Shown here piece by piece: positions 1-64,000 of a stretch of 64,000 nt of DNA. Position numbers and translations under genes: made by a program. Numbering within the stretch: the stretch's first letter is position 1; each line of letters begins with the position of its first letter. Below the pieces are notes generated by a model. That model was not told the DNA's origin. It saw nothing but the letters and a program-made list of their open reading frames with translations, and ran no database searches. The stretch covers positions 310,001 through 374,000 of the forward strand of contig JAIUNR010000001.1 in the NCBI GenBank assembly GCA_020161575.1. The letters run 5' to 3'. Source of the stretch: Pseudomonadota bacterium (GTDB lineage: Bacteria; Pseudomonadota; Alphaproteobacteria; Rhizobiales; Beijerinckiaceae).

Positions 1-1025
1 ACGTAGTCGCGCGTGGCTTCCTGCGCTTTCGAGGCGCCGTCATCGTAGAGCGGGCGGACGCCGGCATAGGCCCAGACGACATCGGCAGGGGCGATGCCCT
101 GCCGGAAATAGCCGCTCGCCGCCTTGCACAGATAGGCGGTCTCCTCCTCGCTGATGCGCACATCGGCGGGATCGCCGGTATAATCGCGGTCTGTGGTGCC
201 GATCAGCGTGAAATGCTGCTCATAGGGAATGGCGAAGATGATCCGCCCGTCGGCATTCTGGAAGATGTAGGCACGGTCATGGTCGAAGAGCTTACGTACG
301 ACGATATGGCTGCCCTGCACCATGCGGATGCGCGCGGGCGTTTTCTGCGCCATGACATTCTCGCTGACGAGCCCCGCCCAGGGGCCGGCGGCATTGATGA
401 GGATGCGCGCTGTTTCCGTTCGGGCGGAGCCCGTGCGCTCGTCCCGGATATCAAGATACCAGCACGGCGTACCGTCTATTGTGCCGCGCCGCGCGCCGGT
501 CACGCGGTTGCGCGTATGGATCGCCGCGCCGCGGCTTGAAGCGTCCATCGCATTCAGAACGACAAGGCGCGCATCCTCGCACCAGAGGTCGGAATATTCG
601 AAGGCGCGGCCAAAACCGGGCTTGAGTGGCTGGCCGGCTTCGTCATCCCTCAGGTCGAGCGTGCCCGTGCCCGGTAGGATCTTGCGCCCGCCCAGATGGT
701 CATAGAGGAAGAGGCCGAATCGCAGCATCCAGGCGGGGCGCATCCCCTTTGCATGCGGCAGCACGAAGCGCAGCGGCCGGATGATATGCGGCGCGATTTT
801 GAGAAGCCTTTCGCGCTCCATCAGCGATTCACGCACGAGCGCGAAGGCGTAGTGCTCGAGATAGCGCAGGCCACCATGGATGAGCTTGGTCGAGGCCGAT
901 GAGGTCGCGCAGGCGAGGTCCGCCTTTTCGTAGAGCGCGACGGAGAGGCCGCGTCCGGCGGCATCGCGGGCGAGGCCGGCACCGTTGATGCCGCCGCCGA
1001 TAATGGCGATGTCATGAATGCTCAT
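1..1025 (-). CDS. glpD: Glycerol-3-phosphate dehydrogenase, N-terminal part (gene runs off the window)
   Basis: Oxidises sn-glycerol 3-phosphate to dihydroxyacetone phosphate at the inner membrane, passing electrons to quinone. The frame opens with ATG at 1025 and is open to base 1, so about 341 residues are visible and the C-terminal part is missing. The N terminus has the FAD dinucleotide motif GGGINGAG (residues 10-17), followed by the family signature TSSASTKLIHGGLRYLE around residues 42-58. Later blocks such as IGTTDRDY and the segment ending YAGVRPLYDD also fit aerobic GlpD. No stop or frameshift was seen in the visible part. It is divergent from the binding-protein gene that starts at 1234. 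Family assignment is firm. Which glycerol genes lie beyond the edge cannot be seen. Confidence 0.93.
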   Translation of the reverse strand, partial: MSIHDIAIIGGGINGAGLARDAAGRGLSVALYEKADLACATSSASTKLIHGGLRYLEHYAFALVRESLMERERLLKIAPHIIRPLRFVLPHAKGMRPAWMLRFGLFLYDHLGGRKILPGTGTLDLRDDEAGQPLKPGFGRAFEYSDLWCEDARLVVLNAMDASSRGAAIHTRNRVTGARRGTIDGTPCWYLDIRDERTGSARTETARILINAAGPWAGLVSENVMAQKTPARIRMVQGSHIVVRKLFDHDRAYIFQNADGRIIFAIPYEQHFTLIGTTDRDYTGDPADVRISEEETAYLCKAASGYFRQGIAPADVVWAYAGVRPLYDDGASKAQEATRDY

Positions 1026-1167
1026 CGTGGCAAGTGCCATTCCATTGTTAACCGGAAGCGAGGAAATTACCTCGATCCTGGACAAGATCGCGACCGAAGC
1101 ATAAGGGCGCGCGGATTAAAATCCACAGCCTTAGCAAGAATGCTGTGATGGATATGGGATGGCATGG

Positions 1168-1183
1168 TAAACATCAAATTAAC
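1168..1183 (+). promoter_or_regulatory. Near-consensus CtrA-type box upstream of the binding-protein/chemoreceptor operon
   Basis: TAAA, seven bases, then TTAAC, against the alphaproteobacterial CtrA consensus TTAA-N7-TTAA. One half is complete and the other has a single mismatch. It lies about 50 bases upstream of the ATG at 1234, inside the divergent 208-base gap after glpD. It is a short motif and could be chance. Confidence 0.28.
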
Positions 1184-1233
1184 CATTCTGCGCCATCGTA
1201 ACGCCCTGATCCCACGGCTCGGATGACGAATAA

Positions 1234-2040
1234 ATGACCAGCCTTTGGTTGAGAATCGCTGCGAGACTTTCGCTTGTCCTCTCCCTTGCATCCGGCATTC
1301 CCGCTAAAGCTTCGGAAATTTCGCTGGTGGGGACAGGAGATGGCCTCGATATTCTGCGCGCGATTGGCGATGCCTTCCAGAAAAAGGCACCAAATACCAA
1401 TATCCAGGTCCCGGCCTCCATTGGTTCGGGCGGAGCGATCGTGGCGGTTGGCGCGGGGCGGGAACGGATCGGGCGCGTTGCCCGCCCGTTGACGCCGGCC
1501 GAGGAAGCCAGCGGGCTGAGCTATCACCCCGTGGCGAAAATCCCGACGGCTTTCTATCTTCATCCGGGGCTGGGTAACCGCAAAATTTCGCTTGGGGATC
1601 TCCGGCGCATCTTTGCCGGCGAGGTGATGGATTGGGCCGAGCTGGGCGGCACTGCGCAGCGTATCCGTGTCGTGCGCCGGGAGGATGCTGATTCGTCCAT
1701 CGCTGTCATGCGCTCGACACTGCCCGGTTTTCAGCAGCTTCGTTTCACGGATCGCGCGAAAATCGCGCTGACCACGCAGGAGGCGCTGCTCTCCGTACGC
1801 GAGAATGCCGGCGCGATCGGCTTCGCTCCCTACTCGGTGATGGAGGCTCAGAAACTCGGGGTGGTCGCTGTCGACGGCGTGCCTCCCGATCACCTGGATT
1901 ATCCCGCCGTCGTGACGCTTGCGCTGATCTACAGAGTGGATCGGCTGGATCCTGAGCTCAAGGATTTCATCGCGTTTTTCGATAGCAAGGCGGCGCATGA
2001 CATTATGCGCAGCTTCGGCGCAAGGCCGGCAAGACCATGA
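1234..2040 (+). CDS. Periplasmic substrate-binding protein, PstS/phosphate-binding-like
   Basis: 268 residues. Residues 1-26 form a signal peptide with a hydrophobic core and an AKA cleavage motif, so the product should be periplasmic. The mature part follows the PstS-like fold: an ISLVGTGDG start, an SGGAI-type ligand loop near residues 62-69, and a late NAGAIGFAPY segment typical of phosphate-binding-like proteins. No permease or ATPase gene is nearby, so it is probably not part of a complete ABC transporter. Its last four bases (ATGA) overlap the start of the chemoreceptor-like gene at 2037, so the two are translationally coupled. The inferred role is to deliver a bound ligand to that membrane sensor. 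The ligand cannot be named from sequence. The start is the first ATG that precedes the signal peptide. Confidence 0.75.
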   Translation: MTSLWLRIAARLSLVLSLASGIPAKASEISLVGTGDGLDILRAIGDAFQKKAPNTNIQVPASIGSGGAIVAVGAGRERIGRVARPLTPAEEASGLSYHPVAKIPTAFYLHPGLGNRKISLGDLRRIFAGEVMDWAELGGTAQRIRVVRREDADSSIAVMRSTLPGFQQLRFTDRAKIALTTQEALLSVRENAGAIGFAPYSVMEAQKLGVVAVDGVPPDHLDYPAVVTLALIYRVDRLDPELKDFIAFFDSKAAHDIMRSFGARPARP

Positions 2041-4115
2041 AGGCTTGGATGACAAGGGAAGGGCGCCTTTTGCCCGTGCATCCGGCGCGCTCGCTTGCTG
2101 TTCGATGGGTGATCTATATCAGCATCACGGTGGGGTTGGGGATCGCGGCGCTGCTGGCGATCACAGTCCGCCAGATGGATTACCAGCTTCAGGCGGAAGG
2201 GGCGAGCGTGATGCATCTCGCCCGTCTCAAGACCGCCGAGCGGATTGACGCCGAGCTGGCGCTGGTCCGTCAGCGCCTCGAGCGGATGGTTGAGACCTAT
2301 GAGGGCTCGCTGGCGAATGTTTCCAACCTGCGCAGCACCTTGCTGGCAATTCAATCACGCAACGATGTTGGGATCGCCGAGGAGATCGGCAAGCGCATCC
2401 TGATGGCGGGCTTCAATGGTGCGCTTGTTCTGGACGAGAAGCTCAACGTGATCGGAGCCGAGCGTACCGGCGCGGAGCTTGTCGCATCCGATGCCGCCCT
2501 GAAGCTTCACGAGCTTCACCATGAACTCAAAGGAGGTATCGCCAAATGGGGCCGCGCGAGCACGGTTGTCAGCCGTTTCGTGGGGCCTCTCGATCCTTCT
2601 TTTGCCGCGGCCTTCATGGCGCCGATCCAGGATGAGTACGGCATCATTCTGGCTGCGCCTGTGCTCAATGATTTCGCCGAGCCTGTCGGGGCGATCATCG
2701 CCTACCGCACTCTGCGCAAGAGCGAGCCCTTGTTGATGGAATTCGCGGCTTCAACACGCTCGATCGTTGTGCTGCAAGGGGTGGATAAACTGGTTTCCCT
2801 CGCTGGCGCGCAGGCGGACATGATTCGTCTTTCAGCGCCGGGGCCTGAAGGCTTGCGGCGTGCGTATGACCACGGCGCTTCCGCGCGCTGCGCTCCTTCC
2901 TTCCCCGGCCTTTCGATCTGTGTCTTGCGCGCGAATGCGGAAATCGAGCGTTTCGGGCAACAGATATCGGTTATCGGACGGGAATATCTGGAGAAGACCA
3001 GAAAAACCCTGTTTGTCACGGGCCTTGCGGTGCTTTTGGTGACTATGGCCATTCTTGCTGTTCTGGCTGTCCGGCTGGTCCGCCCGATCCGTGATATCAC
3101 CGCGTCGGTGGACAAAGTGGCTTCGGGCGAGTGGCGGGTCCATGTCGGGCATACCACGCGCCTCGACGAGATCGGCCGGATCGCCCGTGCTGTTGCGGCG
3201 ATGCAGGTTTCTCTCGCAGAGCGCGATCGCATGCGTCAGGAGATGGTCCGCATCGACGCGATCAACCAGCGCCGCCTGGTGCTCGATGGCGCCGTGACGC
3301 GCTTCGAGGACGGCATGGCCGTTGTCATGAAGGATATCTCGGATACCGTGCACGTGCTTTCCGAGACGAATGATGTGCTCGACAGGGCCGCTCGTCAGGC
3401 GGACATGCAGGCAGAGCGGATCCGCAACACATCCTTGATGACCGCCAAGAACACGAGCGTGGTCTCCCATACGACGAAGGAATTGTCGCGTACGATCCAC
3501 GAGATCAGCGAGCGTTTACGCAATGCCAGCGGGGTGGTGCATATGAGCGAAAGTCATGCGCGTGATGCGGAGGCCCGGATCGGCGAAATCGCGGATGTTA
3601 CGGTCAACGTGGAAGAGGCAATCCTTATTCTTCAGGATACGATGGCGGATCTGAGCCGTCTGGGATTGCGCGCTTCGCTCGATGCGGCGGCCGCTGGCGA
3701 GGCGGGATCGATGTTTGCGCCACTTGCGGGATCGGTCAATCTCTTCGCCGGCAAGGCCAGCGAGGCGACGCGCGTTATTTTCAACGAGATGAGCCGGCTG
3801 GCCAAGGTGGCAGACGGCGCGAGCGGCGCGATAGGCGAGGTCAAGGGCGTGCTTGGCGAGGCCCTGCGGGAAACGCAGGAAATATCGGTGACGTTGGAAG
3901 AGCAGGGCGCGACGACCCGGGAGATCGTTGAAGCGCTCTCCACCTCTTCCTCGGCGCTCGCTTCGCTCACCGAGGCCGTCGACCACCTGCGCGAGAACAT
4001 GTCCAGCGCGCATGACGCTTCGGCGGATTTCGTGACCACCGCTCGCCGCATTGCGGAAGACGCCAAGGCTATCGATCAGTCCTTGCGGTCCTTCCTGCGT
4101 GATGTCGTCGCGTAG
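2037..4115 (+). CDS. Membrane sensor with HAMP domain and degenerate chemoreceptor signalling domain
   Basis: 692 residues. The order is: a short cytoplasmic N terminus, TM1 about 20-43, a large periplasmic region of about 280 residues, TM2 about 324-345, a HAMP domain about 346-400 (LVRPIRDITASVDKVASGEW), then a long helical region. Around residues 541-575 the sequence LRASLDAAAAGEAGSMF aligns by eye with the chemoreceptor hairpin consensus LNAxIEAARAGExGxGF. The highly conserved Arg of EAARAGE is Ala and much of the tip is altered, so ordinary CheA/CheW coupling is doubtful. It overlaps the binding-protein gene by ATGA, suggesting a binding-protein-assisted sensor. No che genes are in the window. 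The architecture is clear; the signal and output are unknown. Confidence 0.72.
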   Translation: MKAWMTREGRLLPVHPARSLAVRWVIYISITVGLGIAALLAITVRQMDYQLQAEGASVMHLARLKTAERIDAELALVRQRLERMVETYEGSLANVSNLRSTLLAIQSRNDVGIAEEIGKRILMAGFNGALVLDEKLNVIGAERTGAELVASDAALKLHELHHELKGGIAKWGRASTVVSRFVGPLDPSFAAAFMAPIQDEYGIILAAPVLNDFAEPVGAIIAYRTLRKSEPLLMEFAASTRSIVVLQGVDKLVSLAGAQADMIRLSAPGPEGLRRAYDHGASARCAPSFPGLSICVLRANAEIERFGQQISVIGREYLEKTRKTLFVTGLAVLLVTMAILAVLAVRLVRPIRDITASVDKVASGEWRVHVGHTTRLDEIGRIARAVAAMQVSLAERDRMRQEMVRIDAINQRRLVLDGAVTRFEDGMAVVMKDISDTVHVLSETNDVLDRAARQADMQAERIRNTSLMTAKNTSVVSHTTKELSRTIHEISERLRNASGVVHMSESHARDAEARIGEIADVTVNVEEAILILQDTMADLSRLGLRASLDAAAAGEAGSMFAPLAGSVNLFAGKASEATRVIFNEMSRLAKVADGASGAIGEVKGVLGEALRETQEISVTLEEQGATTREIVEALSTSSSALASLTEAVDHLRENMSSAHDASADFVTTARRIAEDAKAIDQSLRSFLRDVVA

Positions 4116-4124
4116 CGCGCGGGC

Positions 4125-5183
4125 TTACGTTTTCTCGCGCGCAAGACTTGCCGCGAGCGTTTCGATCTGCGCATGGACAGGCGAGGGCTTGCTGGGCTTT
4201 CCCCCGAGGAAGCGTCGGATTCTCATGCCGATCGTGGGTTGGCTTGTCGAAGGCAGGAACGGGTCCGAGTAGCATTTCGCGCCGACATCCTGCGCGGCGC
4301 TCCGCACCAGATCCACCAATCCGGGAGTGCCCGCCACGTAGACCGTATCCGTTGCGCGGAAGGATGGGAGATACGCGCTCGCCCGTCCGTGCCGGGCAGG
4401 AGGGAGCGGATTCGCCCCCGATGCGGTAAGGACGATATCCTCGACGCCGTGGCGCGCCAGCCAGTCGCAGGACTCGCGCATGTAGAGATTGCGCGGGTCA
4501 CGCGCGGAGGCGATCAGCGTGAGCGGGCGATGCGGCTGACCCAGGCGCGCCGCGACCGCAATTGACCAGATTGGCGCGAAGCCGGTGCCGGTCGAGATCA
4601 GCACGATGCGTCCCTCGCCCTGCCGAAGAAAGGCATGGCCGTAAGGCCCGGTGACCTTCACACGGTGACCGGCCTTGATCGCGCCGCCCAGCGCGGAAGA
4701 GACGAGGCCATCCGCCGTGCGCCGGATATGGAAGATGAGCTGGTTGATTTCGCGCAGGCCGTTCAGCGTCAATGTCGGGCTGAAATCGCGCGCGGGAAAG
4801 CCGGAAAACGCGACCTTGACATATTGCCCCGGCAGATAAGGTACCGGCTTCGTGACTTCGATGATGACCTCCACGATCTCGCCGCCAAGGTCATTGATGG
4901 CGATCACGCTGCCACCCGTTTTCATCACGGCAGGAACGGGGTCGTAATGGATCTCGGCATCGCCCGTCACGCAGGCCTGGCAGGCAAGCACGCTGGCGCC
5001 TTCCGCCGTTCCCTTGGCATCGACCGAGCCGGAGAGAACATCCACGCGGCAGGTCTGGCACTGGCCCGTGCAGCAATCCTGCGGCATCACCAGTCCGGCT
5101 TGCAGCCCGGCCTCGATCAGTGTCAGGCCGTTTGGGGCCGCGATGGTCTTGCCGTTGATGGTGAGGCGGGATTTTCCGCTCAT
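4125..5183 (-). CDS. Ferredoxin-NAD(P)H reductase fusion ([2Fe-2S] + FAD + NAD domains)
   Basis: 352 residues. The N-terminal 80 or so residues form a plant-type ferredoxin domain with Cys37/38, Cys42 and Cys45 (DCCTGQCQTC) and Cys68/71 as cluster ligands. The middle resembles an FAD-binding reductase barrel (ARDFSPTLTLN in place of the usual RxYS motif), and the C-terminal third has the nucleotide-binding loop STGTGFAPIWS and the terminal YVAGTPGLVD region. This is the layout of phenol hydroxylase, VanB or CDP-glucoseen reductase-type proteins, which move electrons from NAD(P)H to a partner oxidase or haem protein. It starts 22 bases after the cytochrome b gene on the same strand, so that protein is the likely partner. 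No oxygenase component is nearby. Substrate unknown. Confidence 0.85.
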   Translation of the reverse strand: MSGKSRLTINGKTIAAPNGLTLIEAGLQAGLVMPQDCCTGQCQTCRVDVLSGSVDAKGTAEGASVLACQACVTGDAEIHYDPVPAVMKTGGSVIAINDLGGEIVEVIIEVTKPVPYLPGQYVKVAFSGFPARDFSPTLTLNGLREINQLIFHIRRTADGLVSSALGGAIKAGHRVKVTGPYGHAFLRQGEGRIVLISTGTGFAPIWSIAVAARLGQPHRPLTLIASARDPRNLYMRESCDWLARHGVEDIVLTASGANPLPPARHGRASAYLPSFRATDTVYVAGTPGLVDLVRSAAQDVGAKCYSDPFLPSTSQPTIGMRIRRFLGGKPSKPSPVHAQIETLAASLAREKT

Positions 5184-5205
5184 GAAGGGGCCTCTTGCGC
5201 CGGAT

Positions 5206-6948
5206 TTAACGGAATTCGAGTTTCACGGGTCGAACATGGCGCGTGTGCCGTGTCTGATTCCGGTCGAATACCGAGACCCACATATAGATGGCTGATCCCG
5301 CGGTGAAGTCGACATCAAATTTCGATGTCGATTTGAGCTTGCGTTTGACCTCCAGCACCCACCAGCCGTCCCGCCATTTCGGCGCTGCGGTGACATCGTC
5401 GCGGTCGCCTTCATACACGCCCGAGATCAGGGTCGAGGGCATGAGCGTGCCGACGGGGATTTTGGCGTCGAGTTCCGCCGAATAGGGGACGGTTTCCTCG
5501 TCAAACAACCACCATTGGCTGCCTTCGTCGTCAGTGGCGGTAGGATCGAGATCGATGCGTCCCATCTTCGCCGTCATGGCCTGGTGATCCTTGGGCAGGC
5601 GGCGCAAGGTTACCGGCCCGCGATAGCCGCCGGGCGGCTGGCCGAGGTAGTTATAGATGTAGAACGCCTTGCCGGGGTCCTGAAGATACCCTGCCGAATA
5701 GCGTTCCGTACCGGCAGATTGCTGGGCATTGGCCGGGTAGGGCGGGCCGATATGCATGTCGTCTGCCTTGCCGAGATGCCCACCGCGCGAGGCCTTCCAC
5801 TGCCACAGATCGGCGATCGTGCCGTCTCGCGTGTAGTGAAGCCCCCTTCCGTTGAGCGCGCCGGGTTTATCCGCAAGCGGTTTTGGTCCCATGAAGGTGG
5901 TGTCGCCGCTACCGAAAGCATCGGAATGGGAGAAGAGGACGGCGAACTTGTCTTCGTAATAGGCGGTCTCGTCCGCCGTATCCGCGCGGTTATGCAGCAT
6001 ATGCCAGCCATCCGCCCGCTTGATGAGCGGCAGGCGTTTGAGCGAGCGTGTCGGATCTTCCCAGCGGAAGGCGAAATAGATCGTTTCATTGTCGCGCACG
6101 GCGCGGATTTCGACGCGCGATTCGCCTCGTCCTCCCGCGAGGTTGACCCCTTGCTGGGTCCGCACCCGCGCGGGAACGAGTCCTTTCCAGGCGTCATCGT
6201 CCAGAACGCCGTCCAGGTTGGGCGCTTTCGTGACCTGTGGGATCGCGAGCCGGTCGCGCGTACCAAAGTCGAGCGCCGTGATCGCGGCGGAAGTCGCGAT
6301 GCCCACGATCAACGCCACGGCGAGCGGATAGGCTTTGGTCATCGGCCCGTCCCGCAGCTTCTGGGGCAGGAAGATGCGCAGGATCTGCCCCCATCCACCC
6401 TGCATGAAATGCCCGATGACATGAAGGAACAGATAGACCACGAGCGCGATCGCAACGGCAGCGTGGATATCCACGACGATCCCACCCCAGCCGAGATAGA
6501 GAAGAATACCCGTGCCCATCATCACGAGGGTCAGCAGGTAGAAACCCCAATGCAGGCCGATATTGATGCTTTGCCATTTGAGTGTGGCTGGCGCTTTCAG
6601 CCGCAGGATGCGTAGCCGTCCGAGCGCGTTGCGCCCAAAAAGAGATGCGCGCGAAAGATAGATCGCATAGCCGCTGGCGCAGGCGAACATCACGCAGGCG
6701 GAGATGAAATGCAGCGTCCAGATATCACCCTGCAGCAATATGCCGGCGATCCATCGCGAGAAGCGCGCGCCCTCGCCATCCCAAGAGATGCGGAAACCGG
6801 TGATCATCGCGATGATCATGGCTGTCGCCATGACCCAATGGATGAGGAAGGTTCCAAAATCGGTACGCGGCCTCTGCGCGCCCTGTTTCGCCGGGGCTTC
6901 TCCTCCGGCTAAGCGAGTCTCGATTGGAGTATCCACCAGTTCACCCAC
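5206..6948 (-). CDS. Cytochrome b561-type membrane domain fused to an ethylbenzene dehydrogenase-like haem-binding domain
   Basis: 580 residues, GTG start at 6948. The N-terminal 200 or so residues hold four hydrophobic helices with haem-ligand-type His residues (LIHWVMATAM, LHFISACVMF, IGLHWGFYLL, LFLHVIGHFM), as in di-haem cytochrome b561. A fifth hydrophobic segment, PLAVALIVGIATSAAITAL, follows. The remaining 350 or so residues begin VTKAPNLDGVLDDDAWKG and resemble the haem-b-binding gamma subunit of ethylbenzene/DMSO-type dehydrogenases, probably facing the periplasm. The fusion suggests transmembrane electron transfer to or from a periplasmic haem module, with the downstream ferredoxin reductase on the cytoplasmic side. 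No molybdoenzyme subunit is present. The GTG start lacks a clear ribosome-binding site, and an in-frame GTG four codons later is possible. Confidence 0.78.
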   Translation of the reverse strand: MGELVDTPIETRLAGGEAPAKQGAQRPRTDFGTFLIHWVMATAMIIAMITGFRISWDGEGARFSRWIAGILLQGDIWTLHFISACVMFACASGYAIYLSRASLFGRNALGRLRILRLKAPATLKWQSINIGLHWGFYLLTLVMMGTGILLYLGWGGIVVDIHAAVAIALVVYLFLHVIGHFMQGGWGQILRIFLPQKLRDGPMTKAYPLAVALIVGIATSAAITALDFGTRDRLAIPQVTKAPNLDGVLDDDAWKGLVPARVRTQQGVNLAGGRGESRVEIRAVRDNETIYFAFRWEDPTRSLKRLPLIKRADGWHMLHNRADTADETAYYEDKFAVLFSHSDAFGSGDTTFMGPKPLADKPGALNGRGLHYTRDGTIADLWQWKASRGGHLGKADDMHIGPPYPANAQQSAGTERYSAGYLQDPGKAFYIYNYLGQPPGGYRGPVTLRRLPKDHQAMTAKMGRIDLDPTATDDEGSQWWLFDEETVPYSAELDAKIPVGTLMPSTLISGVYEGDRDDVTAAPKWRDGWWVLEVKRKLKSTSKFDVDFTAGSAIYMWVSVFDRNQTRHTRHVRPVKLEFR

Positions 6949-6959
6949 CGTTAAGGACT

Positions 6960-7002
6960 ACGCAGAATGCGTAACTTATACAATGGTGCAAGGAAAGAAC
7001 AA
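6960..7002 (-). promoter_or_regulatory. Candidate promoter and operator for the cytochrome b/ferredoxin reductase operon
   Basis: Read on the minus strand, TTGTTC (6997-7002) and TATAAG (6975-6980) are separated by 16 bases, a plausible sigma-70 pair. Just downstream lies a perfect inverted repeat ACGCA-GAA-TGCGT (6960-6972), between the -10 box and the start codon, where a repressor could act. No regulator gene adjoins it. Confidence 0.4.
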
Positions 7003-7035
7003 TATTAACGGAATCTAAAAGAGGGCGACCAGTTT

Positions 7036-7353
7036 TCAGCGTGTGCCGCGATCGGGGCGCTGCAAGCGCCCGGTCTGGAGGACAAACCCGATCACCTCCG
7101 CCACGGCTTTGTAGAGGGGAACCGGAATTTCCGTATCGAGATCGACCTTCGAGAGGGCCTCAGCGAGAATGGGATTCTCCTCGATCGCGATATTGTGCTC
7201 CTCGGCGGTGGCGATGATCTTCTCCGCGACCTCGCCCTTGCCTTTGGCCGCAACGATTGGGGCGCCATCGCCGAAATCGTATTTGAGCGCGACCGCGATC
7301 CTTTCGGGATCGACCTTGCGCTGGGAAGGGGTGGGAGAATAGCCATGACTCAT
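7036..7353 (-). CDS. FlhB C-terminal-domain homologue (export-switch-like small protein)
   Basis: 105 residues, matching only the cytoplasmic C-terminal domain of FlhB/YscU. It has the VAL+YDFGDGAPIVAAKGKGEVAEKI run, the ENPILAEAL segment and a DTEIPVPLYKAVAEVIGFV tail. Full-length FlhB has four N-terminal helices and an autocleaving NPTH site; neither is here, so this is the stand-alone family found beside fliK in many proteobacteria. The ATG at 7353 is chosen because its ATGA overlaps the stop of the FliK-like gene (7350), although the frame is open further upstream. The role is inferred to lie in flagellar export or hook-length control; the detailed function of such paralogues is unsettled. 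Confidence 0.82.
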   Translation of the reverse strand: MSHGYSPTPSQRKVDPERIAVALKYDFGDGAPIVAAKGKGEVAEKIIATAEEHNIAIEENPILAEALSKVDLDTEIPVPLYKAVAEVIGFVLQTGRLQRPDRGTR

Positions 7354-8819
7354 GTGCGTCGATCCAGCACGGGGGCGGCACGAAGGGGTGCGCCTTGCGG
7401 CCTGCCGTCCTTCACATCCAGTTTCGCGATCTCGAAGGCCGCGCCGGTCAGCGCCTTGTGAAGCGCGCCGATCTCGGCGCGGGCGCGCTGGGCCATGCTT
7501 GCCCGCTCCGCCCATAAGGTGACCGAAACACTCTGGCCACGCAGACCGATTTCCGCCTGAACGGGGCCGGTTTCCTCAAGGTCCACCGCAATGCGCACTT
7601 TCCAGGGGAAGGGCGTCTTCTCGCTGTCGCCGCCTTCCTTTTCAGCTTGATAGGCCTCGGGCTCGACCGGGGCAGGATTATGCTCGATGATCACGCCCAT
7701 CATCGCGGTCGGCGGGCGATCAGCACCCTGGGTCGCGAGCGGGATCTGGAGCGCCAGACGCATCGGTTGGCTGCGCTCATCGGTATAGGTGATTTCGGGA
7801 TGGTTCGGCAGCGAGGCGAGCTGCATCAGCTTCACCCTTTCGCCCGCACCTTCGACCGCGCGCGCAAGTTCCGCAAGCCGTCCGGCATCGGGCGCGGGGC
7901 GCGTGGTGCCTTGTACGCCGATTGCCGGCCCATTTGCTTCGCCCTGCTTTCCCGCATCGCCCAGCAGGGCGCGGATCGTCATGAGCGCCGATTTGAGATC
8001 GCCTTGCGGGGCCTGGCCCTTCGCGAGCATCGCCTCCGTGAACAGGCCGGATTTGCGGATCGCCTCGGCAAGGCGGGCGGGATCGGCGAGCGCTTCCGGC
8101 GTTGACCGGGCATTCCTCAATTGGCCGAGGGCTTTCGCGAGATCGGGGGGGAGCGTGGCATCATCCGCTGTGGCGAGGATCTGTCCGAGCGCGTTCGAAA
8201 GCGGGATCTGCCTCCCGGCGGCCTGCAGAAGAGCGGTCGCAACCTCCGGCTCGACCGGCTGCGTGAGCAGGCCGGGGCGTATGCCGGCAGCGGCATGGGG
8301 TGCGGGCAAAGCCTGTCCCGGCTGCGCTGTGGGTTCCGCTGCGGGAAAGGCGATGCCCGCGAGCTTCGCGATGACCGCGCCGAGCGAACCCGCCGGAAAG
8401 ATATTCTGGAGTGGCGGCGCGGGCCCGACCGTGCTGCCGGTCGCCGTATGGGTGAGCGTGACCTGGGTCGCTGGGGTGGAGAGCGCGCGCGCCGGGATAT
8501 CGGCCGGAAGCAGGAGTGTATTGCCGGGCTTGAGCAGATTCGGGTTGGCGAGCGCCGCCTTGAGAATTTCGGGCGGCAAACGGGCTTCAACCAATCCGCC
8601 AGCGATTTTCAGGATGGCCTGTCCATCGGGCGTGGCTTCGATGATCACGGCGCGGATCGCCGCCTCGGCCGATTGCAGGGCTGCCTGTGTATTTCCACTC
8701 GCATTGCCGCTGAGGCGCGCGGCGGCGCCCACAGGATCGATGCTCGCCATGAGCGTGGCAAGGCTCTGGGCCTTGATCTCCTGAATATGCTTTGCAGCCA
8801 GCGCGAGCGAGGAAGGCAT
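7350..8819 (-). CDS. Flagellar hook-length control protein FliK-like
   Basis: 489 residues, rich in Ala, Pro and Leu through the first 350 or so, as expected of the low-complexity ruler part of FliK. The C-terminal region (about 390-480) has the Flg_hook pattern: VRIAVDLEETGPVQAEIGLR, SVTLWAERASMAQRARAEIG and a following LDV segment. Its stop overlaps the start of the FlhB-tail gene by ATGA, a pairing that recurs in other genomes. No other flagellar gene is in the window, so this pair is separate from any main flagellar cluster. Divergence from the named family in the N-terminal part is usual. Likely exported through the flagellar apparatus; no signal peptide is expected or seen. Confidence 0.78.
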   Translation of the reverse strand: MPSSLALAAKHIQEIKAQSLATLMASIDPVGAAARLSGNASGNTQAALQSAEAAIRAVIIEATPDGQAILKIAGGLVEARLPPEILKAALANPNLLKPGNTLLLPADIPARALSTPATQVTLTHTATGSTVGPAPPLQNIFPAGSLGAVIAKLAGIAFPAAEPTAQPGQALPAPHAAAGIRPGLLTQPVEPEVATALLQAAGRQIPLSNALGQILATADDATLPPDLAKALGQLRNARSTPEALADPARLAEAIRKSGLFTEAMLAKGQAPQGDLKSALMTIRALLGDAGKQGEANGPAIGVQGTTRPAPDAGRLAELARAVEGAGERVKLMQLASLPNHPEITYTDERSQPMRLALQIPLATQGADRPPTAMMGVIIEHNPAPVEPEAYQAEKEGGDSEKTPFPWKVRIAVDLEETGPVQAEIGLRGQSVSVTLWAERASMAQRARAEIGALHKALTGAAFEIAKLDVKDGRPQGAPLRAAPVLDRRT

Positions 8820-8939
8820 CGCCGGAATCCCCGATGGTTTTATTGCGCCATTCTTGCGCCAATGGCTTTCGTTTTCGTTAGTTTTGCAGCGAAAATGGGG
8901 TAATTCTTCCCTTAAGGGGTGAGCAGGGCGCCTTTGTCC

Positions 8940-8968
8940 TTGAAAGCGCCGGGCGCGGTTGCTACCTC
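8940..8968 (+). promoter_or_regulatory. Candidate promoter of ettA
   Basis: TTGAAA (8940-8945) and TACCTC (8963-8968) are 17 bases apart, about 60 bases before the ettA ATG at 9027. The -10 box is weak, as is common in high-GC alphaproteobacteria. The gap 8820-9026 otherwise holds only divergent upstream sequence for the FliK-like gene. Confidence 0.33.
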
Positions 8969-9026
8969 ACCGCCTGCTGCGCGGCCTGACCGCGCCTTTC
9001 CTCAACCCGGATTCGAGATCGAGAAG

Positions 9027-10679
9027 ATGTCCCGTCAGTTCATCTACCATATGCGCGGCCTGACCAAGGTTCATCCGGGCGGCAAGAAGGTGCTGGAGAA
9101 CATCCATCTCTCCTTCTACCCGGATGCGAAAATCGGCGTTCTCGGCGTCAACGGCGCCGGTAAATCGACGCTTCTGCGCATCATGGCGGGGATCGACAAG
9201 GAATGGACCGGCGATGGCTGGGTGGCCGAGGGCGCGCGCGTCGGCTATCTCCCGCAGGAGCCGCAGCTCGATAATTCCCTCACCGTGCGAGAGAACGTGA
9301 AGCTCGGCGTCGCCGCCAAGCAGGCGATCATCGATCGCTACAACGAACTCATGATGAATTACTCGGACGAGACCGCCGAGGAGAGCGCCCAGCTTCAAGA
9401 CCAGATCGACAGCCAGAACCTGTGGGATCTCGATTCGAAGGTCGATCAGGCGATGGATGCCCTGCGCTGCCCGCCGGACGATTGGGCGGTGGACAAGCTC
9501 TCGGGCGGTGAAAAGCGCCGTGTGGCGCTCTGCAAGCTGCTGCTCGAACAGCCTGAACTCCTCCTGCTCGACGAACCCACCAACCATCTCGATGCCGAGA
9601 CGGTGAACTGGCTCGAAGCGCATCTGCGCAATTATCCCGGTGCGATCCTGATCGTCACCCATGACCGCTACTTCCTCGACAACGTGACGGGGTGGATCCT
9701 CGAACTCGACCGCGGCAAGGGCATTCCCTACGAGGGCAATTATTCGAGCTGGCTCCAGCAGAAGCAGAAGCGTCTCGAACAGGAGGGACGCGAGGATGCC
9801 GCCCGCCAGCGCACCATGGCACGCGAGCAGGAATGGGTCGCCTCTTCGCCCAAGGCGCGGCAGGCGAAGAACAAGGCGCGCATCACCCGCTACGAGGAGC
9901 TTGTCGCCAAGGCGAGCGACAAGGCGCCGGACAGCGCGCAGATCATCATCCCCATCGCCGAGCGTCTCGGCGACAACGTCATCGATTTCGAGCATCTGAA
10001 CAAAGGCTTTCAGGACAAGCTCCTCATCGAGGATCTCTCCTTCAAGCTGCCGCCTGGCGGCATTGTCGGCGTGATCGGCCCGAACGGCGCCGGCAAGACG
10101 ACGCTGTTCCGCATGATCACCGGCGCGGAGAAGCCCGATGGCGGTTCGATCACGGTGGGCGAGAGCGTGAAGCTCGGCTATGTCGACCAGAGCCGCGACG
10201 CGCTCGACGGCAAGAAGACCGTGTGGGAGGAAATCTCCGGCGGCGCCGAGGTCATCTATCTCGGCAAGAAGCAGATGCATAGCCGCGCCTATTGCGGCGC
10301 CTTCAACTTCAAGGGCGGCGATCAGGAGAAGAAGGTCGGTATGCTCTCGGGTGGTGAGCGCAACCGCGTGCACCTCGCCAAGATGCTGAAATCCGGCGCC
10401 AACGTGCTGCTGCTCGACGAACCGACCAACGATCTCGACGTCGATACGCTCCGCGCGCTGGAGGAGGCGCTCGAGGATTACGCCGGCTGCGCCGTGATCA
10501 TCAGCCATGACCGCTGGTTCCTCGACCGTATCGCGACCCATATCCTCGCCTTCGAGGGCGACAGCCATGTCGAATGGTTCGAGGGCTCGTTCTCGGATTA
10601 CATGGAGGACAAGAAGCGCCGCCTCGGCGCCGATGCCGTGGAGCCGAAGCGGATCAAGTATCGCAAATTCGCGCGATAG
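9027..10679 (+). CDS. ettA: Energy-dependent translational throttle protein EttA (ABC-F ATPase)
   Basis: 550 residues, close to the 555 of E. coli EttA. There are two ABC cassettes: Walker [10 protein letters not shown] at 40-48, signature [11 protein letters not shown] and Walker [13 protein letters not shown] in the first; [20 protein letters not shown] and [12 protein letters not shown] in the second. The inter-domain linker is charged and helical ([20 protein letters not shown]). No membrane segments are present, as expected of ABC-F factors that bind the ribosomal E site and regulate the first peptide bonds according to ATP level. The ATG at 9027 is preferred over upstream in-frame codons because [14 protein letters not shown] is the conserved family start. 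It stands alone, followed by a palindromic repeat. Confidence 0.95.
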
Positions 10680-10695
10680 ATCCGGGGCGCCCATG

Positions 10696-10793
10696 CGTCA
10701 TTGCGAGGAGGGCGAAGCCCGACGTGGCAATCCAGACTTTTTGTCTTTTCTGGATTGCCACGTCGGTATCTGCGATACCTCCTCGCAATGACG
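10696..10793. repeat. Palindromic repeat element, family 1, copy A
   Basis: 98 bases bounded by CGTCATTGCGAGG (10696-10708) and its exact reverse complement (10781-10793). Inner arms also pair (GACGTGGCAATCCAGA with TCTGGATTGCCACGTC), so the whole element folds into one long hairpin. Related copies lie at 11042-11137 and 30342-30436. The type is widespread between genes in alphaproteobacteria. It separates ettA from the GIY-YIG gene. Confidence 0.9.
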
Positions 10794-10802
10794 GGTGAAG
10801 CG

Positions 10803-11135
10803 ATGAGGCAACCCTGCGTCTACATCATGGCGTCGAAGCGCAACGGCACGCTCTACACCGGCGTGACCTCCAATCTTGCCGGGCGCGCGTATCAGCACCG
10901 GGAAGGGCTGATCGCCGGCTTCACCAAGCGCTACGGGTGCAAACTGCTGGTCTGGTACGAACTCCTTGAAACGATGCCCGACGCGATTGCCCGCGAAAAG
11001 CAGATCAAGGCTGGCTCGCGTTCCGACAAGATCGCGCTGATCGTCATTGCGAGGAGTGAAACGACGAAGCAATCCATTTTTACTTCGCGTTGCAAAATGG
11101 ATTGCCGCGTCGGCCTTTCGGCCTCCTCGCAATGA
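10803..11135 (+). CDS. GIY-YIG domain nuclease, small single-domain type, C terminus supplied by a repeat element
   Basis: 110 residues. The first 75 match the small COG2827-type GIY-YIG family: CVYIMASKRNGTLYTGVTSN has the YI...YxG core, then GRAYQHREG with the conserved Arg and His, GFTKRYGCKLLVWYE, and IAREKQIK with the catalytic-type Glu. Family members normally end with a tail like NPEWRDLY. Here, after KIALI, the frame enters palindromic repeat copy B, and the last 30 or so residues plus the stop are encoded by the repeat. The nuclease core looks intact, so activity is possible. The start at 10803 follows repeat copy A by nine bases. Cellular role is unknown; DNA repair or mobility roles have been suggested for the wider superfamily. 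Confidence 0.72.
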   Translation: MRQPCVYIMASKRNGTLYTGVTSNLAGRAYQHREGLIAGFTKRYGCKLLVWYELLETMPDAIAREKQIKAGSRSDKIALIVIARSETTKQSIFTSRCKMDCRVGLSASSQ

Positions 11136-11137
11136 CG
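11042..11137. repeat. Palindromic repeat element, family 1, copy B
   Basis: 96 bases with the same terminal boxes as copy A (11042-11054 and 11125-11137). Its inner arms AAGCAATCCATTTT and AAAATGGATTGC pair across a short loop. It overlaps the 3' end of the GIY-YIG gene and provides its stop codon. Confidence 0.9.
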
Positions 11138-11148
11138 GAGAGTTGAGC

Positions 11149-11216
11149 GTCATCGCGAGGAGCATAACGACCCAGCGATCCAGCCCTTGATGGCCGGGCT
11201 TGGCCCGGTCATAACG
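11149..11216. repeat. Half copy of family 1 repeat followed by family 2 palindrome
   Basis: 11149-11182 resembles only the left arm of the family 1 element (GTCATCGCGAGGAG, then ...GCGATCCAG). It is followed at 11188-11216 by a different palindrome, TGATGGCCGGGCTTGGCCCGGTCAT, related to the elements at 54573-54606 and 54921-54954. The two families are thus nested or joined here. Confidence 0.7.
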
Positions 11217-11222
11217 AGAGCG

Positions 11223-11951
11223 TCAGTTGCTTCTGAAATCGAGATTCTGCGGCATTTTTGGCCTCGCGATCCCTGCGCCCGAGGGAACATCCTCAGTCAG
11301 GCTGAAGGCGAAGCCGCGCGCCCAACCCTGCCCTCTGCCGTGGAGATAGAAGCCGAAGTGGACCGTCTCCCCACGCTCGGGCACTTCAAGCACGATCTGG
11401 CGTCTGGTCCAGTCCATCGTGCCCTTGAGCGAACCGTTTTCGACATACTCCTCCCGGTTGTCGAAGGCGACGGATTTGCCATGGATATCATCCACGCGCA
11501 CCCAGATCGTCACCGAGCCGCGCACATTCTCGGCCCTGAGTTCCGCATCGAAGGCGATGCGCTTGCCGCGAAACGCTTCGGCCGCGATCACCTGCATCAC
11601 TGTACAGAAATCGCGGGGATCGGGCTCGCGCCCGTCCTTCTCGTTTTCGCGACTGACGATGCTGATCGCGGCAATCGCGGGGTTTCCCGGTGAAGGAACG
11701 CTCGACGCCGTATAGGCGTCATTGCCTTGCCCGGCCTTGAACCAGCCCTTGGGAAGGCCGGCATCGTTTTCGAGATGCTGGTCAAATCGCTGGAAGCGTT
11801 TCAAGTCAGCCGCCATCGTGTTCCAGTCGCGATGGCCGAATTGCTTCGCCACCACTTCCAGGCATTCGGAATGGCCGAGATCGATATTACGGTTTGAAAG
11901 TTCCTGCCGCAGCGTTTTCGCCATGGCCTTTGCGTCGAGAAACGAGCGCAT
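11223..11951 (-). CDS. Glyoxalase-related N-terminal domain fused to a beta-sandwich-like domain; function unknown
   Basis: 242 residues. Residues 1-50 (FLDAKAMAKTLRQEL, then LGHSECLEVVAKQFGHRDWN) match the short helical domain found in glyoxalase-superfamily-related proteins. From about residue 65, GWFKAGQG, AFRGKRIAFDAELRAENVRG, VDDIHGKSVAFDN, KGTMDWTRRQIVLEVPE and HFGFYLHGRGQGWARGFAFSL form the pattern of a secreted-type galactose-binding-like domain often attached to regulators or to unknown proteins. There is no signal peptide, so it is probably cytoplasmic. The ATG at 11951 has a GAGG ribosome-binding site. The same N-terminal domain also occurs with other partners. No enzymatic residues can be named. 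Confidence 0.7.
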   Translation of the reverse strand: MRSFLDAKAMAKTLRQELSNRNIDLGHSECLEVVAKQFGHRDWNTMAADLKRFQRFDQHLENDAGLPKGWFKAGQGNDAYTASSVPSPGNPAIAAISIVSRENEKDGREPDPRDFCTVMQVIAAEAFRGKRIAFDAELRAENVRGSVTIWVRVDDIHGKSVAFDNREEYVENGSLKGTMDWTRRQIVLEVPERGETVHFGFYLHGRGQGWARGFAFSLTEDVPSGAGIARPKMPQNLDFRSN

Positions 11952-12163
11952 GTGATCCTCCGATCATCTTCGCGGATGGTGCTGATCAGGGCCCGCCTTG
12001 CTGATCCATTCGCGCAATTTCGGAAGGGATCGCAGAGTATCGAAATCGACGCATTCACCAAGCCGGAGGAACTGGCCTCCTCGGCGCGGGCGGCAGGCTG
12101 CGTCTGCCTTGAAGGAGTGCACCACGCGGTTTTGAAACTGTCAATCTGCCCTTGCCTTCCCCC

Positions 12164-12201
12164 TTGCGCCGTTAACGAAAATCACATAAACATATCTTTA
12201 T
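12164..12201 (+). promoter_or_regulatory. Candidate promoter with SahR-type operator for the methionine operon
   Basis: A near-perfect palindrome, ATAAA-C-ATAT-C-TTTAT, lies at 12186-12201; only the two C positions fail to pair. It overlaps a possible promoter with TTGCGC at 12164-12169 and TAAACA at 12187-12192, 17 bases apart. AT-rich palindromes with a central ATAT are the type bound by SahR, an ArsR-family regulator of methionine genes that responds to S-adenosylhomocysteine. The first gene downstream encodes just such an ArsR protein, so autoregulation is the simplest reading. The rest of the gap 11952-12248 shows nothing else. Confidence 0.6.
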
Positions 12202-12248
12202 ATCGTTTTGCGGGTCGCCGCTTTGTGAGTTTCCAAGGGGGAGGCGGC

Positions 12249-13307
12249 ATGGCCACGCTTCGATCCGTTCCGAATGTGGAGGCACCGGCGGGCTTTGCTT
12301 TCGCCGATTGGCTCGCCGCGCTGGAAGCGGCGGGGGAGGCGACGCGGCTGCGCATTCTCGCGCTGCTGGCGGAAGGGGAACTTACCGTCACCGAGTTGAT
12401 GACAATCCTCGGTCAGTCTCAGCCGCGCGTCTCGCGGCACCTCAAGCTGCTGGTGGAAGCCGGGCTGGTGGATCGCCACCGCGAGGGCGCCTGGGCCTTT
12501 TTCCGCCTTGCGGAGAGCGCCATCGCCCGCGCGATCCGTGACGGAATCGTCACGACCCTTGATCCCTCCGATGCGACGCTGACGGCGGACCGCTTCCGGC
12601 TCGACGCCGTGCGCGCCGAACGCAAGAGCCACGCGGCGGCTTATTTTGCTTCCCACGCCGCGGATTGGAACCGCATCCGCGCGCTGCACATCTCCGAGGC
12701 GCGGGTGGAGGCGGCGGTCGCGAAGCTGGTCGCGGATCGCCGCTTCGATTCGGTGCTCGATCTCGGCACCGGCACCGGGCGGATGCTCGAGGTAATCGCG
12801 AAAGACACGACGCGCGCCGTCGGGCTTGATGTCTCGCCGGCGATGCTTGGCGTGGCGCGCGTCAATCTCGATGCCGCCGGGCTGCGCCATGTCCAGCTCC
12901 GGCAGGGCGACGCCTATGCCTTGCCGGCGGATCTCTCGGGCTTCGATCTCGTGATCCTGCACCAGGTCCTGCACTACCTCGATGATCCCGCGCGCGCTGT
13001 GCGCGAGGCAGCGCGGGCGCTAAGGCCCGGCGGACGCCTGCTGGTCGTCGATTTCGCGCCCCATCACGAGGAGCATCTGCGCGAGGCCCATGCGCATCGC
13101 CGGCTTGGCTTCGCCCGGACGGAAGTTGAAGCGTTCCTCGCCGAGGCGGGTCTCAAGGCCGTGACCTGCGAGGTGCTGAAACCGGCCTCGGGCGAGGAGG
13201 CGAAACTCGCCGTTTCGCTGTGGCTCGGCGCCGATACCCGTGTCGAGGGCGATTTTCCGCTCAAATCAAATCCTGCTTACCCGAACCAGAATCGCGAGGT
13301 TGCGTGA
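12249..13307 (+). CDS. ArsR-family regulator fused to an S-adenosylmethionine-dependent methyltransferase domain
   Basis: 352 residues. Residues 20-95 form a winged-helix ArsR domain (EATRLRILALLAEGELTVTEL, then QSQPRVSRHLKLL as recognition helix). From about 165 there is a class I methyltransferase fold with the SAM loop LDLGTGTG at 170-177, GLDVSPAML and LHQVLHYLDDP. The ATG at 12249 has a strong site (AAGGGGGAGG) eight bases upstream; the frame is open further upstream but without family similarity. Its TGA overlaps the metF ATG (TGATG). Proteins of this layout sit before metF/metH in many alphaproteobacteria. It is inferred to sense SAM or S-adenosylhomocysteine through the methyltransferase-like domain and to repress the operon from the palindrome at 12186-12201. 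Whether it also methylates anything is open. Confidence 0.87.
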   Translation: MATLRSVPNVEAPAGFAFADWLAALEAAGEATRLRILALLAEGELTVTELMTILGQSQPRVSRHLKLLVEAGLVDRHREGAWAFFRLAESAIARAIRDGIVTTLDPSDATLTADRFRLDAVRAERKSHAAAYFASHAADWNRIRALHISEARVEAAVAKLVADRRFDSVLDLGTGTGRMLEVIAKDTTRAVGLDVSPAMLGVARVNLDAAGLRHVQLRQGDAYALPADLSGFDLVILHQVLHYLDDPARAVREAARALRPGGRLLVVDFAPHHEEHLREAHAHRRLGFARTEVEAFLAEAGLKAVTCEVLKPASGEEAKLAVSLWLGADTRVEGDFPLKSNPAYPNQNREVA

Positions 13308-14215
13308 TGAACGCGTTCCCCATCCGCTCCAGCCGCCAGCCCGAGGGCGCGTCGCTTGGTATTTCCTTCGAGTTCTTCCCGCCGAAGAACGATACGATGG
13401 CGGCCAATCTCTGGGCGTCCGTGCAGCGTCTCGCGCCGCTTTCCCCGCGCTTCGTCTCCGTGACCTATGGTGCGGGGGGCTCGACGCGCGAGCGCACGCA
13501 CCAGACGGTGAAGCGCATTCTCGACGAAACCGATCTCGCTCCGGCCGCGCATCTCACCTGCGTCGCCGCCACGAAAGAGGAGACGGACGAGATCATCCGT
13601 GACTACTGGAAGATGGGGGTGCGCCATATCGTCGCGCTGCGCGGCGACCCCGTGACCGGACTCGGCACGAAATTCGAGGCGCATCCGCAAGGCTATCAAT
13701 CCTCGGCGGATCTCGTGGCGGGGATCAAGCGCATCGGCGATTTCGAGGTCGCGGTCTCGGCCTATCCGGAAAAGCACCCGGACAGCCCCTCGCTCGAAGT
13801 GGAGCTGGAGTTGCTGCGCCGCAAGGTCGATGCCGGCGCGACGCGCGCGATCACCCAGTTCTTCTTCGATAACGATCATTATTTCCGCTACCTCGACCGG
13901 GTGCGCAAGGCGGGCATCAAGATCGAGATCGTGCCGGGCATCCTGCCGGTGCAGAATTTCAAGCAGGCCGCGAGCTTTGCCGCGCGCTGCGGCACCGAGG
14001 TTCCGGCCTGGCTCGCGAGCCGCTTCGAGGGGCTCGAAGAGGATGTGGATACCCGCCGGCTGGTCGCGGCCGCAGTTGCGGTGGAACAGGTCTATGACCT
14101 GCTCGACCGCGGCGTGACCGAATTCCACTTCTATACGATGAACAAGGCCGATCTCGTCTTCGCCATCTGCCACATGCTCGGCATGCGGACGAAACCCAAT
14201 AATCTCGCGGCATAA
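13307..14215 (+). CDS. metF: Methylenetetrahydrofolate reductase
   Basis: 302 residues, normal for bacterial MetF. It reduces 5,10-methylene-THF to 5-methyl-THF with a flavin cofactor in the cytoplasm, supplying the methyl donor for MetH. Diagnostic blocks are SFEFFPPKND near the start, SVTYGAGGSTRERT, HLTCV, IVALRGDP, the AYPEKHPDSP loop and the ITQFFFDNDHYFRY segment. It starts one base inside the stop codon of the ArsR-methyltransferase gene and is followed 15 bases later by metH, so the three form an operon. The start at 13307 gives the family-typical N terminus. Nothing unusual. Confidence 0.96.
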   Translation: MNAFPIRSSRQPEGASLGISFEFFPPKNDTMAANLWASVQRLAPLSPRFVSVTYGAGGSTRERTHQTVKRILDETDLAPAAHLTCVAATKEETDEIIRDYWKMGVRHIVALRGDPVTGLGTKFEAHPQGYQSSADLVAGIKRIGDFEVAVSAYPEKHPDSPSLEVELELLRRKVDAGATRAITQFFFDNDHYFRYLDRVRKAGIKIEIVPGILPVQNFKQAASFAARCGTEVPAWLASRFEGLEEDVDTRRLVAAAVAVEQVYDLLDRGVTEFHFYTMNKADLVFAICHMLGMRTKPNNLAA

Positions 14216-14230
14216 GCAGGGGCAGCTTTC

Positions 14231-17200
14231 ATGACCTTCACCGTCAACGGTTCCGAAGTCCGCGCCGCGCTCGAAGCTGCCGCGCGTGAGCGCATCCTCG
14301 TGCTCGATGGCGCGATGGGCACGGAGATCCAGAACCGCAAATTCTCCGAGGAGGATTTCCGCGCCGAGCGCTTCAAGACGTGGAATCACCCGCTCAAGGG
14401 CAACAACGATCTGTTGATCCTCACCCAGCCGGATACGATCCGCGATATCCATCTCGATTATTTCATGGCGGGAGCGGATATCGTCGAGACCAATACCTTC
14501 TCCGGCACCTCGATCGCCCAGGCCGATTACGGCATGGAGGCGATTGTCTATGAGCTGAACAAGGAAGGCGCGCGGCTCGCGCGCGAAGCGGCCGTGATCG
14601 CCGAGCAGCGCGACGGGCGGCGGCGCTTCGTGGCCGGTGCCGTGGGGCCGACCAATCGCACGGCCTCGATCTCGCCCGATGTCAACAATCCCGGTTTCCG
14701 CGCCGCGAGCTTCGACGATTTCGTCGCCGCTTATGGCGAGCAGATCCGGGGGCTGATCGATGGCGGTGCCGAGATCATCCTCATCGAGACGATCTTCGAT
14801 ACGCTCAACGCCAAGGCGGCGGTTTTCGCGGCCAAGCAGATATTCGCCGAGACCGGCAACGAATTGCCGATCATGATTTCCGGCACGATCACCGATCTTT
14901 CGGGGCGCACGCTTTCCGGCCAGACGCCGACGGCCTTCTGGCATTCGCTGCGCCATGCCGAGCCTTTCACCATCGGACTCAACTGCGCGCTGGGCGCAAG
15001 GGAGATGCGCGCGCATATCGCCGAAATCTCTCGCGTGGCGGATACTTTCGTCTGCGCCTATCCCAATGCGGGCCTGCCGAACGAGTTCGGCCTTTATGAC
15101 GAGAGCCCGGCGGCGACAGCGGCCCTGATCGCCGAATTCGCCGATGCCGGGTTCGTCAACATGGTCGGCGGCTGCTGCGGCACGACGCCGGCGCATATCA
15201 AGGCGATCGCGGAGGCGGTAGCCGGCAAGAAACCGCGCGAAATCCCTCAGGTGAAGCCGCTTCTGCGTCTTTCCGGCCTCGAGCCCTTCGTGCTCGACGA
15301 GACCATTCCCTTCGTCAATGTGGGCGAGCGCACCAATGTCACCGGCTCGGCGAAGTTCCGCAAGCTGATCAAGGAAGGCCGGCTTTCCGAGGCGCTCGAT
15401 GTCGCGCGCGATCAGGTCGCGAACGGCGCACAGGTGATCGATATCAACATGGACGAGGGCCTGCTCGATTCCGAGAAGGCGATGGTGGAATTCCTCAACC
15501 TCGTCGCTGCCGAACCGGATATCGCCCGTGTGCCGGTGATGGTGGATTCATCGAAATTCCCCATCATCGAGGCCGGCCTGAAATGCATCCAGGGCAAGGG
15601 AATCGTCAATTCGATCTCCATGAAGGAGGGCGTCGAGAAATTCATCGCCGAGGCGAAGCTCGTGCGCGCCTATGGCGCGGCGGTGGTCGTGATGGCCTTC
15701 GACGAGAAGGGCCAGGCCGACACCTTCGCGCGCAAGGCGGAGATCTGCGCGCGGGCCTACAAGATCCTCACCGAGGAAGTCGGCTTCCCGCCGGAGGACA
15801 TCATCTTCGATCCCAACGTCTTCGCGGTCGCGACAGGCATCGAGGAGCATGACAATTACGGCGTCGATTTCATCAATGCCGTGGAATTCATCAAGAAGAA
15901 CCTCCCGCACGCGCATATCTCGGGTGGTATTTCGAACCTCTCCTTCTCGTTCCGGGGCAACGAGCCGGTGCGCGAGGCCATGCATTGCGTGTTCCTCTAC
16001 CATGCGATCAAGCTCGGCATGGATATGGGCATCGTGAATGCCGGCCAGCTCGCGGTGTACGACAATCTCGATGCCGAATTGCGCGAACTCTGCGAGGATG
16101 TGGTCCTCAACCGCCGCAAGGATGCGACCGAGCGCCTGCTCGAAGCCGCGCCGCGTTTCAAGGGAGACGGCAAGGGCGAGGTGCGCGTTCAGGATCTCGC
16201 CTGGCGCGAGGCGCCGGTCGAGAAGCGCCTCGAACATGCGCTGGTCAATGGCATCACCGAATTCATCGAGGTTGATACCGAGGAGGCGCGCCAGCAGGCG
16301 GTAAAGCCGCTCCACGTGATCGAGGGGCCGCTGATGGCCGGCATGAACGTGGTGGGCGATCTCTTCGGTGCCGGCAAGATGTTCCTGCCGCAGGTGGTGA
16401 AATCCGCCCGCGTGATGAAGCAGGCCGTCGCTTATCTCCAGCCCTATCTGGAGGAGGAGAAGCGTGCTTCCGGCCTCACCGAGATGCCTGCCGCCGGCAA
16501 GATCATCATGGCGACCGTGAAGGGCGACGTGCATGATATCGGCAAGAACATCGTCGGCGTCGTGCTCCAGTGCAACAATTACGAGGTGATCGATCTCGGC
16601 GTCATGGTGCCGAGCCAGACGATCCTCGAAACCGCCCGGCGCGAGAAGGCCGACATGATCGGCCTTTCGGGCCTCATCACGCCCTCGCTCGACGAGATGG
16701 TGCATGTGGCGAGCGAGATGGAGCGCGAAGGGTTCAAGATTCCGCTGCTGATCGGCGGCGCTACCACGAGCCGCGTCCATACGGCGGTGAAGATCCACCC
16801 GGCCTACAAGGCGGGGCAGGCGGTCTATGTCACCGATGCATCGCGCGCGGTGGGCGTCGTTTCGACGCTGCTCTCGCCGGAGAGTAACGACAATTACACC
16901 GCCTCCCTCAAGGCGGAATACGAGAAGGTGGCCGATGCCCATGCCCGCGCCGAGGCGGATAAGCAGCGCCTCCCGATCGAGAGGGCGCGCGAGAACAAGC
17001 TGAAGATCGACTGGGCGGCCTACACCCCGCCCAAGCCTGCTTTCACCGGCACGCGCATCTTCCAGACCTATGACCTCGGCGAACTCGCGAAATACATCGA
17101 CTGGACCCCCTTTTTCCAGACCTGGGAGCTGAAGGGCCGTTTCCCGGCCATCCTTGAGGATGAAAAACAGGGCGAGGCCGCCCGCGCCCTGTGGGAAGAC

Positions 17201-17968
17201 GCGCAGGCCATGCTCAAGCGCATCATCGACGAGCGCTGGTTCCAGGCAAAGGCGGTGATCGGCTTCTGGCCGGCCAATGCCGAGGGCGACGATATCCGCC
17301 TCTATACGGGTGAAAGCCGGCAGGAGGTGCTCACGACCTTCCACGGCCTGCGCCAGCAGCTCTCCAAGCGCGATGGCCGGCCCAATATGTGCCTTTCGGA
17401 TTTCGTTGCGCCCGCGGGCACCAAGCCCGATTGGCTCGGCGCCTTCGTCGTCACCGCCGGCATCGGCGAGGACCGAATCGCGGACAAGCTCAAGGGCAAG
17501 AACGACGATTATTCCTCGATCATGGCGAAAGCACTGGCGGACCGCCTCGCGGAGGCCTTCGCGGAGCGGATGCATGAGCGCGTGCGCAAGGAATTCTGGG
17601 GCTATTCGCCGGAGGAGAACTACTCCAACGAGGAGCTGGTTTCGGAAGCCTATGATGGGATCCGCCCGGCGCCGGGCTATCCTGCCCAACCGGATCACAC
17701 GGAAAAAGCACAGCTTTTCGAGCTTCTCCAGGCCGAACGGCGCATTGGCGTGCAACTCACCGAGAGCTTTGCCATGTGGCCCGGCGCCTCGGTCTCCGGG
17801 CTCTATTTCAGCCACCCCGAGAGCCATTATTTCGGGGTCGCGAAGGTGGAGCGCGATCAGGTCGAGGATTACGCCGCGCGCAAGGGCATGGAGATCCGCG
17901 CGGTGGAGCGCTGGCTCGCGCCTATCCTCAACTACGATCCGGCGAGCTATGTCGTCGCGGCGGAGTGA
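14231..17968 (+). CDS. metH: Cobalamin-dependent methionine synthase
   Basis: 1245 residues, full length for MetH, which transfers the methyl group of 5-methyl-THF to homocysteine through cobalamin. All four modules are present: the homocysteine domain with DGAMGTEIQ at the start and the zinc-ligand block [11 protein letters not shown] near 311; the pterin-binding domain (about 360-620, [10 protein letters not shown]); the B12-binding domain with the cobalt-ligand motif [11 protein letters not shown] near 766; and the C-terminal SAM-binding reactivation domain (about 930-1245, [11 protein letters not shown]). Some alphaproteobacteria split the activation domain onto a separate gene; here it is one chain. 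It is the last gene of the methionine operon. The cell therefore needs or makes cobalamin. Confidence 0.97.
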
Positions 17969-18021
17969 ACTGGCCCTTTACCGGCGTTGCGAGGTCAAGG
18001 GCTGCCCGATAAGCTGGCGGA

Positions 18022-18444
18022 ATGAGCATTTCCTTCCGCCAAGCCCGCCATGATGACCTTCCGCGCGTCAACACCATCCGCCACGCCACGGCCGAGAATC
18101 GTCTGTCCGATCCTTCCAGGGTCAGCCAGGCGGAGGTCGTCTGGTATCTTGAGAACGCGATCTTCCTCGTCTCCGAGGATGATGAGGAGGTGCAGGGCTT
18201 TCTCTGCGCCAACCCACAGAATTCCTATATCTGGGCGCTGTTCGTGATCGACGGCAAGGACGGCAAAGGCCACGGCAAGATGCTGATGGACGAGGCGGAA
18301 AAGCGCCTCGCCGCGCTGGGCCATCGCCAGATCTATCTCACGACCGGCCCCGGCACCCGCGCGGAGGAATGGTACAAGCGCCGCGGATACCGCGTCACCG
18401 GCACCGATTTCGGCGGCGATCTCGTGCTTGTGAAGGCGATCTAG
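18022..18444 (+). CDS. GNAT-family N-acetyltransferase
   Basis: 140 residues. MSISFRQARHDDLPRVNTIR is a typical GNAT start; the acetyl-CoA region appears as WALFVIDGKDGKGHGKMLMDEAEKRL at about 72-97 (the usual R/QxxGxG/A site, here GKGHGK), followed by the helix-strand end YLTTGPGTRAEEWYKRRGYR. Acetyl acceptor unknown. It begins 53 bases after metH on the same strand and could be co-transcribed, but no functional link to methionine is evident. Its TAG stop overlaps the TAG of the convergent amidase gene within the four bases CTAG (18441-18444). Confidence 0.88.
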   Translation: MSISFRQARHDDLPRVNTIRHATAENRLSDPSRVSQAEVVWYLENAIFLVSEDDEEVQGFLCANPQNSYIWALFVIDGKDGKGHGKMLMDEAEKRLAALGHRQIYLTTGPGTRAEEWYKRRGYRVTGTDFGGDLVLVKAI

Positions 18445-19277
18445 GCCGAAATTGGCTTTGCCAGCAACGATACGGCCCGCAGGGTCGCGATCGTCTCCCC
18501 ATCCGCCACGCCATCCACGCGCCCCTGCCGCCAATGGCGCTGGAAGGCGGTGACGACATCCTCCGTGCGCTTATCATAAACACCGGTCTGCTCGATGCCG
18601 TAGCCGAAGGCCGCGAACATCGATTGCAAAGCACGGACGGGCATCCCCTCGTCGCCGGGGCGGTAGGAGGGCGCGGCTGTCGGCATGGTCGGCGTGGCTT
18701 CCGGCCATAGCCCAACGCCTCCCGCCGCCAGTTTCTGCCACGGGAAACGCTCGCCCGGATCAACCTTGCGCCCCGGCGCCACATCCGAATGCGCGAGAAT
18801 GCGGCTATCGGCGATTTTCCAGCGCGCCTTGATATCCGCGACGAGGGCGATCACGGCGTCGATCTGGACGTCCGGGAAATCGGGATAGGCGCCCGGCTCC
18901 GGTGGCATTTTGCTCAGGTCATGTCCGATATTGACGATCTCGATCCCGATCGATCGCGCGTTGAGATCGGTCTCGCCATGCCAGGAGGAAACGCCGGCAT
19001 GCCAGGCACGGCGGATTTCCGGCACCATCTGGAAGATGCGGCCATCCTCGAAGACGAAGTAATGGCTTGAAACCTTCGAGAGCGGGTTGGCAAGCCAGAG
19101 CAGCGCCGAGGCTGCATCCTTCATGCCGGTATAATGGAGGATGATGCAATCCGGCCCGACCATGCCGGTGCGTTGCGAGGCGCTGCGCTCGTTATGGTTG
19201 GGCGAGGGAAAAATGCGCGCGGCGAGCGGGTAATCAGGGGCGAAGATTTCGCCTTGGGCGGTTTCTGAATCAGACAT
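18441..19277 (-). CDS. N-acetylmuramoyl-L-alanine amidase with peptidoglycan-binding domain (AmpD/AmiD type)
   Basis: 278 residues. An Amidase_2 domain spans about 40-185: CIILHYTGM carries the first zinc His (His48), SHYFVFEDGRIFQMV the substrate loop, and ILAHSDVAPGRKVDPG the late His and Asp. A PG_binding_1 domain follows (about 205-270, GMPVRALQSMFAAFGYGIEQTG). It cleaves the amide bond between MurNAc (or anhydroMurNAc) and the stem peptide. No signal peptide or lipobox is seen, favouring a cytoplasmic recycling role like AmpD, though AmpD proper usually lacks the PG-binding domain, so AmiD-like scavenging is the alternative. It is convergent with the GNAT gene. Confidence 0.88.
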   Translation of the reverse strand: MSDSETAQGEIFAPDYPLAARIFPSPNHNERSASQRTGMVGPDCIILHYTGMKDAASALLWLANPLSKVSSHYFVFEDGRIFQMVPEIRRAWHAGVSSWHGETDLNARSIGIEIVNIGHDLSKMPPEPGAYPDFPDVQIDAVIALVADIKARWKIADSRILAHSDVAPGRKVDPGERFPWQKLAAGGVGLWPEATPTMPTAAPSYRPGDEGMPVRALQSMFAAFGYGIEQTGVYDKRTEDVVTAFQRHWRQGRVDGVADGETIATLRAVSLLAKPISA

Positions 19278-19328
19278 GGCGGGAAATTACTCCCGCCATG
19301 TCGATTTTCAATATGGCTTAGCGCCGGA

Positions 19329-19619
19329 TCAGTAGTAGCGGCGATAGCGCGTGCAATAGGCGTTGCCATAGGCGTCATAGCGGACGCGGACGCATTCACG
19401 CTGCGGGCGGGTCGCGTCGGCGACAACCGCGCCGCCCACGCCACCGATGAGCGCGCCGGCGGCAGCGCCGCTCGCGCGGCCCGTCACCGCGGCGCCGATC
19501 AGACCACCGGCAATGGCGCCGACAGCAGCGCCCGAGGCTGCACGCTCTTCGCGCGCCGTGCAGGCGCCCAGGCTGGCGGCAACAACCGCAATCGCGGCAA
19601 CCGAAAGAATCTTACGCAT
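19329..19619 (-). CDS. Small glycine-zipper lipoprotein
   Basis: 96 residues. The first 20 (MRKILSVAAIAVVAASLGAC) form a lipoprotein signal peptide with lipobox LGAC, so Cys20 should be lipidated. Next is a glycine-zipper segment (SGAAVGAIAGGLIGAAVTG, then ASGAAAGALIGGVGGAVVA), which can pack in or on membranes, and a short C-terminal tail with two Cys and several Arg/Tyr. Such 17-kDa-antigen-like or YMGG-type proteins are common in alphaproteobacterial outer envelopes, mostly without known function. The start at 19619 is chosen because it gives the complete signal peptide; it has a GGGAGA site upstream. Apparently monocistronic. Confidence 0.82.
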   Translation of the reverse strand: MRKILSVAAIAVVAASLGACTAREERAASGAAVGAIAGGLIGAAVTGRASGAAAGALIGGVGGAVVADATRPQRECVRVRYDAYGNAYCTRYRRYY

Positions 19620-19766
19620 TTTTGTCTCCCTGTTCCGCCCGTTAGGGCATGAAAAAGCTTGCCGGGCGTTTCTTTCATGCTCCGCGGGTAAGCTCAAGTG
19701 CGATAACGCACAATCAAGGTATTAGTTCCACAAAATCTCCTGAAATAAGTGAATGCGCGGAAAAGA

Positions 19767-19803
19767 TTGACCTTTCACGGATTAGAGGCCAAACGGGCCT
19801 CAT
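19767..19803 (+). promoter_or_regulatory. Probable promoter of the RNase P RNA gene
   Basis: TTGACC at 19767-19772 is a good -35 box, placed 32 to 37 bases before the 5' end of the RNase P RNA. No clear TATAAT-like -10 box is seen. The rest of the gap 19620-19803 is AT-richer than its surroundings and holds nothing else recognisable. Confidence 0.4.
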
Positions 19804-20184
<381 letters not shown>

Positions 20185-20364
20185 ATAGCGTTTTCGGTGT
20201 GCGCCTTTGGCGCGGAATCCCGCGCATAAGCGCGGGCACCCTTCGGGCTGAGACAGGATCAGCGCCCGGTTGGCGAGGGCGGGAATACCCGGCCGTTTTT
20301 GGGCATGCACCTTGACCCGGCATGAGGAAGCATCACAAGATTCCTGCGGCGACGGGGGCTCGAT

Positions 20365-21993
20365 ATGCCGAATCATCTTTATTACGGCGACAATCTGACG
20401 GTGCTGTGCGACAGCATCGCCAGCGAGAGCGTTGACCTGATCTATCTCGATCCGCCGTTCAACTCGAATGCCAGTTACAACGTGCTGTTCAAGGGGCCAT
20501 CGGGCGCGTCAAGCGCGGCGCAGATCGAGGCGTTCGACGATACCTGGCACTGGAATGATTCAGCCGAGGAAGCCTTCGGCGAGGTGATCCGCTCCGGCAA
20601 TGCGGCGGCGGCCACGATGCTCAGGGCGATGCGCAGCTTTCTGGGTGACAACGACATGATGGCCTATCTCGCCATGATGGCGGTGCGGCTTCTCGAACTC
20701 CACCGCGTGCTCAAGCCCACGGGGAGCCTTTATCTCCACTGCGACCCCACCGCGAGCCATTACCTGAAGATTCTGCTCGACGCGGTGTTTGGGGCCATGA
20801 ATTTTCGGAATGAAATCATATGGCAGCGTGCGACCGGAAAATCTTTAATGAAGCGCCGCCTTCCGAATAATCATGATGTTCTTTTAGCGTATCATAAAAC
20901 TGACCAAGCGGTATGGAATGACAGATCGATCTATACTCCCTATGATTTGGACAATATACCTAAGAAAACGGCAATTAAATATTCTCACAAAGAACCTGGT
21001 GGGCGTTTATATAGACTAGATAGCCTTATAAATCCGAGTTCGAATCGTCCAAATCTGACATATGAATTTCTGGGTGTAACGAGGGTTTGGCGTTGGACTC
21101 GTGAGCGAATGCAGGCAGCCTATGAGGCAGGCATAGTTGTTCAGTCAGGGCCGGGCAAGGTTCCTCAACAAAAGCGATATTTAGACGAACAAGAAGGCAT
21201 AGCTCTGTCGGATGTCTGGACCGACATCTCCCCCCTGAACTCCCAAGCGCAGGAACGTCTCGGCTACCCCACGCAGAAACCCGTCGCGCTTTTGGAGCGC
21301 ATCCTCAATGCCTCCTCGAATCCCGGCGATGTGGTGCTGGACCCGTTCTGCGGCTGCGGCACCACGGTGCACGCGGCGCAGAAGCTCGGGCGGCAATGGA
21401 TCGGGATCGACATTACGCATCTCGCCATAGGCCTCATTGAAAAGCGTCTGCGCGATGCCTTCGAGGATGTGCGCTTCACCACCCATGGCGTGCCGCAGGA
21501 TCTTGAGGGCGCCAAAAACCTCGCCGCGCGCGGCCGGGAGGACAAGAACTACTATTTCGAATTCGAGAAATGGGCGCTTTCGCTCATCAACGCCCAGCCC
21601 GGCAACCTCTCCAAGAAAGGGGCCGACAAGGGCATCGACGGCAACCTCTATTTCGGGGCCAAAAGCGAGGGCCGCGCCATTATCTCGGTCAAGGCCGGGG
21701 ATAATGTGGGTGTATCGATGATCCGTGATCTCCGGGGAGTGATCGAGCGCGAGGGGGCCGGAATCGGCGTCTTCCTCACGCTTGCCGACCCCTCCAAGCC
21801 CATGATCACGGAAGCGGCCGGGGCAGGGCAATTCGAGCTGCCCGGCTTCGCGCCCGTGCCGCGCATCCAGATCGTCACCATCGAGCAGGCGATGGAACTG
21901 CGTGACCGGGCGGTGCGGCTGCCGGCGCGGCGTGATGATACCTTCAAGCGTGCCGCGCGCGAGAAATCGGACCGGCAGGGCGATCTTTTCTGA
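20365..21993 (+). CDS. Beta-class DNA methyltransferase (N6-adenine or N4-cytosine) fused to an Mrr-like nuclease domain
   Basis: 542 residues. The catalytic motif DPPF is at 29-32 and the SAM-binding motif DPFCGCGTT starts at 326, the order of beta-class N6/N4 methyltransferases, with the target-recognition region between them. Residues 400-510 look like a restriction nuclease domain: KGADKGIDGNLYF (Asp425) and IISVKAG (Lys443) fit the D...xVK pattern of Mrr-type PD-(D/E)xK enzymes, so this may be a one-protein restriction-modification enzyme. The stretch 20808-21210 (residues about 149-282) is strikingly AT-rich (41 A/T of 60 at 20941-21000) inside a GC-rich gene, suggesting exchange of the recognition domain. 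The target sequence is unknown. The gene stands alone, between rnpB and the dcw cluster. Confidence 0.85.
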   Translation: MPNHLYYGDNLTVLCDSIASESVDLIYLDPPFNSNASYNVLFKGPSGASSAAQIEAFDDTWHWNDSAEEAFGEVIRSGNAAAATMLRAMRSFLGDNDMMAYLAMMAVRLLELHRVLKPTGSLYLHCDPTASHYLKILLDAVFGAMNFRNEIIWQRATGKSLMKRRLPNNHDVLLAYHKTDQAVWNDRSIYTPYDLDNIPKKTAIKYSHKEPGGRLYRLDSLINPSSNRPNLTYEFLGVTRVWRWTRERMQAAYEAGIVVQSGPGKVPQQKRYLDEQEGIALSDVWTDISPLNSQAQERLGYPTQKPVALLERILNASSNPGDVVLDPFCGCGTTVHAAQKLGRQWIGIDITHLAIGLIEKRLRDAFEDVRFTTHGVPQDLEGAKNLAARGREDKNYYFEFEKWALSLINAQPGNLSKKGADKGIDGNLYFGAKSEGRAIISVKAGDNVGVSMIRDLRGVIEREGAGIGVFLTLADPSKPMITEAAGAGQFELPGFAPVPRIQIVTIEQAMELRDRAVRLPARRDDTFKRAAREKSDRQGDLF

Positions 21994-22032
21994 TCCGTAC
22001 GCCTTCTTAACCCTACCAGAACCTTTCCTTAA

Positions 22033-22067
22033 CGCCTCGGATTCACAATCCGAGGCGCGTGTCTTTT
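22033..22067 (+). terminator. Probable terminator after the methyltransferase gene
   Basis: Perfect 11-base stem CGCCTCGGATT (22033-22043) and AATCCGAGGCG (22047-22057) with a CAC loop, followed after four bases by a T-rich run TCTTTT (22062-22067). It separates the methyltransferase from the dcw promoter. The T-run is short and offset, so efficiency is uncertain. Confidence 0.55.
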
Positions 22068-22091
22068 CGGGCGAAAAGCACGTCGGTTGCG

Positions 22092-22131
22092 TTGACGCCC
22101 ATGAAATCCCATGCTAGCCCATATTAGCCCA
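22092..22131 (+). promoter_or_regulatory. MraZ operator (three TGGGN boxes) with upstream -35 box of the dcw promoter
   Basis: Three NCCCA pentamers (TCCCA 22107-22111, GCCCA 22117-22121, GCCCA 22127-22131) are separated by exactly five bases each. Read on the other strand they are TGGGC-N5-TGGGC-N5-TGGGA, the known MraZ-binding pattern upstream of mraZ. TTGACG at 22092-22097 is a good -35 box, placing the repeats over the expected -10 region and start site. The -10 itself is weak. This predicts autorepression of the whole cluster by MraZ. Confidence 0.82.
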
Positions 22132-22213
22132 AGAAATGTCGGCGATGGGGCGGGTGAATTGCCCGTCGGGATTGCCGTGCCGGCCGTATTGGCCGCGGGC
22201 GAGGCGTTGCGTC

Positions 22214-22696
22214 ATGCGTTTTTTGTCGACTCTTTCCGGCCGCCTCGACGGCAAGGGCCGGGTTTCCATCCCGGCACCCTTTCGGGCCGTGCTGGAGGTC
22301 GATGCGTATCCCGGTCTCTTCGTCCATCCCGCGCTGGAGGCTCCGGCGCTGGAAGCGGGCGGCAACCGTCTCCTTGCGGAGATCGACGGGCTGATCGCGA
22401 CTTATCCTCCCTATTCGGAGGCGCGCGATCTCATCGCGACGGCGCTTCTGGGCCGTGCGGAGGTGCTCAAGATCGACCCGGAGGGGCGCGTCAGCCTGCC
22501 CGAGCGCTTCAAGGCGCATGCGGGCATCACCTCCGAGGTGGTGTTCGTCGGGCTTGGGGACAAATTCCGGATCTGGGAACCGGGGCGGTTTTCCGCGCAT
22601 CTTGCCGAGGCAACGGCGAATTTGCGCGCGCTCAGGGCCGAACTCTCCGGGGCAAAGGGGGGCGCGGGTTCTGGCAGAGGGGGACCGGAGACATGA
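22214..22696 (+). CDS. mraZ: Transcriptional regulator MraZ
   Basis: 160 residues. Two SpoVT/AbrB-type half-domains: [22 protein letters not shown] at the N terminus and [16 protein letters not shown] near 81-96. In known systems MraZ forms a ring that binds the TGGGN repeats before its own gene and represses division genes; such repeats lie at 22107-22131. ATG at 22214 gives the family start MRFLST; upstream in-frame codons do not. It is the first gene of the dcw operon, overlapping rsmH by ATGA. The C-terminal 20 residues are low-complexity Gly/Ala. Confidence 0.95.
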
Positions 22697-23784
22697 TGGG
22701 CCACGGCTTTTCCACGAAGGGGGCCGATGGCGGACCGGCCGATCATGTCTCCGTCCCGTCCAATCCCGCTCCGCATATTCCGGTTCTGCTCGCGGAAGTG
22801 CTCGCGGCGCTCGGCGCCGAAGCGGGCGGCGATTTTCTCGACGGTACCTTCGGTGCAGGCGGCTATACCCGCGCGATCCTCGGTGCAAACCCGGCCAACC
22901 GCGTGCTCGCGCTTGATCGCGATCCAAATGCGATCGCCGGCGGACAGGCGCTGGTCGCGGAGGGCAGCGGAAGGCTGGTGCTGGCCGAGACGGAATTCTC
23001 CTGCATGGAAGATGCCGCGCGCGAGGCCGGTTTTGGCGCGTTCGACGGCATCGTGCTCGATATCGGCGTCTCCTCGATGCAGCTCGATCAGGCACTGCGC
23101 GGCTTCTCGTTCCGGCAGGACGGGCCGCTCGACATGCGCATGGCCGCCGAGGGCGAGAGCGCGGCGGATATCGTCAACCACGCCTCCGAGACGCGCATCG
23201 CGGATATTCTCTACCATTACGGCGAGGAACGGCTCAGCCGCCTCATCGCGCGCGCCATCGTGACGGATCGCAAGGCGAAACCCTTCGAGACCACGAGACA
23301 GCTCGCCGATCTGATCGGGCGGATCGTGCGCACGCGCCCCGGCGATATCCATCCCGCGACGCGCAGCTTCCAGGCCTTGCGGATCGCGGTCAACGACGAG
23401 CTGGGCGAGCTTGCACGCGCGCTTCATGCCGCCGAACGCCTGCTCAAGCCTGGCGGCAGGCTCGCGGTTGTGAGCTTTCACAGCCTCGAGGATCGCATGG
23501 TGAAGGTGTTTTTCGCCGCGCGTTCCGGTCGGGGCGGCGGATCGCGCTATGCGCCGGTGCAGGCCGCGCCTGTCACGAGCTTCCGCATCGAGGGCAAATG
23601 GCCGGTCACGGCAGGGGAGGCGGAACTTGCCGCCAATCCGCGCGCGCGCTCGGCGAAGCTGCGCGCGGCAATCCGAACTGAAACCGCGCCGGGAGACGAG
23701 GAAACTTCTGTCTTCGCGCTGGCTTCCCTGCCCGATGAACGCGCCTCGGCCTCGCGCGCGAAGAAGGGAAGGGGACGCCGATGA
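22693..23784 (+). CDS. rsmH: 16S rRNA (cytosine1402-N4)-methyltransferase RsmH
   Basis: 363 residues. Methylates N4 of C1402 in the P site of 16S rRNA. The N-terminal [10 protein letters not shown] and [16 protein letters not shown] (SAM loop), [25 protein letters not shown] and the [15 protein letters not shown] loop are all characteristic, as is [11 protein letters not shown] near the C terminus. It starts at 22693 with ATGATG; the first ATG overlaps the mraZ stop by ATGA, although the second is equally possible. It ends in another ATGA overlap with ftsL. Normal length and nothing odd. Confidence 0.96.
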
Positions 23785-24359
23785 TCCGCCTCCTGAATGT
23801 GCTGGCGCTCGGCGCGCTGATCGCCTCGGCGACCTGGGCCTATTCGGTGAAATACGAGACCATCCTGGTCGCGGAGAAACTGAAGAAGCGTGAGGCCGAG
23901 CTTCACCGCGAGCGCGATGCCGTGACCATTCTCCAGGCCGAGTGGCAATTGCTCAACCGCCCGGCGCGGCTTCAGGCTTTGGCCAAGCCGGAAAGCGGCA
24001 TGCAGCAGATTTCGGCCCGGCAGGTCGCGAAACCCGCGGATATTCCGCATGGCGCGCCTGCTACGGCGGACCCGCTCGACCAGCTGCTGACCGGCTCGTT
24101 GCCGGCGACCGACAATCCGGCCAAGGGGGCGCCGAAAAATGCCGGGACGACCCCGGTGACGAAGCGTCCGGTGCCTGGTGCGGCAAAAACGGGCACGACA
24201 CCCTCGAATGCGGCGAGAACGCCGCCCAGAAATCCGGCTGTCGCGACTGCTGCCCCGGTTCGAATCACGCCGCCGGCGCGGATCGGACCGCCGCCGGGTG
24301 CGGAGGAGCGGGCCGGTGGCAACCCGCTGACCGGCCTTTTGAAGAAGATGTTCCAGTGA
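23781..24359 (+). CDS. ftsL: Cell division protein FtsL
   Basis: 192 residues. Single N-terminal membrane segment (about 3-22, [20 protein letters not shown]), then a coiled-coil stretch ([25 protein letters not shown] in two pieces, about 33-62) ending [13 protein letters not shown], the part conserved in alphaproteobacterial FtsL. The remaining 100 or so residues are Pro/Thr/Ala-rich and probably disordered, longer than in enteric FtsL. It is a bitopic divisome protein that works with FtsB and FtsQ to activate FtsW-FtsI. Identification rests on position between rsmH and ftsI and on the topology; primary sequence is poorly conserved in this family. Confidence 0.85.
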
Positions 24360-24360
24360 G

Positions 24361-26154
24361 ATGACGATGCGTTTTCCCCGTCTTCCCGCGCTGTCTTGGT
24401 TCTTTCGCCGCAAGCCTGCCTTGCCGGAAGCCGGCCTCGCGCCCGAGCAGCGCATGGGGCTGGTGCGCGCCATGTTCACCATCCGCTCGGAGAAGCTCTC
24501 TCCGCGCATCCTGCTTGTCGCGCTGGTCTTCGGCGGCATGTTCACGACGCTCGCGGCGCGGATCGTTCATATCCAGATCCGTCCGGATGACGCGACGACG
24601 ATCGGGCGCATGACGCAAGGCTCGATCTCGACCGCACGCCCCATGATCGTCGATCGCAACGGCGTGATGATGGCGGGCGATGTGAAGACGATCTCGATTT
24701 TCGCCGATCCGCGCAAAGTCATCGAGAAGGATGAGGCGGCGGAACTGATCAACGCGGTCTTCCCCGAGCTCGACGGCAAGGAACTGCGCGAGAAACTCGG
24801 CAAGAAGAACGGCTTCGTTTGGATCAAGCGCGAGGTAACGCCGAAACAGCAGGCCGAGGTGCATCGTCTCGGCATTCCCGGCCTCGGCTTCCTGCCCGAG
24901 AACAAGCGCGTCTATCCCAACGCCCATGCCGGCGCCCATGTGCTCGGCTTCGCCAATATCGACAATGTCGGCATTGCAGGTATCGAGAAATTCATCGACG
25001 GACAGGGGCTCAACGACCTCGCGGGCGCGGGGCTCGCCAAGGATGCGACCGATCTCAAGCCGGTGGAGCTGGCGCTCGATGTGCGCGTCACGCATGCCGT
25101 GCGCGAGGAACTCGCCGCCGCGGTTTTGAAATACAAGGCGATGGCCGGCGCGGCGCTCGTGATCGATGTCGAGACGGGCGAGATCATCAGCCATGTCTCG
25201 CTGCCCGATTACGACCCCAACAACCCCGCCGATGCGCTCAAGCCCGAGAACATCAACCGCCTTCAGGTCGGCGTCTACGAGATGGGGTCGACCTTCAAGG
25301 CCCTGACGACAGCGATGGCGCTCGATTCCGGCAAGGTGAAGATCACCTCGGTTTTCGATGCGAGCCAGCCTCTGCGCTTCGGCCGGTTCAAGATCGGGGA
25401 TTACAAGGGCAAGAACCGGCCGCTCTCCGTGCCGGAGGTCTTCATCTACTCCTCCAATATCGGCACGGCGCGCATGGCGCTCGCGGTCGGCGTCGAGGGG
25501 CACAAGGCGTTTCTGAAGAAGATGGGCCAGCTCGATCGCATGCGCACGGAGCTGCCGGAAAGTTCCGAGCCGATCAAGCCCGCCAAATGGGGCGAGCTGA
25601 ACACCATGACCATCGCCTTCGGCCATGGTCTGGCGGTCGCGCCGCTCCAGGCGGCCGTGGCGACGGCGGCTTTGGTGAATGGCGGGCGGATGATTCCGCC
25701 GACCTATCTCAAGCGCTCGCGCGCGGAGGCGGATGCGATCGCGGTGCCGGTGCTCAAGCCCGAAACCAGCCAGATGATGCGCTATGTCATGCGCCTCAAC
25801 GCGGAGAAGGGCTCGGCCACGCGCGCCGATATCCCCGGCTACTACCTTGGCGGCAAGACCGGCACGTCGGAGAAGGTGATCGGCGGCCGCTACTCCAAGA
25901 CGCGCCTGCTCACCTCCTTCATGGCGCTGATGCCGGCGGACAAACCGCGCTATCTGCTGCTGACGCTGCTTGACGAGCCCAAGCCGCTGCCGGAAACGCA
26001 TGGCTATGCGACATCGGGCTGGAATGCCGCGCCGACCACGGGGCGGATCGTCGAGCGTATCGGCCCCATGCTGGGACTGGAGACGAATTTCGACCTGCCG
26101 CGCCAGCCATTCCCGCTGGTCGCGCGCACCGGTGCGATACCGGTGCGGCAATAG
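24361..26154 (+). CDS. ftsI: Peptidoglycan D,D-transpeptidase FtsI (PBP3)
   Basis: 597 residues. Membrane anchor about 47-67 (ILLVALVFGGMFTTLAARIV), a dimerisation/pedestal domain (IVDRNGVMMAGD), then the transpeptidase domain with active-site S311-T-F-K314, S364-S365-N366 and K499-T-G-T502, all in order and intact. It cross-links septal peptidoglycan with FtsW as partner glycosyltransferase. The start is the ATG at 24361 just after the ftsL stop; an ATG two codons later is an alternative. It is followed by a 139-base gap with two hairpins before murE. Confidence 0.96.
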   Translation: MTMRFPRLPALSWFFRRKPALPEAGLAPEQRMGLVRAMFTIRSEKLSPRILLVALVFGGMFTTLAARIVHIQIRPDDATTIGRMTQGSISTARPMIVDRNGVMMAGDVKTISIFADPRKVIEKDEAAELINAVFPELDGKELREKLGKKNGFVWIKREVTPKQQAEVHRLGIPGLGFLPENKRVYPNAHAGAHVLGFANIDNVGIAGIEKFIDGQGLNDLAGAGLAKDATDLKPVELALDVRVTHAVREELAAAVLKYKAMAGAALVIDVETGEIISHVSLPDYDPNNPADALKPENINRLQVGVYEMGSTFKALTTAMALDSGKVKITSVFDASQPLRFGRFKIGDYKGKNRPLSVPEVFIYSSNIGTARMALAVGVEGHKAFLKKMGQLDRMRTELPESSEPIKPAKWGELNTMTIAFGHGLAVAPLQAAVATAALVNGGRMIPPTYLKRSRAEADAIAVPVLKPETSQMMRYVMRLNAEKGSATRADIPGYYLGGKTGTSEKVIGGRYSKTRLLTSFMALMPADKPRYLLLTLLDEPKPLPETHGYATSGWNAAPTTGRIVERIGPMLGLETNFDLPRQPFPLVARTGAIPVRQ

Positions 26155-26229
26155 CGAAGATTGCCTTGATTTCGCGCCATTCCTCTGGGACGGGCAGAAA
26201 GCAAGGTTCTGATGGAACAATTGCATGGT

Positions 26230-26285
26230 GGCCGCCCCCCAGGGGCGGCCTGATTCTGACTGGAAGGCTCCGGCGAAGCCGGAGG
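26230..26285 (+). promoter_or_regulatory. Two hairpins before murE, the second masking its ribosome-binding site
   Basis: First hairpin: nine-base perfect stem GGCCGCCCC (26230-26238) with GGGGCGGCC (26242-26250). Second: CTCCGGC (26268-26274), loop GAA, GCCGGAG (26278-26284). The right arm of the second includes four of the five bases of the GGAGG (26281-26285) that precedes the murE ATG at 26294. The first stem lacks a U-tract, so it is not a normal terminator. Confidence 0.55.
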
Positions 26286-26293
26286 ACGTGACG

Positions 26294-27787
26294 ATGGCCG
26301 AGACGACAACCATGACCGCGCAGGACGAGACCGCGCCCACGATCGGCCGGTTGGCGCGCGCGATGGGGCTCGATGCCGGCCATTTCTCCGATGTTCCCCT
26401 GGCGGGGCTCACGGCGGATAGCCGCAAGGTGCGGCAAGGATATGCCTTCTTCGCGATGCCCGGAACCCGCATCGACGGCGCCACCTTCATTGCTCCCGCT
26501 GTGGCGCAAGGCGCGGTCGCGGTGATCGGGACCGGCGCGCGGCCCGAAGGGCTCGACCGGATGGTGTGCTATCTGCGCTCCGGCGATCCGCGCAAGGATC
26601 TCTCGCGGGCGGCGGCGGCCTTTTATCCGCACCAGCCTGGAACGATCGTCGCGGTCACCGGCACGGCGGGCAAGACTTCGGTCGCGGAATTCACCCGCCA
26701 GATCTTCGCGGCGCTCGGCCACAAGGCGGCCAGTCTCGGTACGCTGGGCGTGATCGGCCCCGAGGGCGCTGCCTATGGTTCGCTCACCACGCCCGATCCG
26801 CTGACGCTGCATGCCACGCTCGACCGCATGGCCCGCGAGGGAATCACGCATCTTGCGATGGAAGCTTCCAGCCATGGGCTCGACCAGCACCGGCTCGACG
26901 GGGTGCGCCTTGCCGCCGCTGGCTTCACCAATCTCGGGCGGGATCATCTCGATTACCACCCTGATATCGCGCATTATTTTTCCGCCAAGCTTCGGCTCTT
27001 TGAGCAGCTCCTGCCCGAAAACGGCACCGCGATCATCAATCTCGACGGGGATCGCGGGGCGGAAGCGGCCGTCGCCGCCGGGCTTGCGGGGCGGAATGTT
27101 CACACGATCGGGCGCAACGGCGCCACGATCGTCATCCGGGATGTTCAGCCCTCCGGCTTCGGGCAGGATGTCACCTACCTCCATGCGGGGCAGGATTACA
27201 CCGTGCATGTTCCGCTGATGGGCGCGTTCCAGATCGAGAATGCCACGCTTGCGGCGGCTTTCGCGCTTGCGACGGGCGAGAAACCGAAAGCGGTTTTCGC
27301 CGCGCTGGAAACGCTCAAGGGCGTGCCGGGCCGGCTCGACCGCGTGGGTGCTTTCAATGCCGCGCCGGTTTTCGTCGATTATGCGCACAAGCCCGAGGCG
27401 CTCTCCTATGCGCTTTCCGCCTTGCGGCCCTCGGTCAGCGGCAAGCTGATCGTCGTCTTCGGATGCGGCGGGGACCGTGATCCCGGCAAACGGCCGATCA
27501 TGGGGCGGATCGCGTCCGAGAAGGCGGATATCGTCATCGTCACGGATGATAACCCGCGTTCGGAAAATCCTTCGCTGATCCGCGCTTCCATCCTCGCCGC
27601 CTGCCCGGCGGGAATCGAGATCGGGGATCGCGCCGCGGCCATCCGCGAGGGGATCGAACGGCTCGAACCCGGCGATGCGCTCCTGATCGCCGGCAAGGGA
27701 CACGAGACGGGGCAGATCGTGGGAAGCGAAACCCTGCCTTTTTCCGATCATGAAGTGGCAAGAGCCGCGATCGAGGCGCTGACATGA
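26294..27787 (+). CDS. murE: UDP-N-acetylmuramoyl-L-alanyl-D-glutamate--2,6-diaminopimelate ligase
   Basis: 497 residues. Adds meso-diaminopimelate to UDP-MurNAc-L-Ala-D-Glu in the cytoplasm. ATP loop VTGTAGKTSVAEF near 117-128, LAMEASSHGLDQHR substrate block, FVDYAHKPEAL, and DDNPRSENP, whose DNPR motif marks diaminopimelate-specific rather than lysine-specific MurE. ATG 26294 is chosen for the GGAGG eight bases upstream and because upstream in-frame residues are not family-like. It ends in an ATGA overlap with murF. The leader hairpin may limit its translation. Confidence 0.96.
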   Translation: MAETTTMTAQDETAPTIGRLARAMGLDAGHFSDVPLAGLTADSRKVRQGYAFFAMPGTRIDGATFIAPAVAQGAVAVIGTGARPEGLDRMVCYLRSGDPRKDLSRAAAAFYPHQPGTIVAVTGTAGKTSVAEFTRQIFAALGHKAASLGTLGVIGPEGAAYGSLTTPDPLTLHATLDRMAREGITHLAMEASSHGLDQHRLDGVRLAAAGFTNLGRDHLDYHPDIAHYFSAKLRLFEQLLPENGTAIINLDGDRGAEAAVAAGLAGRNVHTIGRNGATIVIRDVQPSGFGQDVTYLHAGQDYTVHVPLMGAFQIENATLAAAFALATGEKPKAVFAALETLKGVPGRLDRVGAFNAAPVFVDYAHKPEALSYALSALRPSVSGKLIVVFGCGGDRDPGKRPIMGRIASEKADIVIVTDDNPRSENPSLIRASILAACPAGIEIGDRAAAIREGIERLEPGDALLIAGKGHETGQIVGSETLPFSDHEVARAAIEALT

Positions 27788-29226
27788 ACGAGATGCGATC
27801 CACCCCGCTCTGGGCGGGTGCCGAACTGACCGGCCTGATGGGGGGCGAGGCGCCGAATGCGCTGCCCGCCATCCATTCCGTTTCCATCGACACGCGCACC
27901 CTCGAACCCGGCGCGCTGTATTTCGCGATCCGGGGCGATCTTCATGATGGTCATGCCTTCGTGCCGCAGGCGCTCGAAAAAGGCGCGGCGGGCGCCGTCG
28001 TCGAGCGGGCGCAGGCGGGGAAGTTTTCCGCGCAGGCCCCGCTTGTCATCGTCGAGGACGTTCTTGGCGCGCTTGAGAAGCTCGGCCGCGCCGCGCGGGC
28101 GCGCATGGATGGCGCGGTGATCGCCGTCACCGGATCGGTCGGCAAGACCTCGACCAAGGAAATGCTGCGCATCGCGTTTTCGCGGCAGGGCCGGACCCAT
28201 GCCTCCGTTGCCTCCTACAACAACCATTGGGGCGTCCCGCTGACGCTCGCCCGCATGCCGGCGGCAACCGAATTCGGCATTTTCGAGATCGGGATGAACA
28301 ACCCGTTCGAGATCCTGCCGCTGGTGGATATGGTGCGCCCGCATGTGGCGATCGTCACGACCGTGGAGCCGGTCCACCTTGCGCAGTTTCACTCGGTGCA
28401 GGCGATCGCGGATGCCAAGGGCGAGATATTCTCGGGGCTCCAACCCGGCGGTGTCGCGATCATCAACGCCGACAATGCGCATGCTGCGCGCCTTGCCGCC
28501 CATGCCGGTGCGTCCCGCGCGGGACGTGTTATCCGCTTTGGCGCTTCACAGGAGGCGGATATCCGGCTCAAGGATATCCGGCTGGAGCCCGATTTCAGCC
28601 TTGTCTCGGCGGAAGTCTTCGGAATGCCGGTTACCTACCGGATCGGCGCGGCCGGGCGGCATCTCGCGATGAATTCGCTCGCGGTGCTCGGCGCCGTCCA
28701 TGCCACGGGCGGTGATCTCGCGCTTGCGGCTCTGGCGCTTCAGGATTTCACCACGGTCGAGGGGCGGGGCAAGCGCGCGCTGCTGAAAGTGGCGGGCAAG
28801 ACCTTCACGCTGATCGACGAAAGCTACAACGCCAATCCATCCTCTGTGCGTGCCGCCATGGCCGTGACGGGTGGTGTGCCGCGCGGCGCGCGGGGACGGC
28901 GAATCGCCGTGCTTGGCGACATGCTCGAACTCGGGGCGGAAGGGCAGGCCCTCCATGCCGGGCTCGCGGCTTCGGTTGTGGAAAACGACATTGATCTCGT
29001 CTTTGCCGCCGGTCCGCTGATGCGTTCGCTTTATCAGGCCTTGCCAGCGGAGCGTCGCGGCGCCTATGCGGACAATTCCGAAGCGCTCGCGCCGCTGGTC
29101 TGCGACGCGATTGCGCCGGGGGATGTCGTGATGGTGAAGGGGTCGCTCGGATCCCGGATGTCGCTGATCACGGGCATGTTGAAGGGCCGCTTCGCGCTCG
29201 CTGACGCCGCACCGGCTGAAATCTGA
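27784..29226 (+). CDS. murF: UDP-N-acetylmuramoyl-tripeptide--D-alanyl-D-alanine ligase
   Basis: 480 residues. Joins D-Ala-D-Ala to the tripeptide, completing UDP-MurNAc-pentapeptide. Features in order: SIDTRTLEPGALYFAIRG (N-terminal substrate domain), ATP loop VTGSVGKTSTKEML near 117-131, SYNNHWGVPLTLARMP, GMNNPFEI, LIDESYNANPSSVRAAM (ATPase/ligase signature) and VLGDMLELG. All are typical. It starts inside the murE stop by ATGA and is followed 18 bases later by mraY, whose ribosome-binding site is GGAG at 29231. Confidence 0.96.
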   Translation: MNEMRSTPLWAGAELTGLMGGEAPNALPAIHSVSIDTRTLEPGALYFAIRGDLHDGHAFVPQALEKGAAGAVVERAQAGKFSAQAPLVIVEDVLGALEKLGRAARARMDGAVIAVTGSVGKTSTKEMLRIAFSRQGRTHASVASYNNHWGVPLTLARMPAATEFGIFEIGMNNPFEILPLVDMVRPHVAIVTTVEPVHLAQFHSVQAIADAKGEIFSGLQPGGVAIINADNAHAARLAAHAGASRAGRVIRFGASQEADIRLKDIRLEPDFSLVSAEVFGMPVTYRIGAAGRHLAMNSLAVLGAVHATGGDLALAALALQDFTTVEGRGKRALLKVAGKTFTLIDESYNANPSSVRAAMAVTGGVPRGARGRRIAVLGDMLELGAEGQALHAGLAASVVENDIDLVFAAGPLMRSLYQALPAERRGAYADNSEALAPLVCDAIAPGDVVMVKGSLGSRMSLITGMLKGRFALADAAPAEI

Positions 29227-29244
29227 TCTTGGAGAAAAATCGCG

Positions 29245-30327
29245 ATGTTCTTCTGGCTTTCGGATTTCGCCGCTTCGTTCTCGCCGCTCAACCTTTTCCG
29301 CTACATCACGTTCCGCGCCGGCGCGGCGACGGCCACGGCGCTGTTCTTCGTGCTCTTTTTCGGGCCGGCGATCATCAACCTGCTTCGCCTCAAGCAGGGG
29401 AAGGGGCAGCCGATCCGCGAGGATGGGCCGGAGGCGCATCTTCTCAAGCGCGGCACGCCGACCATGGGCGGGCTGATGATCCTTTCCGGGGTCTTCTTCT
29501 CCGCCTTGCTCTGGGCCAACCTCAACAATCCCTTCGTCTGGTGCGTGCTGGCGGTGACACTCGGTTTCGGGGCGATCGGTTTCTACGACGATTATCTCAA
29601 GGTGACGAAACAATCGCACAAGGGATTTTCCTCCAAGGCGCGCCTCGCGCTGGAAGCGATTATCGCGGGTACCGCATGCTATGTCGTGGCGCGCTATCTG
29701 CCGCCACAGCTCTCGAGCACGATCGCGATCCCCGTCTTCAAGGATACCTTGATCAACCTTGGCTATTTTTTCCTGCCCTTCACCGTTTTCGTCATCATTG
29801 CGTTCGGAAACGCGGTGAACCTCACGGACGGGCTGGATGGGCTCGCCATCGTGCCGGTGATGGTCGCTGCGGGCACGCTCGGTTTCATCGCCTATCTCTC
29901 GGGCAATGCGATTTTCGCGAATTACCTCCAGATCCATTTCGTGCCCGGCACCGGCGAACTCGCGGTGCTGCTTGGCGCGGTGATCGGCGCCGGCCTTGGT
30001 TTCCTGTGGTTTAACGCGCCGCCGGCGCAGATCTTCATGGGGGATACCGGCAGTCTTGCGCTTGGCGGGTTGCTGGGCACGGTCTCCGTGATCACCAAGC
30101 ACGAGATCGTCTTTGCGATCATCGGCGGACTGTTCGTGCTGGAAGCCGCGAGCGTGGTCATTCAGGTGGCTTCCTTCAAGCTTACCGGCAAGCGCGTTTT
30201 CCGCATGGCGCCGATCCACCATCATTTCGAGAAGAAGGGCTGGAAGGAGCCGCAGGTGGTGATCCGCTTCTGGATCATCGCGGTTATTCTCGCGCTGATC
30301 GGGCTGGCGACGCTGAAACTGAGGTGA
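29245..30327 (+). CDS. mraY: Phospho-N-acetylmuramoyl-pentapeptide transferase
   Basis: 360 residues, about ten membrane helices. Transfers phospho-MurNAc-pentapeptide to undecaprenyl phosphate, giving lipid I at the inner membrane. Signature segments: [20 protein letters not shown] (catalytic Asp pair), [36 protein letters not shown] and [13 protein letters not shown]. Complete at both ends. It is followed by a palindromic repeat, which breaks the otherwise tight cluster before murD. Confidence 0.97.
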
Positions 30328-30341
30328 GGGGGGCGTATCCC

Positions 30342-30436
30342 CGTCAATGCGAGGAGGCCGAAGGCCGATGCGGCGATCCATGCCCGAAGGGGCAAGAAAG
30401 ATGGCTTGCTTCGTCGTTTCCCGCCTCGCAATGACG
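30342..30436. repeat. Palindromic repeat element, family 1, copy C, between mraY and murD
   Basis: 95 bases with terminal boxes CGTCAATGCGAGG (30342-30354, one base different from copies A and B) and CCTCGCAATGACG (30424-30436). The inner part has diverged (GGCGATCCATGCCC versus the arms of A and B). It lies in the gap between two genes of one operon, so it is transcribed and can fold in the mRNA. Confidence 0.85.
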
Positions 30437-30486
30437 GAGCAACCGGCGCTATGGTCTGTGACGGCGAGAACGCGGAGGAAACCCCC

Positions 30487-31875
30487 ATGATTCCTGTTGA
30501 GACCTTTCGCGGCAAGAAGGTGGCCCTGTTCGGGCTCGGCGGTTCCGGCATGGCGACAGCCGAGGCGCTGCGCGCCGGCGGCGCGACGCCAATCGTCTGG
30601 GATGACGCCGAGAAGGCGGTCGCCAAGGCACGCGAGGCGGGTTTCGAGGCGCGCGATCTCCGCGCGCTCGACTGGCGGGAACTTTCGGCGCTCATCCTCT
30701 CGCCCGGCGTGCCGCTGACGCATCCCAAGCCGCATTGGAGCGTCGATCTTGCCCGGGCGGCGGGCGTCGAGGTGATCGGCGATGTCGAGCTTTTCTGTCG
30801 CGAGCGTCACCGGCTGACGCCGGACGCCCCCTTCGTGGCGATCACCGGCACCAACGGCAAATCGACCACCACGGCGCTGATCGCGCATATCCTGAAAAGC
30901 GCGGGGTACGACGCGCAGCTCGGCGGCAATATCGGCACGCCCATCCTCGCGCTTGCGCCCCCTGCGGCGGGCAGGTTTCACGTGATCGAGCTGTCCTCCT
31001 ATCAGATCGATCTTACGCCATCGCTCGATCCGACAATCGGCCTGCTGCTCAACCTCTCGCCCGACCATCTCGACCGTCACGGCACGATGGAGCATTACGC
31101 GAGCGTGAAGGAGCGGCTCGTCAAGGCGGCGGATGCAGCGATCATCGGCGTGGATGATGGTTTCTGCGAGGCGATCGCGGTGCGGCTCGATCATGTCGGC
31201 AAGCCGATCGTGCGGATATCGCTCAAGGAAACGCTCGGCGCCGGAATTCACGTACGCGGACGCGAGATCTTCGCCTGGCGCGGCCATGGACGCAAATTGG
31301 CGGACCTCACGGGGATCGGGAGCCTGCGCGGCGACCACAACGCCCAGAATGCGGCGGCGGCGGTCGCCGCTTGCCTGAAGCTCGGTCTTTCCGAGGCGGA
31401 GATCCAGGCCGGGCTGGCGAGTTTTCCCGGCCTCGCCCATCGCATGGAGGAAGTGGGGCGCGTCGGCAAGGCGCTGCTCGTCAATGATTCCAAGGCGACC
31501 AATGCCGATTCGACCGAGAAGGCGCTGGCTTCCTTCGAGAAAGGGATCTTCTGGATTCTCGGCGGCAAGCCGAAAGCCGGCGGTATCGCGATGCTCGCGC
31601 CGTATTTTCCGCGCGTTGCCAAGGCCTATCTTATCGGGGAGGCGAGCGACGAATTCGCCGCCACGCTGGAAGGAAAGGTGGCCTATGCGCAATGCGGCAC
31701 GCTCGACAAGGCGCTGGAGGCTGCAGCGCGCGATACGAAAGACGCAGATTTCGCGGAACCGGTAATTCTTCTTTCACCTTCTTGCGCCTCCTTTGACCAG
31801 TTTCCGAATTTCGAAATTCGCGGTCAAAGGTTCCGCGAATTCGCGGAAAAGTTGCCGGGCTTTCAGGCCCGTTAG
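30487..31875 (+). CDS. murD: UDP-N-acetylmuramoylalanine--D-glutamate ligase
   Basis: 462 residues. Adds D-Glu to UDP-MurNAc-L-Ala. N-terminal [17 protein letters not shown] (UDP-binding fold), [14 protein letters not shown] loop [14 protein letters not shown] near 120-133, [40 protein letters not shown], and [16 protein letters not shown] with [13 protein letters not shown] 30487 has GGAGGAAA eight to ten bases upstream; earlier in-frame codons come from the repeat element. The stop is 29 bases before the ftsW ATG. Confidence 0.96.
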
Positions 31876-31904
31876 GGGCGCCGACGCCCCGATTGCGAGG
31901 GGCG

Positions 31905-33098
31905 ATGGTAACGCGCGCGGAACGCACGGCCTTCGGCGAGTGGTGGTGGACCATCGACCGCTGGCTGTTGTTCTCTTTCATGGTGTTGATGGTTGCCGGG
32001 TTCCTGTTCGGGCTGGCGGCCTATCCGCCGGTTGCGAACAAGCTCGGTCTGCCTACCTTCCATTTCGTCAACCGTCAGGCGGTCTTCCTGCTGGTGGCGG
32101 GTGTGATTATCGTGTCGGCTTCGTTGCTGAGCCCGCGGCAGGTTCGGCGCGCGGCGTTGCTCCTGTTTGTTGTCAGCCTGGCACTTGTCTTCGCGACGCC
32201 TTACTTTGGGGCGGAGATCAAGGGCGCACGCCGCTGGATCAATCTTCCGGGATTTGGCCTCCAGCCTTCGGAGATCCTCAAACCTGCTTTCGTCGTCATT
32301 GCTGCCTGGGCGTTTTCCGAGCGTCAGGTGCGTCGGGATGTCCCTTCGATCACCATTGCGGTACTCCTGCTGCCCTTGGTGGTGGTACCCCTGATCCGGC
32401 AGCCTGATCTTGGACAGACGATCCTCGTATCGGCTGTCTGGGGTGGCCTTTTCTTCCTTGCCGGGCTTCACATTCTCTGGGTTGTCGGTCTTGCCGGAAT
32501 CGGCGTTGTCGGCCTTTTCGCCGCATATCGTTTTCTGCCGCACGTGACGGACCGCATCGATCGCTTTCTCAACAAAGGGAACGGCGATACATTCCAGACG
32601 GATATGGCGCTCGAAAGCCTGATGTCCGGCGGCTGGTTCGGACGCGGGCCGGGCGAGGGGACGGTGAAGCGTTCGCTGCCGGACAGTTACACCGACTTCC
32701 TCTTCTCCGTGATCGGCGAGGAATTCGGCGCACTGGTGTGTCTGGCGGTTGTTGCGATGTTCGGTTTCATCATCGTTCGAGGTCTCATTTCGTCACGGCG
32801 GAATACCGATCCGTTCTCCCGAATGGCGGGGGCAGGGCTCGTGATGCTGTTCGGGCTTCAGAGCTTCATCAACATGGCCGTGAACCTGAACCTGATCCCG
32901 CCCAAGGGGATGACCCTGCCATTTCTTTCCTATGGCGGTTCCTCGATGCTATCAGTAGCCATCACGGCAGGTTTCCTGCTCGCCGTGACACGGCGCAGGC
33001 CGAAAGCCGCGCTCATGGAACGGATGGATATTCCGCTGCGCTACCGCGCGGCTCCGTTTGATCAAGGATTGAGCCCCCATGCCCAAAGCTCCGGCTAA
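31905..33098 (+). CDS. ftsW: Septal peptidoglycan glycosyltransferase FtsW (SEDS family)
   Basis: 397 residues, about ten membrane helices. Polymerises lipid II into septal glycan strands with FtsI as partner. Characteristic blocks: GARRWINLPGFGLQPSE, PDLGQTILV, the long loop with FQTDMALESLMSGGWFGRGPGEG and KRSLPDSYTDFLFSVIGEEFG, and the C-terminal NLNLIPPKGMTLPFLSYGGSS. ATG 31905 is chosen over the in-frame TTG four codons upstream. The last 20 bases overlap murG. It is slightly less GC-rich in synonymous positions than its neighbours by eye, which may be only membrane-protein codon use. Confidence 0.95.
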   Translation: MVTRAERTAFGEWWWTIDRWLLFSFMVLMVAGFLFGLAAYPPVANKLGLPTFHFVNRQAVFLLVAGVIIVSASLLSPRQVRRAALLLFVVSLALVFATPYFGAEIKGARRWINLPGFGLQPSEILKPAFVVIAAWAFSERQVRRDVPSITIAVLLLPLVVVPLIRQPDLGQTILVSAVWGGLFFLAGLHILWVVGLAGIGVVGLFAAYRFLPHVTDRIDRFLNKGNGDTFQTDMALESLMSGGWFGRGPGEGTVKRSLPDSYTDFLFSVIGEEFGALVCLAVVAMFGFIIVRGLISSRRNTDPFSRMAGAGLVMLFGLQSFINMAVNLNLIPPKGMTLPFLSYGGSSMLSVAITAGFLLAVTRRRPKAALMERMDIPLRYRAAPFDQGLSPHAQSSG

Positions 33099-34182
33099 GA
33101 ACCCCATCCTTCTCGCTGCCGGCGGCACGGGGGGGCACCTCTTCCCGGCGCAGGCGCTGGCGGATGTTCTGATCCAGCGTGGGAAGTCTGTGGCTCTGGT
33201 GACCGACAAGCGCGCCGAAGGCTGGGCCGAGCATTTCCCCGGCGATGTTCACACCATCATCGCCGGCACGGTGACCGGCGCGTCCATCGAGACCAAGCTG
33301 GCGGGGATATGGCGTTTGCTGAAGGGCATCGTCCAGGCATACCGGCTCCTTGGCCAGGTGCGCCCGAGCCTTGTCGTGGGCTTCGGCGGCTACCCGACCG
33401 TGCCGCCCATTCTCGCGGCGAAGTTGCGCGGAATCCCGACAATGATCCACGAGGGCAACGCCGTGATGGGCCGCGCGAACCGGTTCCTCGCCCCGCGCGT
33501 GAACAGGATCGCGACCGGATTTCCGCTAAAGGGTGATGCATTCCCCGAAAAGACCGTTGTGACCGGCAACCCGATCCGCAAGCCGGTGCTTCATGCTGCA
33601 GGAACCGCGTATCCGCCGCTGAGCGAAAGCTCGATCATCCGCCTTCTGGTCTTCGGGGGCAGCCAGGGCGCGCGCGTCATGAGCGACGTGGTGCCCAACG
33701 CGCTCCAGCATGTGGCGGAGGATCTGCGCAAGCGTCTTCATGTCACCCAGCAGGCGCGCGACGAGGACGTGCTGCGCGTGACCAAGATCTACGAGAAACT
33801 GGGCGTGCATCACAATGTGCAGCATTTCTTCGAGGATCTGCCCAAGCGCATGGCGGAAAGCCACCTCGTGATCGGTCGGGCGGGAGCCTCGACCGTCGCC
33901 GAACTCGGCATTATCGGCCGTCCCGCCATTCTGGTACCGCTGCCCGGCGCGCTCGATCAGGATCAGGCGGCGAATGGGGAAGTGCTGGAGGCGGCGGGCG
34001 GCGCGGTGATCCTGGCGCAGAACACCGCCTTCACGCCTGTTTCGCTCGCCGAATTGCTGGAGCGTCTGCTTGCGGATCCACTCCGCCTCCAGAAAATGGC
34101 GGCCTCGGCCAAGAGCATCGGCGTGCCGGATGCGCCCTCGCGGCTCGCGGATGAGGTGCTTTCCATCCTCTCCGGCGGCTGA
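33079..34182 (+). CDS. murG: Lipid II synthase MurG (N-acetylglucosaminyl transferase)
   Basis: 367 residues. Adds GlcNAc to lipid I on the inner face of the membrane. ILLAAGGTGGHLFPAQALA (N-terminal donor/lipid loop), GFGGYPTVPPILAA, IHEGNAVMGRANR, the VFGGSQGARVMSD loop and VIGRAGASTVAEL (UDP-GlcNAc site), then PLPGALDQDQAANGEVLE. Complete. It starts 20 bases before the ftsW stop, so the two are translationally coupled. It is followed by a 92-base gap that carries a 28-codon frame leading into murC. Confidence 0.96.
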   Translation: MPKAPAKNPILLAAGGTGGHLFPAQALADVLIQRGKSVALVTDKRAEGWAEHFPGDVHTIIAGTVTGASIETKLAGIWRLLKGIVQAYRLLGQVRPSLVVGFGGYPTVPPILAAKLRGIPTMIHEGNAVMGRANRFLAPRVNRIATGFPLKGDAFPEKTVVTGNPIRKPVLHAAGTAYPPLSESSIIRLLVFGGSQGARVMSDVVPNALQHVAEDLRKRLHVTQQARDEDVLRVTKIYEKLGVHHNVQHFFEDLPKRMAESHLVIGRAGASTVAELGIIGRPAILVPLPGALDQDQAANGEVLEAAGGAVILAQNTAFTPVSLAELLERLLADPLRLQKMAASAKSIGVPDAPSRLADEVLSILSGG

Positions 34183-34191
34183 TAGGCACCG

Positions 34192-34278
34192 ATGCCAGAA
34201 TTCCGCCGTGAATCGGGCGGCAGAGAAGTGATGAACCGGGCCTTCCGTCCGGCTGACATTCAAGGCTTGAGACGATGA
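34192..34278 (+). CDS. Candidate 28-residue leader peptide overlapping murC
   Basis: ATG at 34192 opens a frame of 28 codons ([15 protein letters not shown], then [13 protein letters not shown]) whose TGA (34276-34278) overlaps the murC ATG (34275-34277) as ATGA. That is the same overlap used by real gene pairs in this cluster, so the frame may serve to bring ribosomes to murC, which has no strong ribosome-binding site of its own. The upstream site (ATAGG) is weak. The peptide is Arg-rich, without known similarity. It could be chance. Confidence 0.3.
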
Positions 34279-35678
34279 AGATCCCCCGCGAGACCGGCCC
34301 CATCCATTTCATCGGAATCGGGGGGATCGGCATGTCCGGCATCGCGGAGGTGCTGGCCAATCTCGGCTACAGCGTGCAGGGCTCGGATGCGTCCGACAAT
34401 GCCAATGTGAAGCGCCTGCGCGAGAAGGGCGTCACCTGTTTTGTCGGCCACAAGGCCGAGCATATCGAAGGCGCGGGCGTTATCGTGGTCTCCACCGCGA
34501 TCAAACGCGACAACCCGGAGCTGGCCGCCGCGCGCGAGCAGCGCATTCCCGTCGTGCGCCGCGCCGAAATGCTCGCCGAGCTGATGCGGCTCAAAACCTG
34601 CGTCGCGATCGCCGGCACGCATGGCAAGACGACGACAACCTCGCTGGTCGCGACCCTGCTCGACAAGGGCGGGCTCGATCCCACCGTGATCAACGGTGGC
34701 ATCATCAACGCCTACGGCACCAATGCGCGCCTCGGAGGCGGCGACTGGATGGTGGTGGAGGCGGATGAGAGCGACGGCACCTTCCTTAAGCTGCCGGCGG
34801 ATATCGCCATCGTCACCAACATCGACCCGGAACATCTCGACCATTTCGGTACGTTCGAGGCGATCAAGAAGGCGTTCCACACCCTTGTCGAGAACCTGCC
34901 CTTCTACGGGTTTGCGGTGATGTGCATCGATCACCCCACGGTGCAGGAGCTTGTCGGGCAGATCGAGGATCGCCGCGTCATCACCTATGGCGAGAACGTG
35001 CAGGCCGATGTGCGGCTGATGAACATCAACCTCGAAGGCGGCGTATGCCATTTTTCGGTGCTGATCCGCGATCGCAAGAGCGGCAAGGTGACGGAATTGC
35101 CGGATATGGTGCTGCCTATGCCGGGGCACCACAATGCCCTCAACGCGACCGCGGCCATCGCGGTGGCCTATGAACTGGGCGTGCCGGTCGATGTGATCCG
35201 CGCCGGGCTCGCCGGATTTGGCGGCGTCAAGCGCCGCTTCACGAAAACGGGCGAGTGGAACGGCGTGACCATCTTCGATGATTACGGCCATCATCCGGTG
35301 GAGATCGCGGCGGTGCTCAAAGCCGCGCGTGCCTCGACCAAGGGGCAGGTGATCGCAGTCGTGCAGCCGCATCGCTACACCCGGCTGCAATCGCTGTTCT
35401 CCGAATTCTCGACCTGTTTCAATGATGCCGACACGGTGATCGTCGCCGAGACCTACGCCGCCGGCGAGGCGCCGATTGCAGGCGCGGATCGTGAGGGGCT
35501 GGTCGCCGGCATCAAGGCGCACGGGCACCGTCATGTCATCCCGCTCGAAGGGCCGGAAGCGCTGGCCGGGCATGTCGCCGCCGTCGCGAAGCCGGGCGAC
35601 TACGTGATCTGCCTCGGCGCGGGCAACATCACGCAATGGGCCTATGCGCTGCCGGGGGAATTGGCGGTGCTCCCGTGA
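34275..35678 (+). CDS. murC: UDP-N-acetylmuramate--L-alanine ligase
   Basis: 467 residues. First amino-acid addition to UDP-MurNAc. [18 protein letters not shown] (UDP fold), [12 protein letters not shown], the ATP loop [16 protein letters not shown] near 112-126, [49 protein letters not shown] and [11 protein letters not shown] are all canonical. Complete. It ends in a GTGA overlap with the small membrane-protein gene at 35675, so translation of the two is coupled. Confidence 0.97.
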
Positions 35679-36217
35679 GTGACAAGGAAGGCGAACATCT
35701 TCGCGTCCACCCGTTGGCGCGGTTCTTCCGGCTTCTTTTCGCCGTCAGCGCGTTCGGCATGGCGACAGGCGGCATGATTCTGGTGGGAGCGGGCATTTTC
35801 GAGATCGCCGAAGGGCTTCTCGGAATGGTGCGGCATGCCGCTGACGGTGCTGTTTCGAGCCGTATCATGAAATCGACGGACGAATTGCTCTTCGGCACCG
35901 TTCTGGTGATCTTCGCCGCGAATATCTTTTTCGGCTTCTGCATCGACGAGTCAAAGGCATTGGCCTGGCGTATTCCCGCCTTCATGAGCGCGCATACGAT
36001 GTCTGAGCTCAAGGCGACCTTCTGCCATGTTATTGTGGTTTATCTCATTGTCGATTTCGCGACGGATGTCGCTGCCGGTGGGGCCAAGCTCGACGCACGG
36101 CTGCTTTATTTTCCCGCAACCATCGTGCTGATCGCTCTTGCCCTGCGCCTGATGCCGCACGCTGCGGCGCATGAGGGCGCGAAGGGGGGGCATGGGGAGC
36201 GCCATGACAGCCGCTGA
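35675..36217 (+). CDS. Integral membrane protein, possibly UPF0114/YqhA-like, inside the dcw cluster
   Basis: 180 residues, GTG start at 35675 overlapping the murC stop as GTGA. Four hydrophobic segments: about 18-42 ([23 protein letters not shown] in parts), about 74-96 ([19 protein letters not shown]), about 120-140 ([14 protein letters not shown]) and about 150-168 ([16 protein letters not shown]). The order DELLFGT..., a loop, [14 protein letters not shown] and a final helix is like the UPF0114 family, whose function is unknown; this match is by eye and tentative. The gene lies between murC and murB, where most dcw clusters have none, and its end overlaps the murB start region. Composition matches its neighbours, so recent transfer is not indicated. 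Confidence 0.7.
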
Positions 36218-37157
36218 ACCTGCCGTCGGGCTTGCTGCCCGTCTCTCTGCCACCATGCCCGCCTTGCGTGGGCGTCTGCTTGCCAATGAGCCGCTGGCGC
36301 CCTTCACCTGGCTGCGCGTGGGCGGGCCGGCGGAGGTGCTGTTCACCCCGGCGGATACGGAAGACCTCGCCTATTTCCTGAAGAACCTCCCGGCTGAAAT
36401 TCCGGTGACGGTGATCGGCCTTGCCTCGAACATGATCATCCGTGACGGCGGCATTCCGGGTGTCGTGATCCGCTTCTCGCCGAAGGGGTTCGGACAGGTG
36501 ATCGTGGAGGAAGGGCATCGCATCCGGGCCGGCGCTTTCGCGGCGGACCGCAAGGTCGCGGTGGCGGCGGCGGAGGCAGGGATCGGCGGGCTCGAATTCT
36601 ATTTCGGCATTCCTGGTTCCATCGGTGGTGCCTTGCGGATGAATGCCGGCACGCGCTCCAACACCAATCCCGAGATCGAGGGCGAGACGCGCGAGCGCTT
36701 CGTCGAGGCGAAGGCGGTGACCCGCGCCGGCGAGATCGTGCTTCTCAAGCCTGAAGACATGAAATTCGCCTACCGCAATTGCGGTGTCGCGCCGGATACG
36801 ATTTTCGTCGAGGCGCTGTTTCAGGGCTTTGCCCGTCCGCCCGCCGAAGCCCACGCCATCAACGCGGCGGTGCAGGAGCACCGGGAGAAGGATCAGGAGA
36901 CCAAGGTACGCACCGCGGGCTCGACCTTCAAGAACCCGCCCGGCCATTCCTCCTGGCGCCTGATCCGCGATGCCGGCGGGCTCGATCTGCGCGTGGGGCA
37001 GGCGGAAATGTCGCGCAAGCACGCCAATTTCCTGATCGCCCATGATGGGGCGACGGCTGCGGATATCGAGACGTTGGGCGAGGAAATCCGCAAGCGGGTG
37101 AAAGCCAAAAGCGGGATCGAGCTCGAATGGGAAGTCAAAAGGGTGGGTATCGGCTGA
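36204..37157 (+). CDS. murB: UDP-N-acetylenolpyruvoylglucosamine reductase
   Basis: 317 residues. Reduces the enolpyruvyl group to lactyl, making UDP-MurNAc, with FAD and [37 protein letters not shown] (FAD site), [32 protein letters not shown] and the catalytic-Ser block [11 protein letters not shown] are present. The start at 36204 gives the best family match; an ATG at 36192 is in frame. It overlaps the preceding membrane-protein gene by about 14 bases and is followed 24 bases later by ddl. Confidence 0.96.
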
Positions 37158-37181
37158 GGCCGATTCCGGGAAGGACGAGTT

Positions 37182-38108
37182 ATGCCTAGACATGTCGCGG
37201 TTCTCATGGGGGGCTGGGCGGCTGAGCGGCCGGTAAGCCTGAAATCCGGCGCCGCCTGTGCGAACGCGCTGCGCGAGCGCGGCTATCGTGTCACCGAGAT
37301 TGATGTCGCGCGTGATCTCGGCTCGGTGCTCGAAAAACTCAAGCCGGACGTTGTCTTCAACGCGCTGCACGGCCCCTGGGGCGAGGATGGCACGGTGCAG
37401 GGCCTGCTTGAGATCATGGGCATACCCTATTCGCATTCGGGCGTGCTCGCCTCCTCGCTGGCGATGCGCAAGGACCGCGCGAAAATCATGATGGCGGCGT
37501 ATGGCGTGCCGGTCGCCGCAGGACTCACGGTCTCGCGATTCGAACTCGCCAAGGCCCATCCCATGGCGCCTCCCTTCGTGGCGAAGCCTGTGGCGAACGG
37601 GTCTTCCTTCGGCGTTTTCATCGTCAAGGAGGGGCGGACGCATCCCCTGCAGGAACTGGGGCGCGAGGATTGGCCGCTTGGCGAGGAGATGCTGGTGGAG
37701 CCCTTCATCCCAGGCCGCGAGCTGACATGCGGCGTCATGGGGCCCAAGGGAAAGGCCGCGGCGCTCGATGTGATCGAGATCCTCCCGGCCACCGGCGAGT
37801 TCTACGACTATGACGCAAAGTACGCTGCGGGCGGATCAATTCACGTCCTGCCTGCATCACTTAAACCAAATATTTACCAGCGCGTTCAAGAAATGGCTGT
37901 GAGGGCATACGAGGCTCTCGGCTGCCGTGGAGTCGCCCGGGCGGATTTCCGCTACGACGACGAAACCGACACGCTGGTCTGCCTGGAGGTGAATACCCAA
38001 CCAGGCATGACGGAGACCTCGCTGGTGCCTGAACTTGCGGCCAAGAAAGGCCTCAGCTTCGGCGAGCTCGTGGAATGGATGGTGGAGGATTCCTCTCTCG
38101 ATCGGTAA
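37182..38108 (+). CDS. ddl: D-alanine--D-alanine ligase
   Basis: 308 residues, DdlB length. Makes D-Ala-D-Ala for MurF. HVAVLMGGWAAERPVSLKSG (N-terminal ATP-grasp fold), VFNALHGPWGEDGTVQG, GVLASSLAMRKDRAK, PFVAKPVANGSSFGVFIV, the flexible loop EFYDYDAKYAAGGSIH, and the metal-site block VCLEVNTQPGMTETSLVP. Complete, with all expected motifs. Its last 34 bases overlap the start of ftsQ in another frame. A short patch around 37810-37915 is AT-richer than the rest. Confidence 0.96.
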   Translation: MPRHVAVLMGGWAAERPVSLKSGAACANALRERGYRVTEIDVARDLGSVLEKLKPDVVFNALHGPWGEDGTVQGLLEIMGIPYSHSGVLASSLAMRKDRAKIMMAAYGVPVAAGLTVSRFELAKAHPMAPPFVAKPVANGSSFGVFIVKEGRTHPLQELGREDWPLGEEMLVEPFIPGRELTCGVMGPKGKAAALDVIEILPATGEFYDYDAKYAAGGSIHVLPASLKPNIYQRVQEMAVRAYEALGCRGVARADFRYDDETDTLVCLEVNTQPGMTETSLVPELAAKKGLSFGELVEWMVEDSSLDR

Positions 38109-38992
38109 GGAAAGGGCTCGGCGCAGCGGCTGGTTCTTTCGCGCTTTGGCGCGCCGGTCGTTACGCGCGCCGGCGTTCGGCAGGCGGGCTCCATATTCCG
38201 CGCGGAATCGGTTCCTCGGCCGCGATCCTGTTCGTTCTTGCCTGCGGCGGTGCCGGCATGGCGATTGGCGGCCATTTCGATTCGCTGCGCCGCGAGCACG
38301 GTTCCTTCTCTGACATGCTGGCCCGCGCGCTGGGCTTTTCGATCGATCACGTGGCGATCAGCGGAAATCATGAACTGACGCCCGAGGAAGTGGTGACGCT
38401 CGCCGGCGTCTCGACGGTTGATTCGCTTCCCTTCCTTGATCCGAAGGCCATCCAGCAGCGCCTCGTCGCGGTGCCGATGATCGCCGAGGCCAATGTCACC
38501 AAGCTCTATCCCGACCGTTTGCTGATCCATATCCGCGAGCGTGTTCCCTTCGCGATCTGGCAGCATGACGGCCAGGTCGATGTCATTTCCGAGGATGGCA
38601 CGCCGATCGAGACCCTCACCGATCGGCGTTTCCTGCGTCTGCCGCATGTGGTGGGGCCGGAGGCCAATCTCCGGGTCAAGGAATTCGCGATGCTGATCGA
38701 GGCCGTCCCGGATCTGCGTGAGCAGATCCGCGCCGGAATTCTTGTGTCGAAACGCCGCTGGACGCTCAAGCTCCATAACGGAGTCGAGGTGAAGCTGCCC
38801 GAAATCGCGCCGGAGACCGCGCTGAAGACCTTTGCGGCCATGGAAAAGGAACAGGGCATCACCAAACGTGCGATTCTCGATATCGATCTGCGCTTGCCTG
38901 ATCGTATCACCGTGCGCCTCACCGAGGAGGCTGCAGCGGCGCATGCCGAGGCAATCCAGCAGAAGATCAAGAAATGGGGAGGGCGCGCTTGA
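38075..38992 (+). CDS. ftsQ: Cell division protein FtsQ
   Basis: 305 residues. Basic cytoplasmic N terminus of about 45 residues, one membrane segment about 47-66 (SSAAILFVLACGGAGMAIGG), a POTRA domain about 87-155 (FSIDHVAISGNHELTPEEVV, then LYPDRLLIHIRERVPFAIW) and the FtsQ beta domain. It scaffolds FtsB/FtsL and recruits later divisome proteins. The ATG at 38075 lies inside ddl, and no later start would keep the basic N terminus. It ends in a TGATG overlap with ftsA. Confidence 0.92.
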   Translation: MDGGGFLSRSVRKGLGAAAGSFALWRAGRYARRRSAGGLHIPRGIGSSAAILFVLACGGAGMAIGGHFDSLRREHGSFSDMLARALGFSIDHVAISGNHELTPEEVVTLAGVSTVDSLPFLDPKAIQQRLVAVPMIAEANVTKLYPDRLLIHIRERVPFAIWQHDGQVDVISEDGTPIETLTDRRFLRLPHVVGPEANLRVKEFAMLIEAVPDLREQIRAGILVSKRRWTLKLHNGVEVKLPEIAPETALKTFAAMEKEQGITKRAILDIDLRLPDRITVRLTEEAAAAHAEAIQQKIKKWGGRA

Positions 38993-40314
38993 TGCGGAGC
39001 ACTTCCGGTTTCACCCCGCGAATTCGTCCGGTTCCTCCGGGCAAGACCGCGATCCTTTCCGCGCTTGATGTCGGCACCTCGAAGGTCGTCTGCCTCATCG
39101 CGCGGCTCGATCCGATCGAGAATTCCGATGTCCTTTCCGGGCGCACGCATCGCATGCGCATTCTCGGCATCGGGCATCAGCGCTCGCGCGGGATCAAGGG
39201 CGGCACGGTGATCGACCTCGCCGAGGCCGAAAAGGCGATCCGCCTCGCGGTCGATTCCGCCGAGCGCATGGCCGGCGTCCAGGTGGCGAGCGCGCTCGTC
39301 AACATTTCCGGTGGCCGCATCGGCTCGCATCACTTCCAGGGGCGGGTGGCGCTCAATCGCCGCAACGTGGAAGAGGGCGATATCACCCGCGTGATCGAGG
39401 TCGCCTCTGCTCACGCTCAGGATGGCGGGCGCTCGATCCTTCACGCGCTGCCGGTGGGCTACGCGCTCGACGGCGCCATGGGCATCCAGGAACCCAAGGG
39501 CATGGTGGGCGACGCGCTGGGCGTGGATATGCACATCGTCTCCTGCGATCCGCTGGCCGCGCATAACCTGATGCTTGCGGTGGAGCGGGGTCATCTCGCG
39601 GTCGAGGCGCTGGTCGCGACGCCCTATGCCTCCGCGCTCTCGACCCTGTGCGACGACGAGGCCGAGCTGGGCTCTGTCGTCATCGATATCGGCGGCGGCA
39701 CCACTTCGATGGCGGTGTTCCATCAGGGGCATCTCGTCCATGCCGATACGATCGCCATCGGCGGAAACTATATCACGCTCGACATCGCGCGCGGGCTTTC
39801 CATGCGTCTCGACGATGCCGAGAAGCTCAAGAACCGCTTCGCCTCCTGCATCGAGACCGAGGCGGACAGCCGCGACATCCTCTCGATCCGGCAGGTCGGC
39901 GAGGGAGATCAGGATCTCAATCATTCGATGCCGCTGGGGCACCTCACGCGGATCGTGCGCCCTCGGGTCGAGGAGACGATCGAGTTCGTGCGCGAGCGGC
40001 TCGACAAGGCCGGCTTTCGCATCGCGCGCGGTCAGCATGTGCTGCTCACCGGCGGCACGGCGCAGCTCGGCGGCTTGACCGATCTCACCAAGCGCATCTT
40101 CGGCACCCAGACACGCCTTGCGCGGCCAGTGGGCGTGCAGGGCCTGCCGGAAGCGGCGAAGAGCCCGGCCTTTGCGAGCGCCGTCGGGCTGCTCGTCTAT
40201 CCGCAGGTCGCGGGCAAGGAATTCTACGACGCCGGGCGCAGAAGCGCCCTGCGGATGACCGGCACCGGCGGGTATTTCGCCCGCATGGGGCAATGGTTGC
40301 GTGACAGCTTTTAA
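38992..40314 (+). CDS. ftsA: Cell division protein FtsA
   Basis: 440 residues. Actin-like ATPase that tethers FtsZ to the membrane. Actin-fold blocks: ALDVGTSKVVCLIA (phosphate 1), ILGIGHQRSRGIKGGTVIDL, VVIDIGGGTTSMAVF (phosphate 2), IAIGGNYITLDIARGL, VLLTGGTAQLGGL (adenosine), and an amphipathic C-terminal tail (YFARMGQWLRDSF) that serves as the membrane-targeting helix. ATG at 38992 overlaps the ftsQ stop by one base. It is followed 45 bases later by ftsZ. Confidence 0.95.
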   Translation: MRSTSGFTPRIRPVPPGKTAILSALDVGTSKVVCLIARLDPIENSDVLSGRTHRMRILGIGHQRSRGIKGGTVIDLAEAEKAIRLAVDSAERMAGVQVASALVNISGGRIGSHHFQGRVALNRRNVEEGDITRVIEVASAHAQDGGRSILHALPVGYALDGAMGIQEPKGMVGDALGVDMHIVSCDPLAAHNLMLAVERGHLAVEALVATPYASALSTLCDDEAELGSVVIDIGGGTTSMAVFHQGHLVHADTIAIGGNYITLDIARGLSMRLDDAEKLKNRFASCIETEADSRDILSIRQVGEGDQDLNHSMPLGHLTRIVRPRVEETIEFVRERLDKAGFRIARGQHVLLTGGTAQLGGLTDLTKRIFGTQTRLARPVGVQGLPEAAKSPAFASAVGLLVYPQVAGKEFYDAGRRSALRMTGTGGYFARMGQWLRDSF

Positions 40315-40359
40315 TTGGTTCCAGACCGGCGCGGTATTGCCGGAGCAACGAGGCAGGAT

Positions 40360-42069
40360 ATGACCATCACCATCAAGGCGCCGGATATCCGGGAACTGAA
40401 GCCGCGCATCACCGTCATCGGCGTCGGTGGCGCCGGTGGCAACGCGGTCAACAACATGATCCGCTGTGGCCTGGCCGGCGTCGATTTCGTCGTCGCCAAC
40501 ACCGATGCGCAGGCGCTGCTGCTCTCGACCTCCGAGCGCCGCATCCAGATGGGCATTCAGGTCACCGAGGGCCTCGGCGCCGGCTCGCAGCCGGAAGTCG
40601 GCCGGTCGGCGGCAGAAGAGGTGATGGACGAGATCCGCGACCAGCTCACCAATGTCCACATGGCCTTCATCACCGCCGGCATGGGCGGCGGTACGGGTAC
40701 CGGCGCGGCGCCGGTCATCGCGCGGGTCGCGCGTGAAATGGGCATCCTGACCGTGGGCGTCGTGACCAAGCCGTTCCATTTCGAAGGCCAGCGCCGCATG
40801 CGTGTCGCGGAAGCCGGTATCGCCGAGCTTCAGAAGGCGGTGGATACGCTCATCGTCATCCCCAACCAGAACCTGTTCCGCATCGCCAACGAGAAGACCA
40901 CCTTCGCCGAGGCCTTCGCGATGGCGGATCAGGTGCTGCTCTCGGGCGTCGCCTCGGTGACCGATCTCATCGTGAAGCCGGGTCTGATCAACCTCGATTT
41001 CGCCGATGTCCGCGCCGTGATGCGCGACATGGGCAAGGCGATGATGGGCACGGGCGAGGCGACCGGCGAGAGCCGCGCCATTCTCGCCGCGGAAGCCGCC
41101 ATCGCCAATCCGCTGCTCGACGAGACCTCGATGAAGGGCGCGCGCGGCCTCCTGATCTCCATTACCGGCGGGCCGGACATGAAGATCTACGAGGTGGACG
41201 AAGCCGCCAACCGCATCCGCGAGGAAGTGGATGTGGATGCCAACGTGATCTTCGGCGCCACGCAGGACGAATCGCTTGATGGCATCATCCGCGTCTCGGT
41301 GGTTGCGACCGGCCTCGATCCGGCGAAGACCGAGGAAGGCGATCAGGGCGCCAGCATCGATCAGCGCCTCGCGCTCATGGCTGACCGCCTGCGCGCGCAG
41401 ATGGCGCAGCGCGCCGCCCAGAGCGTGGCCCAGCCCGCGCCGTCGCTGGCTCCCGCCCCGGTTGTCGCGGAGGCACCCGCGCCCGCGCCGGTTTTCGCGC
41501 CCGTGATTCCGAGCCAGCCCGAACCCGTCGCGGCGATGCCCGGCCTCGTTGTCGAGCAGACCCCGCCGCCGCGCCCTGCCTTCTTCGCGGCCCCGATCGT
41601 GGAGGAGCCGAAGGTCGTGCACGAAGAGCCGGCCATGCCGCGCGCCTTCATTCCGCCGGCGCCCGAGCGCGCGCCCATCCGCCCGCAGCGCATGCCGAGC
41701 ATCGAGGAGCTGCCGCGTCCGGCCCAGGCACAGCTTCAGGCCAGCCGCCAGGAAGCCGTCGCCGCGCCGCCGCCGCCGGAGCAGAAGCGCATGACGTTGA
41801 TGCAGCGTCTCGCGGCAGTCGGCATCGGTGCGCGCCGCGAGGAGGATGCCCCGGCACCCCGCGCGGCCGAGCCGGCGCCCGTGGCCGAACCGCAGGCGCC
41901 GAGCGCGACCCACGCCATGTATGCCCGCAAGCCGGCAGCGCCGGTCCAGCCGGCCTATCGCCCGGCGGAAGGTCAGCTTGACGCCCAGGGGCGCCAGCAG
42001 CCTGCGGCGCGCGGTTTCGAGGATGATCAGCTCGAAATCCCCGCTTTCCTGCGCCGCCAGGCGAAGTGA
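40360..42069 (+). CDS. ftsZ: Cell division GTPase FtsZ
   Basis: 569 residues, in the long alphaproteobacterial class. GTP-binding part 1-320: [25 protein letters not shown], the tubulin signature [15 protein letters not shown] near 108-122, and the T7 loop [11 protein letters not shown]. From about 335 a Pro/Ala/Glu-rich linker of some 210 residues leads to the conserved C-terminal peptide [15 protein letters not shown], which binds FtsA and other partners. ATG 40360 is preceded by a GGCAGG site. Last gene of the dcw cluster proper; a 350-base structured gap follows before lpxC. Confidence 0.97.
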
Positions 42070-42419
42070 AGCGAAACGGAAACAGCGCCATCACCGGCGT
42101 GATTCCTTCCCTCTCCGGCCGTGCCGGGGAGGGAAGCTAAAAAACGGTGAACAGATTGTTACAAATCCGAGCCTTTTGATTATGGCAATCAAAAGGCTCA
42201 TTTGTGATGATTGGCGACTTAAGTAGCTGAACTAAAAAGATAAAACTGGATTCGTGTTTTCCATCAATGTGGCGCGTGCGTGTTACGAAGCGTAAGAAAC
42301 AGTGATTTTGAAATCGCTGGCCAACGGGGTATCCCGGCTTTGGTAACGGGTGACATCCGGTTCAACCGGGTGAGTTAGCGTCGGCATCGGGGCTGTACCC
42401 CGGGCATAGGGGAAAATAC
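42070..42419 (+). other. 350-base structured intergenic region between ftsZ and lpxC
   Basis: No gene seen. Contents in order: a CT-rich stem (42107-42133, TCCCTCTCCGGC with GCCGGGGAGGGA) lacking a U-tract; a long hairpin at 42161-42205; an AT-rich stretch to about 42270, where a promoter could lie; TTACG-AAG-CGTAA near 42281; the palindrome CCGGTTCAACCGG (42357-42369); and CGGGG-CTGTA-CCCCG (42388-42402) six bases before the lpxC ribosome-binding site AGGGGA. Density of inverted repeats suggests transcriptional or translational control of lpxC. Confidence 0.5.
42161..42205. repeat. Long near-perfect hairpin downstream of ftsZ
   Basis: Inner arms GAGCCTTTTGATT (42169-42181) and AATCAAAAGGCTC (42187-42199) pair perfectly over a five-base loop; outer arms ACAAAT (42161-42166) and ATTTGT (42200-42205) add six pairs across a two-base CC bulge, 19 pairs in all. 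It is not followed by a strong U-tract, though ATTTGT gives a weak one. It could be the ftsZ terminator, a processing site or a mobile-element remnant. Confidence 0.65.
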
Positions 42420-43355
42420 GTGAAGCAAACCACGCTGGCCGATCAGGTCGTCATCGAAGGCATTGGCGTTCATTCCGGCAAGCCGGCGCGCGTCGTTCTT
42501 CACCCCGCCGAAGCCAATGCCGGGATCACTTTCCTCCGTACGAATCTTCCCAATGGCCGCGAGCGCCTGATCGAGGCGCGCAGCCACGCGGTGCGCGACA
42601 CCCAGCTTTGCACCGTCATCGGCGACAATGCCGGCGCGACCATTTCGACCATCGAGCATCTGATGTCGGCGCTGGCCGGCCTTGGCATCGACAATGTCCT
42701 TGTCGAGGTGGATGGGCCGGAAATGCCGATCCTCGACGGTTCCTCCCGTCTCTTCGTGGATGCGATCGACCAGGTCGGCATCCGGACACTTTTTGCCAGC
42801 CGCAAGGTCGTCAAGGTCCTCAAGCCCGTGAAGGTTGAGCTTGGCAATTCGGTCGTCGAGCTTCTGCCGCGCGCCGAAGGGTTCCGCCTCGATGTCGAGA
42901 TCGCCTTCGATTCGAAGGTCATCGGCCGGCAGACCTATGGCTTCGAACTGGATGCGCAGCGCTATCGCCGCGAGATCGCCTCTGCCCGCACCTTCGGCTT
43001 CATGCGGGATGTCGAGAAGCTCTGGAAGGCGGGCCTTGCACTCGGCGCCAGCCTCGAGAACACCATCGCCGTCGGCGAGGATGCAGTCGTCAATCCCGAG
43101 GGACTTCGCTATCCCAATGAATTCGCCCGCCACAAGCTGCTCGACGCCATCGGCGATCTGGCGCTGGCCGGCCATGTCCTTCAGGGGCATTACCGGGCCT
43201 TCTGCCCCGGTCACAAGCTCAACGCCATGATCCTCGACGCGCTCTTCGCCGATCGTTCGGCCTACGCGATCGTGGAAACCGCCCGCCGCCCGGCGCGTGC
43301 CGGTATCGGCGAGATGCTGCAGCCGCAGGCCGCCTTCGCGCCTGATCTGAGCTGA
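42420..43355 (+). CDS. lpxC: UDP-3-O-acyl-N-acetylglucosamine deacetylase
   Basis: 311 residues, GTG start with AGGGGA eight bases upstream. Zinc enzyme of the first committed step in lipid A synthesis. EGIGVHSGKPARVVLHPA at the start, ISTIEHLMSALAGLGIDN with the first zinc His, EMPILDGSSRLFV, ARTFGFMRD, and HKLLDAIGDLALAG with the second His and Asp ligands. GHYRAFCPGHKLN follows. Complete. The C-terminal 20 residues are variable in the family. Presence of lpxC shows that the organism makes lipid A. A good terminator follows at 43408-43447. Confidence 0.96.
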   Translation: MKQTTLADQVVIEGIGVHSGKPARVVLHPAEANAGITFLRTNLPNGRERLIEARSHAVRDTQLCTVIGDNAGATISTIEHLMSALAGLGIDNVLVEVDGPEMPILDGSSRLFVDAIDQVGIRTLFASRKVVKVLKPVKVELGNSVVELLPRAEGFRLDVEIAFDSKVIGRQTYGFELDAQRYRREIASARTFGFMRDVEKLWKAGLALGASLENTIAVGEDAVVNPEGLRYPNEFARHKLLDAIGDLALAGHVLQGHYRAFCPGHKLNAMILDALFADRSAYAIVETARRPARAGIGEMLQPQAAFAPDLS

Positions 43356-43407
43356 ATTCCATTTCCCGCCTTATTCTTGCCGCCTCGGCGGTTAACGAGA
43401 ATGTTCA

Positions 43408-43447
43408 AAGCCGCCCGCTCGCTCTTGCGCTTGCGGGCGGTTTTCTT
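43408..43447 (+). terminator. Rho-independent terminator of lpxC
   Basis: Stem CCGCCCGC (43411-43418) and GCGGGCGG (43433-43440) with a 14-base loop, followed directly by TTTTCTT (43441-43447) and preceded by an A-tract. It separates lpxC from bamD. Confidence 0.8.
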
Positions 43448-43509
43448 CAAAAGATCGGGTGGATTGTGCGGCGTGCGTTTTCTCGCCGCGTGAGGAGCGT
43501 GAAACCGTC

Positions 43510-44403
43510 ATGATATCATCCCGCCAAATTGAAACGCAGCCGAAAGCAGGCCTGATGATCCGGCTTGTCACCGGCGCGCTTCTCGCTTTCTCCGTCGCGG
43601 GCTGCGAGACGGTTTCCTCGCTAAATCCCTTCGGCGACAAGGGGCCGCAAAGCGATATCGGCAAGGACGAGAAGGCCGATGTGCTCTTCAACGACGGTCT
43701 TGCCCGGCTTGAGGCGCGCGATTACGGCGGCGCGGCCAAGAAATTCGGCGAACTGGACAAGCAATACCCCTATTCGCAATGGTCGCGCCGGGCGCTCCTG
43801 CTCTCGACCTTCGCGAATTACGAGGGCGGGCTTTACCCGGATGCGATCAATACCGGCCGGCGCTATGTACAGCTCTATCCCGCCAGTCCGGATACGCCCT
43901 ACGCGCAATATCTCGTGGGCATGAGCTATCACAACCAGATCCTGGATATTTCCCGCGATCAGGAGCGTGCCGAGAAAACCGTCGCGACGATGGAAGATCT
44001 CGTGCGCAAATGGCCGACCTCCGAATATGCCAAGGACGCGCGCGAGCGCATCCGCATCGCGAAGGACCAGCTCGCGGGCAAGGAGATGGAAGTCGGCCGC
44101 TACTATCTCGAAAAGCGTAATTTCACCGGTGCGATCAACCGCTTCCGCGAGGTGATCGTCAAGTACCAGACGACTCGCCATGTCGAGGAGGCGCTTTCGC
44201 GCCTCACTGAAGCCTATCTGGGGCTGGGCATCGTCAACGAAGCGCAGACGGCTGCGGCCGTTCTGGGGCATAACTTCCCCGACAGCCAATGGTACAAGGA
44301 CGCCTTCACGCTTCTGGAATCGAAAGGCACCGCGCCGCGCGAGGATGGTGGCTCCTGGATTTCGAAGACGTTCCGCGGCTTCTCGCGCGCCGTCGGGCTC
44401 TGA
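43510..44403 (+). CDS. bamD: Outer membrane assembly lipoprotein BamD
   Basis: 297 residues. A signal peptide ends in the lipobox VAGC (Cys about residue 32), so the protein is lipidated and placed at the outer membrane. Five tetratricopeptide-like repeats follow (ADVLFNDGLARLEARDYGGA, then AQYLVGMSYHNQI and YYLEKRNFTGAINRF), as in BamD/YfiO/ComL, an essential partner of BamA in inserting beta-barrel proteins. ATG 43510 follows GAGGAGCG; an ATG at 43555 would leave a 17-residue signal peptide and is the alternative. It is followed 15 bases later by recN. Confidence 0.94.
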   Translation: MISSRQIETQPKAGLMIRLVTGALLAFSVAGCETVSSLNPFGDKGPQSDIGKDEKADVLFNDGLARLEARDYGGAAKKFGELDKQYPYSQWSRRALLLSTFANYEGGLYPDAINTGRRYVQLYPASPDTPYAQYLVGMSYHNQILDISRDQERAEKTVATMEDLVRKWPTSEYAKDARERIRIAKDQLAGKEMEVGRYYLEKRNFTGAINRFREVIVKYQTTRHVEEALSRLTEAYLGLGIVNEAQTAAAVLGHNFPDSQWYKDAFTLLESKGTAPREDGGSWISKTFRGFSRAVGL

Positions 44404-44418
44404 GTTCGGCGCGCGGCG

Positions 44419-46098
44419 ATGCTGACCAGCCTCTCGATCCGGGACATCGTCCTGATCGACCGGCTCGATCTGACCTTTCATGACGGTATGTCGGTCCTCA
44501 CCGGCGAGACCGGCGCGGGCAAATCCATCCTGCTCGATTCGCTTTCGCTCGCGCTGGGTGCGCGCGGCGAAGGCGGTCTCGTGCGCGAGGGGGCCGCGCA
44601 GGGGCAGGTGACGGCCGTTTTTGACGTGGCGGCGGATCATCCCGCGCGTGCGATCGCTGCCGCCTTTGATGTCGATACCGAAGGCGATCTTCTTCTCCGG
44701 CGGGTGCAGATGGCGGATGGCCGCTCGCGCGCCTTCATCAATGATCAGCCGGTGAGTGTGCAGGCGCTGCGTGCGGTGGGCGCGGCGCTGGTGGAGATTC
44801 ACGGCCAGCATGCGGATCGTGCCATGGTCGAGCCGGCGCAGCATCGCGCGCTGGTCGATGGTTTTGCAGGCAATGGCGAGGTGGTGGAGGAGCTGTTACG
44901 CCTTCACACCGGCTGGCGCGCGGCGGAAAAGGCCGTGGCGGAGGCGCGGGCGCGGATCGAGGCGGCGCGCAAGGAGGCCGATTTCCTGCGCCATGCCGCC
45001 GATGAACTCGATAAGCTCTCGCCGGAAGAAGGCGAGGAGGAGGCGCTTGCCGAGCGCCGCCAGCAGATGATGGTGGCGGAGAAATCCATCGCTGATCTGC
45101 GTGATGCCGGCGAATTGCTCGATGGCGATCACGCGCCTGGCCCGGTCCTGATTTCCGTTCTGCGCCGTCTGGAGCGCCGCCGGGAGGGTGCGGGCGAGGC
45201 GCTTGCGGGCGCGATTGTCGCGCTCGAAGCGGCGCTGACGGCGCTCGATGAGGCGCAATACGGACTTCAGGCGGCTTTGCGCGCGGCGGAATTCGACCCG
45301 CGCGAGCTTGAGCGCGTGGAGGAGCGGCTTTTCGCTCTGCGCGCGGCGGCGCGCAAATATCAGGTGCCGGTGGCGGATCTTTCCGCGCTCGCGGCGAAAT
45401 ATGCCGCTGATCTCGATGCGCTCGACCATGGCGAGGCGCAGCTCGCGGCCCTCGAGGCGCGCGCGAAGGAGGCGGAGGCGCTCGCGCGGCTCAAGGCACG
45501 CATCGTCTCTGAACGCCGGATTCATGCCGCCGCGGCTCTGGACGCCGCGATCGCGGCTGAATTGCCGCCGCTCAAGCTCGAACGCGCGCGGTTCATCACC
45601 GAGATCACTCGTGATGAAGGCAGGCTCGAAGCCAGCGGGTTCGATACGGTGGAATTCCACGTGGCGACCAATCCGGGCACGCGGCCAGGCCCCATGATGA
45701 AGATCGCCTCGGGCGGCGAGCTGGCCCGGTTCATGCTGGCGCTGAAAGTGGTGCTGGCGGATCGCGGTTCGGCACCCACACTCGTTTTCGACGAGATCGA
45801 TACCGGCGTCGGCGGAGCGGTCGCGGATGCGATCGGCGCGCGTCTCGCGCGGCTTGCGGGCCGGGTGCAGGTGCTGGCGGTGACCCATGCACCGCAGGTG
45901 GCGGCGCGCGCCGCGCAGCACTTCCACATCGCCAAGAGCGTGACCGGCGAGAGCGAGACCGGGGAAGCAAATCGGGTGGCGACGCGGGTGATACTGCTCG
46001 AATCTGACGGGCGGCGCGAGGAGATTGCGCGCATGCTCTCGGGCGCGGCGATCACGGACGAGGCGCGCGCGGCGGCGAAACGGCTTCTGGAGGCGTGA
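44419..46098 (+). CDS. recN: DNA repair protein RecN
   Basis: 559 residues. SMC-like ATPase that helps join broken DNA ends. N-terminal LTSLSIRDIVLIDRL and Walker A TGETGAGKSILLDSL, then two long helical stretches rich in Ala, Glu and Arg (about 165-235 and 270-380) that form a short coiled coil, then the signature KIASGGELARFMLAL and Walker B PTLVFDEIDTGVGG, and VTHAPQVAARA (H-loop). Complete. Its TGA is directly followed by the ligA ATG with no base between. Following bamD, recN and ligA is the normal order in Rhizobiales. Confidence 0.96.
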   Translation: MLTSLSIRDIVLIDRLDLTFHDGMSVLTGETGAGKSILLDSLSLALGARGEGGLVREGAAQGQVTAVFDVAADHPARAIAAAFDVDTEGDLLLRRVQMADGRSRAFINDQPVSVQALRAVGAALVEIHGQHADRAMVEPAQHRALVDGFAGNGEVVEELLRLHTGWRAAEKAVAEARARIEAARKEADFLRHAADELDKLSPEEGEEEALAERRQQMMVAEKSIADLRDAGELLDGDHAPGPVLISVLRRLERRREGAGEALAGAIVALEAALTALDEAQYGLQAALRAAEFDPRELERVEERLFALRAAARKYQVPVADLSALAAKYAADLDALDHGEAQLAALEARAKEAEALARLKARIVSERRIHAAAALDAAIAAELPPLKLERARFITEITRDEGRLEASGFDTVEFHVATNPGTRPGPMMKIASGGELARFMLALKVVLADRGSAPTLVFDEIDTGVGGAVADAIGARLARLAGRVQVLAVTHAPQVAARAAQHFHIAKSVTGESETGEANRVATRVILLESDGRREEIARMLSGAAITDEARAAAKRLLEA

Positions 46099-48228
<2,130 letters not shown>

Positions 48229-48267
48229 ATCACGACGTGTTTTGACGGAACAGCCAAAACCCGCGTT

Positions 48268-49404
48268 CTAGGCGCCAAACCGCCCCATCGCGAACATCGA
48301 AAGATCGAAACCGGGCTGCCGGCCCATCGCCATATCGGCCAGAACCTCGCCGAAGACGGAGCCGAACTTGAATCCATGCCCTGAGCAGGGCGAGGCGACG
48401 ATCACCTGTTCCGCGCCAGGCAGACGGTCAAGGATGAAATGCTCGTCCGGCGTCATGGTGTAATGGCAGGCCGTCATGCGCAGGCAGGCCCCGTTGGCGT
48501 GGGGGAAGGCGAAAGCAAGCCCCTCGCGCAGCAGCGCCTCGTCTTCGGGATAGACCTGCCGGTCGAGCGTTTCCGCATCCGATTGCTGACGCAGATGGTA
48601 ATGACACCCGATCTTGAAACCCGCCGCGCCCCAGAGCGGAAACTGGTAGAAGATCCCGGCATCGCACCACAGGATGGAAACGGGAAAGTTCTCCGGGGCG
48701 AATCGCGCTGGCTCATCGGGCTGGAACCAGCCGAGCACGCGCCGCTCGGGCAGCGCGATCGTCTTCAGCGCCGGGACATGCTCGCCGATCCAGCCCCCTG
48801 TCGCAAGCACGAGGCTGGCGGCCTCATAGGTGCCGTTCGTGGTTTTTACGCGGACGCCGCCCTCGGCGGTGGTTTTATAAGAGAGCATGCCCTCACGGGC
48901 GCGGATTTCCGCGCCATCCGCGTTGGCGAGCATCTGGTAGCCCGCCAGCGCGCGGTCCGAGGCCAGGAAGCCGCCATCCGGCTGGAAGATGCCGGCATAG
49001 CCTTCCGGCAGCGAAAAGCCGGGGAAGCGGGCATGGATCGCTTTTGCGTCGAGTTCTTCAAAGGGAAGATCGTTGAGGAGGCAGGATTGCCGCGATTGCG
49101 CCGTTGCCGTTGCACCTGCCGGCGCACAATCGAGCGAGCCGGTCACATGCATCACCTTCTCGCCCAGCCTTGTGCCGAGCGCCTGCCAGAGAGTCGCGGC
49201 GCGCCGGACCATCGGCACATAGGCGGCGCCCTCGAAATAGGCGAGGCGGATGATCCGCGTGATTCCATGCGAAGAGCCCATGGCATGGCCGAGATCGAAG
49301 CGCTCGATGCCGAGCACGCGCTGGCCGCGTGCCGCCAGCGTCGCGAGGGTCGCCGATCCCGTGATCCCCAATCCGACGACGATGCAATCATAGGGTTTCG
49401 GCAT
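48268..49404 (-). CDS. FAD-dependent N-methyl-amino-acid oxidase (SolA/sarcosine oxidase type)
   Basis: 378 residues. CIVVGLGITGSATLATLAARG is the FAD-binding N terminus, GSSHGITRIIRLAYFEG the conserved substrate-side block, and ACHYTMTPDEHFILDRLP carries the Cys that is covalently joined to FAD in monomeric sarcosine oxidase and N-methyltryptophan oxidase; SPCSGHGFKFGSVFGEVLADM follows. It oxidises a secondary amine to an imine, giving H2O2, in the cytoplasm; the exact amine is not predictable. ATG 49404 has a GGGAGG site seven bases upstream and lies two bases after the stop of the efflux gene, so it is the third gene of an operon. Confidence 0.86.
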   Translation of the reverse strand: MPKPYDCIVVGLGITGSATLATLAARGQRVLGIERFDLGHAMGSSHGITRIIRLAYFEGAAYVPMVRRAATLWQALGTRLGEKVMHVTGSLDCAPAGATATAQSRQSCLLNDLPFEELDAKAIHARFPGFSLPEGYAGIFQPDGGFLASDRALAGYQMLANADGAEIRAREGMLSYKTTAEGGVRVKTTNGTYEAASLVLATGGWIGEHVPALKTIALPERRVLGWFQPDEPARFAPENFPVSILWCDAGIFYQFPLWGAAGFKIGCHYHLRQQSDAETLDRQVYPEDEALLREGLAFAFPHANGACLRMTACHYTMTPDEHFILDRLPGAEQVIVASPCSGHGFKFGSVFGEVLADMAMGRQPGFDLSMFAMGRFGA

Positions 49405-49406
49405 TC

Positions 49407-50597
49407 TCACCTCCCGGATTGTTCGATCTGGCGCCGGCTCAACCAGCCGGAGAACACTGCGAGAACCGCGCACATGACCAGCAGGCCAGCGAGCGGCACG
49501 GTCGAGCCTTGCGAATAGGTGGCGGCGAGGAAGGAGAGAACCGCGCCGATACCCACCTGCCCGAAGCCCATCAGACCGGACCCGGCGCCGGCTGCGTCAA
49601 GATCGACGCTGATCCCGCCCGCGATCGCGTTCGGAAGCACCAGCCCGTTCCCGACCGATACGAACATGGCGGGACCGAAAAGCAGGGCGGGATGCATCGG
49701 CAACAACAACGCGGCCGCCAGCATGAGCGCGGTGCCGAGCAGGCAGGAAAGACACCCCCACCAGATCAGCCGGCCGATTCCGAAGCGCCGCCCGCCGCGC
49801 GCGGTGATGAAGTTTCCGGTCATGTAGCCGATGGAAAGGCAGACGAACCACAGGCCGTACTCGCTCTTCGTGCGTCCCATCGCCTCGATGACGAGATAGG
49901 GCGCGGCGCCGAGAAAGCCGAAGAACAGCGCCGCGCAGAAGCCGGAGGCACCGAGGAAGACCAGATAGCGTGGATTGGCGGCGAGGCGCAGCGTACGCCG
50001 CGCGACATCGCCCGCCGTGGCGGCCACCAGCGAGGCGGGGCGCGTCTCGGGCAGGCTGCGTGCCGAGAGCACGAGGCTCACCGTGCCGCACAAGGCGCAG
50101 AAGGCGAAGATCATCCGCCAGCCCAGATGCTCGTCGATCACCGCACCAAGCAGGGGCGAAAGCATCGGCGAGATCGTCATGGCCATGGTGACATAGCCGA
50201 TCAGGCTCGCGGAGGAGGCAAGATCGTTCTGGTCGCGGATCATGGTGCGGCTCAGCGAGAGCCCGGCCGTTGCCCCGAAGCTCTGGGCGACGCGGGCGAA
50301 AACCAGCGTCTCGATATTGGGCGCGACATAGCCCACAAAACTGGCGGCCGAGTAGAGCGCCAGCGCGCCGATAATGACCGGGCGGCGGCCGAAGCGATCC
50401 GCCAGTGGACCCAGCAGAAGCTGGCTCAGCGCCATGCCGAACAGGTAGAGCGAGAGCGTGAGCTGCGCGCTTTCCTTCGTCGTGTTCAGCGCGCCTGGCA
50501 AGCCGGGCAGCGAGGGCATGAGGATGTTCAGCGTCATCGGGCCAAGCATCGACAGCGCGACCAGGAGCGCGAGGAAAGACCGGCTCGTGGCGCTCAT
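49407..50597 (-). CDS. MFS efflux transporter, Bcr/CflA family
   Basis: 396 residues with 12 predicted helices. SMLGPMTLNILMPSLPGL at the start, the loop LGPLADRFGRRPVIIGALALY (MFS motif A) between helices 2 and 3, RMIRDQ-type loop (SRTMIRDQNDLASSASLIGY) and PMLSPLLGAVIDEHLGWR before helix 5, all typical of the Bcr/CflA drug-resistance family. The substrate is unknown. It starts in an ATGA overlap with the aminopeptidase stop and ends two bases before the oxidase gene. The operon setting suggests export of a small molecule, perhaps an amine or dipeptide, rather than drug resistance. Confidence 0.87.
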   Translation of the reverse strand: MSATSRSFLALLVALSMLGPMTLNILMPSLPGLPGALNTTKESAQLTLSLYLFGMALSQLLLGPLADRFGRRPVIIGALALYSAASFVGYVAPNIETLVFARVAQSFGATAGLSLSRTMIRDQNDLASSASLIGYVTMAMTISPMLSPLLGAVIDEHLGWRMIFAFCALCGTVSLVLSARSLPETRPASLVAATAGDVARRTLRLAANPRYLVFLGASGFCAALFFGFLGAAPYLVIEAMGRTKSEYGLWFVCLSIGYMTGNFITARGGRRFGIGRLIWWGCLSCLLGTALMLAAALLLPMHPALLFGPAMFVSVGNGLVLPNAIAGGISVDLDAAGAGSGLMGFGQVGIGAVLSFLAATYSQGSTVPLAGLLVMCAVLAVFSGWLSRRQIEQSGR

Positions 50598-52465
50598 AGC
50601 GGCGCGCAGGCCGCTTCGAGGAAGGCGAGATCCGCTCCCTTGAGCCCTTTGCCGATCCGCTTAAGCGTTTCGGCATGATAGGCGTCGAGCCAGTTCCGCT
50701 CGTCTTTCGTCAACATGGATTTGACGATGAGGCGGCGGTCGATCGGTGCGAAGGTCAGGGTCTCGAAGCCATACATCTCGCGCTCGCCGCCCTTGATCAC
50801 CCGCTTTTCGACGACAACGAGGTTCTCGATGCGGATGCCGAAATGTCCCTCGCGATAATAGCCGGGTTCGTTCGAAAGCATCATGCCCGGTTGGAGCGGG
50901 GTGGTCCCGAGCTTGGAGATGCGCTGCGGGCCTTCATGCACGGAAAGGAAGGAGCCGACGCCATGGCCGGTGCCATGGTCGAAATCCTGCCCGGCCTGCC
51001 AGAGAAACTGGCGGGCGAAACTGTCGAGCTGGGCGCCGCTCGTGCCCTTTGGGAAGACGGCGAGCGAAATGGCGATCATCCCCTTGAGCACGCGGGTAAA
51101 GGCCTCGCGCATCGCTTTCGTGGTTTTTCCAATGGCGATGGTGCGTGTGATGTCGGTCGTTCCGTCACGGAATTGCGCGCCGGAATCGATGAGGAACAGC
51201 CCTTGTGTGATCTTGCGGTTGGAGGCCTCCGTCACCCGGTAATGGGGCAGGGCGGCATTCGGTCCGGCGGCGGAAATCGACGGGAAAGAGATGTCGGCGA
51301 GATCACCGGCCTCTTTACGGAAATTTTCGAGCGCGATCACCGCGTCGATCTCGGTGAGCTGTCCCTTCGGCGCCTGTGTGTCGAGCCAGTTGAGGAAGCG
51401 CGTCACCGCCACGCCGTCGCGCGAATGCGCCTTGCGTGATCCTTCGATCTCGACATCATTCTTGACCGCCTTCATCAGCGCGATCGGATCGGTGCCGGCA
51501 TCCGCGCGCCCACCAGCTTCCTCGATCACGCCGGTGAGAAGAACCGGCGCGCTTTCTTCATCGAGTCGGATGCGCGCGCCGGAGGCCGCGACCTGCCGGA
51601 GACGCGACGAAAGCTCCGCCCGCCCGTCGCCGGGCGCGGTGGCCGGCGTGACGATCTCGACGCTTCGGGCAAGGCGCCGCGCGAGATCAGGCGCGAGGCG
51701 CTTGGCATCGACAAAGAGAACCGGCTTGCCTTCGCGCGGCACGAGCGCGAATGCACGCAGGATCGGCAGATGCGGCACGTCGCCGGCGCGGAAATTGAAC
51801 AGCCAGTTGACCGACGGGCACTCGGAAACAACCAGCGAATCGAGCTTCAGCTCCGCCATCTTCTCCTGAAGGCGGCGGATCTTCGCTTCCGCGCTCTCGC
51901 CGGCATGGATCTCGGCATGATCGACGATATCGCTCGCGGGGGCGGCGGGGCGATCCTCCCAGATCGGATCGAAAGGATCGCTTTTGAGCGCCACGAGGGC
52001 AAGCGCGGCATCCGCGGCGGCACTCTCGAAGCGCTTCAGTCCGCGGGCGGTGAACAGCGCGGGGTCATAGGCGATGCGCGCGCCCGGCTTTCCCTCGCGC
52101 CTCAGCCAATCCTCCGGCGATGTCTCGGCCAGGGGCACGACGGAAACGACGGCCGGGTCAGTCTCGGCCTTGCCCTGCACGGTGTAGCGCCCATCGACGA
52201 ACAGTGCCGCGCGATCCTTGAGGACGATCGCGAAGCCGGCGGAACCCGTGAAGCCGGTGAGCCAGGCGAGGCGGTCCTCGGAAGGGGGGAGATACTCGCC
52301 CTGGAAGATGTCCGCGCGCGGCAGCAACAGACCTTCCGCGCCCAACGCTTGGAGCGCGGAGCGAAGGGATTTGAGGCGGGCAGCGGAAAGATCGGGGCGG
52401 GAGCGGGTGGAAAAAGTCTGGAATTGGGCTTTGGGCAAGGCAAACCTCGTGATTTGGCCCAGCAT
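50594..52465 (-). CDS. Xaa-Pro aminopeptidase, M24 family (aminopeptidase P, large form)
   Basis: 623 residues, the large three-domain form. Two creatinase-like N-terminal domains (ALGAEGLLLPRADIFQGEYLP; then SLVVSECPSVNWLFNFRAGDVPH) precede the M24 catalytic domain. Metal ligands are in order: LIDSGAQFRDGTTDITRT (two Asp), GTGHGVGSFLSVHEGP (His), SNEPGYYREGHFGIRIEN (two Glu). It releases N-terminal residues next to proline. ATG 52465 is preferred; an in-frame TTG eight codons upstream is the alternative. First gene of the three-gene minus-strand operon with the efflux and oxidase genes. Confidence 0.92.
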   Translation of the reverse strand: MLGQITRFALPKAQFQTFSTRSRPDLSAARLKSLRSALQALGAEGLLLPRADIFQGEYLPPSEDRLAWLTGFTGSAGFAIVLKDRAALFVDGRYTVQGKAETDPAVVSVVPLAETSPEDWLRREGKPGARIAYDPALFTARGLKRFESAAADAALALVALKSDPFDPIWEDRPAAPASDIVDHAEIHAGESAEAKIRRLQEKMAELKLDSLVVSECPSVNWLFNFRAGDVPHLPILRAFALVPREGKPVLFVDAKRLAPDLARRLARSVEIVTPATAPGDGRAELSSRLRQVAASGARIRLDEESAPVLLTGVIEEAGGRADAGTDPIALMKAVKNDVEIEGSRKAHSRDGVAVTRFLNWLDTQAPKGQLTEIDAVIALENFRKEAGDLADISFPSISAAGPNAALPHYRVTEASNRKITQGLFLIDSGAQFRDGTTDITRTIAIGKTTKAMREAFTRVLKGMIAISLAVFPKGTSGAQLDSFARQFLWQAGQDFDHGTGHGVGSFLSVHEGPQRISKLGTTPLQPGMMLSNEPGYYREGHFGIRIENLVVVEKRVIKGGEREMYGFETLTFAPIDRRLIVKSMLTKDERNWLDAYHAETLKRIGKGLKGADLAFLEAACAPL

Positions 52466-52601
52466 AGCGATTGTATGCAGCCCTCTCAAGAAAAGAGCGG
52501 ATGCGCGGATTTTTACCTGTCGCCCGATTTTGTGGCGGTGCCGATTAGATCATGGCCAAATTATGCAAAAATAAAGCAATAGTGAACAGGAAATAGCCAA
52601 T

Positions 52602-52680
52602 CTATGCGTTTAATGCATAGCTATGCTGCGCCGCAACATCTTGCTGCGCTGCAGCGAAGGTCTATCTTCTTGGTCCAAGA
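52602..52680 (+). promoter_or_regulatory. Two palindromes upstream of the small-protein genes
   Basis: CTATGC-N7-GCATAG at 52602-52620, directly followed by a third CTATGC (52621-52626), and TCTTGG-T-CCAAGA at 52668-52680. Both lie in the 239-base gap between the aminopeptidase gene and the 74-residue gene at 52729, where operators would be expected. No matching regulator is adjacent. The remainder of the gap holds nothing recognisable. Confidence 0.4.
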
Positions 52681-52728
52681 TATGCGGCACCGACATGGTG
52701 TCGCCTGCCAAACCGGAAGGAGAAAACC

Positions 52729-52953
52729 ATGGCTGCATTGACATTCTCGGATGCGCTGCTCCCGCTCGCCGGAACGGATACCACACAGGCCGCCGCGCCG
52801 CGCAAAGCTGGTATCGCCGCACGCTTCATGGCGGCGGTGATGGAGAGCCGCCGGCGCAATGCCGAACGCGAAATCGCCCGGATCGAGGCCGCCTATGGCA
52901 TCCAGATCCGCGAGCGCGTGGCGCAGTCGCTCGCACGCGACCTGCCTTTCTGA
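52729..52953 (+). CDS. Small basic hypothetical protein
   Basis: 74 residues, not recognised. ATG 52729 has a GGAGAAAA site upstream. N-terminal third is small-residue rich (FSDALLPLAGTDTTQAAAPR), the rest is a charged amphipathic helix (VMESRRRNAEREIARIEAAYGIQ) and ends ARDLPF. No membrane segment or signal peptide. It is followed 12 bases later by the 41-residue gene, and both share one terminator, so they form a two-gene small-protein operon. Codon use and GC content are like the host. Small proteins of this look in Rhizobiales are often stress or growth-phase regulated; that is only an analogy. Confidence 0.6.
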   Translation: MAALTFSDALLPLAGTDTTQAAAPRKAGIAARFMAAVMESRRRNAEREIARIEAAYGIQIRERVAQSLARDLPF

Positions 52954-52965
52954 CAGGAGATCAGC

Positions 52966-53091
52966 ATGATGATCGCAGTTTTCGTTCGCCTCGCCCACGT
53001 CCTCGGCCTTCTTGCCGAGGTGGTGAGGGAGGGTAACGCCCTTCACCGCCGCATGAACCGGGTTCATCCCGGTCTGCTCGGCAGCGAGTGA
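52966..53091 (+). CDS. Very small hypothetical protein (41 residues)
   Basis: 41 residues: MMIAVFVRLAHVLGLLAEVV, then REGNALHRRMNRVHPGLLGSE. ATG 52966 has CAGGAGA six to twelve bases upstream; a second ATG follows at once. The N-terminal half is a hydrophobic helix long enough to touch a membrane, the second half is basic. It sits 12 bases after the 74-residue gene and 10 bases before a strong terminator, which supports a real, transcribed gene. Function unknown. Confidence 0.5.
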   Translation: MMIAVFVRLAHVLGLLAEVVREGNALHRRMNRVHPGLLGSE

Positions 53092-53101
53092 CACCGACCT
53101 G

Positions 53102-53124
53102 AACCCCGCTTCGGCGGGGTTTTT
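53102..53124 (+). terminator. Rho-independent terminator of the small-protein operon
   Basis: AACCCCGC (53102-53109), TTCG tetraloop, GCGGGGTT (53114-53121), then T to 53124. Very stable. It probably works in both directions, since prmA ends on the other strand at 53137. Confidence 0.85.
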
Positions 53125-53136
53125 CGTCTCCGGCTT

Positions 53137-54135
53137 TCAGGTCGCGCGCCGTATCGGTTTTGCGCCGCCCCGCCTGAGGATGAGGCTCACCCAGCCTTCG
53201 AGCTGTCTTTTCGCGACGAGGTGAAAACCGAACGCGCGATACTTGGCGAGTACGCCCGGCACATCGCCGACCAGAAGGCCGGACAGGATCAGCTCGCCGC
53301 CGGGCGCGGTAGCGCGCGCGATTTCCGGCGCGAGCCCCTTCAGCGGTTTGGCGAGGATATTCGCGAAGACGAGATCGTAGAAGCGCGTGGCCATCAGCTG
53401 CGGATGCCGCAAGCCCGCCGCGACCACGGGGCGTACGAGCGGCGCGACGCCGTTGAGCCGCGCATTCTCGCGCGCGATGCGAACCGAATCCGGGTCCAGC
53501 TCGCCGGCATGGACGAAATCCTTGATCGCCATGGCTGTCGCGAAGGCGAGGATGCCCGTTCCCGACCCGATATCGACCACATTGACCGGGCGGCGGCGCT
53601 TGAGCAGCGCATCGAGATGCAACAGGCAGCCGCGCGTCGTGCCGTGATGGCCGGTGCCGAAGGCGAGCGCGGCCTCGATCTCGATATTGTGCCGATTGAG
53701 TTTCAGCGTATCGCGCGAATGCGCGCCATGCACGGTGAAGCGCCCGGCATCCACGGGTACCATGCCTTCGAGCGCGGCGGCGATCCAGTCACGCGCCTCG
53801 ACGGCTTCGAAAACAAGCGCGGCCGCGGCTTCGTCGCCCGCGATGCCGGCCACGAGATCGCGGATCGCGGCTTCATCCGGCGCCTCGCCGAAATAGAGTT
53901 CGCACAGCCACGGGGTTTCGAGATCGGGCATCAGGGTACCCATCGCGCCGTGGCGGAGATGATCCTGCCTGCTGGGGCGCGGCACGGAAGTGTGGATCGC
54001 GTTCTCCTCGGGCATCTCGAAGGCCGAGGCGGCCAGATCCTCCGGCTCGAACAGATCCGAGAGCTGGTCGGCGATCAGCTTGGCGGTGTCCTCGTCGGTC
54101 ACGAGGCGGGCGAGGGTGGTTGAGGCGGGGTTCAT
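53137..54135 (-). CDS. prmA: Ribosomal protein L11 methyltransferase
   Basis: 332 residues. Trimethylates L11 residues using SAM. The N-terminal substrate domain is less conserved; the methyltransferase domain has LAFGTGHHGTTRGCLLHL near 163-180, NVVDIGSGTGILAFATAM (SAM loop), GELDPDSVRIARENARLNG, and DLVFANILAKPLKGLAPEI. The usual FGTGxHxTT signature is intact. ATG 54135 overlaps the stop of a short upstream frame as ATGA, which supports this start. It is not linked to other ribosome genes here. Confidence 0.93.
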   Translation of the reverse strand: MNPASTTLARLVTDEDTAKLIADQLSDLFEPEDLAASAFEMPEENAIHTSVPRPSRQDHLRHGAMGTLMPDLETPWLCELYFGEAPDEAAIRDLVAGIAGDEAAAALVFEAVEARDWIAAALEGMVPVDAGRFTVHGAHSRDTLKLNRHNIEIEAALAFGTGHHGTTRGCLLHLDALLKRRRPVNVVDIGSGTGILAFATAMAIKDFVHAGELDPDSVRIARENARLNGVAPLVRPVVAAGLRHPQLMATRFYDLVFANILAKPLKGLAPEIARATAPGGELILSGLLVGDVPGVLAKYRAFGFHLVAKRQLEGWVSLILRRGGAKPIRRAT

Positions 54136-54278
54136 GCCCAGTGCTTCAAGCCCAAAGTCAAGGCGATTGCCAGCCCGATTGTGAGGATCAGATAAATTTC
54201 CCAAAGCGCCAGCCGAGCATGGCGAAGATGACGAAGAAAGCGCGGCGGGTCGGGCGGGAGAGAAGGTTTGGAAGCCAT
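54132..54278 (-). CDS. Small membrane protein (48 residues) upstream of prmA
   Basis: 48 residues: basic N-terminal half (MASKPSLPPDPPRFLRHLRH) and one hydrophobic helix (ALWEIYLILTIGLAIALTLG), ending LKHWA. ATG 54278 has AGGAG eight bases upstream, an excellent site. Its TGA overlaps the prmA ATG as ATGA, so prmA translation is probably coupled to it. The protein is unrecognised, and too short for many gene finders. Topology would place the basic part in the cytoplasm. Confidence 0.55.
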   Translation of the reverse strand: MASKPSLPPDPPRFLRHLRHARLALWEIYLILTIGLAIALTLGLKHWA

Positions 54279-54620
54279 CGAGACGCTCCTGATTCGATTG
54301 GGCGTCTTTGAAATTGCATATTCCTGATGTTCTCCCAACTAGGCCCCTAGTTCGGGTGACTAGTATGTTCCTTTAAAAATCAATAGGTTATTCCGAATCC
54401 CCGTGTCGATGCTTGTCGCATTCGTGTTCGATCTAAACTCTCCTTTATTTACAATGGCATACGTCATCTTATCCACAAAGGGGCGTGGTGGATTTTCTCT
54501 ATCCATTTGAAATATCTGCAAGAAAAAATATTTGCTCGCCGCCGTCAATGGTGACACCAAGGGAATGGGGAACGTCATGCCCGGCCTTGGGCCGGGCATC
54601 CACGACTTCCGGGGTATTAG
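54279..54620. other. AT-richer stretch without a supported gene
   Basis: 342 bases between the 48-residue gene and the 61-residue gene. The part 54340-54530 is clearly AT-richer than the surroundings. One minus-strand frame (54360-54578, 72 codons) spans it and would encode a sequence with FLQIFQMDRENPPRPF, unlike any family I recognise; it starts inside a repeat element and may be a remnant of a lost gene. Nothing else is seen beyond the family 2 repeat at 54573-54606. Confidence 0.35.
54573..54606. repeat. Palindromic repeat element, family 2, copy 1
   Basis: 34 bases with core ATGCCCGGCCTTGGGCCGGGCAT, itself a palindrome, flanked by CGTC and CACGAC. A second copy in the opposite orientation lies at 54921-54954, and a diverged one at 11188-11216. 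Confidence 0.75.
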
Positions 54621-54806
54621 TTATCGCCGATCCCGCTCGGGAATATTGATCTGCTCGCAACGAAGCTGATCGATCAGGGATTCCCGGCGCTTGCGGTTCC
54701 CGTGCGTCATGTTCTTGTGACGCGGACAACAGCCATTTGCTTTGCGCGGTTTGCACAGAAGGCACCCGGCGCGTGCTGATTTAGGGCGCTTGCGTTTGAA
54801 ATGCAT
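54621..54806 (-). CDS. Small Cys-rich basic protein (61 residues), conserved in alphaproteobacteria
   Basis: 61 residues. MHFKRKRPKSARAGCLLCKP is the hallmark of a conserved but uncharacterised alphaproteobacterial small protein; two more Cys follow in NGCCPRHKN, so four Cys plus His could hold a zinc ion. The rest is strongly basic and helical (GNRKRRESLIDQLRCEQINI), which suggests binding to nucleic acid; that is inference. ATG 54806 is the family start. The gene stands alone, enclosed by two family 2 repeats in opposite orientation. Confidence 0.62.
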   Translation of the reverse strand: MHFKRKRPKSARAGCLLCKPRKANGCCPRHKNMTHGNRKRRESLIDQLRCEQINIPERDRR

Positions 54807-54920
54807 GTTTGTCTCCGGACATATCCGGTGCGCCCCTATGGCGCACGGGCATGTTCGGAGACTGGAGAGGAACGAATCTACCCATGCCCAGAATGTAGCG
54901 CGGAGGATTATCGCGGCCCA

Positions 54921-54954
54921 GTCGTGGATGGCCGGGCCAAGCCCGGCCATGACG
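54921..54954. repeat. Palindromic repeat element, family 2, copy 2
   Basis: GTCGTGGATGGCCGGGCC, then AAGCCCGGCCATGACG. It is the reverse complement of copy 1 (54573-54606) apart from swapped G/C in the two arms. It ends 18 bases before the duplicated uvrD tail. Confidence 0.75.
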
Positions 54955-54967
54955 CGAGGCGTTGCCC

Positions 54968-55183
54968 TCACCCCGCCTGCACAAAACTATCCAGCACCAT
55001 CTCCCTTCCGGCCTTGTCGAAATCGACGGTGAGCTTGTTCCCGTCCACTTCCGCCACCGAGCCGGGGCCGAACTTGACGTGGAACACGCGCGCGCCAGCC
55101 TTGAATTTCGAGGGGGTGCCGGTGGAGGAAGCGAGAACACGCCCCTCGATCAGCTTTGCTTGCCCTGGTGTAGATCCGGTCAT
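54968..55183 (-). CDS. Orphan copy of the UvrD C-terminal (DUF3553-like) domain
   Basis: 71 residues. From residue 10 it repeats the last 60 or so residues of UvrD with few changes (LIEGRVLASSTG, then KFKAGARVFHVKFGPGSVAEVDG and FDKAGREMVLDSFVQAG). The first nine residues (MTGSTPGQA) are unique. Its ATG overlaps the LicD gene stop as ATGA (55180-55183), so it could be translated with that gene. It arose by duplication of the uvrD 3' end. Whether the free domain does anything is unknown; it may simply be a scar. Confidence 0.55.
   Translation of the reverse strand: MTGSTPGQAKLIEGRVLASSTGTPSKFKAGARVFHVKFGPGSVAEVDGNKLTVDFDKAGREMVLDSFVQAG
54973..55154. repeat. Direct repeat of the uvrD 3' end, distal copy
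   Basis: 182 bases matching 56297-56478 in the same orientation with four mismatches that I could count. The two copies bracket the LicD gene. This copy is the one without the rest of uvrD. Confidence 0.92.
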
Positions 55184-56238
55184 TTCCAGGAGGGTTGCGG
55201 TGCGCGCCCCTCCTTAAAGCCATGGTTGAGAAAATGTTGAACGGGATTGACGCCTGCGGCGGCAACGTCCGGGTTGGCTTCGAGGTACCATTCCCGGTCC
55301 ACGATCGACTCGATGATATGTCGGAGGGCCTCTTCGGAGAGGGGCGCGCCACGGGGCCGTCCCCAGCGGACAACGCGGGAGTTGATGACAGATCGCATCA
55401 CTTGCTCGGTCAGGGCGGTAAGCATTTTATGGGAGGCAGAGGCTTTCTCGTGAGAGGCGATAGCTTCCTCACGCGATGCCGCAGCTTCCGCGCGGCAGGC
55501 TGCGGCTTCCTCACGCGATGCGGCAGCTTCCTCACGCGATGCGGCAGCTTCCGCGCGGCAGGCCGCAGCTTCCGCTTCGGCTATTGCGGAACGATTCCTG
55601 AGTTGGGAGACTTCTTCCTGCAGCTGGAGGATGATTGCATCGCGAGCAGCGATCCTCTCCCTTGTGTTAAAATAGGTGATGGAAATTTTATGGTTTTCAA
55701 TCGTACAGTTGTAATCACTAAATTTTTTCAGAGGCGTTCGCCAACGCTTACCGTAAGCGGCCTCACAGCAGGTGGTCGGCTGTGCCGGAATGGAAACTTG
55801 ATTTCCATTGATTTCTGTCTGCGTGGTTGGAAATATGTAGTGGCGAGGGATGTATAAATCGTCTTCCCTTCGTTGAGCGGCAGAAATAGTCCAGCGAAGG
55901 ATAATTTCGTCTGTCTCCTCGCTTTCTTCCCAGAAGTAGAAATCAATTAGAATTTTTGCTCCACCTATTTCACGGCCAGCTTGGAGGAAATAGGGTGTTG
56001 TATTGGAAAAAACTTCAAGGTCAATTTCAAAACCATAATTAACTAATCGATTAATTATATTTTCTCTATCGTGGATGGAGGCGATAAAGTCAATATCATC
56101 ATCATACTCGATCAGTTTTCCGTTGCGGTGCAGGCCAAGTAAGGTTCCGAACATGGGTATAATATTGATCCCCTGCATTTTTGAAATAATTTCATCAAAT
56201 GCTTGCTGTGACAAAGCGGAAGGAAAGCCAAGTTTCAT
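55180..56238 (-). CDS. LicD-family protein with heptad-repeat linker and a C-terminal WYL...NPDV motif domain
   Basis: 352 residues. Residues 1-190 form a LicD/nucleotidyltransferase-like domain: MFGTLLGLHRNGKLIEYDDDIDF carries the metal-binding Asp run (46-50). In known members LicD adds phosphocholine or related groups to surface sugars. Residues 220-262 are tandem heptads of the form (A/E)EAAA(S/C)R, a predicted coiled coil. The C terminus has REWYLEANPDVAAAGVNP and HGFKEGRAPQP, a motif seen in polysaccharide-related proteins. The 5' two-thirds is AT-rich (41 A/T of 60 at 56041-56100), the 3' third GC-rich, so the gene is a composite. It lies between two copies of the uvrD tail, evidence of insertion. 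Likely role: modification of surface glycans; substrate unknown. Confidence 0.75.
   Translation of the reverse strand: MKLGFPSALSQQAFDEIISKMQGINIIPMFGTLLGLHRNGKLIEYDDDIDFIASIHDRENIINRLVNYGFEIDLEVFSNTTPYFLQAGREIGGAKILIDFYFWEESEETDEIILRWTISAAQRREDDLYIPRHYIFPTTQTEINGNQVSIPAQPTTCCEAAYGKRWRTPLKKFSDYNCTIENHKISITYFNTRERIAARDAIILQLQEEVSQLRNRSAIAEAEAAACRAEAAASREEAAASREEAAACRAEAAASREEAIASHEKASASHKMLTALTEQVMRSVINSRVVRWGRPRGAPLSEEALRHIIESIVDREWYLEANPDVAAAGVNPVQHFLNHGFKEGRAPQPSWK
55451..55580. repeat. 21-base tandem repeats inside the LicD gene
   Basis: About six units of 21 bases, alternating GCTTCCTCACGCGATGCGGC and GCTTCCGCGCGGCAGGC-type versions, each encoding one heptad. Copy number could change by slippage, altering coiled-coil length without breaking the frame. 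Confidence 0.8.
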
Positions 56239-56291
56239 GTTTTAACCTGTTGCCTGAGTTATGTAAATTTTAGTATTATCTTGCTGTCACC

Positions 56292-58793
56292 TTAGGCCGC
56301 CTGCACAAAACTATCCAGCACCATCTTCCTTCCGGCCTTGTCGAAATCGACGGTGAGCTTGTTCCCGTCCACTTCCGCCACCGAGCCGGGGCCGAACTTG
56401 ACGTGGAACACGCGCGCGCCAGCCTTGAATTTCGAGGGGCTGCCGGTTGAGGAAGCGAGAACGCGCCCCTCGATCAGCGCGGGAGACTTCCCGAAAGATT
56501 GGCCCCCACGCTGTCCCGCCCCTTGCGTCGCGGCGGAAGGGCGGAACCCTGACGCGGCGGCGGCCTGCGCGCGTTGCCAGCCCGGCGTCGCATAGGTGGA
56601 ATTCTGGAAGGGTTGCACCTTGTCGAAGCGCGAGCCGCCGCCTCCGAAATTCCCGCCCCCATAACCACCGCCGTAAATCTGGCGCTGCTCGCGGCCATAG
56701 GTGCCCTGGCCCTCCATCACCTCGACATGCTCGGCGGGCAGCTCATCGACAAAGCGCGAGGGAATGGCGGCATTCCACATGCCGTGGATGCGCCGGTTGG
56801 TGGCGAAATAGAGCCGCGCGCGCTGCTTGGCGCGCGTCAATCCGACATAGGCGAGGCGGCGCTCCTCCTCCAGCCCGGCCTTGCCCTGCTCGTCGAGCGC
56901 GCGCTGATGTGGAAAGACGCCTTCCTCCCAGCCCGGCAGGAAGACGGTTTCGAATTCGAGGCCCTTGGCGGCATGGAGCGTCATGATCGAGACGCGATCG
57001 TCGCTTTCCGACGAAGCGGCATCCATCACCAGCCCGACATGTTCGAGGAACCCGGCGAGGTTTTCGAACTCCTCCATGGAGCGCACGAGTTCCTTGAGGT
57101 TTTCGAGTCGGCCCGCGGCATCCGCCGAGCGATCTTTCTTCCACATCTCGGTATAGCCGCTCTCTTCCAGAACGGTTTCCGCAAGTTCGTGATGCGGCAT
57201 GGTCTCGATCAGCGAGGACCAGCGGGCGAATGCCTCCATCAGCTCGCGCAGGGTCGAGCGCTGCTTCGGCTTCAGCTCCTCGGTTTCCACCAGCACCCGT
57301 GCCGCCTGCATCAGCGGCACCCGCGCCTCGCGCGCATAGGCGTGCAGGCTCGCGAGCACCGCATCGCCGAGGCCGCGCTTGGGCGTATTGAAAATGCGCT
57401 CGAAGGCGAGATCGTTCGAGATATTGGCGACGCATTTGAGATAGGCGAGGGCATCGCGGATTTCCGCACGCTCGTAGAAACGCGGGCCGCCGATCACGCG
57501 GTAGGGAATCGCGTTGGTGATGAAGCGCTCCTCGAATTCGCGCATCTGGAACGAGGCGCGCACGAGGATCGCCATCTCGTTCAGCCGGTGCCCCTTGTGC
57601 TGGAGTGCCTCGATCTCGTCCGCGATCTGCCGGGCTTCCTCCTCGCTGTCCCAGGCGCAGGCGACAGCGACTTTCTCGCCCATCTCGCCTTCCGTGAAGA
57701 GGGTCTTGCCGAGCCGGCCTTCATTGTTGGCGATGAGCTTCGATGCCGCGCCGAGAATATGCCCGGTCGAACGGTAATTGCGCTCAAGCCGGATCACCAC
57801 CGCGCCGGGAAAATCCTTCTCGAAGCGCAGGATGTTATCCACCTCCGCCCCGCGCCAACCATAGATGGATTGGTCGTCATCGCCCACGCAGCAGATGTTG
57901 CGCCGCCCCTGCGCCACGAGGCGCAGCCAGAGATACTGCGCGGTGTTCGTGTCCTGATATTCGTCGACGAGGATATAGCGGAAACGCTCCTGATACTGCG
58001 CAAGGATATCCGGGTTGTCACGGAAGAGGCGGATCGTCTCGACCAGCAGATCGCCGAAATCGACCGCGTTCAGGGTTTTGAGGCGCTCCTGATAGAGTGC
58101 GTAGAGTTCGCCGCCGCGGCCGGCGAAGGAGATCGCCTCGCCCGCGGGCACCTTGTTCGGCGGCAGGGCGCGGTTTTTCCAGCCATCGATGATGGAAGCG
58201 AGCACGCGCGCCGGCCAGCGCTTGTCGTCGATATTCTCGGCCTGGATGATCTGCTTCAACAACCGGATCTGGTCATCGGTGTCGAGAATGGTGAAATCGC
58301 TTTTCAGATCTACCGCCTCGGCATGGCGGCGCAGCAGCTTGGTGCCGATCGAGTGGAAGGTGCCCAACCACGGCATCCCTTCCGCCACCGCGCCGACGAG
58401 ATGCGCGATACGCTCCTTCATCTCGCGCGCGGCCTTGTTGGTGAAGGTCATGGCGAGGATTTCGTTGGGCCGTGCCCGTCCGGTCGCGATGAGATGGGCG
58501 ATGCGCGAGGTGAGCACCTTGGTCTTGCCGGTGCCGGCACCGGCCAGTACGAGGACCGGTCCGTCCAGCGTCTCGACCGCGCGGCCCTGCTCGGGGTTCA
58601 GCCCGCTGAGATAGGTTGCGGCAGGCCGTGCGGCGGCCATGGCGCGCGCGGCGATGCCGCCGCCGGGGGCGGGGTTCTTCATGGCGGGCCGGGGCTCTTC
58701 CCAGCCATCGAGCGAAAACGGATCCGACAAGGTGACGACTTCTCTGGCCAATAAAAGAGCGAGATGGGGCTCAGCCTCATCTCCTGCAAGCAT
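56292..58793 (-). CDS. uvrD: DNA helicase UvrD/PcrA type (SF1A) with DUF3553-like tail
   Basis: 833 residues. ATP-dependent 3'-5' helicase of excision and mismatch repair. Walker A LAGAGTGKT at 83-91, MTFTNKAAREMKERI (Ia), GTFHSIGTKLLRRH, VDEYQDTN (II), VGDDDQSIYGWRGAE (III), LERNYRST (IV), VSIMTLHAAKGLEFETVFLPG (V) and LAYVGLTRAKQRARL (VI) are all intact. The C-terminal 60 residues match DUF3553, linked through a Gly-rich stretch (YGGGYGGGNFGGGG). The first 60 residues are variable, and ATG 58682 is an alternative start. Its own 3' end is the undisturbed reading copy of the duplicated tail. Confidence 0.95.
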   Translation of the reverse strand: MLAGDEAEPHLALLLAREVVTLSDPFSLDGWEEPRPAMKNPAPGGGIAARAMAAARPAATYLSGLNPEQGRAVETLDGPVLVLAGAGTGKTKVLTSRIAHLIATGRARPNEILAMTFTNKAAREMKERIAHLVGAVAEGMPWLGTFHSIGTKLLRRHAEAVDLKSDFTILDTDDQIRLLKQIIQAENIDDKRWPARVLASIIDGWKNRALPPNKVPAGEAISFAGRGGELYALYQERLKTLNAVDFGDLLVETIRLFRDNPDILAQYQERFRYILVDEYQDTNTAQYLWLRLVAQGRRNICCVGDDDQSIYGWRGAEVDNILRFEKDFPGAVVIRLERNYRSTGHILGAASKLIANNEGRLGKTLFTEGEMGEKVAVACAWDSEEEARQIADEIEALQHKGHRLNEMAILVRASFQMREFEERFITNAIPYRVIGGPRFYERAEIRDALAYLKCVANISNDLAFERIFNTPKRGLGDAVLASLHAYAREARVPLMQAARVLVETEELKPKQRSTLRELMEAFARWSSLIETMPHHELAETVLEESGYTEMWKKDRSADAAGRLENLKELVRSMEEFENLAGFLEHVGLVMDAASSESDDRVSIMTLHAAKGLEFETVFLPGWEEGVFPHQRALDEQGKAGLEEERRLAYVGLTRAKQRARLYFATNRRIHGMWNAAIPSRFVDELPAEHVEVMEGQGTYGREQRQIYGGGYGGGNFGGGGSRFDKVQPFQNSTYATPGWQRAQAAAASGFRPSAATQGAGQRGGQSFGKSPALIEGRVLASSTGSPSKFKAGARVFHVKFGPGSVAEVDGNKLTVDFDKAGRKMVLDSFVQAA
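56297..56478. repeat. Direct repeat of the uvrD 3' end, proximal copy (in uvrD)
   Basis: Partner of 54973-55154, offset by 1,324 bases. It encodes the natural C terminus of UvrD. The copies agree from CCGCCTGCACAAAACTATCC through to GATCAGC, beyond which they differ. Confidence 0.92.
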
Positions 58794-58936
58794 TCTGGCT
58801 GATTCGCACCCCTTTCACCCGGATTGATCGGGGACATAAGGGAGAAGAGGCGTTTGTTCTTCAATTGTTCTAGATCGTCTTGGGATTTTGCTCAACCCCT
58901 TCCGGCGCGTTTTCCGCATTGCGGTGAAAATCCGGC

Positions 58937-58965
58937 TTGAAGCAGGCGTGACGGCGTTACAGATT
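58937..58965 (+). promoter_or_regulatory. Candidate promoter of the DUF1993 gene
   Basis: TTGAAG (58937-58942) and CAGATT (58960-58965) are 17 bases apart, 28 bases before the ATG at 58994. The 200-base divergent gap to uvrD holds nothing else identified. Confidence 0.42.
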
Positions 58966-58993
58966 TCGCACATCTGTCCTTTCGGAGAATCCC

Positions 58994-59500
58994 ATGTCGT
59001 CCATGAACCAGATCGGCCTTTCGACCTTGAACCAGACGCTTGCCGCGCTTGACCGCGTCCTCGGCAAGCTCGCCGCCCATTGCGAGGCGAAAAAGATCGA
59101 CGAGGCGATTTTCGTTTCCGCCCGCCTTTTCCCGGATATGTTCGCGCTTGCCCGGCAGGTGCAGATCGCGTGCGATTTCGCCAAGGGCGCGGCTGCCCGG
59201 CTTTCCGGCGCGGAAGTCCCCGCCTGGGCGGATGACGAGAAGAGCATCGCGGAACTGCGCGCCCGCATCGCGAAGACACGCAATTATGTGGATGGGATTC
59301 CCGCCTCCGCCTATGCCGGTTCCGACGACCGCGTGATCAAGATCAAGCTTGGCCGCAATGCGCCGGAAACGGAGATGGCGGGCAAGGATTATCTCGCGAA
59401 AGTGGTGTTGCCGAATTTCTATTTCCACGCGGCGATGGCCTATGCGATCTTGCGCAACGGCGGCGTGGAACTCGGCAAGAACGATTTCCTCGACCGCTGA
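58994..59500 (+). CDS. DUF1993 family protein
   Basis: 168 residues, all-helical by composition. It follows the DUF1993 pattern: LNQTLAALDRVLGKLAAHCE, RLFPDMFALARQVQIACDFAKGAAARLSG in parts, PAWADDEKSIAELRARIAKT, and PNFYFHAAMAYAILRNGGVELGKNDFL. The layout resembles DinB-like four-helix bundles, but no function is known. ATG 58994 follows a CGGAGA site. It is followed 79 bases (to the ATG at 59580) or 91 bases (to that at 59592) later by the oxidase gene on the same strand. Nothing unusual. Confidence 0.85.
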   Translation: MSSMNQIGLSTLNQTLAALDRVLGKLAAHCEAKKIDEAIFVSARLFPDMFALARQVQIACDFAKGAAARLSGAEVPAWADDEKSIAELRARIAKTRNYVDGIPASAYAGSDDRVIKIKLGRNAPETEMAGKDYLAKVVLPNFYFHAAMAYAILRNGGVELGKNDFLDR

Positions 59501-59591
59501 ACAGCCTGATCTGACTTTTCCCTGCTCCATCCTGTGCGCGGCCTGTCGGGGCGGCGCGCCGGGTGGAGCCTATCCGCCTATGGAGCACGAG

Positions 59592-61001
59592 ATGAACGAG
59601 AGCCTTCAGCGACCGAGCCCCGAAACCATGGCGGTTGTCGTCGCCGGGCTTCAGCGGCAATTCGGCAATCGCTGCACGCTGAGCGAGGCGACTCGCCGCC
59701 AGCACGCGCACACCACGACATGGCTCGAGAACCAGCCGCCGGATATCGTCGTGTTTCCCGAGACGACCGAAGAGGTGCAGGCGATCGTGCGGCTTTGCGC
59801 CGCGCATCGCGTGCCGGTCATCCCGTTCGGTTCGGGTTCCTCGCTCGAAGGGCAGCTCAACGCCCCGCTCGGCGGCGTTTCGGTGGATCTGTCCGGCATG
59901 AAGAAGATTCTCGCCGTCAATGCCGAGGACCTCGATTGTGTGGTCGAGCCAGGCGTCACGCGCAAGGAACTCAATGAGTATCTGCGCTCCTACGGGCTGT
60001 TCTTTCCCATCGATCCGGGGGCGGATGCGACTTTGGGCGGCATGGTCGCGACGCGCGCCTCCGGCACCAATGCTGTCCGCTATGGCACGATGAAGGACAA
60101 CGTGATCGCGCTCGATGTGGTGACGGCGGAGGGCGAGATCGTCACCACCGCGCGCCGCGCGCGCAAGACCAGCGCCGGCTACGATCTCACCCGGCTTTTC
60201 GTCGGCGCTGAGGGAACGCTGGGGATCGTCACCCGGATAACGTTGAAGCTTTCCGGCCTGCCGGAAGCGGTTTCCGCCGGGTCATGCCCGTTTCCCTCCA
60301 TCCGCGCGGCGGCGGATGCGGTGATCATGACGATCCAGACCGGAATTCCGGTGGCGCGCATCGAGCTGCTGGACGAGGCGCAGGTCAAGGCGGTCAACGT
60401 CTATTCCAAATTGTCGCTGCCCGAGATGCCGCTGCTGCTGGTGGAGTTCCACGGCACGGAAGCGGGCGTCGCGGAACAGGCGGCGCGTTTCGGGGAGATC
60501 GCCGCTGAATTTTCGGGTGGGCCCTTCGAATGGGCCGTAAAACCGGAGGATCGCACCCGGCTCTGGCAGGCACGGCATGATGGATATTGGGCAGCCCTGG
60601 GGTTGCGGCCTGGTACGCGCGGGCTTTCGACCGATACCTGCGTGCCGATCTCCCGTCTGGCGGATTGCATCGAGGAGACCAAGACGGATATCGTCGAGAA
60701 CGGGTTCGTCGCGCCGATTGTCGGCCATGTCGGAGATGGTAATTTCCATTGCCTCCTGCTCGTGGATACCGAGAGCGAGGCAGAGCGAAAAGGTGCCGAG
60801 GCCTTCCTTCATCGCCTTGTCGAACGCGCGCACCGCATGGACGGGACCTGCACGGGCGAACATGGAATTGGGCAGGGCAAGCAGAAATACCTTGAACCGG
60901 AGCTGGGGCGGCCCGCGCTTGACGCGATGCGCGCGATCAAGGCCGCGCTTGACCCCAAGGGCATCATGAACCCTGGAAAGATCGTCGCGCATAAGCCGTG
61001 A
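59592..61001 (+). CDS. FAD-linked oxidase, D-lactate/glycolate dehydrogenase type
   Basis: 469 residues. An FAD-binding-4 domain (about 45-230: PETTEEVQAIVRLCAAH, PVIPFGSGSSLEGQ, LGGVSVDLSGM, FVGAEGTLGIVTRITLKL) and the C-terminal FAD-oxidase domain with GHVGDGNFHCLLLV and the DGTCTGEHGIGQGKQKYL signature. This fits cytochrome-linked D-lactate dehydrogenase (Dld2-like) or GlcD; without glcE/glcF neighbours, D-lactate dehydrogenase is favoured. No signal peptide or membrane segment. ATG 59592 is chosen; an in-frame ATG at 59580 is equally plausible. Confidence 0.88.
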   Translation: MNESLQRPSPETMAVVVAGLQRQFGNRCTLSEATRRQHAHTTTWLENQPPDIVVFPETTEEVQAIVRLCAAHRVPVIPFGSGSSLEGQLNAPLGGVSVDLSGMKKILAVNAEDLDCVVEPGVTRKELNEYLRSYGLFFPIDPGADATLGGMVATRASGTNAVRYGTMKDNVIALDVVTAEGEIVTTARRARKTSAGYDLTRLFVGAEGTLGIVTRITLKLSGLPEAVSAGSCPFPSIRAAADAVIMTIQTGIPVARIELLDEAQVKAVNVYSKLSLPEMPLLLVEFHGTEAGVAEQAARFGEIAAEFSGGPFEWAVKPEDRTRLWQARHDGYWAALGLRPGTRGLSTDTCVPISRLADCIEETKTDIVENGFVAPIVGHVGDGNFHCLLLVDTESEAERKGAEAFLHRLVERAHRMDGTCTGEHGIGQGKQKYLEPELGRPALDAMRAIKAALDPKGIMNPGKIVAHKP

Positions 61002-61072
61002 TCCGGTGCCACTTTGGCGCTAGGATGGAAAGCGCCGGGGGGTGATTCCGGCGCGGATTCGGGGTTCGACGA

Positions 61073-64000
61073 TTGCGTGATTTCCTTACCGGCATCGCGG
61101 CTTTGCTTGCCATCGCGCTGATCGCGCTGATGGTCGGGCCGTATTTCGTGGACTGGAACGCGCAACGCGAACGTGCGGCGGCTTGGCTTTCCGAGCAGAT
61201 GGGCGTCGAGATCCGCCTCAACGGCGAATTCCGCCCGGCTTTCCTGCCTGTTCCCGCTTTCGATGCGGAGGAGGTGGAAATCGGCCCGGATCAAAATCCG
61301 TATTTCCGGGCGCGCCGCCTTACTTTCACGCTTTCCGCCGCGGCGCTGCTCGCCGGCAAGCTTCAGGTCAGCGCCATTCGGGCCGACGATGCCCAGATCC
61401 GCCGCGATCTGGTGCGGTTGCCGCAGGAGGGGGCGCTGGAGGTCGTGCCCGACCTGATGCGCCGCATCGCGATCGAGCAGGGCGAGATTTCGGGGCTTGC
61501 GCTGGTCGATTCTGTCTCGCCGAGCCTGCCGGCCGGGCTTCCGCGCTACGACGTTTCCTTCGCCGCGCCCGGCCTTGCGGGGCCGTACAGGATCGACGTG
61601 CTCGACCGTGCGCAGGGGCGTGAATACCATGCGCAGATCGGCAAGTTCGAAGCCGCCCGCGCCCGCCTCAAAGGCGTTGTCGAGGACAAGCATATCGGCG
61701 CCCGCATCTCGCTCGACGGATTGTTCGCCCTGCCGGGCGTGCCGGGCCGCGCGATCTTCGACGGGGCGGTTATCGCCAATGGCAACCCGCTTCTCGGGGG
61801 GGAGGCTGGGCGGCAGGTGCCTTTCCAGCTCGCGGCCCGGGTGATCGCGCAGGGCGATCAGATCGTGGTTGATCCGGCGAACCTCACCTTGGGAACGGGC
61901 GCGGGCGCGGCTCAGCTCGCGGGGCGTGCGCTGGTGGATCTTCTGCCCGAAAGACCGCTTCTCGATCTGCGACTCAGCGCGAAGCGGGCCGATATCGCGC
62001 CCTTCTTCGCCGAAGAGCGTGAGATGTTGGCATCGCTGAAGGTTGTTTCCGCGATGCTCGCGCCCGGCGCCCTGAGCGGCACGCCTTTCGATGCACGGCT
62101 TGAAGTCGGGATCGCCGCCGCGCAACTCGCCGGCGGGCAGGCGCAGGAGGTGCAGATCCGCGCCGGATTGGATGATGGGCACCTCACCTTGCAGAATATC
62201 GGCTTCGGCCTGCCCGGAAATGCGCGCATCGCCTATCGGCGTGACGAGGCGGGCAATGCGGCGGTAGGCGGTGTGCTCGATATCGCGATCGGTGATCTGC
62301 CGAGCTTCATGGCATGGCTTCACGGTCCCGATCTCGCCGCTCACCTGCCGGCTTCGGCGCGTTTCGGCGCGAAGCTCTCCGGTGATCTGGCGGCGATCGC
62401 CATCGGCGACATGGCGTTTGAAACGCCGGTGGGAGTGGTTCGCGGACAGGGAGAATTCCTGCTTCCGCGTGCGGGCGGACGTGGTGCGCCGCGCCTGTCG
62501 CTGAAAGTGCTGTCGGAAAAGTTCGACGCCCGCGTGCTTTCCGCGCTTGATCCCTCGCCGCTGGCCGCGCGTCTTGAACTTGCCGCCGATCTCGATATCC
62601 GCGGCCTCTCGCTCGACGGGCAGGATCTCGGCTCGCTGCTGCTTTCCCTTGAGCGCGATCAGGCGGGCGCCCGCATCCGGCAGATGCGTCTTCGCGGCAA
62701 GCGGGGCGAGGAACTGACCTTGTCCGGCACGATGGGGACGGGGCTGGTGCAACTCGCCGGTAAGCTCGATGCCGAAAGGCTGGGCGATCTCGCACGCCTT
62801 GCCCGTGCGCTGTATCCCGGTGCGTTGACGGAAGCCTTCGCCGCGCGCGCCGCCACGCTCGAACCCGCTCTGGCAGTCGCGCGGATGCGGATCACCAATG
62901 AGGGCGGGCGCGCGGTGTGGGATATCGATGCCGAAGGCCGCCTCGGCGGTACGAAGTTGGCCGGGCGCAGTGTTTCCACGCTTGCGGGGGGCAATTGGCA
63001 CGCCAGTCTGGAGGCGGATCTGTCCAATCCGGATGGTGGCCGTCTCGCGGCGCAACTGCTCGGCCTGCCCCTGCAGGCGGGAAGCTCTGCCGGGCAGGTT
63101 ACGATCAAGGCGCAAGGGGACCCACGCCGTGAGGTGCGCGGCCATGCCGAAGGTGAATTCGGCGGCATGACCTTCCGCTTCGACGGCGGTTTCGGGGCTT
63201 TCCGCTCCAATCCGCTCGATGGACGCCTCACGCTCAAGGCAACGGATCTCCCCGGCTTCGGTCGGCTTTTCGTGCAGGAAACCTCGGTGCGCAATGCTGC
63301 CGCGGAGGTTGCGGGGCGGCTTTATTCCGATCAGGCCAAGCTGACCCTTACCGGCATGGAAGCGCGCATCGGCGGACAACCGGTTTCCGGTGAGATTTCT
63401 TTCGATCTCGCACGCGGCGGGCAGGTGGCCGGGCAATTGCGGACCGGCGCCCTCTCGCTTCCCGCCCTGCTTGCGCCCGCCCTCGGCGATGGCGCGCTCG
63501 ATGGCGAGGGCGGCTGGTCGCGCGCAAGTTTCCCGCCAGCTTTTGCGATGCCGCTCGCGGGCGATCTCTGGATCGAGGCGACGGAGATGCGTTTTGCGAA
63601 CCGTTTTCATCTCAGGCAGCCGCGCTTCGTGTGGCGCTTCGCGCCCGGCGCCACGGCTTTCGAAGGGTTGGAAAGCGCTGTCGGCGAGGGGCGGCTGGGT
63701 GGTGCGTTGGCCCTGATGCGCAGAGGCAGCAAGCTCGAGATCGCGGGGCGGATCGATGCCGCGAGGCTTCCTCTCGGCCTGGGCAGCGCCCGAATCTCCG
63801 GCGACATTCCCTTCGCTGGGGGCGGAAGCACGCCTTTCGAGCTGGTCTCCAGCCTTTCCGGCGCGGGAACCGTCATGCTCGATGGCTTTGTCGTGCCGGA
63901 AGCCGATCCGCTTGCTCTGGCGCGTGTCACGGCGATGCCACTGGAAGCGCTCCAGCCGCTCGACGAGAACCATGTCGGCGGGATCGTGGATCGGGCATTG
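61073..64000 (+). CDS. AsmA-family protein, N-terminal part (gene runs off the window)
   Basis: 976 codons visible, open to the last base. A TTG at 61073 gives the expected start: a short N terminus, one membrane helix (about 3-22, LTGIAALLAIALIALMVGPY), then FVDWNAQRERAAAWLSEQMG, typical of AsmA-like proteins in Rhizobiales. The long remainder has repeating beta-strand blocks of the type GxxLDIAIGDLPSF and LAARLELAADLDIRG, which in this superfamily (AsmA, TamB, YhdP) form a hydrophobic groove for moving phospholipids to the outer membrane. No ATG fits this N terminus, and a TGA at 61043 limits the frame. The C terminus lies outside the window. The oxidase gene ends 71 bases before it. Confidence 0.85.
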   Translation, partial: MRDFLTGIAALLAIALIALMVGPYFVDWNAQRERAAAWLSEQMGVEIRLNGEFRPAFLPVPAFDAEEVEIGPDQNPYFRARRLTFTLSAAALLAGKLQVSAIRADDAQIRRDLVRLPQEGALEVVPDLMRRIAIEQGEISGLALVDSVSPSLPAGLPRYDVSFAAPGLAGPYRIDVLDRAQGREYHAQIGKFEAARARLKGVVEDKHIGARISLDGLFALPGVPGRAIFDGAVIANGNPLLGGEAGRQVPFQLAARVIAQGDQIVVDPANLTLGTGAGAAQLAGRALVDLLPERPLLDLRLSAKRADIAPFFAEEREMLASLKVVSAMLAPGALSGTPFDARLEVGIAAAQLAGGQAQEVQIRAGLDDGHLTLQNIGFGLPGNARIAYRRDEAGNAAVGGVLDIAIGDLPSFMAWLHGPDLAAHLPASARFGAKLSGDLAAIAIGDMAFETPVGVVRGQGEFLLPRAGGRGAPRLSLKVLSEKFDARVLSALDPSPLAARLELAADLDIRGLSLDGQDLGSLLLSLERDQAGARIRQMRLRGKRGEELTLSGTMGTGLVQLAGKLDAERLGDLARLARALYPGALTEAFAARAATLEPALAVARMRITNEGGRAVWDIDAEGRLGGTKLAGRSVSTLAGGNWHASLEADLSNPDGGRLAAQLLGLPLQAGSSAGQVTIKAQGDPRREVRGHAEGEFGGMTFRFDGGFGAFRSNPLDGRLTLKATDLPGFGRLFVQETSVRNAAAEVAGRLYSDQAKLTLTGMEARIGGQPVSGEISFDLARGGQVAGQLRTGALSLPALLAPALGDGALDGEGGWSRASFPPAFAMPLAGDLWIEATEMRFANRFHLRQPRFVWRFAPGATAFEGLESAVGEGRLGGALALMRRGSKLEIAGRIDAARLPLGLGSARISGDIPFAGGGSTPFELVSSLSGAGTVMLDGFVVPEADPLALARVTAMPLEALQPLDENHVGGIVDRAL

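Follow-up and report, generated by a model that had tools for sequence, protein, structure and literature searches.

The 3' end of uvrD is present twice in the window (the whole stretch of 64,000 nucleotides that was analysed), once in the intact gene and once as a displaced tail downstream of a LicD-type gene. We consider that the locus is probably a variable site, lying between uvrD and prmA, at which two alleles have become stacked. This reading is supported by several observations: the two-tail form is confined to this genome in the genus sample; in other genomes different cargo genes accompany orphan tails at this site; in two Bosea genomes each of the parental arrangements resembles a natural allele of another species; and the first 20 nt behind the intact uvrD look native to another Rhabdaerophilum. 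The process is of a known kind, and the scar it left is unusually legible.

The direct repeats at 54973-55154 and 56297-56478 are 182 nt long and align without gaps. They differ at 4 positions (55003, 55116, 55124 and 55139, numbered in the downstream copy; 97.8% identity), and the coordinates and mismatch count given in the initial annotation are confirmed. This is the longest direct repeat listed within 50000-60000, and on the sequence comparison a chance origin at such length and identity is excluded. The copy at 56297..56478, located by direct-repeat search and alignment, is the 3' end of a complete uvrD of 833 aa (56292..58793; UvrD-helicase, 2.8e-92; UvrD_C, 2.6e-69), a gene that was matched in 100 of 100 relatives searched. 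It is followed by a 53-nt spacer (56239..56291), the LicD-type ORF of 352 aa (55180..56238), 25 nt from the cargo stop to the start of the displaced tail (55155..55179), which we presume to be a non-homologous joint, and the displaced or orphan tail itself (54973..55154), identified by direct-repeat search and genus comparison. The arrangement of intact uvrD, LicD-type gene and second uvrD tail had been described correctly. A small Cys-rich ORF of 61 aa (54621..54806) lies after the orphan tail, and prmA (53137..54123; PrmA, 2e-47) is the conserved gene that bounds the variable interval on its far side. All these features, from uvrD to prmA, are on the minus strand. No tRNA was found by ARAGORN in 48000-64000, and all Rfam matches in 53000-59500 fell under their gathering scores.

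The orphan tail is spanned by a 71-aa ORF (54968..55183, minus strand) that matches DUF3553 and a PcrA/UvrD tudor model, both below curated cut-offs. It keeps an open frame, as had been noticed, and its ATG overlaps the LicD stop codon (ATGA). Searching the complete genome at the DNA level returned these two uvrD tails only. In alignment the two are 98% alike and both are distant from all 15 aligned congeners. Compared with the congeners, two of the four differences are derived in the orphan, one is derived in uvrD and one is ambiguous; one derived orphan change replaces with Glu a Lys that is found in 16 of 16 congeners. An ORF similar to the Cys-rich one is found in Bosea, where it lies behind uvrD in 5 of 31 genomes (G237, G249, G277, G380 and G418).

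The cargo gene, which looks foreign, is assigned to the LicD type by a Pfam match (PF04991, E=1.3e-6) of 29.2 bits against a curated cut-off of 22.6, which covers residues 22-70 only. The LicD segment is followed by an Ala/Glu-rich coiled coil and a C-terminal NPDV-type motif. The gene had been called AT-rich, which is true of its 5' half (GC 0.42-0.50) but not of its 3' half (0.59-0.62; uvrD, 0.62-0.68). As had been noted, no integrase was seen between the repeats, where the LicD-type ORF alone fills the space. LicD had no match in the 16 other genomes of the genus, and cargo residues 1-193 had none in 384 other genomes of the class. Within the family 48 of 148 other genomes matched the cargo, and those of the matches that were listed involve its C-terminal part only. 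No relative of it was confirmed among pattern-matched stretches, 43 on genome contigs and 5 on viral contigs, and none was present in phage records; three plasmid records resemble it through the C-terminal motif only. PADLOC gave no match for it.

Among 17 genomes of the genus, sampled at one per species, the second uvrD tail and the LicD gene are found in this one only. In 15 of 16 congeners uvrD with a single full tail is followed by prmA, with no LicD gene between them; in the 16th (G011) the locus runs off the contig edge and the gap is unreadable. By this comparison the two-tail arrangement looks derived. The expectation that related genomes would have one tail and no insertion is borne out in these 15, different cargo between two uvrD tails is seen in other species, and the relatives do not all share tandem tails with constant cargo. 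One congener (G008) carries a weak 33-nt piece of the uvrD end 220 nt behind uvrD, with no recognised cargo gene between. The first 20 nt of the 53-nt spacer match the equivalent stretch downstream of the G010 uvrD at 16 of 20 positions without a shift, a match that 0 of 1000 letter shuffles reached over the surveyed genomes. These 20 nt look like the native uvrD spacer of another Rhabdaerophilum.

Orphan uvrD tails were found in 6 of 112 surveyed genomes including this one, always on the same strand as uvrD and 0.5-2 kb downstream. The other five (G158, which has two, G320, G355, G399 and G434) all belong to the same family. Four of the six entered the survey since their tail was already known; without the preselected genomes the count is 2 of 105 (G355, and G320 with a 67-nt case at 76%) plus the weak piece in G008. 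The cargo in the other five includes hicAB, TetR with a membrane protein, an HTH protein and a Uma2 nuclease; the cargo survey covered the ORFs between uvrD and prmA in the window and the named cargo genes at the other event loci. The tails of G399 and G355 probably go back to a single event. Measured from the stop, the tails start at -64, -96, -130, -181, -186, -220 and -250, some of these values being lower bounds since the orphans in G158, G320, G355 and G434 are partly eroded. The best preserved uvrD tails are those of this genome (-186) and G399 (-250), and no fixed crossover core shared by the insertions was found. In 6 of 8 tails (seven uvrD and one recN) the homology between main and orphan copy stops no more than 5 nt from the last base of the stop codon, as is expected where two different downstream alleles meet. 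The distance from cargo stop to orphan tail is -15 to 70 nt in each of the eight tails. This spacing is tighter than random fragment ends predict; it counts against stacking and we have no good explanation for it. Short matches of 15-48 nt, which occur on both strands and come from about 20 other genomes, were left out of the count. Two further candidates were set aside: in G258 a second contig joins the tail (96% alike) directly to the DNA that follows an extra 1 kb, and G023 has a second, divergent uvrD instead. G044 and G292, in which the tails are on separate contigs, may be additional cases.

The interval between uvrD and prmA is variable across species. It is occupied by hicAB in 8 of 16 congeners (G011 being unreadable) and in 16 of 31 Bosea genomes, and elsewhere, in comparisons between species, by genes for TetR with a membrane protein, GNAT, glyoxalase, HTH or Uma2 proteins. 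Distances of hicAB track those of prmA overall (r=0.68, n=25, 0 of 2000 permutations) and in Bosea (r=0.47, n=15, p=0.014); in Rhabdaerophilum there is no tracking (r=0.10, n=8, p=0.26). We read this as long residence of hicAB with replacement. The initial annotation had suggested a recurring hotspot for surface-glycan genes. A variable site reused with different cargo is indeed what the genomes show, but the glycan preference is rejected: LicD is the sole glycan-type cargo identified, the rest being toxin-antitoxin, regulatory, enzyme and nuclease genes.

Two Bosea genomes show what each half of such a locus resembles. In G399 the part from -220 to 1280 (uvrD end, TetR and membrane protein) aligns with G394 as a single 1519-nt block at 76%, and the part from 1301 to 2151 (orphan tail and hicAB) has its counterpart in G320, whose uvrD tail plus hicAB align with it as a single 864-nt block at 79%. 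In G434 the orphan tail and the DNA that follows it correspond to a single 1311-nt block in G283, made up of the uvrD tail and its neighbours, at 87%; the uvrD end and hicAB align with G404 in two blocks, both at 90%, and hicAB matches that of G027 at 92%. Both halves resemble natural alleles of other species; matches at 76-92% between species point to alleles and not to the actual donors.

These features can be accommodated in a simple scheme. A close relative, the inferred donor, would carry uvrD, a short spacer and a LicD-type gene. A short piece of its DNA, which starts inside the last ~190 nt of uvrD and runs to just past the LicD stop, would enter by homologous recombination in the shared uvrD tail with one crossover. 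Its far end would be joined without homology, either by circularisation of the piece and a single crossover, or by one-ended recombination with an illegitimate joint. Afterwards the intact uvrD would bear the 3' end and spacer of the donor, and the tail of the recipient with its old neighbours would be displaced downstream; no integrase would be required. We infer the circle or one-ended step, the donor and the vehicle alike. The donor allele, uvrD followed by licD, was not found in the genomes sampled, which include one strain of this species, and in this genome the sequence does not tell the recipient's tail from the donor's.

Parts of this scheme have precedents. Homology-facilitated illegitimate recombination, and circularised linear DNA integrating by a single crossover, are reported for E. 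coli (PMC3240628). There, as in the scheme proposed here, one side is homologous and the other is joined without homology, and a circle with one crossover yields the gene order seen here; that work used chosen laboratory constructs, whereas our events are inferred from natural scars. For hotspots within species, double homologous recombination at both flanks is put forward in a 2017 study (PMC5635113). Our data are between species and differ from that proposal: one side left a displaced tail, which implies one crossover and a non-homologous or circular joint. Merodiploids arising by transformation (PMC3784515) were weighed as an alternative route to duplications with insertion and form no part of our scheme.

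Insertion with long target duplication (Nobusato et al. 2000, as described in passages of PMC3031569, PMC1643837 and PMC4978471) would derive both repeat copies from one target in situ. Its geometry matches: as in those passages, a gene lies between long, variable direct repeats of the target and relatives are single-copy. The cargo is packed closely against the second tail, this genome's two tails are 98% identical, and the cargo in other cases (hicAB, Uma2 and Mrr) is of a selfish type, which LicD is not. We nevertheless regard it as unlikely. Duplication in situ does not predict two natural alleles of other species in G399 and G434, and the stop codon being the limit of the repeat in 6 of 8 tails also counts against it; the resolvable cases have two downstream alleles and so, unlike the system in those passages, suggest allele stacking. 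For G399 and G434 only, the two-allele match disfavours a single target in situ. It is very unlikely that the locus arose when slippage or unequal crossover duplicated the uvrD end locally in tandem and the LicD gene was inserted between the copies at a later time. This would need two separate events, and no long tandem tail without cargo was found in the 112 surveyed genomes or at 78 further loci. The differences are spread over both copies and indicate that these coexisted for a while, which is in its favor, as is the piece in G008 without recognised cargo.

Prophage e14 and phage 21 attach at the 3' end of icd, restoring the gene and leaving the old 3' end behind. The order of intact gene, cargo and leftover 3' end in direct orientation is the same here, and an element integrated into the 3' end of uvrD while restoring the gene had been the earlier reading; the rival considered here is the remnant of an integrase-dependent element of that kind. 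The displaced tail is indeed best read as an insertion scar, but a site-specific element is highly improbable: unlike e14 and phage 21 in icd, the locus has no integrase, complete element or fixed core, the insert contains no recombinase, the shared segment starts at -186 in one of the best preserved uvrD cases and at -250 in the other, the same scar is found behind recN, and none of 12 pattern matches on viral contigs could be confirmed as a uvrD tail. That the orphan is retained as a useful product, a free 71-aa UvrD tail domain translationally coupled to LicD, seems less probable still. It would account for retention and not for origin, the orphans in G158, G320, G355 and G434 are eroded, and the derived Glu replaces an otherwise invariant Lys; the open frame with its ATGA overlap, and the open 67-aa frame of the recN orphan in G216, speak for it.

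The recN scar in G216 surrounds an Mrr nuclease and is the only case on one contig among 397 genomes; it rules out uvrD as the sole such site. Other double hits of recN are on separate contigs (G215, G262 and G372) or weak and in another ORF (G144). With the same protein protocol uvrD gave G158, G399, G434 and this genome, plus G044 and G292 on separate contigs. These counts do not establish an enrichment of uvrD, and only these two genes were compared. Matches to the uvrD tail were also seen in two unannotated fecal phage records (41-45% identity, E of 3e-11 and 8e-6) and in eight plasmid records, seven of them without an annotated feature there, which may be whole uvrD genes.

A broader idea, which we regard as quite unlikely, is that gene 3' ends act as cassette ports without an integrase. 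Cargo with ~200 nt of host tail would circularise by tail-tail recombination, integrate again at the corresponding gene of any relative and accumulate as arrays (uvrD, cargo 1, tail, cargo 2, tail, as in G158) with RecA only. If so, the tail would be the counterpart of an integron att site, the close spacing of cargo stop and tail (at most 70 nt in 8 of 8) and the recN/Mrr scar would mark a unit instead of random fragment ends, and the arrangement would be mobile without a mobility gene. Returning to stacked alleles, hotspots without mobile elements are usually attributed to recombination in flanking core genes on statistical grounds. Under this reading displaced tails are a record of single events: the anchor gene, the start of the incoming piece, the prior allele and the order of arrival. 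Scans for orphan 3' tails would give countable, datable events and could test core-gene ends as a route for toxin-antitoxin and restriction genes.

The surveyed regions contained 19 direct-repeat pairs, 12 of them without uvrD's own tail as first copy. One of these 12 is G158's two orphan copies and one is the LicD coiled coil of this genome; eight, inspected singly, look like internal ORF repeats, tandem paralogs or intergenic repeats. The last two (G110 and G141) lie near the coordinates of a paralog pair in G031.

The intact uvrD gene of the index genome lies on the minus strand of the window (58793-56292) and is followed on that strand by a 53 nt spacer, a LicD-type ORF (56238-55180), a 25 nt junction, a displaced second copy of the uvrD 3' end (the orphan tail, 54973-55154), a small Cys-rich ORF of 61 aa (54806-54621) and prmA (54123-53137). 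The initial annotation had reported the two uvrD ends as near-identical repeats, and both copies are indeed in place, with mismatches at 4 of 182 positions. The orphan tail sits within a 71-aa ORF in ATGA overlap with the LicD stop, and a whole-genome DNA search found no third uvrD tail. Polarized by eye against an alignment of 15 congeners, two of the differences are derived in the orphan tail, including a Lys to Glu change; one is derived in uvrD and one is undecided. Within the LicD ORF, 21-nt repeats (55431-55577) code for an Ala/Glu-rich coiled coil that separates the LicD part from a C-terminus of NPDV type; this C-terminus matches segments of large proteins in many members of the family.

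The two-tail structure is real, repeated and derived in the index genome. Among 17 genomes of the genus, including the index genome, R. calidifontis and Rhabdaerophilum sp. SD176, only the index genome has two uvrD tail matches, and only it has a LicD match. The initial annotation had named relatives with a single tail and no insertion downstream of uvrD as one possible support for an insertion. Such an arrangement is seen in 15 of the 16 congeners, where uvrD has a single full tail, LicD is absent and prmA comes next in the same orientation; in the remaining one, G011, the contig ends.

A protein search with the tail gave at least one match in 375 of 397 family genomes and two or more in eight. 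Four of these eight (the index genome, G158, G399 and G434) carry the extra tail just 3' of uvrD on the same strand, and in G044 and G292 the second match is on a separate contig. The multiple matches of G258 and G023 proved to be other things than orphan tails. A more sensitive survey of 112 genomes, in which the last 250 nt of uvrD were compared, genome by genome, with up to 6 kb of the DNA downstream of that gene (less than 5 kb in seven genomes), added Bosea psychrotolerans (G355), G320 (67 nt, 76%) and a weak case in the congener G008, where 33 nt of the uvrD end recur 220 nt downstream. Seven of the 112 had been included as the index genome or from the protein search; the other 105 contain two such cases and the weak one. 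Of 80 further named loci, 78 were comparable and returned only G355 and G008 again, plus one weak 34-nt match. All eight orphan tails that were measured, seven of uvrD and one of recN, are direct repeats. In the metagenome-assembled G258, two contigs differ (C372 and C63, loci L138 and L139): one has the uvrD tail with about 1 kb of extra DNA and the other has the tail without it, with flanks 96% and 99% identical, possibly a strain polymorphism of the same uvrD site. A locus of G028 (L057) has a 60-nt direct repeat (97%) at 8-67 and 264-323 past the uvrD stop that does not include the gene end.

The cargo that separates uvrD from the orphan tail varies: it is of LicD type in the index genome, hicA-hicB in G434, and TetR plus a membrane protein in G399 and G355, which are collinear over 1747 nt at 90% and, judged from this alignment, probably share a single event. 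G320 has hicAB, TetR and a membrane protein ahead of a tail remnant. G158 carries an array of uvrD, an HTH protein, a second tail, a Uma2 nuclease and a third tail. Its HTH protein resembles HigA antitoxins; it matches Pfam HTH_3 only at E=0.0047, under the cut-off of that family.

In two genomes, both parts of the structure have natural counterparts. With positions counted from the uvrD stop, the segment of G399 between -220 and 1280 forms a single 1519-nt alignment (76%) with G394, in which TetR and the membrane protein directly follow uvrD without an orphan tail; the segment between 1301 and 2151 (orphan tail, hicAB) has its counterpart in G320, whose intact uvrD end and hicAB align with it in one block of 864 nt (79%). 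Likewise, positions 755 to 2063 of G434 (orphan tail, GNAT, SDR) have a counterpart in G283, where the intact uvrD end and its neighbours align with them in one piece of 1311 nt (87%). The uvrD end and hicAB of G434 align with G404 as two distinct blocks, each at 90%, and its hicAB is 92% identical to that of G027. Both halves being recognisable in Bosea, a 'uvrD-A' allele therefore precedes the tail of a 'uvrD-B' allele. On comparison of the sequences, the recipient side of the window appears partly recognisable as well: the orphan tail can be aligned with the end of uvrD in G009 as far as 3 nt past the stop and in G001 as far as the stop itself, and the alignment restarts about 650 nt further towards prmA. 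Of the first 20 nt past the intact uvrD, 16 agree with the corresponding positions in R. calidifontis, a score reached in 0 of 1000 letter shuffles over the surveyed genomes. No uvrD-licD donor allele was found among the genomes surveyed.

The preferred reading of these structures is allele stacking: recombination anchored at a gene's 3' end would set an incoming 'uvrD-cargo' allele in front of the resident 'uvrD tail-old neighbour' allele. A piece of a relative's chromosome, starting within uvrD and ending after the cargo, would pair with the resident uvrD tail; the observed order would result if the piece were circularised and then integrated through a single crossover, or if one of its ends were joined illegitimately. 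Ordinary recombination suffices for the structure, and both circle formation with a single crossover and illegitimate joining of one end have been reported in E. coli (PMC3240628). The process is of a known kind; its scar is unusually clear. Among the papers listed, titles and abstract openings contained no account of the uvrD site as an integration hotspot or together with toxin-antitoxin genes, hicAB or Rhabdaerophilum, although one may exist in print.

In six of eight tails the homology stops no more than 5 nt from the end of the stop codon, and its start varies among the tails from -64 to -250, as would result if different downstream alleles met at the stop and incoming 5' ends were random; erosion explains part of the spread. 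In all eight, no more than 70 nt separate the cargo stop from the orphan tail (the stop lying 25, 49, 70, 22, 27, 22 and 9 nt ahead of the tail, and 15 nt inside the remnant in G320). This spacing is tighter than expected, and the compactness is unexplained.

The uvrD-prmA gap is a site of turnover also where orphan tails are absent. It contains hicAB in 8 of 16 congeners (G011 could not be read) and in 16 of the 31 Bosea genomes that were surveyed, and varying sets of GNAT, glyoxalase, HxlR, SDR, TetR/membrane protein and small Cys-rich ORF genes. Distances in hicAB track those in prmA over the whole set but not within Rhabdaerophilum. In both genera the hicAB toxin-antitoxin genes often lie next to uvrD. 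Three genomes from the genus that includes Methylocystis rosea (G238, G271, G284) have their hicB match on the other strand. A Cys-rich ORF similar to that of the window occurs 3' of uvrD in 5 of 31 Bosea genomes and may be another exchangeable cargo. By eye, GC-rich REP-type palindromes (GGCCGGGC...GCCCGGCC) are seen in the gap of the window at 54928-54950, about 18 nt past the stop of the orphan tail, and at about 54575-54600.

uvrD is a recurrent site: the 676 kb of DNA surveyed hold 19 pairs of direct repeats that reach 50 nt or more, and in 7 of these the first copy is the uvrD tail, which makes up about 4% of that sequence; the seven pairs come from six genomes, the index and three others of which were preselected for the tail. 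A single pair is inverted, and the uvrD tail has no part in it. uvrD is not uniquely such a site, and we make no claim that it is special among genes. The C-terminus of recN, used as a control query in those 397 genomes, gave a match in 382 and two matches in five. In G216 (contig C27, L243:1149-3982), an Mrr type IV restriction nuclease (PF04471, 5.9e-33; PADLOC mREase_IV, 5e-77) comes next after recN, and 9 nt past the Mrr stop lies a 207-nt orphan recN tail, 88% identical, in which a 67-aa reading frame remains open. In 384 kb of the index genome (the window and sixteen 20-kb stretches) the uvrD event is the sole one of its kind. The remaining direct repeats listed there each fall inside a single ORF, among them the LicD coiled coil and what we take to be an ABC-F type protein and an RTX/cadherin-like protein.
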